This document shows, piece after piece, positions 1-48,473 of a stretch of DNA of 48,473 nucleotides. The DNA is taken from positions 1 to 48,473 of the forward strand of contig NZ_QDFI01000030.1 of NCBI RefSeq assembly GCF_003254465.1. The letters are read 5' to 3'. The position numbers and the translations under genes are program-made. Position 1 is the stretch's first letter; the number at the start of each line of letters is the position of its first letter. Source of the stretch: Meridianimarinicoccus zhengii (lineage in GTDB: Bacteria; Pseudomonadota; Alphaproteobacteria; Rhodobacterales; Rhodobacteraceae). The notes beneath the pieces were generated by a model that made no database searches, was not told the origin of the DNA, and saw nothing but the letters and a program-made list of their open reading frames with translations.

Positions 1-228
1 GGCCGCGATCCGGCGCCGCACCCAGTCTTTGACATCGGTCAGCTTGCCGCGTCCCGGATTGCCCTGCGGCTTTGGCGCAAGCGCGCCAGTCTCGCGCTTG
101 AGCCGCACCATGTCATTGACGAACTTGATGGAAACACACAGGCGCCGCGCCGCCTCGGTGTGCGTGCTGCCTTGCTCAACAAGCAAAACCGCCCGTTCAC
201 GTAACTCAACAGGATGCGGCTTACCCAT
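1..228 (-). mobile_element. IS630-family transposase, N-terminal 76 residues (cut by window start)
   Basis: Reading on the minus strand from an ATG at 228, the frame starts MGKPHPVELRERAV and stays open to the window edge. The first 76 residues hold a helix-turn-helix of the kind found at the N terminus of IS630/Tc1 transposases (EAARRLCVSIKFVNDMVRLK) followed by a basic linker (PQGNPGRGKLTDVKDWV). The DDE catalytic domain would lie outside the window, so I cannot tell whether the element is intact. The sequence between 229 and 465 has no gene I recognise; the end of the insertion sequence should lie there, and short GGAATC/GATTC repeats occur at about 268-298, but I could not define the terminal inverted repeat. 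The element sits just beyond the 3' end of the liv operon and points away from it. Confidence 0.75.
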
Positions 229-465
229 ACCTGACCCCCATATCTGCCTCCAGAACAGGGAATCACGGGATGATCGAAATGGGAATCCAGAATCCGATCA
301 GGGGCGACACGCTCTAGCCCGCCGCGTCCTCGAACGAGCGGATGCGGAACACCATCCCGCCATTTCGCCGCCACGAATTGCGGGGCGGACGCCTTCAGGT
401 ACAGGCGGAGCGGTCGGTTGAAGCCCCCCATGCGTCCGCTCTGAAAGCCGGGTCACGTTCCGCGG

Positions 466-1530
466 TCAGGTCGCGCGTTGCCGGGGCAACTCCGACCTAG
501 GTGCAAATCGCGACCGGACACTCTGCTTGATGTTGTACCAGAGCTTGGCCATGCCGAGCGGTTCGTAGATCATGAAGATGATGATCAGGGCGCCGAACAC
601 GACCTGCTCGGTCGCCGAAATGATCGTCGCGTCGATCGCGCCATGGAACAGGTTGTTCCCGATACTGTTGAGCACGACGGGAAACAGCAGGATGAAGGCC
701 GCCCCGATAAACGCCCCGTTGATCGTGCCCAGCCCGCCGAGAATGACCATGAACAGGATCTTGAAAGACAGCTTGATGTCGAAGGCGACAGGTTCGAGCG
801 ACTTCAGATAGGTAAAGGCAAAGAGCGCCCCGGCGACACCGCAGAAGAAAGCCGAGATCGCGAAGGCCTGCAGCTTCGTCCTGAGCAGCGAAATACCCAT
901 GGACTCCGCGGCGATATCCATGTCGCGCACTGCCATCCAGTTTCGGCCCGTGCTGCCACGCGTCATGTTGATCGCCAGTATCGTGAGCACCGTTACGACG
1001 ACCACCACCACCAGATACATCTCGAAGGGCGAGGTGAAGGGCTTGCCGAAGATCAAGATGTCCTGCGCCGTGATGATCCCCGACGTGTCGTAATTCTTGA
1101 ACCATCCGAACTTGTCGATCATCCAGATGATGAAGAACTGCGAGGCGAGTGTCGCCACCATCAGATAGATACCCCGGACCCGGAGGCTGGGCAGCCCGAA
1201 GAGTATGCCGAAGGCCGCCGCGATCAGACCCGAGAGTGCCAGCGCCACGGGAAACGGCAGATAGGGCACGCGCAGGATCAGGTTGAAGCAGGCAAAGGCA
1301 CCGGCAGCCATGAAACCGGCCGCGCCAAGCGCCAGCTGCCCTGTATAACCCATGACGATCTGCTGCCCGATGGCCGCGAGCGAAAGGCAAAGCCACGGGA
1401 TCAGGATCGAAGAATACCAGTAGTCGGTCTGGACGACCGTCGGGATGACGACCAGCGCCACCAGCAAGGCAACGACGAGATTGGCGAGGTCGCTTCGCGT
1501 GTACCCCATGAAAACGGTCTTCGCGTTCAT
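466..1530 (-). CDS. livM: LivM-type branched-chain amino acid/amide ABC permease
   Basis: A 354-residue inner-membrane permease of the LivM family, last gene of the five-gene transporter operon. The protein has about nine to ten hydrophobic segments, begins MNAKTVFMGYTRSDL, and carries the family landmarks: IGQQIVMGYTGQLALGAAGF near residue 55, a FGLPSLRVRGIYLMVATLA segment near 110-130, and the cytoplasmic EAA-like loop around RDMDIAAESMGISLLRTK near residue 202 that contacts the ATPases. Length matches the family. It starts 9 nt after the stop of livH and therefore is probably translated from the same message. The C terminus is short and basic. Substrate cannot be read from the permease; the family handles branched-chain amino acids, amides and related compounds. 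Confidence 0.9.
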   Translation of the reverse strand: MNAKTVFMGYTRSDLANLVVALLVALVVIPTVVQTDYWYSSILIPWLCLSLAAIGQQIVMGYTGQLALGAAGFMAAGAFACFNLILRVPYLPFPVALALSGLIAAAFGILFGLPSLRVRGIYLMVATLASQFFIIWMIDKFGWFKNYDTSGIITAQDILIFGKPFTSPFEMYLVVVVVVTVLTILAINMTRGSTGRNWMAVRDMDIAAESMGISLLRTKLQAFAISAFFCGVAGALFAFTYLKSLEPVAFDIKLSFKILFMVILGGLGTINGAFIGAAFILLFPVVLNSIGNNLFHGAIDATIISATEQVVFGALIIIFMIYEPLGMAKLWYNIKQSVRSRFAPRSELPRQRAT

Positions 1531-1539
1531 TTCTCTACC

Positions 1540-2442
1540 CTATACCCGTCTGATGATCTTCTCGCCGAAGAGACCCTCGGGCCGCCACAGCAGGAAGAGG
1601 ATGGCCATGACGTAAGGCGCCCAGCCCTCGATCGCGCCGCCGAAATAGGGCCCGACATAGACCTCCAGCACCTTCTCGGTCGCGCCGATGATCAGCCCGC
1701 CGATGATCGCGCCGGGGATCGACGAAAAGCCGCCGATGATGAGGACCGGCAGTGCCTTGAGCGCAAGGTCCACCAGCGCGAACTGCACACCCGCGCGGGC
1801 GCCCCACATCATGCCTGCCACCAGCGCGACGATGCCTGCCGCAGTCCAGACGAGCAGCATGATGTTGCCGAGCGGAATGCCGATGGAACTGGCCGCGCCC
1901 GGATCGTCGGCCACGGCGCGCAGGCCAAGGCCCATCTTCGTATACTTGAACAGAAGTGCGAGCGCGATGATCAGGAACGCGGCAACGAAACCGGCCGTCA
2001 GATCGAGTGCGCTGATGAAAAGTCCCGTGCTGTCGATGATCCACTGGATCGGAAAATCGCCGATCCCCAGGTCGAGCCGCCGGACCTCCACGCCCCAGGT
2101 CGCCTGCGCGAGCCCTTCGAGCACGAAACCGAGCCCGATGGTGGCCATCAGGAGCGTATCCTCGCTTTGCGTGCGCAAGGGCTTCAGAACCAGCCGTTCG
2201 GTGCAGAATCCCACAAGCCCCATCAGCAGGATCGTCACGAAGAACGCGACGACGAAGGGCAGCCCCAGTTCCATGAAGCCGACGAAGGCCAGGACGGCAA
2301 AGAACACCATCGCGCCCTGTGCGAAGTTGAACGTCGACGAGGCCTTGTAGATCAGCACGAATCCGAGCGCGACGAGCGAGTACATGGTTCCGGCGAGCAG
2401 CCCTGCGACGACGACCTCGATGAAAAACAGGAACTCAGTCAT
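1540..2442 (-). CDS. livH: LivH-type branched-chain amino acid/amide ABC permease
   Basis: A 300-residue permease with eight or so membrane segments, starting MTEFLFFIEVVVAGLLAGTM. Family signatures include the N-terminal GTMYSLVALGFVLIYKAS stretch with the following FNFAQGAM, and a loop reading GLGLRAVADDPGAASSIGI near residue 170-190 equivalent to the EAA motif that docks on the LivG/LivF ATPases. Together with LivM it forms the membrane pore of the importer. Its start overlaps the end of livG by 8 nt, which supports translational coupling, and livM follows after 9 nt. The length agrees with the family and no damage is visible. Confidence 0.9.
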   Translation of the reverse strand: MTEFLFFIEVVVAGLLAGTMYSLVALGFVLIYKASSTFNFAQGAMVFFAVLAFVGFMELGLPFVVAFFVTILLMGLVGFCTERLVLKPLRTQSEDTLLMATIGLGFVLEGLAQATWGVEVRRLDLGIGDFPIQWIIDSTGLFISALDLTAGFVAAFLIIALALLFKYTKMGLGLRAVADDPGAASSIGIPLGNIMLLVWTAAGIVALVAGMMWGARAGVQFALVDLALKALPVLIIGGFSSIPGAIIGGLIIGATEKVLEVYVGPYFGGAIEGWAPYVMAILFLLWRPEGLFGEKIIRRV

Positions 2443-3232
2443 GGGCCACCCCGAGATAGGCGTCGATCACGGCCTGATCGGAGCGGACCTCGTCCGGCGG
2501 GCCGTCGCCGATGACCTTTCCGTAGTCGAGCACGACCACGTTGTCCGAGATATCCATGACGACCCCCATGTCGTGTTCGATCAGAACCATGGTGGTGCCG
2601 AACTCGTCATTGACCTTGAGGATGAAGCGGCACATTTCGCGCTTTTCCTCGACATTCATGCCGGCCATTGGCTCGTCGAGCAGGAGGATTTCGGCCTCCG
2701 TGGCCAGCGCCCGGCCAAGCTCCACCTTTTTCTGCAACCCGTAGGGCAACCGACCGACCGGTGTATCCCGGATATGCGCGATCTCGAGAAACTCGACGAT
2801 TTCCTCGCAACGCTCGCGGTTTTCCCGTTCCTCGCGTCTGGCCTGCGGTGTCTGGAAGGCGACTTGCAGGAAATTGGCCGACATGTGCAGCTGACGTCCC
2901 ACGAGGACATTGTCGAGAACGGACATCCGCTTGAACAGGGCGAGGTTCTGGAAGGTTCGCGATATGCCCTTTCGTGCCACGATGTTCGGGCTGATCTTGT
3001 CGAGCACTTCGTTCTTCAGGGTGATCGTGCCTTCCTGCGGCTTGTAGATCCCGTTGATGCAGTTGAGCAGGGAGCTCTTGCCGGCGCCGTTTGGTCCGAT
3101 GATCGCCCTGATCTCGTGCCTGAGAACGTTGAACGAGGTATTCGTGATCGCCTTGACGCCGCCGAAGCTGAGCGAGATGTTCCGGACCTCCAGTATCGGG
3201 TCGCCGATCGGAAAGTTTCTGGCCTGCATCAT
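2435..3232 (-). CDS. livG: LivG-type ABC transporter ATPase
   Basis: A 265-residue ATP-binding subunit. Walker A is GPNGAGKSS near residue 48, the signature region reads GLQKKVELGRALA (a LivG-typical variation of LSGGQ), Walker B with its catalytic glutamate is ILLLDEPMAGM near residue 180, and the switch histidine is in LIEHDMGVV near 215. The C-terminal region is the short LivG-type extension. It pairs with LivF to power uptake through LivH/LivM. It lies 36 nt downstream of livF and overlaps livH by 8 nt. The start chosen is the tandem ATG (MMQARNFPIGDPILEV), which leaves about 12 residues before the first beta strand. Confidence 0.9.
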   Translation of the reverse strand: MMQARNFPIGDPILEVRNISLSFGGVKAITNTSFNVLRHEIRAIIGPNGAGKSSLLNCINGIYKPQEGTITLKNEVLDKISPNIVARKGISRTFQNLALFKRMSVLDNVLVGRQLHMSANFLQVAFQTPQARREERENRERCEEIVEFLEIAHIRDTPVGRLPYGLQKKVELGRALATEAEILLLDEPMAGMNVEEKREMCRFILKVNDEFGTTMVLIEHDMGVVMDISDNVVVLDYGKVIGDGPPDEVRSDQAVIDAYLGVAHD

Positions 3233-3268
3233 CTGTGTCGTGCTCTTTCTCTGTGCGCGCGTTTCGGC

Positions 3269-4093
3269 CTAGCCGTGGTGAAGATCCGGGTGCACGGCGC
3301 TTTCCTGCCGAAGGACGTCCCGGAAATTCTTCCTGCCTTCCTTGGAAATGCCGAGATACAGATCCCTGACGCTGTCGTCGTTCAGCAGGCTCTCGGCCGT
3401 CCCGTGCAGCATCACGTGCCCGGTTTCGATGATGTATCCGTAGTCGGCATTGCGCAGCGCGACGTTGGTGTTCTGTTCCGCAAGCAGGATGCTCACACCT
3501 TCGTTCTGGTTGAGTTCGGTCACGATGCGGAAAATCTCGGCCACCAGTTGCGGGGCGAGTCCCATGGAGGGTTCGTCCAGCAGAAGCATCCGGGGCTTCG
3601 CCATCATGGCGCGGGCGACAGCGACCATCTGCTGTTCTCCGCCCGAGGTGTAACCGGCCTGGCTCTTGCGTTTGTCCCTCAGGCGATTGAAGTAGCCATA
3701 GATCTTTTCCAGCTCGTTCCGCATCTCGGCCTTGGACAGCCTGCGCGAATAGGCACCGGCGATGATGTTCTCCTCCACCGTCAGGTGACCGAAGCAGCGG
3801 CGCCCCTCCAGGACCTGCACCATCCCCAGTCCGACCATCTCAGCGGGCGTCTGTCCTTTGACCGGCGTGCCGTCATAGGTGATCGTTCCCTTCGTCACCT
3901 TGCCCTTTTCCGACGCAAGCATCGTGGAGATGGCCTTCAGCGTCGTGCTCTTGCCCGCTCCGTTGCCGCCGAGCAGGGCGACGACCTTGCCCCGCGGGAC
4001 GGTGAGCGAGACATCGTGCAGCGCGGAAATGACATTGTCATAGACGACTTCGATGCTGTCGATTTCCAGGATGTTGTCGGTCGGTACGTTCAT
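3269..4093 (-). CDS. livF: LivF-type ABC transporter ATPase
   Basis: A 274-residue ATPase. Walker A is GGNGAGKSTT near residue 43, the signature is TSGGEQQMVAVARAMM near residue 150, Walker B is LLLDEPSMGLAPQLV, and the H-loop position reads LAEQNTN, the Q/N variant usual in LivF. At about 274 residues it is longer than E. coli LivF (237), with a C-terminal extension ending in a region of charged residues (YLGISKEGRKNFRDVL). This longer form is common in transporters of this class that carry substrates other than leucine. First ATPase gene after the binding-protein gene; a stem-loop at 4161-4190 separates the two. Confidence 0.88.
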   Translation of the reverse strand: MNVPTDNILEIDSIEVVYDNVISALHDVSLTVPRGKVVALLGGNGAGKSTTLKAISTMLASEKGKVTKGTITYDGTPVKGQTPAEMVGLGMVQVLEGRRCFGHLTVEENIIAGAYSRRLSKAEMRNELEKIYGYFNRLRDKRKSQAGYTSGGEQQMVAVARAMMAKPRMLLLDEPSMGLAPQLVAEIFRIVTELNQNEGVSILLAEQNTNVALRNADYGYIIETGHVMLHGTAESLLNDDSVRDLYLGISKEGRKNFRDVLRQESAVHPDLHHG

Positions 4094-4160
4094 CTGGGCG
4101 ATGCCAATCCATTCTTGCGGTTGGGTGCCGGACGCACTGGCAAAGTCAGTCCGGACGGTG

Positions 4161-4190
4161 GGGGCCAGGGATGTTCGTTTCCCTGGCCCC
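4161..4190 (-). terminator. stem-loop between binding-protein gene and livF
   Basis: A perfect 10-bp inverted repeat (GGGGCCAGGG / CCCTGGCCCC) with a 10-nt loop lies in the 129-nt gap between the binding-protein stop and livF. There is no T-run on either side, so it is more likely an mRNA-stabilising or partially terminating structure than a full terminator. Such structures after a binding-protein gene usually give more binding protein than membrane components. Confidence 0.6.
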
Positions 4191-4222
4191 GACCATTTGC
4201 GCCACAGGGGGCTGGCGCCCCT

Positions 4223-5557
4223 TCAGCACTCTTTCGGCGTTATGCCATTCTCGCTGGCGAACTTGGCCGCGGACTCCTCCACCAATCCGCGAATGAACGC
4301 GGGATCGAGCGGGGCTTCCCAGTCGGTGACCTGCTGGAACTTCTCGCCATCCCACTGCATCATGGCGAACCGTCCCGCGCCCTCGTGGTTTTCGCACGAG
4401 ATCGCGAAGGGTGCGACCATGCCCCTGATGCCGATTTCCTCAAGACGCTCTACGGTCATGTTGAGCGCCTCGTAGCCGTCGCGGAACTCCGCACCGGTCA
4501 CGGCCTGCCCGACCTTGCCGTGCATCTCCTGCGCGTTCTTCATCGCCTCGATCCACATGACGGCCGCACCGAGACCCCGGTTCCAGTAGACGGACCCGAC
4601 CCGGCTTTCATCCGACAGGTTGCCCTGTCCGCTGCCGTAGACCTGTTCCTTGATGGCCGCCACGAGCGGATAGGAATCTCCGGGCAACGCGTTGGCCATC
4701 GCATACGTGCCGATCGCCGCGTCACCTGCCGGGTACATGTCTTCCTCGGCTGCACCGAAGGTAACGTAGATCATCCGGTCCCGCGGGAAGTTCACCCGTG
4801 CGGCGTTCGTCATGGCGGTGGAGTTCATGCCCGATCCGGCGCCCCAGAATGTGACCCAGTCGGGCTGTTCGCGCCGGATTTGCAGCCATTGGGACTGCTG
4901 CTCCAGACCCGGTGGCGGGATCGAGATCTCGACCAGCGTCACGCCCCAATCCTCGGCGATCTGCCGCATCGCGGGAAGCGGTTCGCGGCCATAGGCGCTG
5001 TCGATATGAAGGTGCACGATCTTCTTGCCCCTCATGTTCTCGATGCCGCCTTCCTGTTCAGCCATGAACTTCATCTTGACCGCGATCTGCGACCAGTAAT
5101 GGCTGGCGGCGTTGAACACCCATGGCCAGACCGTGCCATCCGCCGCGTCCGTCCGGCCATAGCCGTATTGCGCCAGAACGACGTTGTCTTCGGCCATCCG
5201 GTTGATCACGGCATAGGCGCCGGGCGTTCCGAGCGTGTCGAACACGACGATCCGCTGGCCGTCCTTTTCGAGAAGCCGCTGGTAGCATTCGACGGTCTTG
5301 ACCGCGTTGTACTCGGTCTCACATTCCTGCCACGTCAGCATGACGCCGTTCACGCCACCGTTCATGTTGACGTAGTTCATGTAGTCGATCTGGGCGCCGT
5401 AATAGCCGGTGCCCATGGCGGAATAGGGACCTACCCGGCTGCTGGCGACCGGAAAGTACTGGGTTTCCTGCGCGACCGCAGAATCCGGCAGCGCGAATGT
5501 CCACGCCGCCACCATGGCGGCAGCCACCGGCATCAGGCGTATCCGTCGATGCTTCAT
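4223..5557 (-). CDS. periplasmic substrate-binding protein of the liv-type ABC importer
   Basis: A 444-residue type I periplasmic binding protein (Peripla_BP_6/LivK-like). The start at 5557 is preferred over upstream in-frame codons because a GGAGGA sequence precedes it and it gives a clean signal peptide: basic MKHRRIRL, a hydrophobic core, then a likely cleavage after AVA near residue 30. The mature protein starts QETQYFP and contains the expected substrate-lobe features such as GTGYYGAQIDYMNYVN and VVFDTLGTPGAYAVINRMAEDN. It is longer than LivK (about 370). First gene of the operon, so the promoter should lie upstream of 5557. Ligand unknown: branched-chain amino acids, amides, aromatic or short-chain carboxylates are all possible in this family. 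Confidence 0.85.
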   Translation of the reverse strand: MKHRRIRLMPVAAAMVAAWTFALPDSAVAQETQYFPVASSRVGPYSAMGTGYYGAQIDYMNYVNMNGGVNGVMLTWQECETEYNAVKTVECYQRLLEKDGQRIVVFDTLGTPGAYAVINRMAEDNVVLAQYGYGRTDAADGTVWPWVFNAASHYWSQIAVKMKFMAEQEGGIENMRGKKIVHLHIDSAYGREPLPAMRQIAEDWGVTLVEISIPPPGLEQQSQWLQIRREQPDWVTFWGAGSGMNSTAMTNAARVNFPRDRMIYVTFGAAEEDMYPAGDAAIGTYAMANALPGDSYPLVAAIKEQVYGSGQGNLSDESRVGSVYWNRGLGAAVMWIEAMKNAQEMHGKVGQAVTGAEFRDGYEALNMTVERLEEIGIRGMVAPFAISCENHEGAGRFAMMQWDGEKFQQVTDWEAPLDPAFIRGLVEESAAKFASENGITPKEC

Positions 5558-5940
5558 GTCAGATGTCCTCCCCATTTTTTGCTTTTCACTGAACTCGCTC
5601 CGAAAAGGATCGGCGTCCTCCGTGCCGCCGCTCCGGTCAGGGTGTCGTCCGTCATGACGACCCGACCGGCGCGCGACCGACAGTGTCCCTCCCAAAACCC
5701 TGCCGCAGCTTCTGCGTTCATGCGGATGCCCCTTGTGCGCGACACATCGGGCATGTCCGTCTAGGACGAAGTGCTAGGATGGAGCCTCCCGGCCTGTCAA
5801 ACTTTTTTTGTTTTATATCAGCTAGATAAAGCGAATCTGCCGCGCTGCAGAAAGGTCACAAAGTCACCGAAACGCCAGCACCGCAGCGTGCAGAGGGACA
5901 ATTTGTCCATCTCTCGGCGCGATTTCCGCCGGTCGGCGGA
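5558..5940. other. gene-free region upstream of the liv operon
   Basis: About 380 nt without a supported gene. It holds the leader and candidate promoter of the liv operon and an AT-rich patch at 5800-5835 (T-tract, TTTTATATCAGCTAGATAAAG) that stands out in this GC-rich sequence. The stop of the histidine kinase gene lies at its right edge. The T-tract could also help end the kinase transcript, but no clear stem precedes it. Confidence 0.5.
5772..5800 (-). promoter_or_regulatory. candidate sigma70-type promoter of the liv operon
   Basis: On the minus strand a consensus TTGACA (complement at 5795-5800) is followed after 17 nt by CTAGCA (complement at 5772-5777), a weak -10. It sits about 215 nt before the binding-protein start, leaving a long leader. 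The short direct repeat CTAGGA at 5761-5766 and 5774-5779 overlaps the -10 region and could be a regulator site. Prediction by eye only. Confidence 0.3.
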
Positions 5941-7890
5941 CTAATTGTCCGCGGCCGGGAACCACACCGAAAACGTGGCGCCCTTGCCCGGAACGCTGCT
6001 GACGCTGATCAGCCCGCCGACCCGTGTCACCAGCGCCTGGCTGATCGACAGACCCAGCCCGGACCCCTTGCCCAGCTTGGTCGTCATGAAGGGGTCGAAC
6101 ACGTTGTCGATCTTGTCCGGCGGAATGCCGGGGCCCGTATCCTCCACCAGGAGCTCGGTGCCCTGCGTGCCGTCGCGCGCCGCTGGCCGGGTCCGGATCG
6201 TGAGCGTCCCGCCGGTTCCCATCGCCTGCGTGGCGTTGATGACAAGGTTGACCATGACCTGCTGCAATTCGGTCTCGACGACCCTGAAGCCGGGGCTTGG
6301 GCAGTGGTCCACCCGCGTCTCGATCGCGTTCTTGCGTAGGTCGGGCGCAACAAGGATCAGCGCGTCGTCGACGGCCCGGGCCGCATCGACACGGGTCATC
6401 ACGTCCGACATCTCGTCCGGCCGGGTGAAGTTCAGCAGCTTGCCCACGATGATGTTGATGCGGTGGGTCTGGGCATCGATGAAATCCAGCTCGCTCTTGA
6501 ACTCCGCCCGCTGCTCGGGGGACAGCCGCAACCGGATGATCTCCAGATTGCCCTGGATGATCGCCACGGGGTTGTTGATCTCGTGCGCCACGCCCGCGGT
6601 GATCTCGCCGACCGAGGCCAGCTTCTCGGACATCACGAGTTGTGCGAAGGTGGCCTCCAGCTTGCGATTGGCTTCCTGAAGCTCTGCGGTCCGTTGCGCC
6701 ACGAGTTCGTTCAGGTTGTTCGCATAGTCCCGCAAGGCGGCATCGCGTTCCTCCACCTGGTCGAGCAGGCGGTCAAGATGCCGGGCGACCGTGTTGATTT
6801 CGTCCTGTCCCGACACCGGGCCGATCCGCGCATCGAGCGCACCGGCCTCTGCGCTGGCCATGGTGGCGGTCATCCGTTCCAGCGGCGCGAAGATGCCTCT
6901 GGCCAGCCACAGGAACAGCGGCACGGATGCGCCGATCACGGCCACGAATGCCAGGAACAGCGTCAGGATCGTCGCGTTCCGCTGTGCCTTGAAGGGCGCT
7001 TCGAGAAACCCGGTATAGAGCATGCCGACGCGATTGCCGGAAATATCGGCAAGCGGGACGTAGCCGGAGATATACCAGTCGTTGACGACGAAGGCCCGGT
7101 CGAGCCAGGTCTCCCCATCTTCCATAACGCGCTGCCACACCGCTTCGGATACCCGTGTTCCCAACGCGCGCGATCCTTCGAACAGCCGCACATTTGTCGA
7201 AATCCGGACGTCTTCGAGAAACAGGGTCGTGGTTCCGGTCCGCGAGAACGACCCGTCTTCGTCGCGATAGACAAGCGCGTTCATGGTGTCGATCACGCCG
7301 AGGTTTCGATTGAGCAGGCGGCCGCCGATCAGAACCTTGCCGCTGCGGGCGGCTCGATGCGCCGCCAGCATCAACATCCCCCGACTTTCCTCGTCGCGCG
7401 CGATCGGCCGCGCCGCCTCGGTGGGAACCAGCGGGATGGCGGCTCGGTCGGCCAAGGCGGGCGAAATCGCCGCGAGTTCGGCGGCGGTCAGCAGAGCCAC
7501 GCTCGTGCTTGGCGCATCGGGCGTCGCGGCGCGGGCCACCTCGCGCGCGGCACGGGGCAGACCTGCGTCGGACGTCCCGACCCACACCATGAAATCGAGC
7601 CCGAGTTCGGTGCGCCTGCTTTCGACGAAACCGGCAAGCGCCGCGTCGCCCCGCGACCGCGCCTCATCGAAATCCACGGACTGGGCGGTCGCCGACACCG
7701 CAGCGGCCTGCGTCGCCTTGATCTGGTCGAAATACTGTTCTGCCACGCGCAGGTCGCTGGCCACCTTCGCGATCAACAGGTCGTCGTACTTGTTGATCCA
7801 GCGCAGCATGGTCACGCCGAGCAGAAGCGGCAGCAGCACGATCAGCGGCAGCAGGGCGATGGCAAGCAACCGCAGCCGGACCGAATGCAT
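5941..7890 (-). CDS. membrane sensor histidine kinase with periplasmic Cache-type domain
   Basis: A 649-residue two-component sensor kinase. Membrane segments lie at about residues 7-29 and 306-332, enclosing a periplasmic Cache-like sensor domain whose end reads ISGYVPLADISGNRVGMLY. A HAMP linker (about 330-385) and coiled coil (ELVAQRTAELQEANRKLE) lead to the dimerisation/phosphoacceptor helix with ITAGVAHEINNPVA, His436. The ATPase domain shows the N box (QVMVNLVINATQAM), G1 (VEDTGPGIPP) and G2 (GKGSGLGLS). The start at 7890 gives a typical N terminus and lies 4 nt after the stop of the response-regulator gene, so the two are an operon and presumably partners. The layout resembles DctB/DctD-type carboxylate sensors, and the neighbouring importer is a plausible target, but the ligand is not known. 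Confidence 0.88.
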   Translation of the reverse strand: MHSVRLRLLAIALLPLIVLLPLLLGVTMLRWINKYDDLLIAKVASDLRVAEQYFDQIKATQAAAVSATAQSVDFDEARSRGDAALAGFVESRRTELGLDFMVWVGTSDAGLPRAAREVARAATPDAPSTSVALLTAAELAAISPALADRAAIPLVPTEAARPIARDEESRGMLMLAAHRAARSGKVLIGGRLLNRNLGVIDTMNALVYRDEDGSFSRTGTTTLFLEDVRISTNVRLFEGSRALGTRVSEAVWQRVMEDGETWLDRAFVVNDWYISGYVPLADISGNRVGMLYTGFLEAPFKAQRNATILTLFLAFVAVIGASVPLFLWLARGIFAPLERMTATMASAEAGALDARIGPVSGQDEINTVARHLDRLLDQVEERDAALRDYANNLNELVAQRTAELQEANRKLEATFAQLVMSEKLASVGEITAGVAHEINNPVAIIQGNLEIIRLRLSPEQRAEFKSELDFIDAQTHRINIIVGKLLNFTRPDEMSDVMTRVDAARAVDDALILVAPDLRKNAIETRVDHCPSPGFRVVETELQQVMVNLVINATQAMGTGGTLTIRTRPAARDGTQGTELLVEDTGPGIPPDKIDNVFDPFMTTKLGKGSGLGLSISQALVTRVGGLISVSSVPGKGATFSVWFPAADN

Positions 7891-7894
7891 CAGG

Positions 7895-9244
7895 TCACAG
7901 GCCCCAGGACCGGCACTTCCGGTCGATGGTCTTGCGCGCGACGCCAAGCCGCCGCGCCGCCTCCGCCCGGTTTCCGTCGCAGGCATCGAGAACCGCAAGG
8001 ATGTGCCGCCGTTCGACCGACGCCAGATCCTCCACGTCAAGCTCCGTTGCGGTGATCCCCAGCGCGGCCTCGAAATCGCCATGAATCAGGGCGCGTTCGA
8101 CCGTGTTGCGCAACTCCATGACGTTGCCGGGCCAGTCGTAGGACAGGAACCGCCGCCGCGCCAGGGGCGAGAAGGGGGGAATCTCGATGCCCATCCGCTG
8201 CGAAAGCTTCTCGGAGAAGTAGAATGTCAGTTCGACGATGTCGGCCGTCCTGCGGCGCAAGGGCGGCAGCACGATCTCGACCACCGTCAGCAGGTAGAAC
8301 AGGTCGGCGCGAAACACACGTTCTGCGGCGATATCCCCAAGCGGTTTCGTCGTGGAACTGATGATCCGCATGTCGAACCCGAGGCTGCGGCGCGCGCCCA
8401 GCGGGCTGAACCGGCCCGTACTGATGAGTTCCGCCAGGATGTTCTGGCATCCCGCGGACAGCATCTCGACATCTTCGAGATAGAGCGTCCCGCCCGCCGC
8501 GCTCAGCAATATGCCTTCGTGCCCGGAGACGGACCCGTCGGCCTGCGGGCCCAGGTGCCCGAACAGACGTTCCTGGAAGACCTGTTCGGTCATGCCATAG
8601 CATTGCAGCCAGACGAAGGGATGCGACGCGCGCGGCGATGCGGCATGCAGCATCCGCGCGGCGACCTGCTTGCCTGACCCGACTTCTCCGCGGAACACCA
8701 CGTTGGCGTGGGACATGGCGGCCTGGTCGATCGCGTGGCAGGCCTTCCGGATCTCGGTGGATGTGCCCAGCAGCGCGTTCCGGTGCTTCAGGATGTCCTT
8801 GCTGACTTCAAGCTCGTGGCGCAGGACCGAGTTCTGGCGGCGCAGCCGCGCCCGCTCAAGACTGCGGGCCACGGCGTTCAGCACCTGATTGGACCGGAAC
8901 GGCTTGAGAAGGAAATCGCTGGCGCCGGCGCGGATCGCCTGGATCGCCGTGTCCAGATCGGCATGCGCGGTGATCAGGATGGCATCGCTGAACAGCCCGA
9001 TCTGGCCCTGCTCCGCCAGCCAGTCAAGCCCGGTCTTCTCGGGCATGATGTTGTCGAGGATGATCACGTCATAGGCGTTCTCGTCCAGAAGGCGCGCGGC
9101 TTCGCGCGTATCTGCCATGACGTCGACCTTCGCGCAGTTGCCGGTCAGGACCTTGGACAGGAAGTTGCGCATGCCCGGCTCGTCATCGATGACAAGCACG
9201 GCTGCCTGCGCCAGTTCCTCGCTGAACCCTTTGCTGGCGCCCAT
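7895..9244 (-). CDS. NtrC-type response regulator lacking the GAFTGA motif
   Basis: A 449-residue receiver-AAA-Fis regulator. The receiver has the acidic pair Asp20-Asp21, phospho-acceptor Asp64 (VIILDNIMP), the switch Thr in ILITAHAD and Lys114. The AAA domain has Walker A GEVGSGKQ (186-193) and a Walker B-like GGTLYLEDVE (251-260), but the sigma54-contact loop, normally GAFTGA, is replaced by GHLGPQADGSVSG (about 229-241). The C terminus is a Fis-type helix-turn-helix (NRAEAARRLGVARKTIDRK). Known precedent: Rhodobacter NtrC also lacks GAFTGA and works with the housekeeping sigma factor. I infer sigma54-independent activation or repression. Start at 9244 is chosen because it puts about 15 residues before the receiver; ATGs at 9295/9298 are alternatives. 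Confidence 0.85.
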   Translation of the reverse strand: MGASKGFSEELAQAAVLVIDDEPGMRNFLSKVLTGNCAKVDVMADTREAARLLDENAYDVIILDNIMPEKTGLDWLAEQGQIGLFSDAILITAHADLDTAIQAIRAGASDFLLKPFRSNQVLNAVARSLERARLRRQNSVLRHELEVSKDILKHRNALLGTSTEIRKACHAIDQAAMSHANVVFRGEVGSGKQVAARMLHAASPRASHPFVWLQCYGMTEQVFQERLFGHLGPQADGSVSGHEGILLSAAGGTLYLEDVEMLSAGCQNILAELISTGRFSPLGARRSLGFDMRIISSTTKPLGDIAAERVFRADLFYLLTVVEIVLPPLRRRTADIVELTFYFSEKLSQRMGIEIPPFSPLARRRFLSYDWPGNVMELRNTVERALIHGDFEAALGITATELDVEDLASVERRHILAVLDACDGNRAEAARRLGVARKTIDRKCRSWGL

Positions 9245-10674
9245 CGCCTTGCTTCGCTCGCCGGTGGCGGACAGGGGGCTGGCAGCGACGGGCATCATCA
9301 CCCGCGTGGGCCTGCGGGCCGCATCGGCGCGGGCGCGCGGCCATGCGGTTCGGGGGCAGGCCGGTGCATCGCGCTGCACGCGTTGCCTGCCCGCGACGCG
9401 GCCAGTGCCGCTGCGCCGGGCGATCGTGCGCCGCCGGGTTGCGCGATCACGTGCGGCGACCCGGCGATCTTGGCCTGCGCAATGTAAGCGCCTTCGGCAC
9501 GGTCGTTTTCCTCCCAAGCGGTTTCGCCAGCCTACGTCGTTCCCGGAATTGGCGTCAACGGAGTCGAGATCCGCGGTTCGCGGGACAAGACCCGTCCTTG
9601 GTGCAAGCGCAAGTGCGCCATTGCCGCGAGGCATGGCGCGCCTGTGCACAAACCCGCCGGGGATGGCTGTTTTCGGTCTTGCAACCGGATAGCCGCGTCG
9701 CTGCGCGCCAGCACGGCGCTGCGGTTGTTGCTTGCGCACCCGGCGATGACGCTTGGCGCGCCGCAGCCGGGCCGCGTACACAGTTTGTGATGCATGACCG
9801 GTACATGGGTTTCGACACCAACCGATGTGTTCCGAGGCAAGGGCTGCCTCGATGCGCTTTGGGGCGCGCGACACGGATCTGGCCGCAATCATCGCGCACT
9901 GGCAGCAGGTCGCAAGCCGGGACGTGCTTGCGCTACAGGTCGTGCAGACCCAGTCGGAACGTGGCTCGCGCTCGAAGTGCACCGCGCGTTGCGCGGCATG
10001 ATGCAGGACGGCAACGGCTACTGGCTAGACCGCATGGCGTTCGGCGCCGATTGCATCGGGAAACATGCGAACAAGGCCGCCCGCCACCTGTATCAGATGC
10101 TCGATATCGGGCCGTCCCGCCAGGCCCACCTGCGCCGCATGCCAGTGTGCCGCCCGCGCCGCGCCGTGTTCCAATGTCGGGTGGAAAGGTCCGGCCAATG
10201 CATAGGGCGGAATGGGCAGGGACATGGTCATGACGCTGGATGGCTGCGGCTTTCGTTGCTCCTCAGCGTCGGGGCCAACCATGCCGAAATAAAACCGTGT
10301 GACCCAGATGCCCCGCGGACTGGTATGGAAGAGCTATCCTTGCCATGTGCCAGGCTCGTTCTGAAAGCCGGGGCGCGCAGGTTCATGGCGGTGTCCCGCG
10401 CGCAGCCGGGACCCCGGCTTGCCGATGGCCGCCCGGACAAGCAAGCATCGCGACATGCGGTCGGGGCGCGATCACGGAGCCCCCCTTGGCGACGCGCAAG
10501 GCTGATGCCCCGGTGCAATAAGGCTTCCCTGGCTTCGCTTTGAGGGCAATGCCGTGGTGCTTCCGTCGCAGGCTGTGCTACCTTTGAATTTCACCCACCT
10601 CCAGCGGCAACTGAAAGAAACGGACAGGCACCCTTGGTTTTCTACGCGCGTCCATCCGGCTTGCGTTCCCCACG
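9245..10674. other. 1.4-kb region with no intact gene
   Basis: Between the divergent response-regulator and hybrid-kinase genes no frame gives a convincing full-length protein. The part next to 9245 should carry the promoter of the regulator/kinase pair. A protein-like but frame-broken stretch at about 9852-10190 is listed separately. The part from about 10290 to 10674 shows no gene, and I could not see a strong promoter or hairpin in it. Competing open frames on both strands here have atypical composition (Arg/Cys/Trp-rich) expected of non-coding GC-rich DNA. Confidence 0.5.
9852..10190 (+). pseudogene. possible decayed phasin-like gene, frame-broken
   Basis: An ATG at 9852 opens a frame with natural-looking composition (RDTDLAAIIAHWQQVASRD, then LALQVVQTQSER). 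At about 9960 the natural-looking reading moves to the next frame (TWLALEVHRALRGMMQDG, then NGYWLDRMAFGADCIGKHA); one missing base would join them. The joined protein, helical with WQQ, LQxxQTQ and DGNxYW-like spacing, recalls short phasin-like granule proteins, and reading quality drops again after about 10115. Similarity is by impression only. It could also be chance open frame. Confidence 0.25.
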
Positions 10675-12792
10675 ATGACAGGATGGCGTTCTCGGGCTGG
10701 GCGTAACCTGCTGCGCAAGACCAACGTGCCGGCGCTTCTTGCTTTCCTCGTGGTGGTTGCGGGTTGGATTGCAGCCGAAACCCAGGCACGGAAGAATCAT
10801 GTCGAAGCGCAACGGGCCACGATCGCAAGTCAGGTGGCCCTGCTGCGTGCGGATCTGGAAGGTGCGGTAAACGGACCGATCCAGCTTGTGCGCGGGTTGA
10901 TTGCGGCGATTGCGACCGAGCCGGATATGGACCAGGCGCGCTTTGCGGATTTCGCCAGCAGGCTCATCAACAGCGAGCCATCGCTGCGCAACATCGCCGC
11001 CGCCCCGGACATGGTCATCCGGATGATGTATCCCGTCGAAGGCAACGAGCAGGCCATCGGCCTTGATTACAACAGTATCCCGGAACAGCGCGACGCAGCC
11101 CTGCGCGCGCGTGACCTTGGAAACCTGGTCCTGGCCGGGCCGGTCGACCTGGTCCAGGGCGGCCAGGGCTTCATCGGACGCTTCCCGGTCTTCTTGCAGA
11201 CGGATAGCGCCCGTCCGGTTTTTTGGGGCCTCGTGTCCGCGGTCATGGATCTCGAGGTGTTGTACGCGCAGGCCGGGCTGCACGACGATCTTCCATTTTC
11301 GCTGACGCTCACGGGCCGCGATGCGACCGGCGCGCAAGGGCTCAGGTTTCTCGGGCCCGAGGTCGCGCCGGAAGACATGCCGGTCATCGCCAATGTCCAG
11401 TTGCCTGCGGGAACGTGGCAGATTGCGGCGCTGCCGCATGGCGGCTGGAACACCCAACATCCGCAGATATGGACAATCCGTGCATTGCTGGCGTTGGCTG
11501 CGGCCCTGATCCTCGTGCCCAGCATCGAGATGGGCCGTTCGATGCTGGCCCGCGAACGCGCCATCGCGGAATTGGAAGCCGCGAACACGGCCCTGCATCA
11601 TCAGATGCAGGAGCTTGAAACGGCGCGCGCAGCCCAGGCGGCGGCGGAGGTGCAATTGCGCCAGTCGCAGAAGCTGGAGGCCGTGGGCCAACTGACCGGC
11701 GGCGTGGCCCATGACTTCAACAACCTGCTGACCGTGATCCTCGGCAATGCCGAGATGCTGACCGACGCATTGAGCGACCGGGATCACTTGCGCGGACTTG
11801 CGGAAATGACCGCGGATGCGGCTGAACGCGGGTCCGAACTGACCAGCCGTCTTCTGGCCTTTTCAAGGAAACAGCCCCTGCAGCCCCGCGTGTTGGATGT
11901 CGGCCATCAGATCACCAATGGCCTCGAAATGCTTTTGCGCCGCACCTTGCCCGAGTCCATCACCCTCCAGATCGATCGCGGCGAAGGCCTGTGGCTGGCC
12001 GAGATCGATCCGAGCCAGCTGGAATCGGCACTTCTGAACATCGTGCTCAACGCCCGTGACGCAATGCCGGACGGGGGGGAGATCAGGATCGCGATACGGA
12101 ATGCCGAACTGGATGACGATGTCGTGTCGAACGAGCCCGACTTCGAACCCGGCCAGTACGTCTTGATCTCCGTGACGGATTCCGGCCACGGGATGCCGGA
12201 GGAAACGTTGTCGCGGGTATTCGAACCCTTCTTCACGACCAAGGAAGTCGGAAGCGGCTCCGGCCTTGGGCTGAGCATGGTCTATGGATTTGTGAAGCAG
12301 TCGGGTGGCCATGTCCGCATCCGTTCCGCGCCGGACAAGGGCACGTCGGTGACACTCTACTTTCGGCGGTCGCAGCACGAAGAAGCGGAAAGCGATGTCG
12401 ACGCCAGCCTTCAGCCGATTTCAGGTGGCTTGGAAACGATACTTGTCGTGGAGGACGATGAACAGGTGCGCGAGCATGTCTGTGCCAACCTGCTTGGACT
12501 GGGCTACAAGGTGGTCGAGGCCGAGAACGGTCCGCAGGCAATCGAGATCCTTGAACAGACGCGCGATCTCGACCTGCTCTTCACGGATGTCGTTCTGTCC
12601 GGTGGTATGAACGGACGTGAACTCGCCGATATGGCCAAGGCGTTGCGACCCGGTCTGAAGATATTGTTCACCTCTGGATATGCGGAGGATACCATTGTCC
12701 ATCATGGGCGGCTCGATCCGGACGTGGAACTGCTCAGCAAGCCTTACCGCCGCGCGAAGCTCGCAGAGAAAATTCGCAAGGTGCTGGGGTAA
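10675..12792 (+). CDS. hybrid sensor histidine kinase with CHASE-like domain and C-terminal receiver
   Basis: A 705-residue hybrid kinase. Transmembrane segments at about 17-35 and 268-285 flank a roughly 230-residue extracytoplasmic domain; its [19 protein letters not shown] and [16 protein letters not shown] stretches are typical of CHASE sensor domains. A coiled coil precedes the phosphoacceptor helix ([17 protein letters not shown], His346), then N box ([16 protein letters not shown]), G1 ([11 protein letters not shown]), F box ([20 protein letters not shown]). The C-terminal receiver (about 585-705) contains [11 protein letters not shown], phospho-acceptor Asp in LLFTDVVL, and LSKPYRR. 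No response regulator with an output domain is adjacent, so it probably feeds a phosphorelay encoded elsewhere. The ribosome-binding site before 10675 is weak; the start is the first ATG giving a basic N terminus before TM1. Confidence 0.88.
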
Positions 12793-13027
12793 CGGATGTA
12801 TTGCGGGGTCGATGCGGGAAGTGCATTGGCCCGGACAGGCCGCGTTGTTCGAGCATGGCCTTACCCGTTCCTGCTTTCCGAAGTGACAGGGTCCGCGCAT
12901 TGGCAGTGCATTGGGCGGGCGCGGTCCTTGGGGTCAAGCCACGCGGCCTTCAATAGGGCCGATCGCCGGTTCCATCGGCAAATGCGCGGCGACGCGGATC
13001 ATCTTGCGCGGCAAGCGGGCCGCTAGT

Positions 13028-13936
13028 CTATGGTCGGGCCAACAGGCCCCCGAGCAGGCGGTTTCCGAGGGACGGCCTGAAATGGTTCGCATCGATCCAG
13101 TCTTCGGGCGTCGCGCGAGGCGCCTTCAGATCGGTGAAAGACGCATTGCAGCCGGGATTGCGCACGACGAAATCCTCGACGAGGGCAGCCAGAACCGGGG
13201 TCACGCCTGCCAGCGCCGCAGGCAGCTCCGGTTGCGCGGTCTCGACCACCGGGTTCATGGGCGGCTGGAAAAAGACGACGCGCCGACCGGGTTCCGCCGC
13301 GCACCAGGCCCCGAGATCGCCGGACAGGTCGAGAATGTCGTCGGAGCGCTCCCGCAAGACCGAAGGCGGCGGGAGGTTGATCTGGCGCAAAGGGCGATCT
13401 GCGTCCGAAAAAGGACTTGCGCAGGAACCAGCTTCAGGCGCTGACGCGTTCCACGCATCGACCGCGGAAAGTTTCCAGACCGCGAGCCAGACGTCCATGG
13501 CGCGAGGTCCCATGTCGAAGCTGTTCACCCGGGCTTCGCCAAGCGACAGTTCCAGCACGATGGTCTGGACGCTTGGGTTGTCGCGCGCGGCTTTCCCGGC
13601 CCATTGCACGGCATCCTGCATGATCCCGGACGAACGCGAAAAATTGGCAGTGTTCGGCAGGCTGCAGGGGTCGAACCCGTACAGGCTGATGGATGTCCCG
13701 ATGACCCATGTCTCGGCGTCCGACGCCGCTGCAGTATTCGCCAACCAAGTATTTGCGAGCGCCGGATAGCTGTGAAGCACACGCGGAAGACCCTGCGTCG
13801 TTGGAAGCCGATGTCGGCTCTGGTTCAGAACGTCGGCCTGCCGTGTCACGAAGTCCGTGGCGAGAACGCCCAGTAGAAAGATGGCCAGGACCGCGCCCCC
13901 GAACCGGACCGGGCCGAGCGGCTCAGAACGCTGCAT
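13028..13936 (-). CDS. DltD/AlgX-like SGNH-type protein partnered with MBOAT
   Basis: A 302-residue membrane-anchored protein, last gene of the seven-gene operon. One N-terminal membrane segment (about 12-28) is followed by an extracytoplasmic domain. Features of an SGNH-hydrolase fold are visible: a nucleophile-region WVIGTSISLYG (Ser82/Ser84) and a DxxH near the C terminus (Asp282, His285 in IDANHFRP). DltD, AlgJ/AlgX and PatB-like proteins accompany MBOAT transferases and help move the acyl group to its final acceptor; I infer that role here because the gene overlaps the MBOAT gene by 14 nt. Overall sequence is divergent, so the exact family is uncertain, and activity versus pure scaffolding cannot be judged. 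Confidence 0.7.
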   Translation of the reverse strand: MQRSEPLGPVRFGGAVLAIFLLGVLATDFVTRQADVLNQSRHRLPTTQGLPRVLHSYPALANTWLANTAAASDAETWVIGTSISLYGFDPCSLPNTANFSRSSGIMQDAVQWAGKAARDNPSVQTIVLELSLGEARVNSFDMGPRAMDVWLAVWKLSAVDAWNASAPEAGSCASPFSDADRPLRQINLPPPSVLRERSDDILDLSGDLGAWCAAEPGRRVVFFQPPMNPVVETAQPELPAALAGVTPVLAALVEDFVVRNPGCNASFTDLKAPRATPEDWIDANHFRPSLGNRLLGGLLARP

Positions 13937-15422
13937 AGATCACACCGCCGGGGATGGGGGAATCCGAAAGCCAAGCAAGCCACGCGATCAGCCCGAGGAA
14001 CAAGGCCCAGTGTAGAGTTGGCCGGAAGACAGCCCGCCCTTCCGGCTGCGGAAGGAATCCGAACATCCGCGACGTGTTCGGCGCTGCAAAAGCAATGGCA
14101 GCGGCGAGGACAAGGATGGCGGCGACGATCATGTGGTCCGGTGTCGCGGAAAGTGTCGGGCAGGTTTCCATGGTTGGCGCCTGTTCGGTGAAGAACATGG
14201 TAAGGCCGCGCATGTCGGCGAAGCCGGCCAGCACGGTCAGTGCGGATGTCGCGTCGCCGCTCCGGAAGAACACGATTGTCACGGAGGCGAAACCGACGCA
14301 GGTTGCGACGCCGCCCAGACGTGCAAGCCGGCCTGGCGCGCCCGCGCTGTCACGGCCGCGCAGGCGCAGCAAGGCCGCGGCGATCACCGCGCCAGCCGTC
14401 ACGACACTGATCGCGAAGGCCGTCCAGTTCGCGGTGTGCCACAGCATCACCAACACGAATGTCGCGCATACCGAGATGATCCACGCCGCCAAGCGCCGCC
14501 GCACGGCCGACTGGAACGGCAATGCGCGCGACAGCGCCTTCTGCACGTGCACGAAGAAATAGTCCCGCGCAAAGAGCATAAAGGACATGTGCCAGCGCAT
14601 GACGTAGTCGCCCAGACGGTGCGCCTTGAGCGGGCTGTCGAAATTCGGCGACAGCCGCAGGCCGAAGAACAGGGCAAGTCCGATGGCGATATCCGAATAG
14701 CCGGAAAAGTTGTAGTAGAGTTCCAGCAGGAAGCCGAAACTTGCAACGACAGCTTCGGGCAGGCAGGCGGCGGTGCCGTCCGCCGCCGCGGCATAGATCG
14801 GTACCGTAAGCGCGCTGATCTGCCCTGCGAAGAACCGCAGCTTGAAGGCGCCGATGATGACGAGCGCAAGCGCAGCCATCAGGCACCCGGTATCGATCTT
14901 CTGGCGCGACAGCGCGGCGAGTTGCGGCTGGAGCCCGCGATACGGCGTGATCGGACCGGCGGGAAGATGCGCGAAGAAGGTCGAGAAAAGAAGATACTGT
15001 GGCAGCGGCGCGTCCGGTGTTCGGCCCTCGTGCCGGTCGATCAGATAGGTGATCTGCTTGAACGCATAGAAGGACAGCCCAAGCGGCATGCCGGCGACCA
15101 GAAAGAGCGAGCCGGTATCGGACAACGTGACGGGATTGATCTTGAACCACGCGACGCTTGCGATGTTCGCGGCGATGCCCAAGGCCAGGATGGCCGTCCG
15201 TTCGCGGGGGTACGCGGCCATCGCGCTGGCGCAGGCGCGGTTTACGCAGATGCTGACAACGATCACGGCAAGGCTCAGGGCCGAGGTCGCGGCCAGGAAA
15301 GCCAGGGACATCCCCACAAGGAACGGCACGCTCCAGCCCGGCGCAAACCGCCGCAGCAGGAAGAAGCCTGCAAGCGATGCGGGCATGAAGCCGAACAGGA
15401 ACGGCGCCGACAGAAACACCAT
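13923..15422 (-). CDS. MBOAT-family O-acyltransferase (AlgI/DltB-like)
   Basis: A 499-residue polytopic membrane protein with about eleven hydrophobic segments. AlgI/DltB-type signatures: GLSFYAFKQITYLID (about 115-129), FAHLPAGPITPY (150-161), ELYYNFSGYSDIAIGLA (234-250), NFDSPLKAHRLGDYVMRWH (260-278) and the catalytic-site LWHTANW with His329. Such enzymes pass an acyl group from a cytoplasmic donor across or at the membrane to an extracytoplasmic hydroxyl. The usual donor for DltB is a carrier protein, and an acyl carrier protein is encoded two genes upstream. It starts 15 nt after the carbamoyltransferase stop. Acceptor unknown: a polysaccharide, lipid or protein are all possible. Confidence 0.88.
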   Translation of the reverse strand: MVFLSAPFLFGFMPASLAGFFLLRRFAPGWSVPFLVGMSLAFLAATSALSLAVIVVSICVNRACASAMAAYPRERTAILALGIAANIASVAWFKINPVTLSDTGSLFLVAGMPLGLSFYAFKQITYLIDRHEGRTPDAPLPQYLLFSTFFAHLPAGPITPYRGLQPQLAALSRQKIDTGCLMAALALVIIGAFKLRFFAGQISALTVPIYAAAADGTAACLPEAVVASFGFLLELYYNFSGYSDIAIGLALFFGLRLSPNFDSPLKAHRLGDYVMRWHMSFMLFARDYFFVHVQKALSRALPFQSAVRRRLAAWIISVCATFVLVMLWHTANWTAFAISVVTAGAVIAAALLRLRGRDSAGAPGRLARLGGVATCVGFASVTIVFFRSGDATSALTVLAGFADMRGLTMFFTEQAPTMETCPTLSATPDHMIVAAILVLAAAIAFAAPNTSRMFGFLPQPEGRAVFRPTLHWALFLGLIAWLAWLSDSPIPGGVIYAAF

Positions 15423-15437
15423 GCGATCCGGTTCCCG

Positions 15438-17132
15438 TCAGGCCGCGGCGCCGGGTTTCTCGACCAGCATGTCCTCGACGAGAATGGCATCGAGCCCACT
15501 GGTCATCAGCATCGCGACCGCGTCCTCGACGCTGTGGACGATCGGCTTTCCCATGATGTTGAAACTGGTGTTCAGCACCACCGGAATGCCGCACAGATCT
15601 TCGCAGGCATCCAGAAGATCTACCATCCATGACGCGGTGTCCCGTTTGACGGTCTGCAACCGCCCTGTACCGTCCGCATGCACCGTGGCCGGGACCATGT
15701 CCCGGCGGGACGCATGCCATGGCAGTGTCACGGACATGTAGGGCGACGGTTGCGCGCATTCGAACCACGCCGACGTATCCGCGAGCCGCACGACGGGTGC
15801 GAAGGGCCGGTACGCTTCCCGGCCCTTTACCTCGGCATTGAGACGATCCTTCATGCCGCTTACCTGCGGCGCCGCAAGGATGGACCGGTTGCCGAGCGCG
15901 CGGGGCCCGAATTCGGCCCGCCCGCGCATGACGCCGACGATCCGGCCCTGCACGAGGCAGTCCGCCACGGCGCGCGCGGATCCATCGCCCATGTCACGGA
16001 CCGCAAGCCCGCGGGCCGAAACGCGAAGCTTGTCGAGCATTCGGATGGCCACCGTACTACCCAGATAAGGTGAGCCGTCCCCGCGCGGGACGGCATCGCA
16101 ACCCTTCGTTCGCATATAGGCCAGCAGCGCGGCGCCGATGGCGTTCCCGTCATCGGCCGGGCATGGCGGAACATGCAGGGCGGGCAGGGCGAAACGGTCG
16201 CGTATCGTTCCGTTATGGGACGAATTCAGCGCACATCCCCCCGACAGGATCAGTGGAAGCCGCTCGTCCCCGTCAAGACAATCGGCGATGACCTGATCCG
16301 CAAGTGCTGCATACACGGCCTGTCCGGTTGCAGCGAGATCGGCCGCGGCCTCGACCGGGTCGGCGGGTCTGCGGACATGGGGCTGGCACCTGTCCGTCGC
16401 CCTGCGCAAGGTCTCCGGGTCGGCAAACCGCAACCGTCCGCGATCCACGGCGACCATGCCGCGCATGACCTCCGCAAGCTCCGGAATGACTTGTCCGAAG
16501 GCGGCAAGCCCCATGACTTTCCATTCCTCGCCCTTGCGCCAATCGAAGCCGCACAACCCCGTCAGCCAGCCATAGAAGGTCCCGAGACTGCCCGGGCCCC
16601 AGGACCGGAAGCGGCGCGTCAGGCGCCGCGCGCGCATGTCGAAGACGCTCAGCGCGCCGACCTCTCCCTCGCCGTCGAGCACAATGCACACGGCATCATC
16701 CACGGGGGCGAACCATGCGGCGGCGACCGCGTGGCACAGGTGATGGTCGAAGCGCATCGGGTCCGGCGGCGCGTCGGCAAGGCCCAGCCGGAGCAGGGAG
16801 CGCCCCGCGGTCGCATGGAGCTGTCCCTGCAGTCCCTGCATCCAGAGCGTGTCGCGCGCCGGGAGTAATGCATCCTGCGGCGCCTTGCCCAGTTCGGCCT
16901 TCACGCCCGCCCAGCTTGTCCCGACTGCAAGCGTATCGCGGGCCGCATCGAACCCCACCTGCGCCAGCGCGGACTCGAGATGCGGCACGTGGTCGGGTGC
17001 GATACCCCAGGCACGCTTGTCCTGCACGAACCGCTCGGTCGCCTCTGCGAAGCGCACGGCACCGTTGTCGTCGACGATTGCCAGCGCCGGATCGTGGCCC
17101 GAGGTCGAAACGCCGAGATGGAAAGCTGTCAT
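15438..17132 (-). CDS. NodU/TobZ/CmcH-family O-carbamoyltransferase
   Basis: A 564-residue carbamoyltransferase. The N-terminal Kae1-like domain starts with an ASKHA phosphate motif (HLGVSTSGHDPALAIV) and contains the metal-binding DHHLCH (Asp129, His130, His134), GEWxV-like GEEWKVMGLA (201-210) and LSGGCALNS. The C-terminal YrdC-like/NodU domain has the conserved FGPRALGNRSI (408-418), EAYRPFAP and VVLNTSFN (518-525). These enzymes form carbamoyl-adenylate from carbamoyl phosphate and ATP and place the carbamoyl group on a hydroxyl of a small molecule. Here the hydroxyl could come from the P450 protein. Its ATG overlaps the ACP stop by 4 nt (ATGA). All key residues appear present. Confidence 0.9.
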   Translation of the reverse strand: MTAFHLGVSTSGHDPALAIVDDNGAVRFAEATERFVQDKRAWGIAPDHVPHLESALAQVGFDAARDTLAVGTSWAGVKAELGKAPQDALLPARDTLWMQGLQGQLHATAGRSLLRLGLADAPPDPMRFDHHLCHAVAAAWFAPVDDAVCIVLDGEGEVGALSVFDMRARRLTRRFRSWGPGSLGTFYGWLTGLCGFDWRKGEEWKVMGLAAFGQVIPELAEVMRGMVAVDRGRLRFADPETLRRATDRCQPHVRRPADPVEAAADLAATGQAVYAALADQVIADCLDGDERLPLILSGGCALNSSHNGTIRDRFALPALHVPPCPADDGNAIGAALLAYMRTKGCDAVPRGDGSPYLGSTVAIRMLDKLRVSARGLAVRDMGDGSARAVADCLVQGRIVGVMRGRAEFGPRALGNRSILAAPQVSGMKDRLNAEVKGREAYRPFAPVVRLADTSAWFECAQPSPYMSVTLPWHASRRDMVPATVHADGTGRLQTVKRDTASWMVDLLDACEDLCGIPVVLNTSFNIMGKPIVHSVEDAVAMLMTSGLDAILVEDMLVEKPGAAA

Positions 17133-17386
17133 CCGTCGGCCAGCCGCAGCACGACATCGTCCACGAAACTCCCGACGGTGTCGTGTTCGAAGATGGTGCT
17201 GGGATCGAGCTCGACCCGGAAGCGATCCTCGACCTCTCCGCACATGATGACAGCATCGATGGACTGCAGGCCAAGCCCGATCAGGTCCGATCCCGGTTCG
17301 ATCCGTTCCGCTGGCAGCTTCACATGGCGCGAAATCTGGGTGCGGACGAACTCCATCACGGATGCGCGAAGGTCGGTGTCGGTCAT
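17129..17386 (-). CDS. stand-alone acyl carrier protein
   Basis: An 85-residue acidic, helical carrier protein. The phosphopantetheine attachment site is LGLQSIDAV with Ser42, in the expected place at the start of helix 2, preceded by SDLIGLGL. The sequence begins MTDTDLRASVMEFV. It is unlike housekeeping AcpP (no DSLD) and closer to carriers of secondary-metabolite and Dlt-type systems. It is joined by ATGA overlaps to the P450 gene before it and the carbamoyltransferase gene after it, so the three should be made in step. I infer that it holds the acyl chain activated by the neighbouring FAAL while tailoring enzymes act. Confidence 0.88.
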   Translation of the reverse strand: MTDTDLRASVMEFVRTQISRHVKLPAERIEPGSDLIGLGLQSIDAVIMCGEVEDRFRVELDPSTIFEHDTVGSFVDDVVLRLADG

Positions 17387-19575
17387 GCCTTTTCCTTGTC
17401 TTGTTCTTGTGGGGGCCGGACGCAGGGCAGCTTCGACAGGGCAACAGTCTGCGTCATGTCCTGGTATTCGTGGGCCTGCGGTTTCAGGTGCAGATCCGGA
17501 AAGCGCGCAAACAGTGCCGGTACCGCGGTGCGGAGCATCATGCGCGACAGCCCGGAGCCGACGCAATGATGCAGGCCGTGACCGAAAGCCAGATGCCCGG
17601 CGCCAATGCCCCGGTTGATCGACAAGAGCTGAAGGCGCGCGGTATCGCCCACACGCAGGTCGAGCCCACCCAAGCGAACCGGTTGTCGCACCATCCGGTA
17701 GATGTACTTGGGCGACCCGCACAGCGATATGAGCCGCTCCATGTGCTGCGCGATCCAGTCCGGATCGGCGGCTCCGATGCGATCCTCGGGCGGCCGGGTC
17801 AGAATCCAGTGCAGGACATTGCCGAGCGTATGCGAAAGATTGAAGCTCGCCCCGTAGAGGACAAGCACCAGGGCCTTCATGTCGTCGCGCGTGAAATCCT
17901 CCAGCCTTGTGGCCATGAGCGCCCCGAGAACGGATACCGGCGCGCCGTCCTGCGGGGCCGGCGGTATCCGCATCAGCGCCAGAAGCTCGGCGAACACCTC
18001 TTGCAGGCGAAGAAGCTCGCGCATCGGCAGCCAGGGTTCCAGCACGTCCTGAAGGATCGGCGCCAACTGGTCGAAGCGGTCGGGCGCGTCGGTGTTCACG
18101 CCCAGTATGGGCCCGGTGATGCCACGAAACAGCGGATCGGCGAAATCATGGATCAGGTCGGGCCGCGCCGCGGCGGCAAGGCCGTCAAGCGCCCGCTGCA
18201 CCTGCGTATCGACCAGGCCCTGCCAAACCGGCAGCCTGTTCCCGCCGAGGCAGCCGGCCACGACCTTGCGGACATCGGCATGGCGCTTGCCGCTCATGAA
18301 AAACATCGCGTTGCGGGCGATCAGGATGGCCGGCGACAGGTCCGTGCCGCTTCGCGCCGCGAGCGCGCGCAGATGCGGCTCCATGGCGGGGGGCATGAAC
18401 CTGTCGTTGTCGGATACGATGGCGCGCGCGGATGGAAGATCCTTCACCTCCGCCAGCCGGGCGCTCAGTCTCCGGGACTGGCCGGTGGTGTCGCATGGCA
18501 TCGTGACGGGAAACTGCACCATGGCGGTCGTCCGGAACCGCACCTTGTCCTTGTGCAGCGCCATGTTCGGAAAGCGCCGCGCAAGCGCGGGCACGGCAAG
18601 GGCCAGCAGCCGCCGCGACACCGCTTCGCCGGGGCATTTATGCGCGCCCGCGCCGAAGGACAGGCTGCGCGCCTTGCCCGCCGCGTCGGTCCGGTCGCGC
18701 AACCGCGAGTTGGTGGCGGGAACGTCGATCACCGTCGCTTGCCCCCGTGCGAAGGGACAGCCGCCGATGACCACATCCCGCGAAGCCATGCGCACCAGCG
18801 TCAGGGTCGACGGATAAAGGCTCAGGAATCGTTCGAGGTGCCGTGCCGCCCAACCCGGTGTCGCCGCGTCGTGCCAGTGCCGTGCATCCTCCATCAGCAG
18901 GCCGTGGAGCACGAAGCCAAGGGTCTGCGCGGCGGTCGATGCGGCGACGGTCAGCGCCATGGCCGTATAGCGCAACTCCACGCTCGCGGGCGCCCTGTCC
19001 CGATTGCGGTGGAGATAGCTCGACAAGCTCTCGGGTGTTGCGGGCGGGATGCCGTCTTCCGGGGGCAACCGGGCGTCGAGATACTGCACGGCGCTGTTCA
19101 GGTCCCGCAGGTCGCGCAGCGACAGCATCGGTTCGGTGATGCGCTGCACGGTCGCGATCATGCGATGCATCTGTCCCGATCCGTCGTCGCGCAGCCCCAC
19201 CATGGGGCAGATCACCGACAGGAAAAGCGGTGTCACGAAATCATCGATCAGGTCGGGCCGGGGCGCGGTTGCCAGCCGGTCGAGCGCGGCGTCGATAGCC
19301 GTCTCGAACCGCGGTTCCCAGCGCGCCATCGCGCGGTCGCTGAAGAACGGCGCGATGAGCCTGCGGGTTTCCAGATGCTCGCGCGCGGGCTGCGAAATCA
19401 GGGCATTCCGCGCAAGACGGCGAAGTGCGCCGAAGTCTTCGCCGCTTGCCGCTTCCAGTCGTGCCACGTAGTCCTGAAGCGGCGCGACCTCCATGGCCGG
19501 ACAACGCAGAAGCGCTTCGACCTGCGCGGGATCGCTTTCGAAGAGCGACCGGTCGTCCCAGATGTCATGCCTCAT
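17383..19575 (-). CDS. protein with two tandem cytochrome P450 domains
   Basis: A 730-residue protein made of two P450 domains (about 1-365 and 375-725). Each keeps the heme-ligand motif: FGAGAHKCPG with Cys314 and FGHGLHHCVG with Cys671. Each is compact and lacks much of the normal region between the K helix and heme loop. The K-helix ExxR is absent in both: the aligned places read RFLS (in HLERFLSLYPS) and RLIS (in HMERLISLCGS). In the I helix domain 1 keeps a Thr (AASTAAQTLG) but not the preceding acid; domain 2 has neither (GASFNLSHTLG). No reductase or ferredoxin is adjacent. Shared peculiarities suggest internal duplication. Probable role: oxidation of an ACP-bound acyl chain (inference). 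ATG at 19575 overlaps the FAAL end by 11 nt; an in-frame GTG at 19629 is less likely. Confidence 0.85.
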   Translation of the reverse strand: MRHDIWDDRSLFESDPAQVEALLRCPAMEVAPLQDYVARLEAASGEDFGALRRLARNALISQPAREHLETRRLIAPFFSDRAMARWEPRFETAIDAALDRLATAPRPDLIDDFVTPLFLSVICPMVGLRDDGSGQMHRMIATVQRITEPMLSLRDLRDLNSAVQYLDARLPPEDGIPPATPESLSSYLHRNRDRAPASVELRYTAMALTVAASTAAQTLGFVLHGLLMEDARHWHDAATPGWAARHLERFLSLYPSTLTLVRMASRDVVIGGCPFARGQATVIDVPATNSRLRDRTDAAGKARSLSFGAGAHKCPGEAVSRRLLALAVPALARRFPNMALHKDKVRFRTTAMVQFPVTMPCDTTGQSRRLSARLAEVKDLPSARAIVSDNDRFMPPAMEPHLRALAARSGTDLSPAILIARNAMFFMSGKRHADVRKVVAGCLGGNRLPVWQGLVDTQVQRALDGLAAAARPDLIHDFADPLFRGITGPILGVNTDAPDRFDQLAPILQDVLEPWLPMRELLRLQEVFAELLALMRIPPAPQDGAPVSVLGALMATRLEDFTRDDMKALVLVLYGASFNLSHTLGNVLHWILTRPPEDRIGAADPDWIAQHMERLISLCGSPKYIYRMVRQPVRLGGLDLRVGDTARLQLLSINRGIGAGHLAFGHGLHHCVGSGLSRMMLRTAVPALFARFPDLHLKPQAHEYQDMTQTVALSKLPCVRPPQEQDKEKA

Positions 19576-21265
19576 GGGGCTGCCTGGTCCGCGTCTGTTC
19601 CGCAACGTCCACGCCGACCTGTCCCGCACGATAGGCTTCGGCCATGGCTTGGCGGCGGACCTTGCCGCTGCTGGTCCGGAGCAGCCGTCCGCGTGGCAGA
19701 ATTCGAAGATCCTTCAGATGGATGCCCCATTCGCCCGCGATGACCTTCGCGATGCTGCTGCGCACCGTTTCCAGCGGACCCGCGGTCGTGGCGTACCCCG
19801 ACTTCAATTCGATCAGCAGAACCGCGCGTGCGCTTTCGGTCGCATCGGGCATGAAGGCCGCCGCAGCCAGGGGATTGAGCGCGTCATCCATGCTGGCGGC
19901 CAGCCATTCCAGTTCCGCAGCCGCGACCTTGCGCCCGTTCGCGATCAGCGTGTCCTTGATCCGCCCCGTCACATGCAGAAGCTCGCCGGTAATCACACCC
20001 AGATCGCCGGTGCGCAGCCATTCTCCCGCAACCGCGTCCGGCGTTTCCAGTGTCGCGTGAAAAGTCTGCCGAGTCTCCTCGGGGAGGTTCATGTAGCCAT
20101 CTCCCTTCGAAGGGCCGCGCAGCCAGATTTCGCCCTCCCGGCCTTCGGGGCATGGCATGCGGGACTGCGGGTCGACGATGCGCAGGCGTGGGGCCGTAAG
20201 CGTGTTCAACCGGCAGGGTTCCACCGGGGTGCCGCCGAGCGAGGCAGCCGGTCCGGGCGCACCTGCGGCGAACAAGGTCATCTCCGCCATGCCATAGCAG
20301 CCGAATACCCCCTCCGGCGGCAATCCATGGGCCGCGAACCGCGCGCGGAAGGCCGGCAGCAATCCCGCTGGTATGGGTTCGGCACCGCAGAAAGCGCGCG
20401 TCCAGCACGAAAGGTCCAGCCCCGCGCAGTCCCCGGGCGCGATCCGGCGCAGGCACTCGGCAAAGGCGAAGGCGGGTCCCCCGCTGAAATCGGCGCGGTG
20501 ATCGGAAATCGCGCGCAGCCAGTCAACCGGGCGGCGCACCATGTCGAGAGGGTTCATCTGCACCGACCTGCCGCCTGCCAGCAGCGGGTACAGGATGCCG
20601 CCCATCAGCCCCATGTCGTGATAGTGCGGCAGCCAGTTCACCATGCACGTTTCTGGCCCCATGCCCCAGCTTTCTTCCACCATGCGGCAGTTCGCAAGGA
20701 TGCTGGCACCGGAAATCCGCACGCCTTTCGGCAGGCGCGTGGAGCCGGAGGTATACTGGACCACGACCGGGTGCGGACCCTCTGCGCACGGTCCGATCCG
20801 TTGCGGACGCTGCTGCATGTGCGTGCCATACTCGGCGGCGTCGATGGCCACCACCGGGCAGGAGGGGCCATGCGTTGCGTTCCTCAAGCCCTCGCGGATC
20901 GACGGCAGCTGCGCCCCGGTGCACAGCACCGCATCGGCGCCGCAATCGGTGACGATATGGGCAAGCCTGCTGGCAACCGATCCAAGGCGCGGCAGCGCGG
21001 CCGGCACCATCGTGTGCCCGCCGAGAATTCCCGCCAGCAGGGCCGCGAGGAACCACTCGCCCGGCGGCAGCGCCAGCACGAGGCGTAGCGGACCGGCGCC
21101 GAACTGGCTATCCCAACGGACCCGGAGCGCATCGGCGCGCTGTTGCAGGTCGTGGCCGGTCAGCACCAGCGGCGGCGACGCGCGGCGCAGCACGGTGATC
21201 TGCGGCACGCCCCTGCGTTCGGCGAGCCGCATCTCGATCGCGCGCGCAAGAGGATCCGCGCTCAT
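19565..21265 (-). CDS. fatty-acyl-AMP ligase (FAAL)
   Basis: A 566-residue member of the ANL adenylating superfamily. Motifs: P-loop YTSGSTRLPKGV (171-182), the FAAL-characteristic WLPHYHDMGLMGG (211-223), YGMAE (324-328), WLRTGDLG (416-423), hinge GRIKDTLIANGRKV (434-447) and the C-terminal catalytic Lys535 in TSSGKVRR. WLPHYHDMGL is typical of FAALs, which make acyl-adenylates and load carrier proteins rather than CoA. The gene sits two positions before the ACP and overlaps the radical SAM stop by 4 nt, so it most likely charges that ACP with a free fatty acid. Chain length cannot be predicted by eye. Confidence 0.9.
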   Translation of the reverse strand: MSADPLARAIEMRLAERRGVPQITVLRRASPPLVLTGHDLQQRADALRVRWDSQFGAGPLRLVLALPPGEWFLAALLAGILGGHTMVPAALPRLGSVASRLAHIVTDCGADAVLCTGAQLPSIREGLRNATHGPSCPVVAIDAAEYGTHMQQRPQRIGPCAEGPHPVVVQYTSGSTRLPKGVRISGASILANCRMVEESWGMGPETCMVNWLPHYHDMGLMGGILYPLLAGGRSVQMNPLDMVRRPVDWLRAISDHRADFSGGPAFAFAECLRRIAPGDCAGLDLSCWTRAFCGAEPIPAGLLPAFRARFAAHGLPPEGVFGCYGMAEMTLFAAGAPGPAASLGGTPVEPCRLNTLTAPRLRIVDPQSRMPCPEGREGEIWLRGPSKGDGYMNLPEETRQTFHATLETPDAVAGEWLRTGDLGVITGELLHVTGRIKDTLIANGRKVAAAELEWLAASMDDALNPLAAAAFMPDATESARAVLLIELKSGYATTAGPLETVRSSIAKVIAGEWGIHLKDLRILPRGRLLRTSSGKVRRQAMAEAYRAGQVGVDVAEQTRTRQPHEA

Positions 21266-22791
21266 GATGCCACGGCGCTCATGCGGGGCAGGTCCGCCTT
21301 TCGGGGCTGCCGGGCATAGCTGTTGAGATACAAACCAAGCGCCTGCATCAGGTCCCCGCGCAGGGTCGGGCGCGTCGCCGCAAGATCGCGGACACAGTCG
21401 ATCACCCGCCTCGCGGCCGGGTCGCGTGCCATGACGGAAAACAGTTCCATGAACGGGTGCGACCGTGCCGCGGGGTCGCGCCGGTCCGGCTGTGTCAGGT
21501 GCTCTGGCATGTCACCCAGAAGCTGCGCATAGCGTTCGAACCGCCCGATTGCGTTGCCGGGGTCGAGAAGCGCATGCCGCAGCCATTCCGCGCCTTCGCC
21601 AAGTTGTTCGCGGCTCATCTGCGCCGGCTGGATGTTCGTCAGCGAACTGCCGCTCGTGACCGGAACCAGCGAGGGTTCCTCGACGATCCGCCCCGCAGCG
21701 CGCATCTGATCGTAAAGCGGCGTTGCGATCGGCGCGACGAGAACCGAAAGCCGATAGACGACGATCGGCAAGGCCATCGCAAAGTCGAACTGGCGCTCGA
21801 AACAGGACAGGTCGTCGCTGTCGAAGCCGATCATGAGACCCGCCTGCAACGAGACACCCGCGCGAACGACCTTTTCGCATTGCTCCACAAGGTCGATGCG
21901 CATGTTCTGCCGCTTGCGGCTCTCCTTCAGCGCCTCGATATTGCTCGTTTCCAGCCCGACGAAACCGAAGCGCAGCCCGGCGCGATTGCAGGCAGCCAGC
22001 AGTTCCGGGTGCCGCGCGACGTCGATCGACATCTGCGTCATGAAGCTGACCGGATCGCGGCCGTCCGCCCCGTTCCATGCTGCAAGTGCCTCAAGCAGGA
22101 CGAGTGTCCGCTGGCGATAGACGGTGAAGTTGTCGTCCGACAGGTTGATCTGGCGGTACCCGAGATCGTAGAGCGCCTGAACCTCGTGGATGACAAGTTC
22201 CGGCGGTTTGTGGCGCTGCACACGGCCGAGATACTGGATGACGTCGCAGAAATTGCAATCGAACGGGCAACCGCGGCTTGTCTGGACAACACCGGCAAGG
22301 GCCAGCTCGTTCGGATAGAGATCCCAACGCGGCATGCGCGCGTTGCCCAGATCCGCCTTTCCGCCCTGATAGCGCCGTTTCAACGTTCCGTCTGCGATAT
22401 CCGCCACGACATCGTCGGCGATCTGTTCGAATTCACCGAGAACCAGACAGTCCGCAACTCCCTCGAAGATGTCCGGTGCGAGCGACACATGCGCGCCGCC
22501 AAGGATCACGGTGCGGCCCATCGCGCGAAACCTGCGCGCGATGATGGCTGCCCCGGCTGCCTGCGCGATATTGACGCTGATCGCGATGACCTCGGCCGGG
22601 TCGTCGTAGTCGACCGGTTCGACGATCTCGTCGCACAGGCGCAATTCGAAGTCATCGGGAAAGAAAGCCGCGACCGTGGCGATACCGGCCGCGGCATTCA
22701 TGGCGTAAGGACGCGAAAATCCGACGGCGCAATCGTCGTTCAGGACATTTCGGCCAAAGTCTGGGGCAGGAGCTATGAGATAGACGCGCAT
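21262..22791 (-). CDS. B12-binding-type radical SAM protein (DUF4070-like)
   Basis: A 509-residue radical SAM enzyme. The N-terminal Rossmann-like domain (about 1-140) is of the cobalamin-binding type (VILGGAHVSLAP, DCLVLGEFE) but has no DxHxxG, as in many B12 radical SAM proteins that bind cobalamin base-off without a His ligand. The radical SAM core carries SRGCPFDCNFCD with Cys175, Cys179 and Cys182, then LSDDNFTV and FVGLETSN. The C-terminal region resembles DUF4070 proteins. Members methylate or rearrange unactivated carbons in lipids and natural products. First gene of the operon; ATG at 22791 gives the usual MRVYLIAPAP start. Its 4-nt overlap with the FAAL gene argues that it acts in the same pathway. 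Confidence 0.85.
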   Translation of the reverse strand: MRVYLIAPAPDFGRNVLNDDCAVGFSRPYAMNAAAGIATVAAFFPDDFELRLCDEIVEPVDYDDPAEVIAISVNIAQAAGAAIIARRFRAMGRTVILGGAHVSLAPDIFEGVADCLVLGEFEQIADDVVADIADGTLKRRYQGGKADLGNARMPRWDLYPNELALAGVVQTSRGCPFDCNFCDVIQYLGRVQRHKPPELVIHEVQALYDLGYRQINLSDDNFTVYRQRTLVLLEALAAWNGADGRDPVSFMTQMSIDVARHPELLAACNRAGLRFGFVGLETSNIEALKESRKRQNMRIDLVEQCEKVVRAGVSLQAGLMIGFDSDDLSCFERQFDFAMALPIVVYRLSVLVAPIATPLYDQMRAAGRIVEEPSLVPVTSGSSLTNIQPAQMSREQLGEGAEWLRHALLDPGNAIGRFERYAQLLGDMPEHLTQPDRRDPAARSHPFMELFSVMARDPAARRVIDCVRDLAATRPTLRGDLMQALGLYLNSYARQPRKADLPRMSAVAS

Positions 22792-23441
22792 GTTTCGTAA
22801 GCGGTGCGGCGCAGAGCCGCGTTCATGTTCCATGCAGGTCCGAACGACCTGCCCCTTGTTGGGAGACGGCCAGTTCGTGTCGTTGGCCTTTCCCGTTTTC
22901 GCGTTCGGACGCACGGCCACAGACCCGCTTACCGTGTATCATCAACTCTGCTGTGCGGACCATCGCCGACGTAGTCAATCCTTCACTCCGCGATTTGCAC
23001 AACTTTTGACAATATGGTCCCGGTTGAATCACGTTTCGCAAACCGACGTCCGAACGGGTGCTGGCAAGACCGCTGTCGACGAAAAAACGCGGTGTCCGTG
23101 TCTTGGCATTATACGAGGCGCCCGGGTTGCAGCCGGTTCGCCCGGACGTCGGACCGGTTACGCGTCTGATGTGCGGCCTGGCCGGAAATCTTGCCCATCG
23201 CGTTGAACAGGATTCAAGGCGGGGGGCAGCCGTCGGAAAATTGCCGCGCGCATTGCGCCATCGTGCCTCGGCGTCCCGTGCGTGGGGGCTTGGTGCTCGG
23301 ATTGGCCGGGATCGGATTCCCGTTACCAGCGCGGGTCACCGATCTTTTTGATCGGTATACAACGAGCACACTTTCTACGTTGAAAAAAGTAATATTATAT
23401 GCCTTTATTGACGAGGCTCAGGCCGATTCAGGGAGGAAACC
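22792..23441. other. divergent control region between lipid-tailoring operon and furanose transporter
   Basis: About 650 nt without a supported gene. It must contain the minus-strand promoter for the 9.8-kb operon and the plus-strand promoter for the transporter. An AT-richer patch at about 22975-23035 (GATTTGCACAACTTTTGACA, then ATATGG) is the best place for the former, though no consensus pair stands out. A second AT-rich patch at 23341-23410 precedes the binding-protein gene. Confidence 0.5.
23347..23366. promoter_or_regulatory. candidate GntR operator (GGTATAC core)
   Basis: TTGATCGGTATACAACGAGC contains a GTATAC palindrome with partly symmetric flanks, similar to the ATTGGTATACCAAT sites known for UxuR/ExuR and related FCD-GntR sugar-acid regulators. 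It lies about 80 nt before ytfQ, whose operon ends with an FCD-GntR gene, so autoregulation is a reasonable inference. An AT-rich TAATATTATA at 23390-23399 downstream could serve as a -10 region. Confidence 0.4.
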
Positions 23442-24386
23442 ATGAAGAAATACATGCTTGGCGCAGCTTTCGCTGCGCTTGCGACGGGTGCGACCGCGCA
23501 GACGATCGGCTTTTCGCAGATCGGCTCCGAGTCCGGCTGGCGCGCGGCGGAAACGACCGTGACCCGCCAGGAAGCCGAGGCGCGGGGCATCGACCTGCGA
23601 TTCTCGGATGCGCAGCAACGGCAGGAAAACCAGATCGCCGCGATCCGGTCCTTCGTCGCCCAGGGCGTCGATGCGATCCTGCTCGCGCCCGTCGTCGCGA
23701 CCGGCTGGGACAGTGTTCTGGAAGAAGCCAAGGAGGCCGATATCCCGGTTGTCCTGCTCGACCGCCGGGTCGACAGTTCCGACGATCTTTATCTGACTGC
23801 TGTCGGTTCCGACCTCGTTCACGAGGGCGCGGTGGCTGGTCAGTGGTTGGTGGACAACAAGCCCGAGGGCGAATGCCGCGTCGTGGAACTGCAGGGCACC
23901 ACGGGATCGTCGCCCGCCATCGACCGTGCGACCGGCTTCCGCAACGCGATCGAGGGCAATGACGAGATCGAGATCGTGCGCAGCCAGACCGGCGACTTCA
24001 CCCGCTCCGGCGGGAAGGAAGTCATGGAAAGCTTCCTGCAGGCCGAAGGCGGCGGCGGGAACATCTGCGCGCTCTACGCCCATAACGACGACATGGCGCT
24101 TGGCGCTATCCAGGCGATCAAGGAAGCCGGGATCGATCCGGGCGACGACATACTGATCGTGTCCATCGACGCGGTGCCGGACATCTTCCGCGCCATGGCC
24201 GACGGCGACGCCAATGCCACCGTTGAGCTGACGCCGAACATGGCCGGCCCGGCCTTCGACGCTCTGGACGCCTATTGGCAGGACGGCACCGTTCCGCCGA
24301 AATTCATTCAGACGGAATCGGCGCTCTATACTCAGGACGACGATCCGATGGCGCAGTACGAGAACCGCAAGGACCTCGGCTACTGA
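23442..24386 (+). CDS. ytfQ: YtfQ-like galactofuranose/sugar-binding periplasmic protein
   Basis: A 314-residue periplasmic binding protein of the LacI/RbsB type. A signal peptide (MKKYMLGAAFAALATGATAQ) is followed by mature TIGFSQIGSESGWRAAETTV, which closely matches E. coli YtfQ. Other shared stretches are SFVAQGVDAILLAPVVATGW, VVELQGTTGSSPAIDR, SQTGDFTRSGGKEVMESF, YAHNDDMALGAIQAIKEAG and VELTPNMAGPAFDAL. YtfQ binds furanose forms of galactose in E. coli; relatives bind other furanoses such as arabinofuranose or fructofuranose, so the precise sugar is open. A strong ribosome-binding site (GGGAGGAAAC) at 23431-23440 fixes the start. First gene of the operon. Confidence 0.9.
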   Translation: MKKYMLGAAFAALATGATAQTIGFSQIGSESGWRAAETTVTRQEAEARGIDLRFSDAQQRQENQIAAIRSFVAQGVDAILLAPVVATGWDSVLEEAKEADIPVVLLDRRVDSSDDLYLTAVGSDLVHEGAVAGQWLVDNKPEGECRVVELQGTTGSSPAIDRATGFRNAIEGNDEIEIVRSQTGDFTRSGGKEVMESFLQAEGGGGNICALYAHNDDMALGAIQAIKEAGIDPGDDILIVSIDAVPDIFRAMADGDANATVELTPNMAGPAFDALDAYWQDGTVPPKFIQTESALYTQDDDPMAQYENRKDLGY

Positions 24387-24411
24387 CGCAAACGCGGTTG
24401 AAGATCGGTCG

Positions 24412-24430
24412 GGGCCCGTTCGCGGGGCCC
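24412..24430 (+). terminator. stem-loop between ytfQ and ytfR
   Basis: GGGCCC / GGGCCC around a 7-nt loop (GTTCGCG) in the 97-nt gap after ytfQ. No T-run follows. Likely a partial terminator or 3' stabiliser that raises binding-protein expression over the membrane components. Confidence 0.4.
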
Positions 24431-24483
24431 TGGCGCGGCGGTCCTGCGGGCACGTCGCGCCGATCCGCGCGGGAGGGCGCAAG

Positions 24484-25982
<1,499 letters not shown>

Positions 25983-25986
<4 letters not shown>

Positions 25987-27005
25987 GCCCGGGCCTGCGC
26001 CGTCTTGCGCCGCAACTGCTGACGCTGGCCGCCGTGATCGCTCTGGTCTCGGTGTTCTTTCCCGGCTTTCTTGCCGTGGAGCTGTCGGACGGCCGGTTTG
26101 TCGGCAGCGCCGTGGACGTTCTGAAACGCGGCGCCCCCGTGGCGGTGCTGGCCGTCGGCATGACGCTTGTGATCGCCACGCGCGGCATCGACCTGAGCGT
26201 CGGGGCGGTGATGGCCATCTGCGGCGCAGCCTCAGCCTGGGCCATCTCCAACGATTACGGGCTTGCGGCGGCGCTGGCCGTGGGGCTTGGCGCCGGGCTT
26301 CTGTGCGGGCTTTGGAATGGCGTACTGGTCGCGCTTTTCGGCATACAACCCATCGTCGCCACGCTGATCCTGATGGTGGCGGGGCGGGGCATCGCGCAGA
26401 TGATCACCGAGGGGCGCATCCTGACCTTCAGCCATGACGGGCTTGCGTTCTTCGGCACGGGCGATGTGCTGGGCATCCCGACGCCGATCCTGATCTGGGT
26501 CGGCACCGGGCTCGCGTTCGGGCTGCTGGTACGCCGCACCGCGCTTGGGCTTCTGATCGAGGCGATCGGCATCAACCGGCCCGCAAGCGCGCTGGCGGGC
26601 GTGAACGCGCATGTCCTGCTGATCGCCGTCTATGTCGCCTCCGGACTGTGCGCGGCCATCGCGGGGATCATCGTCGCTGCCGATATCCGCGGCGCGGACG
26701 CGAACAATGCCGGGCTCTGGCTCGAGCTTGACGCGATCCTTGCGGTCGTGATCGGCGGCACATCGCTGCTGGGCGGGCGGTTTTCCATCGCCGCGTCGCT
26801 GCTTGGCGCCTTCATCATCCAGACCATCGACACCGGCATCCTGCTTGCCGGATTCCCGTCCGAATTCAATCTCGTGATCAAGGCCGGGCTGGTCGTCATT
26901 ATTCTCGTGCTGCAATCACCGCGGCTGAAACCGCAACTGTCGTTCCTGTTCCGGCGCGATCGCGGGGCGGATGCGGCCACCCGAGCCGAAGAGGCCGCAG
27001 AATGA
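25983..27005 (+). CDS. ytfT: YtfT-like sugar ABC transporter permease
   Basis: A 340-residue permease of the RbsC family with eight to ten membrane segments. Characteristic stretches: VAVLAVGMTLVIATRGIDLSVGAVMAI (about 58-84), NGVLVALFGIQPIVATLILM, and the cytoplasmic loop with IEAIGINRPASALAGVN near residue 200 for ATPase contact. It forms one half of the membrane pore with YjfF. Overlaps of 4 nt at both ends tie it to ytfR and yjfF, so the two permeases should be made at a fixed ratio. Length matches E. coli YtfT. Confidence 0.9.
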
Positions 27006-27973
27006 ACGCGCGTGTCCTGCCGCTCTATGCGACCATCGCGATCTTCCTGGTCGCCTACCTGATCTGCTACCTGCAGTTTCCGGCGATGCTGTCGACGCGG
27101 GTGATCGCCAACCTTTTGACCGACAACGCCTATCTCGGAATCGTCGCGGTCGGCATGACCGTCGTGATCATATCGGGCGGGATCGACCTGTCCGTGGGGT
27201 CGGTTATCGCCTTCTCTGGCGTCTTCATCGCGGTGTTGCTGCGCGATACCGGGCTGCACCCGCTGATCGTCTTTGCGCTGCTCCTGTCGGTGACCACGGC
27301 GTTCGGGGCTGCCATGGGCGGTCTGATCCACGGGCTTGCGATGCCGCCGTTCATCGTCACGCTGGCGGGCATGTTCCTTGCGCGCGGGGCGGCCTACATG
27401 CTGACCATCGACAGCGTGCCGATTACCCATCCTTTCTACGACATGCTTCAGGACGCGTATTACCGGATGCCCGGTGGGGGGCGGCTCAGACTCATCGGGG
27501 TGCTGATGCTGCTGACGGTCGGTGCGGGCATGATCCTTGCCCATCGCACCCGTTTCGGCACCGCCGTCTTCGCGCTTGGCGGCGGTTCGCAGACCGCCCG
27601 GCTGATGGGAGCGGACGTGGGACGGACGACCGTGCTGATCTACGCCTTTTCGGGCTTCATGGCCGGGCTGTCGGGCATCGTCTTCTCGATCTACACCGGG
27701 TCGGGTTATCCGCTTGCGACCGTGGGGACCGAATTGATCGCGATCGCCACCGTGGTCATCGGCGGGACGATCCTGACAGGAGGTTCCGGCTACGTGTTCG
27801 GCACCCTGATCGGCGTGCTCACGATGGGCCTGATCCAGACTTACATCGTCTTCGACGGTACGCTTTCGAGCTGGTGGACCAAGATCGTCATCGGATTGCT
27901 TTTGCTTCTCTTCATTTTGCTTCAAAAGGGGCTCTTGATCCTGGGTCAGAGACAACGCAGAAGCACGGCCTGA
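27002..27973 (+). CDS. yjfF: YjfF-like sugar ABC transporter permease
   Basis: A 323-residue second permease, starting MNARVLPLYATIAIFLVAYL. RbsC-family features: VAVGMTVVIISGGIDLSVGSVIAFSG (about 48-73), HGLAMPPFIVTLAGMFLARG, and FALGGGSQTARLMG as the coupling loop near 195. The PFIVTLAGMF and GSGYPLATVGTELIAIATVVIGG stretches match YjfF rather than YtfT. A heterodimeric pore is expected. The regulator gene follows after only 1 nt, so it is on the same transcript. Confidence 0.9.
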   Translation: MNARVLPLYATIAIFLVAYLICYLQFPAMLSTRVIANLLTDNAYLGIVAVGMTVVIISGGIDLSVGSVIAFSGVFIAVLLRDTGLHPLIVFALLLSVTTAFGAAMGGLIHGLAMPPFIVTLAGMFLARGAAYMLTIDSVPITHPFYDMLQDAYYRMPGGGRLRLIGVLMLLTVGAGMILAHRTRFGTAVFALGGGSQTARLMGADVGRTTVLIYAFSGFMAGLSGIVFSIYTGSGYPLATVGTELIAIATVVIGGTILTGGSGYVFGTLIGVLTMGLIQTYIVFDGTLSSWWTKIVIGLLLLLFILLQKGLLILGQRQRRSTA

Positions 27974-27974
27974 C

Positions 27975-28727
27975 ATGAAACAGCTTTTCGACCAGATCGA
28001 TCCCGGCCTCCGCCCGAGCGGCGGGAACCACGCGCGTGTGGTCGAGGGTCTGGGTCGGGCCATCGTGGCGGGCGAACAGCCGCCCGGCGCACTTCTGCCG
28101 CGTGACGACGAACTTGTCGAGATCTTCGGGGTTTCCCGCACGGTTCTGCGCGAGGCGATGAAAACGCTGGCCGCGAAAGGCATGGTGGTTGCCAAGGCCC
28201 GTGTCGGAACACGGGTGCGGCCAAGCAACGAATGGAACATGTTCGACGCGCAGGTCCTGCAATGGCATCTGGACGGCGAACCGAGCGACAGCTTCTTCCG
28301 GCAGCTTTTCGAGATGCGGTTGGCGTTCGAACCCTTTGCCGCCGGGCTTGCCGCCGAAAAAGCGAGCGCCGAGGATATCGACCGGTTGTCGCGTTGCGTC
28401 GAGGCGATGCGTGCGGCACAGGATCCCGCCGCGTTCTCCGTCGCCGACATGGACTTCCACAGGGCCGTCTTCGATGCGGCCGGCAACGCGTTCTTCCACT
28501 CCGTCGTGTCGCTTGTCGGGGCGGCATTGCTGTCGTTGCTGCGGCGGTCGTCGCCCGAGCCGCATCCGGAACAGCAAAGTGCGATCTGCGATGGGCATCA
28601 GCGGATCGCGGATGCGATCGCCGCGCACGATCCGGCAGCCGCGAGAGACGCCATGGTCGCCGTCATCGAGGTCGGATGGGCCCGGATTTTCGGCGATGGA
28701 AGCGGCCCGGGGTCAATGTCGCGCTGA
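27975..28727 (+). CDS. FCD-domain GntR regulator of the furanose transporter
   Basis: A 250-residue GntR-family protein of the FadR/FCD class. The N-terminal winged helix-turn-helix (about 18-85) includes LLPRDDELVEIFGVSRTVLREAM and MVVAKARVGTRVRP. The C-terminal all-helical FCD domain has the metal-ligand pattern DMDFHRAVFDAAGN and a later H (CDGHQRIADAI). Being the last gene of the transporter operon it is probably its own regulator, responding to the imported sugar or a sugar acid. The candidate operator is at 23347-23366. Start MKQLFDQIDPGL at 27975 leaves 1 nt after yjfF. Confidence 0.85.
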   Translation: MKQLFDQIDPGLRPSGGNHARVVEGLGRAIVAGEQPPGALLPRDDELVEIFGVSRTVLREAMKTLAAKGMVVAKARVGTRVRPSNEWNMFDAQVLQWHLDGEPSDSFFRQLFEMRLAFEPFAAGLAAEKASAEDIDRLSRCVEAMRAAQDPAAFSVADMDFHRAVFDAAGNAFFHSVVSLVGAALLSLLRRSSPEPHPEQQSAICDGHQRIADAIAAHDPAAARDAMVAVIEVGWARIFGDGSGPGSMSR

Positions 28728-28852
28728 CAGCGCAGGCCATGCACGCGTGGCGGTGGACACGCAGGAACGGGTTTCCCATGGTATTGGCCGCTCCCGGTAT
28801 GTGTCCGGGGCTGGACCTGCGCCGATTGCCCCTCTGGCTGTGCCCCGAAAGG

Positions 28853-28884
28853 AAAACGCCGCCGGTCTGCACCGGCGGCGTTCC
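28853..28884. terminator. bidirectional terminator between GntR gene and alanine symporter
   Basis: A perfect 12-bp stem (AACGCCGCCGGT / ACCGGCGGCGTT) with a CTGC loop spans 28855-28882. On the minus strand it is followed by TTTTCC, the better terminator direction, serving the symporter gene that ends at 28939. It can also close the plus-strand transporter operon. Confidence 0.75.
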
Positions 28885-28938
28885 ACGCAGCGTGGAAAGG
28901 GCGGATGCCGCAGCAGCCGTCCCGACCCGAAGGGAAGA

Positions 28939-30492
28939 TCACTTCACCTTGACGATCTGTCCGCTGGCGAGCTTGGCGTTGTACTTTTCCAGTTCCCGCT
29001 TGACGATGGGCATCAGGAAATAGAGCCCCGTGATGTTCACGACCGCCATGGCGAAGATCGCGGCGTCCGAGAAATCGATCACCGGGCCGAGGCTCATTGC
29101 CGCGCCGATCACCACGAAGACGCAGAACAGCACCTTGAAGGTCAACTCGCTTGCGCTGCCTTCCCCGAAGAGGAAGGTCCACGCCTTCAGCCCGTAATAG
29201 GACCACGAAATCATGGTCGAGAAGGCGAACATCACGACTGCGATGGCCAGAACATAAGGGAACCACGAAATCGACGATCCGAACGCCGCCGAGGTCAGTT
29301 CAACCCCGGTTATGCCGCCTTCGGTGGCGATGCGGCCCAGTTCGGCATCCCAGATGTAAAGGCCAGTCTCCGGATCGCTGCCCAGAACGCCCGTGATGAT
29401 GATGACGAGCGCGGTCATGGTGCAGATCACGACGGTGTCGATGAACGGCTCCAGCAGCGACACGTAGCCTTCGGTGACCGGCTCCTTGGTGCGCACGGCC
29501 GAGTGGGCGATGGCTGCCGAACCCACGCCCGCCTCGTTCGAGAACGCGGCCCGGCGGAACCCCTGGATCAGCGCGCCGACAAGCCCGCCCGCGACCCCAA
29601 GCCCGGTGAAGGCGCCCGCGAAGATCTGCCCGAAGGCCCAGCCGATCATGTCGTAATTCGCGGCGAGGATGATAAGGCCTGCACCGACATAGATGACCGC
29701 CATCAGCGGTACGAGCCGCTCGGTCACCTGCGCGATGGACTTGATCCCGCCCACGATCACCATGAACACGATGCCCGCCATCACGATGCCGGTGATCCAG
29801 CCGTTCCCGTCAAGAAAGCTGTTCGTCCCGCCGGTGATGTTCACAAGCTGCGCATGGGCCTGGTTGGCCTGGAACATGTTCCCGCCCCCGAGCGCGCCGA
29901 GGATACAGAAGATCGCGAACAGCACGGCGAGCACCCGTCCCAGCGTGGCGTAGCCGCGTTCCTTCATGCCTTTGGCCAGATAATACATCGGGCCGCCCGA
30001 CACCGTGCCGTCGGGGTATTCGTTGCGGTATTTCACGCCCAGCGTGCATTCGGTGAACTTGGATGCCATGCCCAGCAGACCCGCGAGGATCATCCAGAAC
30101 GTGGCCCCCGGCCCGCCGATGGACACGGCCACCGCCACGCCCGCGATGTTGCCAAGCCCCACGGTCCCCGACAGCGCTGTCGCCAGCGCCTGGAAATGGC
30201 TGACTTCGCCCTCGTCCTCGGGGTTGGAGTAGTCGCCTTTCACCAGTCCGATGGCGTGGCCGAAGCCCTTGAGCTGGATGAAGCCGAAATAGAAAGTGAA
30301 AACGGTGGCGCCGACGACCAGCCAGCCCACGATCCAGGGAAAGGTGGTGCCGGGAAACGGGGCGAAGATGAAGCTGACGAACGGCCCGGTCGCCGTGCCG
30401 ATCACCGTGTTGATGGTCTCGTCGATTCCCTGCGCCGCGGCTTGCAGGGGGGCGGCCATCGCGGCCATCGCGGCAAAAATCATGCGGTTCAT
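28939..30492 (-). CDS. alanine/glycine:cation symporter (AGCS family)
   Basis: A 517-residue sodium-coupled amino acid symporter with about eleven membrane segments. Landmarks of the AGCS family: [29 protein letters not shown] (about 98-126), [31 protein letters not shown] and [22 protein letters not shown]. It begins with a cleavable or membrane-inserted leader ([21 protein letters not shown]). ATG at 30492 is preceded by AAGAGGAA at a good distance, better than ATG at 30516. It lies 20 nt after the universal stress protein gene and close to alanine dehydrogenase, so alanine is the likely substrate. Confidence 0.9.
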
Positions 30493-30512
30493 GTGGAAAT
30501 TCCTCTTGCCGG

Positions 30513-30944
30513 TCATGGAACGATGGTCACGGGCACGGGCGATACCTGTGCCAGGCCCATGGCGGCGCTGCCGAAGATGCGCCCCCCGAAACTCGACCCG
30601 CCGGAGCGGCCCATGATGATGGCACTGGCACGGCGCTTCTGCGCGATCTCTGCCAGCAGTTCGACCACGTTGCCGTAGCGGATCTCGCCCGTGGCCGTGA
30701 TGCCGCGCGATTTCATCTCTTCCAGCACCGGCGCGATGACCTCGGTCTCGGCCCGGGTGCTTTCCTCGGTCCTGCGCTTGTGCCGCTCTTCCAGTTCCTG
30801 TGGCGTCAGGAAGCGATAGGGCGACCATTCGATCACATGCACGATGTGCAGCGCGGCACCCGCGCGGGCTGCCTGTTCGGCGGCGTGTTCTATCGCGCGT
30901 TTGTGCTCGCCATCGTAGCCGACCACATAAAGTTCATCCGACAT
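30513..30944 (-). CDS. universal stress protein (UspA family)
   Basis: A 143-residue single-domain Usp protein. The first strand is [17 protein letters not shown] and the C-terminal ATP-binding motif is [20 protein letters not shown], fitting the G-2x-G-9x-G-S/T pattern, so it probably binds ATP. It is encoded between alanine dehydrogenase and the alanine symporter on the same strand, 20 nt before the symporter. Usp proteins beside transporters often bind or modulate them; that link is inference. About 119 nt separates it from the ald stop, so it may also have its own promoter (AT-richer stretch about 31035-31060). Confidence 0.85.
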
Positions 30945-31063
30945 GCAATATCTCCCCGGGGGCCCTTATCGATACCTGTCTCTGCGCCAACGGCCCCGGC
31001 CGGGGCACCCCTCTCCTGCCGGTTCGGTCACAGTAACGTGACATGGAATAAAAGGAAGGCGTC

Positions 31064-32182
31064 TTATGCGGCGATTGCCGTCCCAACAGGCAGGAGATCG
31101 TATCCCAGCGCTGCCGCCACCGCCGGATGGGTCACGCGGCCCGCGGCCACGTTCAACCCGGCGGCAAGATGCGGATCGGCAGCCAGGGCCGCCTGCCAGC
31201 CCCGGTCGGCGATACGCAGGGCATGGGGGAGGGTCACGTTGTTGAGCGCGTAGGTTGATGTCCGGGCCACGGCCCCCGGCATGTTCGCCACGCAGTAATG
31301 CACGATGCCGTCCACCTGATAGGTCGGATCGGCATGGGTCGTGGCGCGCGACGTCTCGAAACAGCCACCCTGGTCGATCGCCACATCCACCATCACGGCG
31401 CCCTGTTTCATCGTGCCCAGCATGTCGCGCGTCACCAGTCGGGGCGCTGCCGCGCCGGGCACGAGAACCGCCCCGATCACGAGATCGGCCTCGGCCACGC
31501 AGGCGGCAAGATTCGCGCGGTTGGAAAAGCGGGTCTTGGCGCGGGCTTCGAAATGGATGCCGAGCCGTTCCAGAACGGCGGGCGAGCGGTCGAGGATCGT
31601 CACATCCGCGCCCAGGCCCACGGCCATCTGCGCCGCGTTGAACCCGACCACACCGCCGCCGATCACCGCGACCTTTGCGGGGGCGACGCCGGGCACGCCG
31701 CCCAACAGGACGCCGCGCCCGCCATGGGCCTTTTCCAGCGCCGTGGCACCCGCCTGCACCGACATGCGGCCCGCGACCTGGCTCATGGGTTTCAGCAGAG
31801 GCAGACCGCCCTGCGCGTCGGTCACGGTTTCATAGGCGATGCAGATAGCGCCCGACCGCACCAGATCGCGGGTCTGGTCGGGGTCGGGGGCGAGATGCAG
31901 ATAGGTATAGAGGATCTGGTCCTCGCGCAGCATCGCGCGTTCCTCGGCCAGCGGTTCCTTGACCTTCACGACCATCTCGGCGCGGTCGAAGATCTCGGCG
32001 GCCGTGTCGACGATCTCCGCCCCGGCGGCGACGTATTCCGCGTCTTCCGCCCCGATCCCGGCACCCGCGCCGGTTTCCACCAGCACGCTGTGGCCGTGGG
32101 CCACCAGTTCGGTGACGCTCTCCGGGGTCAGTCCGACCCGGTATTCGTGGTTCTTGATTTCCTTCGGTGTGCCGATGCGCAT
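31064..32182 (-). CDS. ald: L-alanine dehydrogenase
   Basis: A 372-residue NAD-dependent alanine dehydrogenase, interconverting L-alanine and pyruvate plus ammonia. It starts [20 protein letters not shown], the hallmark N terminus. Catalytic features seen: Lys in [12 protein letters not shown], His in [11 protein letters not shown], the Rossmann [16 protein letters not shown] (about 168-183) and [16 protein letters not shown] with the conserved Asp near residue 270. It is divergent from an Lrp/AsnC regulator, the standard arrangement for ald control. With the symporter it forms an alanine uptake and deamination unit. Confidence 0.95.
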
Positions 32183-32248
32183 GGGACCCTCGCTGTCGTT
32201 GATGACCCTTTGTCACCCGGCGCGGGCGGGATTTGTTGCGAAACCCTG

Positions 32249-32265
32249 TGCATGGCCGCTATGCA
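32249..32265. promoter_or_regulatory. candidate Lrp/AsnC operator between ald and its regulator
   Basis: TGCAT-N7-ATGCA inverted repeat (32249-32253 and 32261-32265) in the 112-nt divergent intergenic region, with a further TTGCAC half-site at 32278-32283 immediately before the regulator start. Position and symmetry fit an autoregulatory AldR-like site; not verified. Confidence 0.35.
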
Positions 32266-32294
32266 GGCGGGAAAAACTTGCACAGGATGGGCGT

Positions 32295-32768
32295 ATGACG
32301 GGAAATCCTTCGATGGATCGATTTGATCGCCGGATTATTGCCGCGTTGCAGCGAAACAGTGCGCGCCCCATTGCCATTCTGGCCGAGGAAATCGGCCTGT
32401 CGCCATCGGCCTGCCACCGACGGGTGCGCGCACTGGAAGAAAGCGGCGTGATCGCAGGGTACGCCGCGCGGATCGACCGGACAAAACTGGGCCTCAGCCT
32501 TCAGGTCTTCGTGGAAATCAGCCTGTCATCCCAGGCGCGAGAGGTGCTGGAAGCGTTCGAGACCGCAGTCACCCGCTTCGATGACATCCTCGAATGTCAC
32601 CTCACAAGCGGGCATGCCGATTACATCCTGCGCGTGGTGGCCCGCGACATGGCGGATTACGCCGCGATCCACCGCGATTGCCTTGCGCGACTGCCCCATG
32701 TCGCCAGTATGCAGACGATATTCACCCTTCGGCCCGTACAGCAGTGGCGGGGCTATCCGATCCGATAA
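32295..32768 (+). CDS. Lrp/AsnC-family regulator (likely regulator of ald)
   Basis: A 157-residue Lrp/AsnC protein. The N-terminal helix-turn-helix reads NSARPIAILAEEIGLSPSACHRRVRALEESGVI, followed by a RAM ligand-binding domain (FVEISLSSQAREVLEAFE, then ECHLTSGHADYILRVVARD). It is divergent from ald, with a dyad between them, so an alanine-responsive activator of ald is the likely role. ATG at 32295 has an AGGA upstream; ATG at 32313 (MDRFDRRIIAAL) is an equally plausible start. Its stop is only 4 nt from the convergent ccrM stop. Confidence 0.87.
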   Translation: MTGNPSMDRFDRRIIAALQRNSARPIAILAEEIGLSPSACHRRVRALEESGVIAGYAARIDRTKLGLSLQVFVEISLSSQAREVLEAFETAVTRFDDILECHLTSGHADYILRVVARDMADYAAIHRDCLARLPHVASMQTIFTLRPVQQWRGYPIR

Positions 32769-32772
32769 CCCG

Positions 32773-33954
<1,182 letters not shown>

Positions 33955-33960
33955 AGCGGG

Positions 33961-34581
33961 TTAGCTTGTGCCGCCGCACAAGATGTTGTGGACCGGGGCG
34001 AAGCTGTGTCTATGGTGCGGGGTCACCCCATAGGTCTTGAGCGCGGCGCGGTGTTCCGCCGTGGGATAGCCTACGTTACGCTCCCAGCCATAGCCCGGAT
34101 ACGCGCGCGCCAGATCGGCCATCACCGCATCGCGTGCGACCTTGGCGAGGATCGACGCCGCCGAGATGCTGAGGCTTCGTGCGTCGCCCTTCACCACCGC
34201 CTCGGCCCGACCCACGAGCGCAGGCGGCACCCGGTTGCCATCGACCAGCACATGGTCCGGGGGCGCGTGCAGCCCCGCCACGGCGCGGGTCATGGCTGCC
34301 ATGCTCGCGTGCAGGATGTTCAACTGGTCGATTTCGGCGGGGCTGACATGCACGACGCAATGATCGCAGGTCTCGCGCAGGATCGCCGCCAGTGCCACCC
34401 GCCGTGCCGCCGTCAGTTTCTTGGAATCGTTCAGCCCCGGCGGGATACGGTTCGGGTTCAGCACCACCGCCGCTGCCGTCACCGGCCCGGCGAGCGGGCC
34501 GCGCCCGACCTCGTCCACGCCCGCGACGCGGGCCAGTCCGCGTGCCATCGCGGCTGTCTCGAAAGCGAAATCGGGCATCAT
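33961..34581 (-). CDS. rnhB: ribonuclease HII
   Basis: A 206-residue type 2 RNase H that removes ribonucleotides and RNA primers from DNA-RNA hybrids. The catalytic [12 protein letters not shown] motif is at about residues 23-34, with the further acidic residues in [11 protein letters not shown] and in [21 protein letters not shown]. The C-terminal Y-P-T-A-E-H stretch ([18 protein letters not shown]) is typical. The pair rnhB then ccrM is a common neighbourhood in this order. The start is either of two adjacent ATGs at 34578/34581. Confidence 0.95.
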
Positions 34582-34654
34582 CGGACGAAACGTAAACGGG
34601 CGCAGCGGTGTTGCACGCTGCGCCCGGTTGGGTCGGTCTCGAAGGGCGCTTCCC

Positions 34655-34876
34655 TCAGAAACCCAGCCCTTCGTATTTCTTCTTGAACTTCGAAACGCGC
34701 CCGCCGCTGTCCATCAGGCGGGTCGAGCCGCCGGTCCAGGCCGGGTGCGACAACGGGTCAATGTCCAGCGACAGGCTGTCGCCTTCCTTGCCGTATGTCG
34801 ACTTCATCTGGACCACGGTGCCGTCGGTCATCTTCACGTCGATGACGTGATATTCGGGATGCAGGTTCTTTTTCAT
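34655..34876 (-). CDS. rpmE: 50S ribosomal protein L31
   Basis: A 73-residue L31, starting [20 protein letters not shown] and ending [14 protein letters not shown]. It lacks the zinc-binding cysteines of the C+ form, as usual for the alphaproteobacterial version. It follows rplS by 11 nt, so both are likely co-transcribed. Confidence 0.95.
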
Positions 34877-34887
34877 CGGGCCGGTCC

Positions 34888-35280
34888 TTACGCGTTGGCG
34901 TCGGCCGCATCGGCCTTCGGCTTGTAGTTGGTCTTCTCGGCGATCCGGGCGGACTTGCCGCGGCGATCACGCAGGTAATACAGCTTCGCCCGGCGGACCT
35001 GGCCGCGGCGCACGACGGTGATGCTTTCGATGTTGGTCGAATGCAGCGGGAACACGCGCTCCACGCCTTCGCCGAAGGAAATCTTGCGGACCGTGAACGA
35101 TCCGGCGATGCCGCTGCCGTTCTTGCGGCTGATGCAGACGCCTTCATAGTTCTGCACGCGGGTGCGCGTGCCTTCGGTCACCTTGTAGCCGACGCGGATG
35201 GTGTCACCCGCCTTGAAGTCCGGAATATCCTTGCCAAGCTCGGCAACCTGCTCGGCTTCCAGTTGTGCGATCAGATTCAT
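34888..35280 (-). CDS. rplS: 50S ribosomal protein L19
   Basis: A 130-residue L19. The start at 35280 ([15 protein letters not shown]) is preceded by AAAGGA at the right spacing; an ATG 9 nt further upstream overlaps that site and is less likely. Core motifs: [70 protein letters not shown] short charged C-terminal tail ([11 protein letters not shown]) extends past the E. coli length. It sits in the standard rpsP-rimM-trmD-rplS order. Confidence 0.96.
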
Positions 35281-35329
35281 CGCGGTCATCCTTTTGTGGC
35301 GCGGTTCTGTCCGCGACGTGTGTGCGCCC

Positions 35330-36160
35330 TCAGAGCTCTTGGTCCCCGTCCGGGTCCCTACCATGCAGCGCACAGTAAGCCCGCCAGAGATCAGGGCGGC
35401 GTTCCTTCGTCAGCCGTTCGGCCTGTGCCTGTCGCCAGGATGCGATATGCGCGTGATGCCCGGACAGGAGAATGTCAGGGACCGTGCGGCCATCCCAATC
35501 GACAGGTTTCGTGTACTGCGGGTGCTCCAGCAGGCCGGAGGAAAAGGATTCCTCCTCCACCGATGCGTGATTCCCGAGCACGCGGGGTATAAGCCGGACC
35601 GTCGCGTCAATCAAGGCTGTCGCGGCGATCTCTCCGCCGGTCAGCACGAAGTCCCCGATCGACACTTCCTCGATGCCGAAGGCATCGATCACGCGCTCGT
35701 CGATGCCTTCGAAGCGCCCGCAGACCAGCGTGACGCCGCGGGCCTGCGACAGGGCCTGCGCCATGTCCTGCCGGAACGGACGGCCTCGCGGCGACAGGGC
35801 GATCACGGGCCATTGCGCGCGGTCGGGCGAGGTGCCCTTTGCTGCCTGTGCAAGGGCGGCCGCCAGCACGTCCGGGCGCAGGACCATCCCCGCACCGCCG
35901 CCCACCGGCGTGTCGTCCACGTTGCGGTGCCGCCCCATGCCGAACTGGCGCAGGTCGATGCAGTCGAGTTGCCAAAGGCCCTCGTGCAGGGCCTTGCCGG
36001 TCAGCGACGCACCAAGGATGCCGGGAAAAACCTCGGGGAACAGGGTGATGACCCGCGCCTTCCATGCGCCGACCAGATCGGCGGGCTCCCCCATCAAGTC
36101 GCTGGGCCGCAGGGTGGGGCGGATGGACTTGCGGCCATGGGACCGGGTGGGCGCGGTCAT
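35330..36160 (-). CDS. trmD: tRNA (guanine-37-N1)-methyltransferase
   Basis: A 276-residue SPOUT methyltransferase. The catalytic domain starts at about residue 36 ([15 protein letters not shown]) after an extra N-terminal stretch of some 30 residues. SAM-binding knot motifs: [30 protein letters not shown] and [14 protein letters not shown]. The start ATG overlaps the rimM stop by 4 nt. A later in-frame start near the catalytic domain is possible, but the 4-nt overlap favours the one given. Confidence 0.94.
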
Positions 36161-36699
36161 GCGTCGTCCCCGCCCGTGTCGTCGCCGGGCAGCAGCCCCG
36201 CGGGCGGGTCCGCCACGATCCGGCCCGCCGCAAGATCGACGGTCGGCACCGCGGCCAGCGTGAAGGGCAGCAACACCGTATCTGACATCCCCGGAACCTG
36301 CAGTTCTAGAAGATCGGTCGCGCCGTGATTGTGCACAGCTGTGACGGTTCCAAGATCGGCACCGCCGGTATCCACCACGGCCAGACCGATCAGGTCGGCG
36401 TGGTAGTATTCGTCGTCGGGCAGGGACGGCAGCCTGTCACGCGGTGCGAACAGCCGCGTGCCGCGCAGGGCGTCCGCCGCCTCCTTGCTGGTGACGCCGC
36501 CCAGCCGGGCGGTGAAGCCGCCCTTGGTCTGTCCGGTCAGGCGCACGGTGAAACTCTGCGCGCCGTCCTCGGTGCAGAGCGGCGCATAATCGGCGATGGC
36601 TTCGGGGTCGGCGCAGAAGCTCTTCAGCCGCACCTCCCCGCGCACGCCGTAGGCACCCGCCACGGCGCCCACGCAGACCATGTCGCCGGGGGCGGTCAT
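36157..36699 (-). CDS. rimM: 16S rRNA processing protein RimM
   Basis: A 180-residue ribosome maturation factor that binds S19 during 30S assembly. N-terminal RimM domain: [22 protein letters not shown]-terminal PRC-barrel: [22 protein letters not shown], then [15 protein letters not shown]. The ATG at 36699 is linked by a 4-nt ATGA overlap to a 47-residue gene upstream (36696-36839), which confirms this start over an in-frame upstream codon at 36753. Confidence 0.94.
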
Positions 36700-36839
36700 T
36701 GCGGTGCCACGCAGAACCCGCGCGGATCGGCTGACCCGCCCGCGTTCAGGCAACGTTCCACCGCCGTGACCTGTTCATAACGTGCGCCGGCCCACAGGCC
36801 GGCGGCGAAGATCACCGCATAGATCACCAGACGGATCAT
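36696..36839 (-). CDS. 47-residue small membrane protein between rpsP and rimM
   Basis: A short gene with ATG at 36839 and TGA at 36696-36698, encoding [19 protein letters not shown] followed by a soluble tail of about 28 residues with two Cys (VERCLNAGG and GFCVAPQ). One N-terminal membrane segment (about 3-19) is predicted by eye. A GAGG-containing ribosome-binding site precedes it, and its stop overlaps the rimM start as ATGA, which strongly supports real translation. I do not recognise the family. The two Cys would be extracytoplasmic if the N terminus is inside, and could pair. Confidence 0.65.
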
Positions 36840-36863
36840 GCCTCAGCCCTCTGCCTCCCGGTC

Positions 36864-36887
36864 GCCGCGCGGGACACCCCGCGCGGC
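36864..36887 (-). terminator. stem-loop downstream of rpsP
   Basis: GCCGCGCGGG / CCCGCGCGGC, 10 bp, around an ACAC loop, 10 nt after the rpsP stop. There is no T-run, so it probably attenuates or stabilises the rpsP message rather than ends it; the genes downstream (small membrane protein, rimM, trmD) would then be expressed at a lower level than S16. Confidence 0.55.
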
Positions 36888-36897
36888 AGTGCATGCG

Positions 36898-37257
36898 TCA
36901 CTCCGCGGCGTCGGCAGCCGCTTCGGCCTTGGCGGCCTTTTCCTTGGCGCGTTCCTGCGCCTTCTTGCCCGGCGCACCCTTCTTGAGGTTGGCACGGTCC
37001 TTCTTGGGGATCACGCCCGCCGCTTCGAGCATGCGGCTCACACGGTCCGTGGGCATCGCGCCCTGGCCCAGCCAGTATTGCGCGCGCTCTACGTCAATGC
37101 GCACGCGGTCCTCGTTGTCCTTGGGCAAGAGCGGGTTGTAGATCCCGATCTTCTCGATATAGCGCCCGTCGCGGGGCATGCGGCTGTCCGAGGCGACGAC
37201 CCGGTAGAAGGGACGCTTCTTGGACCCACCGCGGGCGAGACGAAGTTTCATGGCCAT
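36898..37257 (-). CDS. rpsP: 30S ribosomal protein S16
   Basis: A 119-residue S16. The core starts [21 protein letters not shown] and contains [19 protein letters not shown] and [22 protein letters not shown] Lys/Ala/Glu-rich tail of about 30 residues (residues 90-119) extends past the E. coli length, as usual in alphaproteobacteria. First ribosomal gene of the rpsP-rimM-trmD-rplS block; it follows the chorismate mutase gene by 41 nt. Confidence 0.96.
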
Positions 37258-37298
37258 TGTTGTTCTCCTTTGAATGGCTGTGTTGGGGCGCGTAGCCC

Positions 37299-37616
37299 TC
37301 AGGATTGCTGTCGTTCGTGGTGTTTGATGACTTCCTGAATGATGAAATTCAGGAATTTCTTGGCGAACTCGGGGTCGAGGTCGGCCTCGCGAGCGAGCCG
37401 TTCGAGCCGCGCGATCTGTGCCGCCTCCCGCGCCGGGTCGGACGGCGGCAGGTCATGCGCCGCCTTCAGCCGCCCTACCGCCTGCGTGTGCTTGAACCGC
37501 TCGCCAAGCGTGTAGACGAGGATCGCATCGAGCCGGTCGATGCTGTCGCGGTGGTCGCGCAGGACCGCGGAGGCACGTGCGATAACGTCGGTCGGATCGG
37601 GGCGCGTGTCGGTCAT
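37299..37616 (-). CDS. AroQ-type chorismate mutase
   Basis: A 105-residue monofunctional chorismate mutase of the AroQ class, converting chorismate to prephenate for Phe/Tyr synthesis. The three-helix pattern shows in [23 protein letters not shown], with the catalytic Arg and Lys in that helix and in [20 protein letters not shown], and [14 protein letters not shown] at the end. Its start overlaps the GNAT gene stop by 4 nt. The position between ffh and rpsP is common in Rhodobacterales (from memory). Confidence 0.9.
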
Positions 37617-38125
37617 GCCATCACCTGCGCCAGCCTATATGTCACCGCGTCCGGCATCCATGCCGGGGCAGGGGCTTCGACCGGCATGGCCCCAAGCCGT
37701 TCCGCCAACTGGCGCGACGGCGCGTTGTCCACAGCGATCCGCAGGATCAGGTCCGACCAGCCCAACCCTTCGAGCAGATGCGCGGTCACGGCGCGCGCCG
37801 CCTCACGCGCAAAGCCTTGCCCTTCGAGCGCGCCATCCCAGAGGGTCCAGGTCATTTCCGGCGGTTCGGTGTCCAGAAGCTGCAGCGGTCCGACATGGCC
37901 GATCGCGCGACCCTCGCGCGTCATGACATACCGCCCGAAGCCGCGCAGGTCCCAATGCCCCGCCATGGCCGCGAATTTCTCGAAGGCGCGGGCGGCATCG
38001 AACGGACCGCCCACGAAACGCGCCCGGTCCGACGCGCAATAGGCGGCATAGGCGGGGAAATCCGCGATGACCGGTCGGCGCAGTTCCAGCCGCGCCGTCA
38101 CAAGGCGATCCAGCGCCGGTATCAT
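37613..38125 (-). CDS. GNAT-family N-acetyltransferase (RimJ/RimL-like)
   Basis: A 170-residue acetyltransferase of the Acetyltransf_3 type. It starts MIPALDRLVTARLELRRPV and contains EMTWTLWDGALEGQGFAREAARAV, the acetyl-CoA-binding region, and RIAVDNAPSRQLAERLGA near the C terminus. Substrate unknown; RimJ-like members acetylate protein N termini, others small amines. It is coupled by ATGA overlaps to ffh before it and the chorismate mutase after it. Confidence 0.88.
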   Translation of the reverse strand: MIPALDRLVTARLELRRPVIADFPAYAAYCASDRARFVGGPFDAARAFEKFAAMAGHWDLRGFGRYVMTREGRAIGHVGPLQLLDTEPPEMTWTLWDGALEGQGFAREAARAVTAHLLEGLGWSDLILRIAVDNAPSRQLAERLGAMPVEAPAPAWMPDAVTYRLAQVMA

Positions 38126-39612
38126 TTCTTTTTCCCGAAACCGGACAGGCCCGGCGGCAGCGCGCCACCGCCCATGCCGCCAAGCCCGCCCGGAAGACCG
38201 CCGGGCATCTTGCCCATCTGTGCCTGCGCCGCCTTGATCTCAGCCTCGGACGGCCCGCCGCCGCCGCCGAACAGGCTGCCAAGGTTCCGCATCATGCCCT
38301 TTTTGCCCATCTTGCCCATCTTCTTCATCATGTCGGCCATCTGCCGGTGCTGCTTGAGAAGCCGGTTGAGTTCCTGCACCTCCAGCCCCGCACCCGCCGC
38401 CACGCGCTTCTTGCGGGATGCTTGCAGGATCTGCGGATTGGCGCGTTCCTTCTTGGTCATGGAATTGATGAGCGCGATCTGCCGGCGCAGCACCTTGTCG
38501 TCGAGCCCGGCGGCATCGGCCTGCTTCTTCATCTTCTGCATGCCGGGCATCATGCCCATCATGCCTTCCATGCCGCCCATCTTGAGCATCTGGTCAAGCT
38601 GCCCCTTCAGGTCGTTCATGTTGAACTGACCCTTCTGGAAGCGCTTCATCATGCGCTCGGCCTGCTCGGCCTCGAAGGTTTCCTGCGCTTTCTCCACCAG
38701 CGCGACGATGTCGCCCATCCCGAGGATGCGGCCCGCGATGCGGCCCGGCTCGAACGTCTCCAGCGCGTCGACCTTCTCGCCAAGGCCCACGAACTTGATC
38801 GGCTTGCCGGTCACCGCGCGCATGGACAGGGCCGCGCCGCCGCGCCCGTCGCCATCCATCCGGGTCAGCACGACGCCGGAAATCCCGATGCGGTCGTCGA
38901 AATTCTGCGCGGTGGTCACGGCGTCCTGACCGGTCAGCCCGTCCACCACCAGCAGCGTCTCGCGCGGGGTGACCACGTCGCGGACCTGTTCGACCTGGGT
39001 CATCAGTTCGTCGTCGATGGACAACCGGCCCGCGGTGTCGAGCATGTAGACATCGTAGCCGCCGAAGGTCGCCTGCTGTTTCGCGCGCTTGGCGATCTGC
39101 ACGGCGCTTTCGCCCGTCACGATGGGCAGCGTGTCCACCCCGATCTGGGTGCCGAGGATCGCAAGCTGTTCCATCGCCGCCGGCCGATTGGTGTCGAGCG
39201 AGGCCATCAGCACCCTTTTGCCCGCCTTCTCGGTCAGCCGCTTGGCCAGTTTCGCGGTGGTCGTGGTCTTGCCCGACCCCTGCAGCCCCACCATCAGGAT
39301 CGGCGCCGGGGCGCTGTCTATCTTCAGCGCGCCGGGATCGTCGTCGTCGCCCGCCAGAACATGCACCAACTCGTCATGGACGATCTTGACGACCTGCTGG
39401 CCGGGCGTGACCGACCGCGTGACCGCTTGACCGGTCGCCTTGTCCTGCACCGCCTTCACGAAATCGCGGGCCACCGGCAGGGACACGTCCGCCTCCAGCA
39501 GCGCCACGCGCACTTCGCGCAGGGCGGTCTTGACGTCGTCTTCGCTCAGCGCACCCTGCCGGGTGAGACGGTCGAACACGCCGCCAAGGCGTTCTGACAG
39601 GCTTTCGAACAT
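38122..39612 (-). CDS. ffh: signal recognition particle GTPase Ffh
   Basis: A 496-residue SRP54 protein for co-translational targeting of membrane proteins. N domain starts MFESLSERLGGVFDRL; GTPase motifs are GLQGSGKTTTTAKLA (G1), DTAGRL (G3) and LTRMDGDGRGGAALS (G4 region), with GLGEKVDALETFEPGRIAGRIL following. The Met-rich M domain that binds 4.5S RNA and signal peptides is at about 330-440 (many Met, e.g. MMGMMPGMQKMK). The C terminus is Gly/Pro/Met-rich and ends GFGKKK. Start at 39612 is the family start; the upstream in-frame extension has no family similarity. Confidence 0.96.
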   Translation of the reverse strand: MFESLSERLGGVFDRLTRQGALSEDDVKTALREVRVALLEADVSLPVARDFVKAVQDKATGQAVTRSVTPGQQVVKIVHDELVHVLAGDDDDPGALKIDSAPAPILMVGLQGSGKTTTTAKLAKRLTEKAGKRVLMASLDTNRPAAMEQLAILGTQIGVDTLPIVTGESAVQIAKRAKQQATFGGYDVYMLDTAGRLSIDDELMTQVEQVRDVVTPRETLLVVDGLTGQDAVTTAQNFDDRIGISGVVLTRMDGDGRGGAALSMRAVTGKPIKFVGLGEKVDALETFEPGRIAGRILGMGDIVALVEKAQETFEAEQAERMMKRFQKGQFNMNDLKGQLDQMLKMGGMEGMMGMMPGMQKMKKQADAAGLDDKVLRRQIALINSMTKKERANPQILQASRKKRVAAGAGLEVQELNRLLKQHRQMADMMKKMGKMGKKGMMRNLGSLFGGGGGPSEAEIKAAQAQMGKMPGGLPGGLGGMGGGALPPGLSGFGKKK

Positions 39613-40159
39613 GGGCGCGGCCCCCTTGCTTGCGTGCCGGTTGCCGCCGCCGATCCCCGGTTCAATGCGGACGCACGCCCGCGGGCGCAACGCGCTGGCG
39701 GACGGCGATCCCTGAACAGGCCAAGGGACCGGAGGCATGACGCTTCCGGGACTTGCCGCGCGTCATGCGCCGACGGCACCGCGATGTCAAGTCCGGCACG
39801 CGATCTGCCAGGTGTTCGGATGGCCGCCACCGCGGCCCGCGGGCGACATGCGGCACGGCCCTGGGGCGCGACGCAAGATCAGGCGTCTTAACCTTTCGGA
39901 TAGCCATGCTGTGCCTCGGGGGAGGGGGCCTGTGCTTTTCACGGCATGCTTAACCCTCTGAACACCTGCCGTAACCACGCCGCCGCCCGTATCTTCAAAT
40001 CATCGAAGGACACTGGCGGATCATCGCCGGACCCTCCGCCCAGAGACGGCATGACCGCCCGAACCGGCCCCCGCGACGCCCCGCGCGCCGCGCCCCGAAA
40101 GTGCACAACTTTCGGTCCGGTCGATGCGTGTCTGCCACGCACGCGAAAGGAAGACGGAC
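39613..40159. other. divergent intergenic region between ffh and sciP
   Basis: About 550 nt with no supported gene. It carries the leader and candidate promoter of ffh and, on the other strand, the upstream region of sciP. I looked for the GGAAGCAGC core of 4.5S RNA because of ffh and did not find it. Open frames here have Arg-rich, random-looking translations. No CtrA consensus (TTAA-N7-TTAA) was seen next to sciP; TTAACCCTCTGAACAC at about 39951 has only one half. Confidence 0.5.
39762..39790 (-). promoter_or_regulatory. candidate ffh promoter
   Basis: Minus-strand TTGACA (complement at 39785-39790), 17-nt spacer, CATGAC (complement at 39762-39767), about 150 nt upstream of ffh. The -35 is consensus, the -10 weak. 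By-eye prediction. Confidence 0.35.
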
Positions 40160-40441
40160 ATGTACCTGCGAAAGACCGATGGCCCACGGGTTGTCACCCT
40201 GCCGGATGGAACCATTCTTAGCCGCGATGACCTGCCCGATCCCGAAACGCGGCGTTGGGTGGCCAGCCGCAAGGCTATTGTGGCAAAGGCCGTGATGCAT
40301 GGCCTGATCAAGCGGTCCGATGCGTTGTCGCGCTACAACCTGTCGGACGAGGAACTGACCGACTGGATCCGCGGCGTGCAGCGACACGGTCTGTCCGGCC
40401 TGAAGGTGACCCGCATCGATACCCTGCGCGGCGCACGCTGA
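40160..40441 (+). CDS. sciP: SciP-like CtrA inhibitor (DUF1153)
   Basis: A 93-residue DUF1153 protein. It starts MYLRKTDGPRVVTLPDGTIL and has WVASRKAIVAKAVMHGLI followed by ALSRYNLSDEELTDWI, the helix-turn-helix region typical of Caulobacter SciP. SciP binds CtrA and DNA and blocks CtrA-activated transcription in G1. ATG at 40160 has AAAGGAAG upstream and gives the family N terminus. It lies 191 nt before a CtrA-like regulator gene on the same strand. Confidence 0.9.
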   Translation: MYLRKTDGPRVVTLPDGTILSRDDLPDPETRRWVASRKAIVAKAVMHGLIKRSDALSRYNLSDEELTDWIRGVQRHGLSGLKVTRIDTLRGAR

Positions 40442-40528
40442 ACGCTACAGCGCGAGGTTGCGCAGACAATAGGCCCCACCCCAACAAGAACCCAAGGTTG
40501 TATTCCTGTCTCCACCTGTGTAAATTTA

Positions 40529-40546
40529 AGGTTAACGAGGTTACGC
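40529..40546 (+). promoter_or_regulatory. tandem AGGTTA repeat before the CtrA-like gene
   Basis: AGGTTAACG and AGGTTACGC lie head to tail, 9 nt apart, preceded by TAAATTTA, in an AT-rich patch about 90 nt upstream of the CtrA-like start. GTTAAC/TTAA resembles half of the CtrA box, and OmpR-class regulators bind direct repeats about 10 nt apart. Candidate autoregulatory or CtrA site. Confidence 0.35.
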
Positions 40547-40632
40547 GATTGTGACAGGGTGGAGGGGGGTCGGACCCATGAAACAGCGCCGTGCCGTTCA
40601 TACTTGGAAACGGACTGCGCATGGAGGACAAG

Positions 40633-41343
40633 ATGGATATCTTTCTGCTGACCCGGAATTCCGAACTGGCCCAAAGTGTCGGACTGATGCTGGCCGATCC
40701 GGATCTCGGGTATCGGCTTGGCGTTCACGACACGGTTGCAGCGGTGCATCCCGTGGGCGACCGGGCGGGCGTAGTGTTGATCGACGCCGAACTGCCTGCA
40801 ACCGAGTGCATGGCGCTTCTGGAACGTCATGACCGCGACCTGTCCTCGCACGCGATGATCGTGATCGTCGGGCCAGGGCTCGCCGACCGTCCGCTGCCGG
40901 GGTTTGAAGGGACGCGCCATCTCGTCACGCCGTTCCACAAGAAGGACCTTCTGACCAGCATCCAGGCCGAGGCACTGGCGAACCGCAACGGATCGCAGGT
41001 GCTGCGCGTGGGGCGTCTGACGCTGAACATGGCGCTTGGCAAGGCGTTCGTGGACGACAGCCAGGTGCCGCTGACGCGCAAGGAGTACGAAGTGCTCCAG
41101 CTTCTGGCGATGCGCCGCGGCGTGACCCTGTCGAAGGAGATGTTCCTCGACAAGCTCTACGGCGGTCTGGATGAGCCGGAGGTCAAGATCATCGACGTGT
41201 TCGTTTGCAAGATCCGCGGCAAGATCAAGAAGCTGACCGGTGGCGACAGCCTGATCGATACGGTCTGGGGCCGCGGATATGTGCTGCGCGATCCGGATGC
41301 ACGTCAGGTCGATGACGGCGACGCGCGACGCGCCGTCGGCTGA
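40633..41343 (+). CDS. CtrA-like response regulator with degenerate receiver
   Basis: A 236-residue OmpR-type regulator. The C-terminal DNA-binding domain is clearly of CtrA type: PLTRKEYEVLQLLAMRRG, TLSKEMFLDKLYGGLDEPEV, KIIDVFVCKIRGKI and DTVWGRGYVLRDPD. The N-terminal receiver is degenerate: the acidic pocket pair is replaced by Thr-Arg-Asn (FLLTRNSE), the switch Ser/Thr is absent (MIVIVGPGLA) and the invariant Lys before PFHK is missing (LVTPFHKKDL), although an Asp51 equivalent survives (VVLIDAELP). Phosphorylation control is therefore doubtful. ATG at 40633 is preceded by GGAGGACAAG. Next to sciP, it may compete with or modify CtrA at its promoters (inference). Less likely it is the organism's only CtrA. 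Confidence 0.85.
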   Translation: MDIFLLTRNSELAQSVGLMLADPDLGYRLGVHDTVAAVHPVGDRAGVVLIDAELPATECMALLERHDRDLSSHAMIVIVGPGLADRPLPGFEGTRHLVTPFHKKDLLTSIQAEALANRNGSQVLRVGRLTLNMALGKAFVDDSQVPLTRKEYEVLQLLAMRRGVTLSKEMFLDKLYGGLDEPEVKIIDVFVCKIRGKIKKLTGGDSLIDTVWGRGYVLRDPDARQVDDGDARRAVG

Positions 41344-41550
41344 GCCGCGAAAGCCGTCCAGCAGGAGTTTGTCAGTCTCTTCCCAACTTTGCGCGGGGGC
41401 GGGCTTGAACCGGACCGCCTGCCCGATGCGTTTGCGGCCGGAACGGACCATATCGCGCTCAGGCCGCCCATCTTTCACATTCAAACGCTGCACAAGCGCG
41501 GACCGCCGTGAACGGCGGAGTCGCAATGCGTGGGAGCGTGGGCAATGCCG

Positions 41551-41570
41551 CCCCACCTGTTGCGGTGGGG
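41551..41570 (+). terminator. stem-loop downstream of the CtrA-like gene
   Basis: CCCCACC / GGTGGGG with a TGTTGC loop, about 210 nt after the stop, without a T-run. A second short dyad (CCGCCGT-GA-ACGGCGG) lies at about 41501-41516. The stretch 41344-41589 otherwise holds no gene that I recognise. Confidence 0.35.
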
Positions 41571-41589
41571 AACACATAGCCAGACCACG

Positions 41590-41615
41590 AAAAAAGGGGG
41601 CGCTTGCGCACCCCC
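41590..41615 (-). terminator. rho-independent terminator of the secreted-protein gene
   Basis: On the minus strand GGGGGTGC-GCAA-GCGCCCCC (one G-T wobble) is followed directly by TTTTTT (complement of 41590-41595). It lies 24 nt after the stop of the gene at 41640-42125. Confidence 0.8.
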
Positions 41616-41639
41616 TCTTGCGTCATTTCTGCAATCGGC

Positions 41640-42125
41640 TCAATTCACCGACAGCGCTGTCCGGTCAACGCCCGCCTTCGCGAGGATAGCGCGGATCACG
41701 CTTTCATCACCTTCATCCCGGGCGGTGCGCAGTTCCACCAGTTCGCTGAGGGTGAAATCCGCCGGGTCGACATTAAGCGGCCCTGCGAGCTGCGCCTTGG
41801 CGACGGCTTCGCTGCGCTCTTGCGCCGGGCTCAGCTGGCCCGATGTCTCGAGACGGGTGCTCAGATCGACGGCGCCTTCACGGAAACCCGCCGACAACTG
41901 GTCATACGTCAGCTCCGACCCGGCATTGCGCAGGATGCGGTTCACGCCTTCGCGGTTGTTCTCTTCAAGTTCGGCGCGCAGTTGCACGAGTTCCACGGCG
42001 CTGTACCGGTCCGCGTTCACGCCGATCTGTGCGGCAAGCTGCGAATTCCCGGCGGACTGGGCAAATGCGTTCGCCGGCAGAACGGCGGCGAGGGCGATTG
42101 CAGTCACTGTCAGGGTACGTGTCAT
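41640..42125 (-). CDS. secreted protein with two internal repeats, function unknown
   Basis: A 161-residue exported protein. The N terminus is a signal peptide (MTRTLTVTAIALAAVLPANA, cleavage near AFA-QS at about 23). The mature part contains two copies of a roughly 37-residue unit: one beginning IGVNADRYSAVELVQLRAE and ending VNRILRNAG, one beginning LNVDPADFTLSELVELRTA and ending IRAILAKAG. Shared pattern: Asn-x-Asp-Pro/Ala, aromatic, (S/T)xxELVxLR, acidic run, then a helix ending in AG. Between them lies a linker rich in Ser, Glu and Gln. No enzyme motif and no cysteine. I do not recognise the family; similar short repeats occur in uncharacterised Rhodobacterales periplasmic proteins. Its own terminator follows. 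Confidence 0.8.
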   Translation of the reverse strand: MTRTLTVTAIALAAVLPANAFAQSAGNSQLAAQIGVNADRYSAVELVQLRAELEENNREGVNRILRNAGSELTYDQLSAGFREGAVDLSTRLETSGQLSPAQERSEAVAKAQLAGPLNVDPADFTLSELVELRTARDEGDESVIRAILAKAGVDRTALSVN

Positions 42126-42456
42126 GTATTCATCCTTTCCTTCTTCCGGGCGGTGGCGGCAACTTCGCGTTGTCACCGGGCCGCGCCGTTGAAGCAGACC
42201 TAAGCACCGGGTTCGATCTTGAAAGGCCCTGCAAAATCAGCCGCTTCTCGCTAACCCGGCGTCACCGGTCACGCCAGCTTGAGCAACGCCGTGAGCCCTT
42301 GAAATCGCCGCACATCCGACGGTGACGCGTGTGGGCCTTGTGCGGCTGGGCTTTTGGCGCCCCGCACTGCAGCGCCATCCGATCACGACCGGACTTGCAT
42401 GGCGCGCGGCGCTGTGGTCATTGTCGAGGCTAGTTGTTCAAAAATGCACAAATGAA
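42126..42456. other. divergent region between secreted protein and LysR gene
   Basis: About 330 nt with no gene. It holds the divergent promoters. Near the LysR start (42431-42456) the sequence becomes AT-rich and contains a TTGT-N10-ACAA dyad at 42434-42451, listed separately. No other structure noted. Confidence 0.45.
42434..42451. promoter_or_regulatory. possible LysR autoregulatory dyad
   Basis: TTGT-N10-ACAA directly upstream (5 nt) of the LysR ATG, in an AT-rich patch. It fits the loose T-N11-A palindrome of LysR operators, and its position would allow autorepression. Confidence 0.3.
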
Positions 42457-43353
42457 ATGTCCATCGAAGCCTGGGATGAAATCCGAACCGCCTATCACGT
42501 GGCCCGTCTCGGCACCGTGTCGGGCGCCGCAAGCGAACTTGGCGTGCATCATGCCACGGTGATCCGGCATGTGGACGCGCTCGAGTCGCGGCTCGGCACC
42601 AAGCTGTTCCAGCGACATCCGCGCGGCTACACCGCGACCGAGGCCGGACGGGACCTGTTGCAGGTCGCGCAGGCCACGGACGACCAGTTCACGCAGCTTG
42701 TCGGGCGGCTGAAGGGACGGGGCGACAGCGTGACGGGCGAACTGGTCATCACGTCGCTGTCCATCCTGTCGCCGCTCCTGCTGCCCGCCATCGCGCGGTT
42801 CCAGATCGATCATCCGGGCGTGCTGACCCGCTACCTGACCGGCGAGCGCCTGTTCCGGCTGGAATACGGCGAGGCGCATGTGGCCATCCGTGCAGGGCGC
42901 GCGCCGGACCAGCCGGACAACGTGGTGCAGAAGCTGTATCTCAGCCGGACGGGCATGTATGCCGCGCAATCCTATCTCGACCGGCGCGGCCAGCCGGATA
43001 CCGACGCGGAACTCGACGGGCACGATTTCGTCGGTGCCGATGCCGAGGACAGCCGCGCGCCGTTCTACCGCTGGCTGGCGGAGCGCGTTCCGCGCGACCG
43101 CGTCGTCTTTCGGGCAAGCGATGCACGCAGCGGCAAGTATGCCGTTCTCGAAGGGGCCGGGATCGGCTTTTTGCCGACATGGGAAGCCGCGCAGCACCCA
43201 GAACTTGTGCAGGTTTTGCCGCCGCGCGACGAGTGGGACAGCCAGTTGTGGCTGGTCACCCATGTGGACCTGCACCGCACCGCGAAGGTGCAGGCGCTGC
43301 TGAAGCATCTCAAGTCGTCGGCGCAGGGCTGGAGTGCGGCTAACCCGTCGTGA
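42457..43353 (+). CDS. LysR-family transcriptional regulator
   Basis: A 298-residue LysR-type regulator. The N-terminal helix-turn-helix (about 5-65) reads AYHVARLGTVSGAASELGVHHATVIRHVDALESRLGTKLFQR. The C-terminal periplasmic-binding-like effector domain runs from about 90 (TGELVITSLSILSPLLLPAIARF) and includes GKYAVLEGAGIGFLPTWEAA. Its likely target is itself or the divergent secreted protein gene, as usual for divergent LysR genes, but nothing identifies the effector. Its end overlaps the convergent ArsR gene by 14 nt. Confidence 0.9.
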   Translation: MSIEAWDEIRTAYHVARLGTVSGAASELGVHHATVIRHVDALESRLGTKLFQRHPRGYTATEAGRDLLQVAQATDDQFTQLVGRLKGRGDSVTGELVITSLSILSPLLLPAIARFQIDHPGVLTRYLTGERLFRLEYGEAHVAIRAGRAPDQPDNVVQKLYLSRTGMYAAQSYLDRRGQPDTDAELDGHDFVGADAEDSRAPFYRWLAERVPRDRVVFRASDARSGKYAVLEGAGIGFLPTWEAAQHPELVQVLPPRDEWDSQLWLVTHVDLHRTAKVQALLKHLKSSAQGWSAANPS

Positions 43354-43702
43354 TGTCCCGCGCGAGTTCCATTTCGAGGAAGCGTTCGAAGGCGTCGAGA
43401 TTGACAGGTTCGAACTGACCGAACCCCTGCATCCAGACCGAGGCCGCCCGCAGCGCATCCGGTTCCAGCTTGCACCATTTCACGCGCCCGCGCTTTTCCT
43501 GCGCGATCAGCCCCGCGCGCGTCAGGATGACGAGGTGCTTGGATATCGCGGCGAGCGACATGGAAAAGGGCGCCGCCACATCCGTCACGGCCATGTCGTC
43601 TTCCAGCAGCATCGACAGGATCGCCCGCCGCGTCGGGTCCGCCAGCGCGGCGAAGACCCGATCGAGCGGGTCGGCGGGGGTGTCCGGTGCAGCCTGCGTC
43701 AT
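43340..43702 (-). CDS. ArsR-family winged-helix regulator
   Basis: A 120-residue ArsR-type repressor. Helix-turn-helix: DPLDRVFAALADPTRRAILSML, MAVTDVAAPFSMSLAAISKHL, ILTRAGLIAQEKRGRVKWCKL. It lacks the CxCxxC metal site of classical ArsR, and belongs to the group often found with SRPBCC (AHSA1) proteins, but no such gene is beside it here. Convergent with the LysR gene. Target unknown. Confidence 0.85.
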   Translation of the reverse strand: MTQAAPDTPADPLDRVFAALADPTRRAILSMLLEDDMAVTDVAAPFSMSLAAISKHLVILTRAGLIAQEKRGRVKWCKLEPDALRAASVWMQGFGQFEPVNLDAFERFLEMELARDITTG

Positions 43703-43818
43703 GCGGTGGCGTTACGGCGCGCGCCCGTTCCGGTCAAGGACAGCGGCGCGGGCGGCGCTTTGCATATGATTGCATGCCGAACCCTTGTCGCCGCGCCTGC
43801 GCACGCCATAAACAGGGC

Positions 43819-44118
43819 ATGAGCATCATCACACCCATCCCGCCGAAATTGCCGCTGTACCAGCGGTTGTTCTTCAACATCCCCGTGCTGGGCTGGATGG
43901 CCCGCGACGTGGTCTATGGCGACCGGGACAATATCGTCTGGGCCGGCGTGATCTTCGCGGCGATCTGGCTGTGGGGGGTCACGCAATGGGGTGTCCTGCT
44001 GCTGCTGGCGACATTCAGCGTGGCGACGTGTCTGCTGGTCGCCGGCGGCTTTTACGTCTGGTTTTCCGTGCAGGTTGCACGGGCCGAGGCGCGGGGCCGC
44101 AAGACCGAAAAGCCCTGA
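43819..44118 (+). CDS. small integral membrane protein, function unknown
   Basis: A 99-residue protein with two hydrophobic segments (about 40-55 and 57-78) after an amphipathic N-terminal part (MSIITPIPPKLPLYQRLFFN). The start at 43819 is the first ATG giving this shape and is preceded by CAGGGC. I do not recognise the family. A charged C-terminal tail (RAEARGRKTEKP) should be cytoplasmic by the positive-inside rule. It lies upstream of atpI, but 185 nt separates them, so they need not be co-transcribed. Confidence 0.65.
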   Translation: MSIITPIPPKLPLYQRLFFNIPVLGWMARDVVYGDRDNIVWAGVIFAAIWLWGVTQWGVLLLLATFSVATCLLVAGGFYVWFSVQVARAEARGRKTEKP

Positions 44119-44303
44119 TGCCAGCGTAAAGATAAACCCTTCAGTTGAATATGACCAAGGCCCGCGGCCGCGTGCGACACCTGTGCACCGGCGCGGGTCT
44201 TTTCATGTTTTCAAAGGGTTGCGCTGGCGGATCGCCGCGCTGCGGCGCGTTGACTCGGGCGGCTGCTGCGCCTAGTGTCCGCGGCAACCTCAGGAGGGTC
44301 GGA

Positions 44304-44663
44304 ATGACTGGGCCGGATGATGGCGACGGCGGCGACAGGCTGAAAGAGCTTGATGCCCGTATCGCCAGGGTTCGCAAGGCGCGGGCTCCGGACACCCCCC
44401 ACCAAGAGGAACATTATTCGAAAGCCCAACAGGGCTGGCGGATGGTGAGCGAGCTTGTGGCCGGTCTCGTGATCGGGTTCGGCATCGGGTACGGGTTGGA
44501 TGTGCTTCTTGGCACGACGCCGATCCTTCTGGTGCTGTTCACGCTGCTGGGTTTCGCGGCCGGTGTGCGCGTCATGATGCGCACCGCGGCGGAATTCACG
44601 GCACGCCCCCAGGCGGGCGACGGGACGGGCAGGGACGACCGCGGCAGCGACGCGGACAGATGA
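44304..44663 (+). CDS. atpI: AtpI-like F0 assembly protein
   Basis: A 119-residue AtpZ/AtpI-type protein. The acidic N-terminal half (GPDDGDGGDRLKELDARIARV) precedes two membrane segments (about 48-66 and 71-88: GLVIGFGIGYGLDVLLG and PILLVLFTLLGFAAGVRVM). AtpI proteins help the c-ring assemble or bring Mg. Strong ribosome-binding site AGGAGG precedes the ATG at 44304. First gene of the F0 operon. Confidence 0.85.
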   Translation: MTGPDDGDGGDRLKELDARIARVRKARAPDTPHQEEHYSKAQQGWRMVSELVAGLVIGFGIGYGLDVLLGTTPILLVLFTLLGFAAGVRVMMRTAAEFTARPQAGDGTGRDDRGSDADR

Positions 44664-44704
44664 ACAGACCCCGGCGACGGGGATGACGCGAAAGGGAACG
44701 GCAG

Positions 44705-45454
44705 GTGGCTACGGAAACGGACGGCGGCGGTCTTGTGTTTCACCCGATGGACCAGTTCATCGTGTCGCCGCTTTTCGGCGATGGCGGTGTGGCGTGGTAC
44801 ACGCCCACCAACGTGACGCTCTGGCTTGCGCTGACCGTGGCGGTCATCGCGCTGCTGCTCGTGCGGTCCACCCGGGACGCGCGCATCGTGCCGGGCAAGG
44901 CGCAATCCATCGCCGAACTGGCCTATGGCTTCGTCTACAAGATGGTCGTGGACGTGACCGGCAAGGACGGGGTGAAGTACTTTCCCTACATCATGACGCT
45001 GTTCATGTTCATCCTCGTGGCGAATTTCCTCGGGCTCGTGCCGATGGCCTTCACCACCACCAGCCATATCGCCGTGACTGCCGTGCTCGCGGTGGCGGTG
45101 TTCCTCGCGGTCACCGTGTTGGGCTTCGTGCTCAACGGGCCGAAGTTCCTCGGCATGTTCTGGGTCACCTCCGCCCCGCTGGCGATCCGCCCGGTGCTGG
45201 CGATCATCGAGGTGATTTCCTACTTCGTGCGCCCCGTCAGCCATTCCATTCGTCTTGCCGGCAACATGACCGCAGGCCACGCCGTCATCAAGGTGTTCGC
45301 CGCCTTCGCCGGCTTGGCCGCGCTGTCGCCGCTCGCCATCCTCGGCGTCATGGCCATGTACGGGCTCGAGATCCTCGTGTCCTTCATCCAAGCCTACGTG
45401 TTCACCATCCTGACCTGCGTCTATCTCAAGGACGCGTTGCATCCGCATCACTGA
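44705..45454 (+). CDS. atpB: ATP synthase F0 subunit a
   Basis: A 249-residue membrane subunit that forms the proton half-channels. It starts with GTG at 44705 ([18 protein letters not shown]); no better ATG is present. The essential Arg is in [14 protein letters not shown] (helix 4, near residue 188), and [25 protein letters not shown] near the C terminus carries the conserved Gln. Length matches alphaproteobacterial subunit a. A stem-loop overlaps its stop codon. Confidence 0.95.
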
Positions 45455-45469
45455 CGGGACTTCCGTCAG
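45451..45469 (+). promoter_or_regulatory. stem-loop overlapping the atpB stop codon
   Basis: CTGACGG-GACTT-CCGTCAG, 7-bp stem, includes the atpB TGA. It could separate translation or stability of atpB from the much more abundant c subunit message. Confidence 0.4.
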
Positions 45470-45515
45470 GTCGGGCCCCCAACTCCAGCCATTCCAACAT
45501 ACAGGAGAGAAGTCC

Positions 45516-45752
45516 ATGGAAGGCGATATCGCAGAACTCGGCAAATTCCTCGGCGCAGGCGTGTCGGCCATCGGCATGGGCCTTGCCGCCCTCGGGGTCG
45601 GCAACGTGGCAGGCAACTTCCTGTCCGGCGCGCTGCGCAACCCTTCGGCCGCTGCCGACCAGACCGCGACGCTGTTCATCGGCATCGCCTTCGCCGAAGC
45701 GCTGGGGATCTTCTCGTTCCTCGTTGCACTTCTGCTGATGTTCGCCGTCTGA
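45516..45752 (+). CDS. atpE: ATP synthase F0 subunit c
   Basis: A 78-residue hairpin subunit of the proton-driven rotor ring. Two membrane helices flank the polar loop with Arg41-Asn42-Pro43. The ion-binding carboxylate is Glu61 in [12 protein letters not shown]. It lacks the Gln of sodium-type c subunits at the usual place, so it is probably proton-coupled. A strong AGGAGAG ribosome-binding site precedes it. Confidence 0.96.
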
Positions 45753-45771
45753 TCCGGACCCTTGTGACGAC

Positions 45772-45805
45772 CGGGCCGCGGCGCTGATCGGCGCCCGGCC
45801 CGTTT
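45772..45805 (+). terminator. stem-loop after atpE
   Basis: Outer stem CGGGCCG / CGGCCCG (45772-45778, 45796-45802) and inner stem GGCGC / GCGCC with a TGATCG loop, one bulged C, followed by TTT. Strong structure likely acting as partial terminator or 3' stabiliser to give excess c subunit over b and b'. Confidence 0.55.
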
Positions 45806-45834
45806 GGGCAGACCGGTTCCTGGAGGACGACGAC

Positions 45835-46377
45835 ATGGCCGACACACCGACCACGGCGCACGGGGCCGCGGCAAACGGGTCCGAAGCGGCAGGGATGCCG
45901 CAACTTGATTTTGCGACCTTTCCCAACCAGATCTTCTGGCTGGTGGTGGCGCTGGTCGCGATCTATTTCATTTTGTCCCGGATCGCGCTGCCGCGCATCG
46001 CGGGTATCCTCACCGACCGCCAGGACACGATCGGAAACGATCTTGGTGCCGCCGAGGAATTGAAGCTCAAGGCGCAGGCCGCCGAGGCCGCCTATGAAAA
46101 GGCGCTCGCCGACGCACGGGCCGAGGCGCAGCGCATCGCAAACGAAACCAAGGCCGCCATGCAGGCCGACGTGAACGACGCCATCGCCAAGGCCGATGCC
46201 GAGATTGCCGAACGCGCCGCCGAGTCGGAGAAGGCCATTGCGGCCATCCGTGCCTCTGCGCTCGAAAGCGTCGAAGCCGTGGCCAAGGACACGACCGGCG
46301 CCATCGTAGCCGCCCTTGGAGGGCAGACCGACGACGCCGCGGTCGCCGCCGCGGTCGATGCCCGGCTGAAAGGATGA
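45835..46377 (+). CDS. ATP synthase F0 subunit b'
   Basis: A 180-residue stator subunit. One membrane helix (about 32-52, [20 protein letters not shown]) is followed by a long charged helix ([34 protein letters not shown]). The order a-c-b'-b and the acidic N-terminal extension (about 30 residues, no membrane segment) are typical of the b' of alphaproteobacteria, chloroplasts and cyanobacteria. It overlaps the b gene by 4 nt, so the two are probably made in equal amounts for a heterodimeric stalk. Confidence 0.92.
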
Positions 46378-46937
46378 CCGCGATGATCCGACTGACATGC
46401 GCCCTGATGATGGCGGCGGGCCCGGCCCTTGCCGCCACGGGCCCCTTCGTATCCCTGCGCAACACCGATTTCGTGGTGCTTCTCGCGTTCCTCGGTTTCA
46501 TCGCCGTGCTGGTCTATTTCAAGGTGCCGGGCCTTCTGGGCGGCATGCTGGACAAGCGCGCCGAGACCATCCAGTCGGAGCTGGACGAGGCACGCACCCT
46601 GCGCGAGGACGCCCAGTCGCTGCTGGCATCTTATGAGCGCAAGCAGCGCGATGTTCAGGCGCAGGCCGACCGCATCGTGGAGCAGGCCAAGAAGGACGCG
46701 GCGGCCGCGTCGGAACAGGCCAAGAAGGATCTGGAACTGTCCATCGCCCGCCGCATGCAGGCGGCCGAGGAACAGATCGCCCAGGCGCAGGCGTCCGCCG
46801 TGCGCGATGTTCGCGACCAGGCCGTTGCCCTGTCCGTCGCCGCTGCGCGGGACATCATGGCCAGCGGCATGAGCGGCCATACCGCCGCGTCGCTGATCGA
46901 TGCCTCCATCGACGAGGTGGGGCAGCGTCTGCACTGA
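46374..46937 (+). CDS. atpF: ATP synthase F0 subunit b
   Basis: A 187-residue second stator subunit. A leader-like hydrophobic N terminus ([21 protein letters not shown]) precedes the membrane helix (about 33-50, [18 protein letters not shown]), then a long heptad-patterned helix ([23 protein letters not shown]). The leader may be cleaved, as seen for some alphaproteobacterial b subunits. No F1 gene follows, in line with the split F0/F1 operons of the group. An ATG 9 nt downstream is an alternative start. Confidence 0.93.
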
Positions 46938-46960
46938 TGCGTGCGTCCACGCGAAACGAC

Positions 46961-46992
46961 AGGACCCCGGCCCATTTGGGTGCGGGGTCCTT
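46961..46992 (+). terminator. terminator of the F0 operon
   Basis: AGGACCCCG / CGGGGTCCT (46961-46969, 46983-46991) with an inner CCC/GGG stem, followed by TTGTCCGTTT. It lies 24 nt after atpF and before the convergent GntR gene. Confidence 0.65.
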
Positions 46993-47112
46993 GTCCGTTT
47001 GGGGCACGGGGCACACCGGTTTCGGGTCCTGTACGGCGGGGCAGGTGCGTTCCGCGGCGCGGGAGGCGGCACCTGTGCGTGCTCTCCGGACCCCGCGGGA
47101 ACGCGAGCCGGA

Positions 47113-47898
47113 TTACCGGGCCCGGGCCGCGCGTTCCTGCTCATGGGCAAGCCGCTGGGCTGCCACGGCTTCGTTGGCGGCAGCACGCTGGCGGTCGCGC
47201 AACATGTCTTCGACATAGTCCAGATGCGCCACCACCGCAGCCCGCGCCGCGTCCGGGTCGCGCGCCTGTAGGGCGGCGTTGATCGCACTGTGCTGCGCCA
47301 GCAGGCCCTCGCGGTTCGCGCGTTGCAGGAACATCGACTGGCGGTTGTAGAACACGCCCTGCCGCAGCAGGTCGAACATCGACCGCATCATGTGCAGCAT
47401 GATGACATTGTGGCTGGCTTCCATGATCGACAGGTGGAATTCCGCGTCGAGCTGTGCCTCCAGCTTGGGATCGCTGCGGCCCTCATGCGCCTCGACCATG
47501 CGCAGATGGATCGTGTCGATCACGGCAAGATCGGTGTCCGATGCCATGCGCGCCGCCCGGTCGGCGGCCAGGGCCTCGATGTCGCGGCGAAAGGACACGT
47601 AGTCGAACACCGCCTCGTCATGGCGTTCGAACAGGTCCACCAGTGCCGGGGAAAACGCCGATCCCAGCACTTCGGCCACGTAGATGCCCGAATTGGCCCG
47701 GCTGACCAGAAGCCCGCGCGCGGACAGGTCGGCCACGGCGTCCCGCAGGCTCGGGCGCGACACGCCCAGCCGTTCGGCGAGATCGCGTTCGGATGGCAGC
47801 CGCTCGCCCGGCCGCAGCACGCCCCGCAGGATCAGTGTCTCGATCTGGCGCACGACGGAGCGGGACAATTTCTCGGGCTCGATACGTCTGAATGTCAT
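47113..47898 (-). CDS. FadR-type (FCD) GntR regulator
   Basis: A 261-residue GntR regulator. Winged helix-turn-helix: RQIETLILRGVLRPGERLPSERDLAERLGVSRPSLRDAVADL, then SGIYVAEVLG. FCD domain with the metal-binding pattern DAEFHLSIMEASHNVIMLHM and later H (AQHSAINAALQ). PdhR/LldR/GlcC-like proteins in this group control pyruvate, lactate or glycolate use. ATG at 47898 (MTFRRIEPEKLS) is preferred; a GTG at 47910 is possible. No obvious target is adjacent in the window. Confidence 0.87.
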   Translation of the reverse strand: MTFRRIEPEKLSRSVVRQIETLILRGVLRPGERLPSERDLAERLGVSRPSLRDAVADLSARGLLVSRANSGIYVAEVLGSAFSPALVDLFERHDEAVFDYVSFRRDIEALAADRAARMASDTDLAVIDTIHLRMVEAHEGRSDPKLEAQLDAEFHLSIMEASHNVIMLHMMRSMFDLLRQGVFYNRQSMFLQRANREGLLAQHSAINAALQARDPDAARAAVVAHLDYVEDMLRDRQRAAANEAVAAQRLAHEQERAARAR

Positions 47899-47974
47899 GT
47901 TGCGGTCCACCGAAAGGGCCGGACGAGCATACGCCGTGGATGCCGCGCCCGTCCAGCCGTCTGCTGACCTTGCG

Positions 47975-48472
47975 TCAGCCCGTTGTGGCGGGGCGGATGA
48001 TGACCTCGACCCGGCGGTTCTGGGCGCGGCCTTCGGGTGTCAGGTTCGATGCGACCGGCGCGTCCTCGCCCCGCCCGATGGAGGTGATCCGCGTGCCGGA
48101 CACCCCGCCATCGACGAGAATGCCCGCTACGGTCCCCGCGCGGCGGTTGGACAGCTCGAAATTGTGCCCGGCCGAGCCTGTGTTGTCGGTATGGCCGATC
48201 ACCGTCACGTTGGTGTCGGGGTAACGTTGCAGGTTGGCGGCGAGCTTGCGCAATTCGGTGCGTGCGCCTGCATCGACCGCGGCACTGTCCACGGCGAACA
48301 GGATATCCTGTGGGAAATTCACCAGAAGCTGGTCGCCCTGGTTCGTGACGGTGATCTGGTCGCCCAGTTCCGCATCCAGTTCGCGCGCCTGCCGGTCGAG
48401 CCGCTGGCCGATGATCCCGCCGATGGCAGCCCCGGCGACCGCGCCCGCCGCCGCGCGCCCGCCGCTGCCGCC
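47975..48472 (-). CDS. OmpA-family outer-membrane/lipoprotein, N terminus beyond window
   Basis: The minus-strand frame is open to the window edge and ends at 47975. The visible 165 residues begin in a Gly/Ala-rich glycine zipper (AAGAVAGAAIGGIIGQRLD), typical of YiaD-like lipoproteins that span or insert in the outer membrane. The C-terminal OmpA domain, which binds peptidoglycan, includes ILFAVDSAAVDAGARTEL, VTVIGHTDNTGSAGHNFELS, NRRAGTVAGILVDGGV, GRGEDAPVASN and QNRRVEV. The domain is complete. Signal peptide and true start are not visible. Confidence 0.9.
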   Translation of the reverse strand, partial: GGSGGRAAAGAVAGAAIGGIIGQRLDRQARELDAELGDQITVTNQGDQLLVNFPQDILFAVDSAAVDAGARTELRKLAANLQRYPDTNVTVIGHTDNTGSAGHNFELSNRRAGTVAGILVDGGVSGTRITSIGRGEDAPVASNLTPEGRAQNRRVEVIIRPATTG

Positions 48473-48473
48473 C

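Follow-up and report, generated by a model that had tools for sequence, protein, structure and literature searches.

Carrier-bound acyl groups are moved outward via a tyrosine shuttle in the DltABCDX system, whose parts include an adenylating enzyme, a free carrier protein, a DltB-like MBOAT, and an SGNH protein. In PatA/PatB and other MBOAT-SGNH acyltransferases, the MBOAT carries its own C-terminal tyrosine motif, an SGNH protein is again the partner, and PatA uses acetyl-CoA (PMC12148441). Further precedents are the FAAL-initiated lipopeptide and polyketide clusters, in which a FAAL charges a stand-alone ACP; P450 BioI, a single-domain enzyme with an ExxR motif that was solved with acyl-ACP; the NodU/TobZ/GdmN O-carbamoyltransferases; and the LpxL/HtrB lipid A acyltransferases.

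An operon of Meridianimarinicoccus zhengii encodes the same four kinds of protein as Dlt, with a DltB-like MBOAT and an SGNH partner alongside the carrier protein, and its acyl group would likewise travel outward via a tyrosine shuttle. It differs from Dlt in that a FAAL stands in place of DltA, tailoring enzymes come in between, the MBOAT bears the shuttle-like tyrosine, the hosts are Gram-negative, and the exit is replaceable. In contrast to PatA, the likely donor of its MBOAT is a dedicated acyl-ACP. As in the FAAL-initiated clusters, a FAAL is predicted to charge a stand-alone ACP, but the operon contains no PKS or NRPS gene. The reading that we lean towards is an acyl-cargo pathway on a dedicated carrier protein, in which the cargo would be loaded, tailored, and passed to an exchangeable exit.

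Operon architecture and genomic context

The window, i.e., the whole stretch of 48,473 nt that was analyzed (contig NZ_QDFI01000030.1, forward-strand numbering), holds seven tightly packed genes at 13028-22791; these genes, and all features located below, are on the minus strand. Re-calling of the ORFs reproduced the overlaps of 4, 11, 4, 4, and 14 nt and the single 15-nt gap given in an earlier, sequence-only reading, whose view of the compact genes as one unit was borne out, as were its enzyme classes. Gene starts, here and in relatives, are calls from a simple in-house caller. Promoter and terminator counts at the operon were no higher than shuffled-sequence noise, and the seven genes leave no space between them for a separate DltX gene (ORFs of at least 60 aa considered). 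A scan of 10 window genes next to the operon and farther out showed ordinary functions (transport, sensors, regulators, a symporter, and ATP synthase) and no glycan gene. Among relatives, the operon is also carried on two plasmids.

Conservation of the core in Alphaproteobacteria

A genome scan yielded 26 core loci, all from Alphaproteobacteria; it required an exact match to either of two short peptide patterns and may therefore miss more distant relatives, and a broken partial copy in one genome (G212, locus L005) was left uncounted. The double P450, ACP, and carbamoyltransferase genes are adjacent at all 26 loci, an arrangement that is thus not due to chance. FAAL adjoins them at 24 loci (exceptions L027 and L040), and an accessory radical SAM gene lies near 18. 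Instead of being scattered and separately inherited, the outcome that would have spoken against the sequence-only reading, the core genes are syntenic throughout. The fixed seven-gene set of that reading has to be given up: all seven classes share one neighborhood at only four of the 26 loci (the window, L049, L037, and L044). The MBOAT-SGNH pair, present at seven cores, was ruled out as an essential part of the system.

A literature search, with most subscription journals outside its coverage, gave no described system with this gene set among the papers listed. A term search of a FAAL review (PMC11837247) gave no match to carbamoyl, MBOAT, P450, DltB, or radical SAM. The cluster for laxaphycin peptides, as given in the accessible part of PMC8471579, has no assigned carbamoyltransferase.

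Predicted loading and tailoring enzymes

The FAAL-type adenylating enzyme (19565..21265; PF00501, 7e-44) has FAAL models as its best NCBIfam matches, though below their cut-offs. The best of these scored 301 bits compared to 62 for DltA models, setting the enzyme apart from a D-alanine-activating DltA. The CoA-rejecting residues W211, M218, and F266 are conserved in 24, 23, and 24 of 24 copies, respectively, and the WLP proline in 24/24, with the same spacing as their equivalents W224, P226, M231, and F279 in EcFAAL (PMC8460268). The FAAL-specific helix region aligns without gaps to the solved FAAL 7r7f by sequence alignment. Between the aligned blocks, where the FAAL-specific insertion presumably lies, there are 20 residues compared to 41 in 7r7f, i.e., less than a full-length insertion; CoA activity is conceivable. 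From its family and conserved residues, the enzyme is predicted to convert a carboxylic acid, most probably a fatty acid, into the AMP ester and to transfer it to the ACP.

The stand-alone acyl carrier protein (17129..17386; PF00550, 6e-12) has its phosphopantetheine site at Ser42 (codon at 17261..17263), a serine in 24/24 copies. Among NCBIfam models, it matches best the N-terminal carrier region of Pks13 (4e-9), with which the FAAL FadD32 pairs.

Next to the FAAL gene lies that of a tandem, two-domain P450-like protein (17383..19575; PF00067, 2e-10), both halves of which are matched by NCBIfam P450 models. The heme-thiolate cysteine of FxxGxxxCxG is kept in all 24 readable first halves (Cys314; codon at 18634..18636) and in 26/26 second halves (Cys671; codon at 17563..17565). 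A P450 alignment comprised 23 of the 26 proteins and omitted L040 (frameshifted) as well as L043 and L047 (first half truncated or diverged in the calls). P450 BioI is, narrowly, the best solved match by both profile and fold: it leads the profile matches to the first half with 125.1 bits, ahead of another P450 at 122.8, and its chains, from three entries, occupy 12 of the first 15 rows in Foldseek (2.2e-14, compared to 3.2e-14 for the third row, another P450). Unlike BioI, the window protein consists of two fused halves without ExxR; this K-helix motif is found in 0/24 first and 0/26 second halves, making the oxidase activity of the halves uncertain. With a first-half meander shorter than that of BioI and no redox partner gene within the operon, the oxidation step itself is uncertain as well.

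The missing ExxR and shortened meander would also suit a degenerate, non-oxidase scaffold for holding the ACP or for activating the carbamoyltransferase, in the manner of DesVIII-type activation of glycosyltransferases; the hydroxyl would then already be present in the substrate, as in a 3-hydroxy acid. In line with this, the best NCBIfam match of the double P450 is TIGR04515, a P450-derived glycosyltransferase activator, at 83.6 bits, far below the cut-off of 343. However, activators of the DesVIII type are not known to keep the heme cysteine, which is retained in every readable half here, and CYP157 P450s likewise lack ExxR (PMC3990721). We consider a scaffold rather unlikely; it would be compatible with the remainder of the proposed pathway. 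In the oxidase reading, the tandem protein would act on the carrier-bound chain and probably supply or expose a hydroxyl.

That hydroxyl may then be carbamoylated by the NodU/TobZ/GdmN-type O-carbamoyltransferase (15438..17132; PF16861/PF02543, 1e-61/2e-21). This enzyme resembles the described family in having both the N- and C-terminal domains and the conserved motifs, and it differs in adjoining a carrier protein within a FAAL operon. The three histidines of HHxxH occur in 26/26 copies, including the L040 fragment, and GPR[AS]LG..RS in 25/25, the L040 fragment not covering that region; we take both motifs to be catalytic. Carbamoylation could instead fall on the target, not on the acyl chain. 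The proposed order of hydroxylation, carbamoylation, and export is plausible.

The accessory radical SAM enzyme, putatively of the B12-binding type (21262..22791; PF04055, 5e-14), has CxxxCxxC in 16/16 compared copies (L040 fragment omitted) and a B12-binding domain match of 23.2 bits that is below the Pfam cut-off of 32.1. It shares 74% identity with the Xinfangfangia copy and 69-71% with those of Aurantimonas and Methylorubrum. Where present, it might conceivably introduce one more modification, for example C-methylation or ring closure.

The proposed MBOAT-SGNH exit

The first part of the exit in this operon is a DltB-like MBOAT (13923..15422; MBOAT, 8e-7; DltB model, 8e-33, below cut-off), for which a PDB profile search returned DltB as the sole solved relative (1.5e-26). 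H278 and H329 are invariant in the seven MBOATs. The C terminus bears an acyl-shuttle-like motif, VIYAAF (13926..13943), with Tyr496 as the candidate shuttle residue; IYxxF, including Y496 and F499, is conserved in 7/7, and the first motif position is V, I, or F. The window motif thus departs from the strict FXYXXF of PatA/DltX, seen as FIYANF in NgPatA (PMC12148441).

The second part is a DltD/PatB-like protein with an N-terminal helix (13028..13936). Searching Pfam at E<=10 returned nothing for it, and a PDB profile search gave no credible match, but SGNH/GDSL esterases are the top fold matches of its structure model (pLDDT 71), and a candidate triad of Ser82 (nucleophile; codon at 13691..13693) and Asp282-His285 (DxxH; codons at 13082..13093) is invariant in 7/7, so that it looks like an SGNH enzyme. 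The Dlt-like exit logic proposed earlier from the letters alone is upheld by DltB as the only solved relative, the shuttle-like tyrosine, and the triad. From these features, the C-terminal tyrosine of the MBOAT would accept the acyl group carried by the ACP. The SGNH protein would then bind the group as a serine ester and deliver it to a periplasmic acceptor, in the manner of Dlt/PatAB.

Acetylating MBOAT/SGNH pairs are common, and the pair is missing at 19 of the 26 cores, as would be expected if the two proteins O-acetylated an envelope polymer and their genes had merely joined the operon. Two further observations point the same way: L049 and L082 carry a second MBOAT and SGNH-like gene adjoining the first, and another genome of the window's genus (G581) has an MBOAT of the same broad family (30-33% identity) without the core, its 19.9-kb surroundings containing no core gene and no SGNH-profile match. 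Yet the pair stands behind the carbamoyltransferase, in the same place and direction, in 7/7 loci, including Brevundimonas, whose MBOAT is a distant copy (32-34% identity). The PDB profile match is to DltB, a carrier-protein user, and to no acetyl-CoA MBOAT, of which few may exist there, and where the pair is lacking, a single other exit takes its place. Mere O-acetylation is accordingly judged quite improbable. With the pair read as the exit of the acyl pathway, the product is probably a carrier-bound, tailored, and probably carbamoylated acyl group that the pair would hand to a periplasmic acceptor.

Alternative exits and mosaic ancestry

The finished acyl group would leave by an exchangeable exit, which in relatives appears to be either a TPR-repeat protein with an LpxL/HtrB-like acyltransferase domain or a thioesterase-like enzyme with a cysteine nucleophile. 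At the 26 cores, 7 exits are MBOAT/SGNH, 12 TPR-LpxL/HtrB-like (one assignment weak), and 7 thioesterase-like. Five loci at first appeared to have no exit, an interpretation rejected when exits were found elsewhere in their genomes. For L026, the thioesterase-like gene is on a separate contig piece (L077), where a radical SAM gene and then the first part of a FAAL gene come after it; for L043, it adjoins a radical SAM gene (L078); and for L029 and L030, the LpxL-like protein is encoded ~15-17 kb off on the same contig. The L040 genome has a broken LpxL-profile match on another contig (2e-38) and a thioesterase match (4e-27), neither adjacent to the core, and was counted, as the weak assignment, with the LpxL type because the other Breoghania locus (L036) belongs there.

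In the LpxL type, a TPR protein ends in a domain that matches LpxL in profile comparison (probability 95.3%, E 2e-8), compared to at most 0.33% for nine other profiles, two of them from the MBOAT family. Its position behind TPR repeats distinguishes it from LpxL/HtrB. The alignment comprised eight of nine nearby copies (the split L038 copy was omitted); two of the eight match Pfam PF03279 (best E, 0.1), and a PDB profile search gave no credible match. The domain retains the histidine of what we take to be the relevant motif, HX4D/E, but has the acidic residue in 0/8. In Rhodovulum kholense, the LpxL-like gene sits among sugar genes. The thioesterase-like proteins have GGNCQG in 5/5 aligned copies (of seven) and one, in Methylorubrum, is fused to a carrier domain; an exit of this type may set the product free.

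The three exits largely exclude one another. Profile searches of the MBOAT-type genomes found the LpxL exit in 0/7 and the thioesterase exit in 0/7; the blemishes are distant thioesterase-profile matches in 2/11 LpxL-type genomes and MBOAT matches in Methylorubrum and one other genome (G187), located apart from the core. On the core tree, exit types require eight changes (trees comprised 25 of 26 loci, L040 omitted). The window FAAL, P450, and ACP are nearest to those of Xinfangfangia, a thioesterase type, and its carbamoyltransferase is nearest to those of Roseovarius and Meridianimarinicoccus, of the MBOAT type. Judged from these trees, the window operon is a mosaic of two ancestries, with an approximate junction at 17129..17132, supported by AU tests that were chosen after the trees were seen.

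A thioesterase-like exit at 7 of the 26 cores, the ordinary genes around the operon, and its presence on plasmids would also agree with synthesis of a free small molecule (a signal, an antibiotic, or another lipid). The exits would then be alternative release or capping routes, and MBOAT/SGNH would acylate a small acceptor for export instead of a surface polymer. In contrast, enzymes of the LpxL-like and MBOAT/SGNH classes usually have lipids or envelope polymers as their acyl acceptors, the sugar-gene setting in R. kholense speaks against a free product, and a cysteine nucleophile, as in these thioesterase-like proteins, is associated with transfer as much as with hydrolysis. We regard a free molecule as unlikely and retain the acyl-cargo pathway.

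Implications

Beyond this pathway, we tentatively propose a broader possibility: that a fixed cytoplasmic core assembles an unusual, carbamoylated acyl group on a carrier protein of its own, that recombination between bacteria swaps plug-in exits, and that a two-heme P450 works without ExxR, a kind of pathway undescribed so far. The plug-in exits, put forward just as tentatively, would be MBOAT plus SGNH to the outside, the TPR-LpxL type to lipid, and the Cys-thioesterase type. The operon suggests that Alphaproteobacteria make decorated acyl groups of a so far unrecognized class, and one core with three natural exits offers a handle on what decides the destination of an acyl group. The tandem P450 would probe what ExxR is required for, and the MBOAT/SGNH form would add a tailored acyl cargo, in Gram-negative bacteria, to the D-alanine and acetyl groups handled by the Dlt/PatAB shuttle.

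Operon and enzyme identities

ORF calling confirmed the seven minus-strand genes at 13028-22791 with the overlaps and the gap described in the sequence-only reading, and the enzyme classes named there were right. Pfam and NCBIfam assigned six of the seven proteins: a B12-type radical SAM protein, a FAAL-type ligase, a double P450, a carrier protein (ACP), a NodU-like carbamoyltransferase, and a DltB-like MBOAT. The seventh, the DltD-like protein, had no match in Pfam and was placed by an SGNH-type fold match. Its predicted model is of modest quality (pLDDT 71); SGNH/GDSL-type esterases ranked first in the fold search, in which 11 rows reached E ≤ 0.001 with TM-scores by query length of 0.36-0.45, and the OatA catalytic domain was row 17. 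Literature searches, which mostly covered journals other than subscription titles, found no paper describing this gene set, and the terms carbamoyl, MBOAT, P450, DltB, and radical SAM were all absent from a FAAL review (PMC11837247). In the flanking regions (23442-28727 and 5941-12792) lie genes for an ABC transporter of sugar type, a GntR/FCD regulator, and three two-component signalling genes, with no obvious partner gene among these operon neighbours.

A conserved core

The double P450, ACP, and carbamoyltransferase occur together at all 26 loci compared, some copies being counted despite breaks or a diverged first P450 half (L040, L043, and L047). FAAL accompanies this core at 24 loci (all except L027 and L040), and a radical SAM gene lies near 18 of the 26, the contig piece L077 included. 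Conserved features are the ACP serine (24/24), the HHxxH histidines of the carbamoyltransferase (26/26), the CxxxCxxC motif of the radical SAM protein (16/16), and, in FAAL, the C-terminal lysine and the P-loop TSGS (24/24 each), with the P-loop lysine present in 22 and replaced by arginine in 2. W224, M231, and F279 of EcFAAL are described as bulky residues that block CoA (PMC8460268); W211, M218, and F266 of the window FAAL are equally spaced and are kept in 24, 23, and 24 of 24 sequences. As counter-evidence, the two segments alignable to solved FAALs are separated by 20 residues, versus 41 in 7r7f.

The double P450 yielded a good predicted model (pLDDT 89.2, pTM 0.89). P450 BioI, whose structure has been solved with acyl-ACP, was the top profile match of the first half (125.1 bits versus 122.8 for the next P450) and supplied 12 of the 15 highest-ranked Foldseek rows, followed closely by other P450s; this likeness is a lead to an ACP-bound substrate rather than proof. 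ExxR is absent from its expected place in all 24 first halves and all 26 second halves, and the first half lacks eight meander residues relative to BioI, but the heme cysteine is kept throughout (24/24 and 26/26). Fold and heme ligand thus mark the double protein as a P450, though an unusual one.

Distribution of the core

Within the family sample, two of the 294 other genomes carry the double P450 (G212 as a broken partial copy), and within the order sample 5 of the 389 others do, G187 being common to both; among 397 other genomes of the phylum sample no full double P450 was found, and one genome has a single-domain cousin. A profile scan of an 84,980-species collection returned 24 loci, every one from an organism named as belonging to the Alphaproteobacteria (Rhodobacterales, Stappia, Roseibium, Breoghania, Aurantimonas, Methylorubrum, Rhizobium, and Brevundimonas), which with the window and L004 of G187 give the 26 loci, in 25 genomes. 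Two plasmid-borne cores fall outside this count: a thioesterase-type copy on plasmid unnamed5 of Phaeobacter sp. G2, a strain from an Emiliania huxleyi culture, and an MBOAT-type copy on pSC52_1, adjoined by an IS21 transposase.

Two smaller assemblies were also observed. In Pararhodobacter marinus (G418, L015:7120-9805), a separate ACP stands with an apparent alpha/beta-hydrolase-like protein and a one-domain P450-like protein related to the halves of the double P450. In G679, from another family of the phylum (L083:465-6037), a single P450-like ORF apparently without ExxR lies next to what read as a canonical P450 and a radical-SAM-like gene; the same stretch holds a TPR protein whose C-domain matches an LpxL-like profile at 2.3e-20, suggesting that the pairing may extend beyond this operon.

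Three exit modules

Every core pairs with one of three exit modules. An MBOAT with an SGNH partner serves seven loci (the window, L035, L037, L039, L042, L044, and L049). A TPR protein with an LpxL-like C-terminal domain lies near the core at nine (L004, L032, L033, L034, L036, L038, L046, L047, and L048), on the same contig 15-17 kb away at two Rhodovulum loci, and, as a weak assignment, at L040; profile comparison matched this domain to LpxL at 95.3% (E 2e-8), with nine other profiles at ≤0.33%. A thioesterase-like protein with Cys in its nucleophile motif occurs at L027, L028, L031, L041, and L045, at L026 via L077 (a contig piece ending in radical SAM and then the FAAL start), and at L043, fused to a carrier domain. 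Rhodobacter sp. NTK016B carries two cores (L027 and L032) with two different exits. In Rhodovulum kholense (L075:277-13799), the TPR-LpxL gene adjoins glycosyltransferase, methyltransferase, GDP-mannose-dehydratase-like, epimerase, and GHMP kinase genes; this setting hints that the acceptor may be a glycan.

For the MBOAT exit, a profile search of the PDB matched DltB alone at E ≤ 0.1. The acyl-shuttle tyrosine of PatA lies within a C-terminal FXYXXF (FIYANF in N. gonorrhoeae; PMC12148441). The C-termini of the seven MBOATs read VIYAAF, VIYENF, VIYEGF, IIYEGF, and FIYAQF (three times), and the SGNH partner has an invariant Ser, Asp, and His, which together support transfer through acyl-Tyr and acyl-Ser steps. 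The acyl donor and receiving acceptor are ones that we infer. At L049:17145-19581 and on pSC52_1 (L082:16146-18582), a second MBOAT and a second SGNH-like gene (so annotated in the latter) follow directly behind the first pair.

Genome-wide, neither other exit was found in the seven MBOAT-type genomes, nor the LpxL-type exit in six thioesterase-type genomes, a count that leaves out NTK016B with its two exits. Nine of 11 LpxL-type genomes have no thioesterase-type exit; G418 and G592 have distant matches. The MBOAT profile matched in 1 of 14 non-MBOAT-type genomes (Methylorubrum, partial) and the window MBOAT itself matched in one of four additional genomes (G187, at 29% identity), both away from the core. 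Broad-family MBOATs also stand apart from cores in MBOAT-type genomes, and a coreless member of the window's genus (L022:8337-9902) has an MBOAT relative (profile 6e-88) whose surrounding 19.9 kb contain neither a core gene nor a match to the SGNH profile.

Exit switching and mosaic ancestry

On the FAAL/P450/ACP tree (25 rows), the exit labels need eight changes against a possible minimum of two, and its starred branches alone force at least four per label. The tree of all four proteins likewise needs eight, and the carbamoyltransferase tree seven, with three for the MBOAT label. The labels are more clustered than shuffled ones, with equally low counts in 2, 2, and 0 of 200 shuffles. In the FAAL/P450/ACP tree, the thioesterase-type Xinfangfangia is the window's sister (support 100/100); in the carbamoyltransferase tree, the window groups with the MBOAT-type Roseovarius and M. 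roseus (100/100). Alternative groupings, with groups chosen after the trees were seen, were rejected both ways when forced (p = 8.7e-5; p = 1.5e-53 and 3.3e-5). Given these conflicting, well-supported placements, the window operon is most simply a recombinant with a break near the ACP/carbamoyltransferase border.

The window system works like Dlt, but it is not Dlt because its activating enzyme is FAAL-type rather than DltA. The Dlt-like exit originally proposed is well supported in its mode of working but not as a fixed part of the set: it is one of three interchangeable modules on a conserved core.
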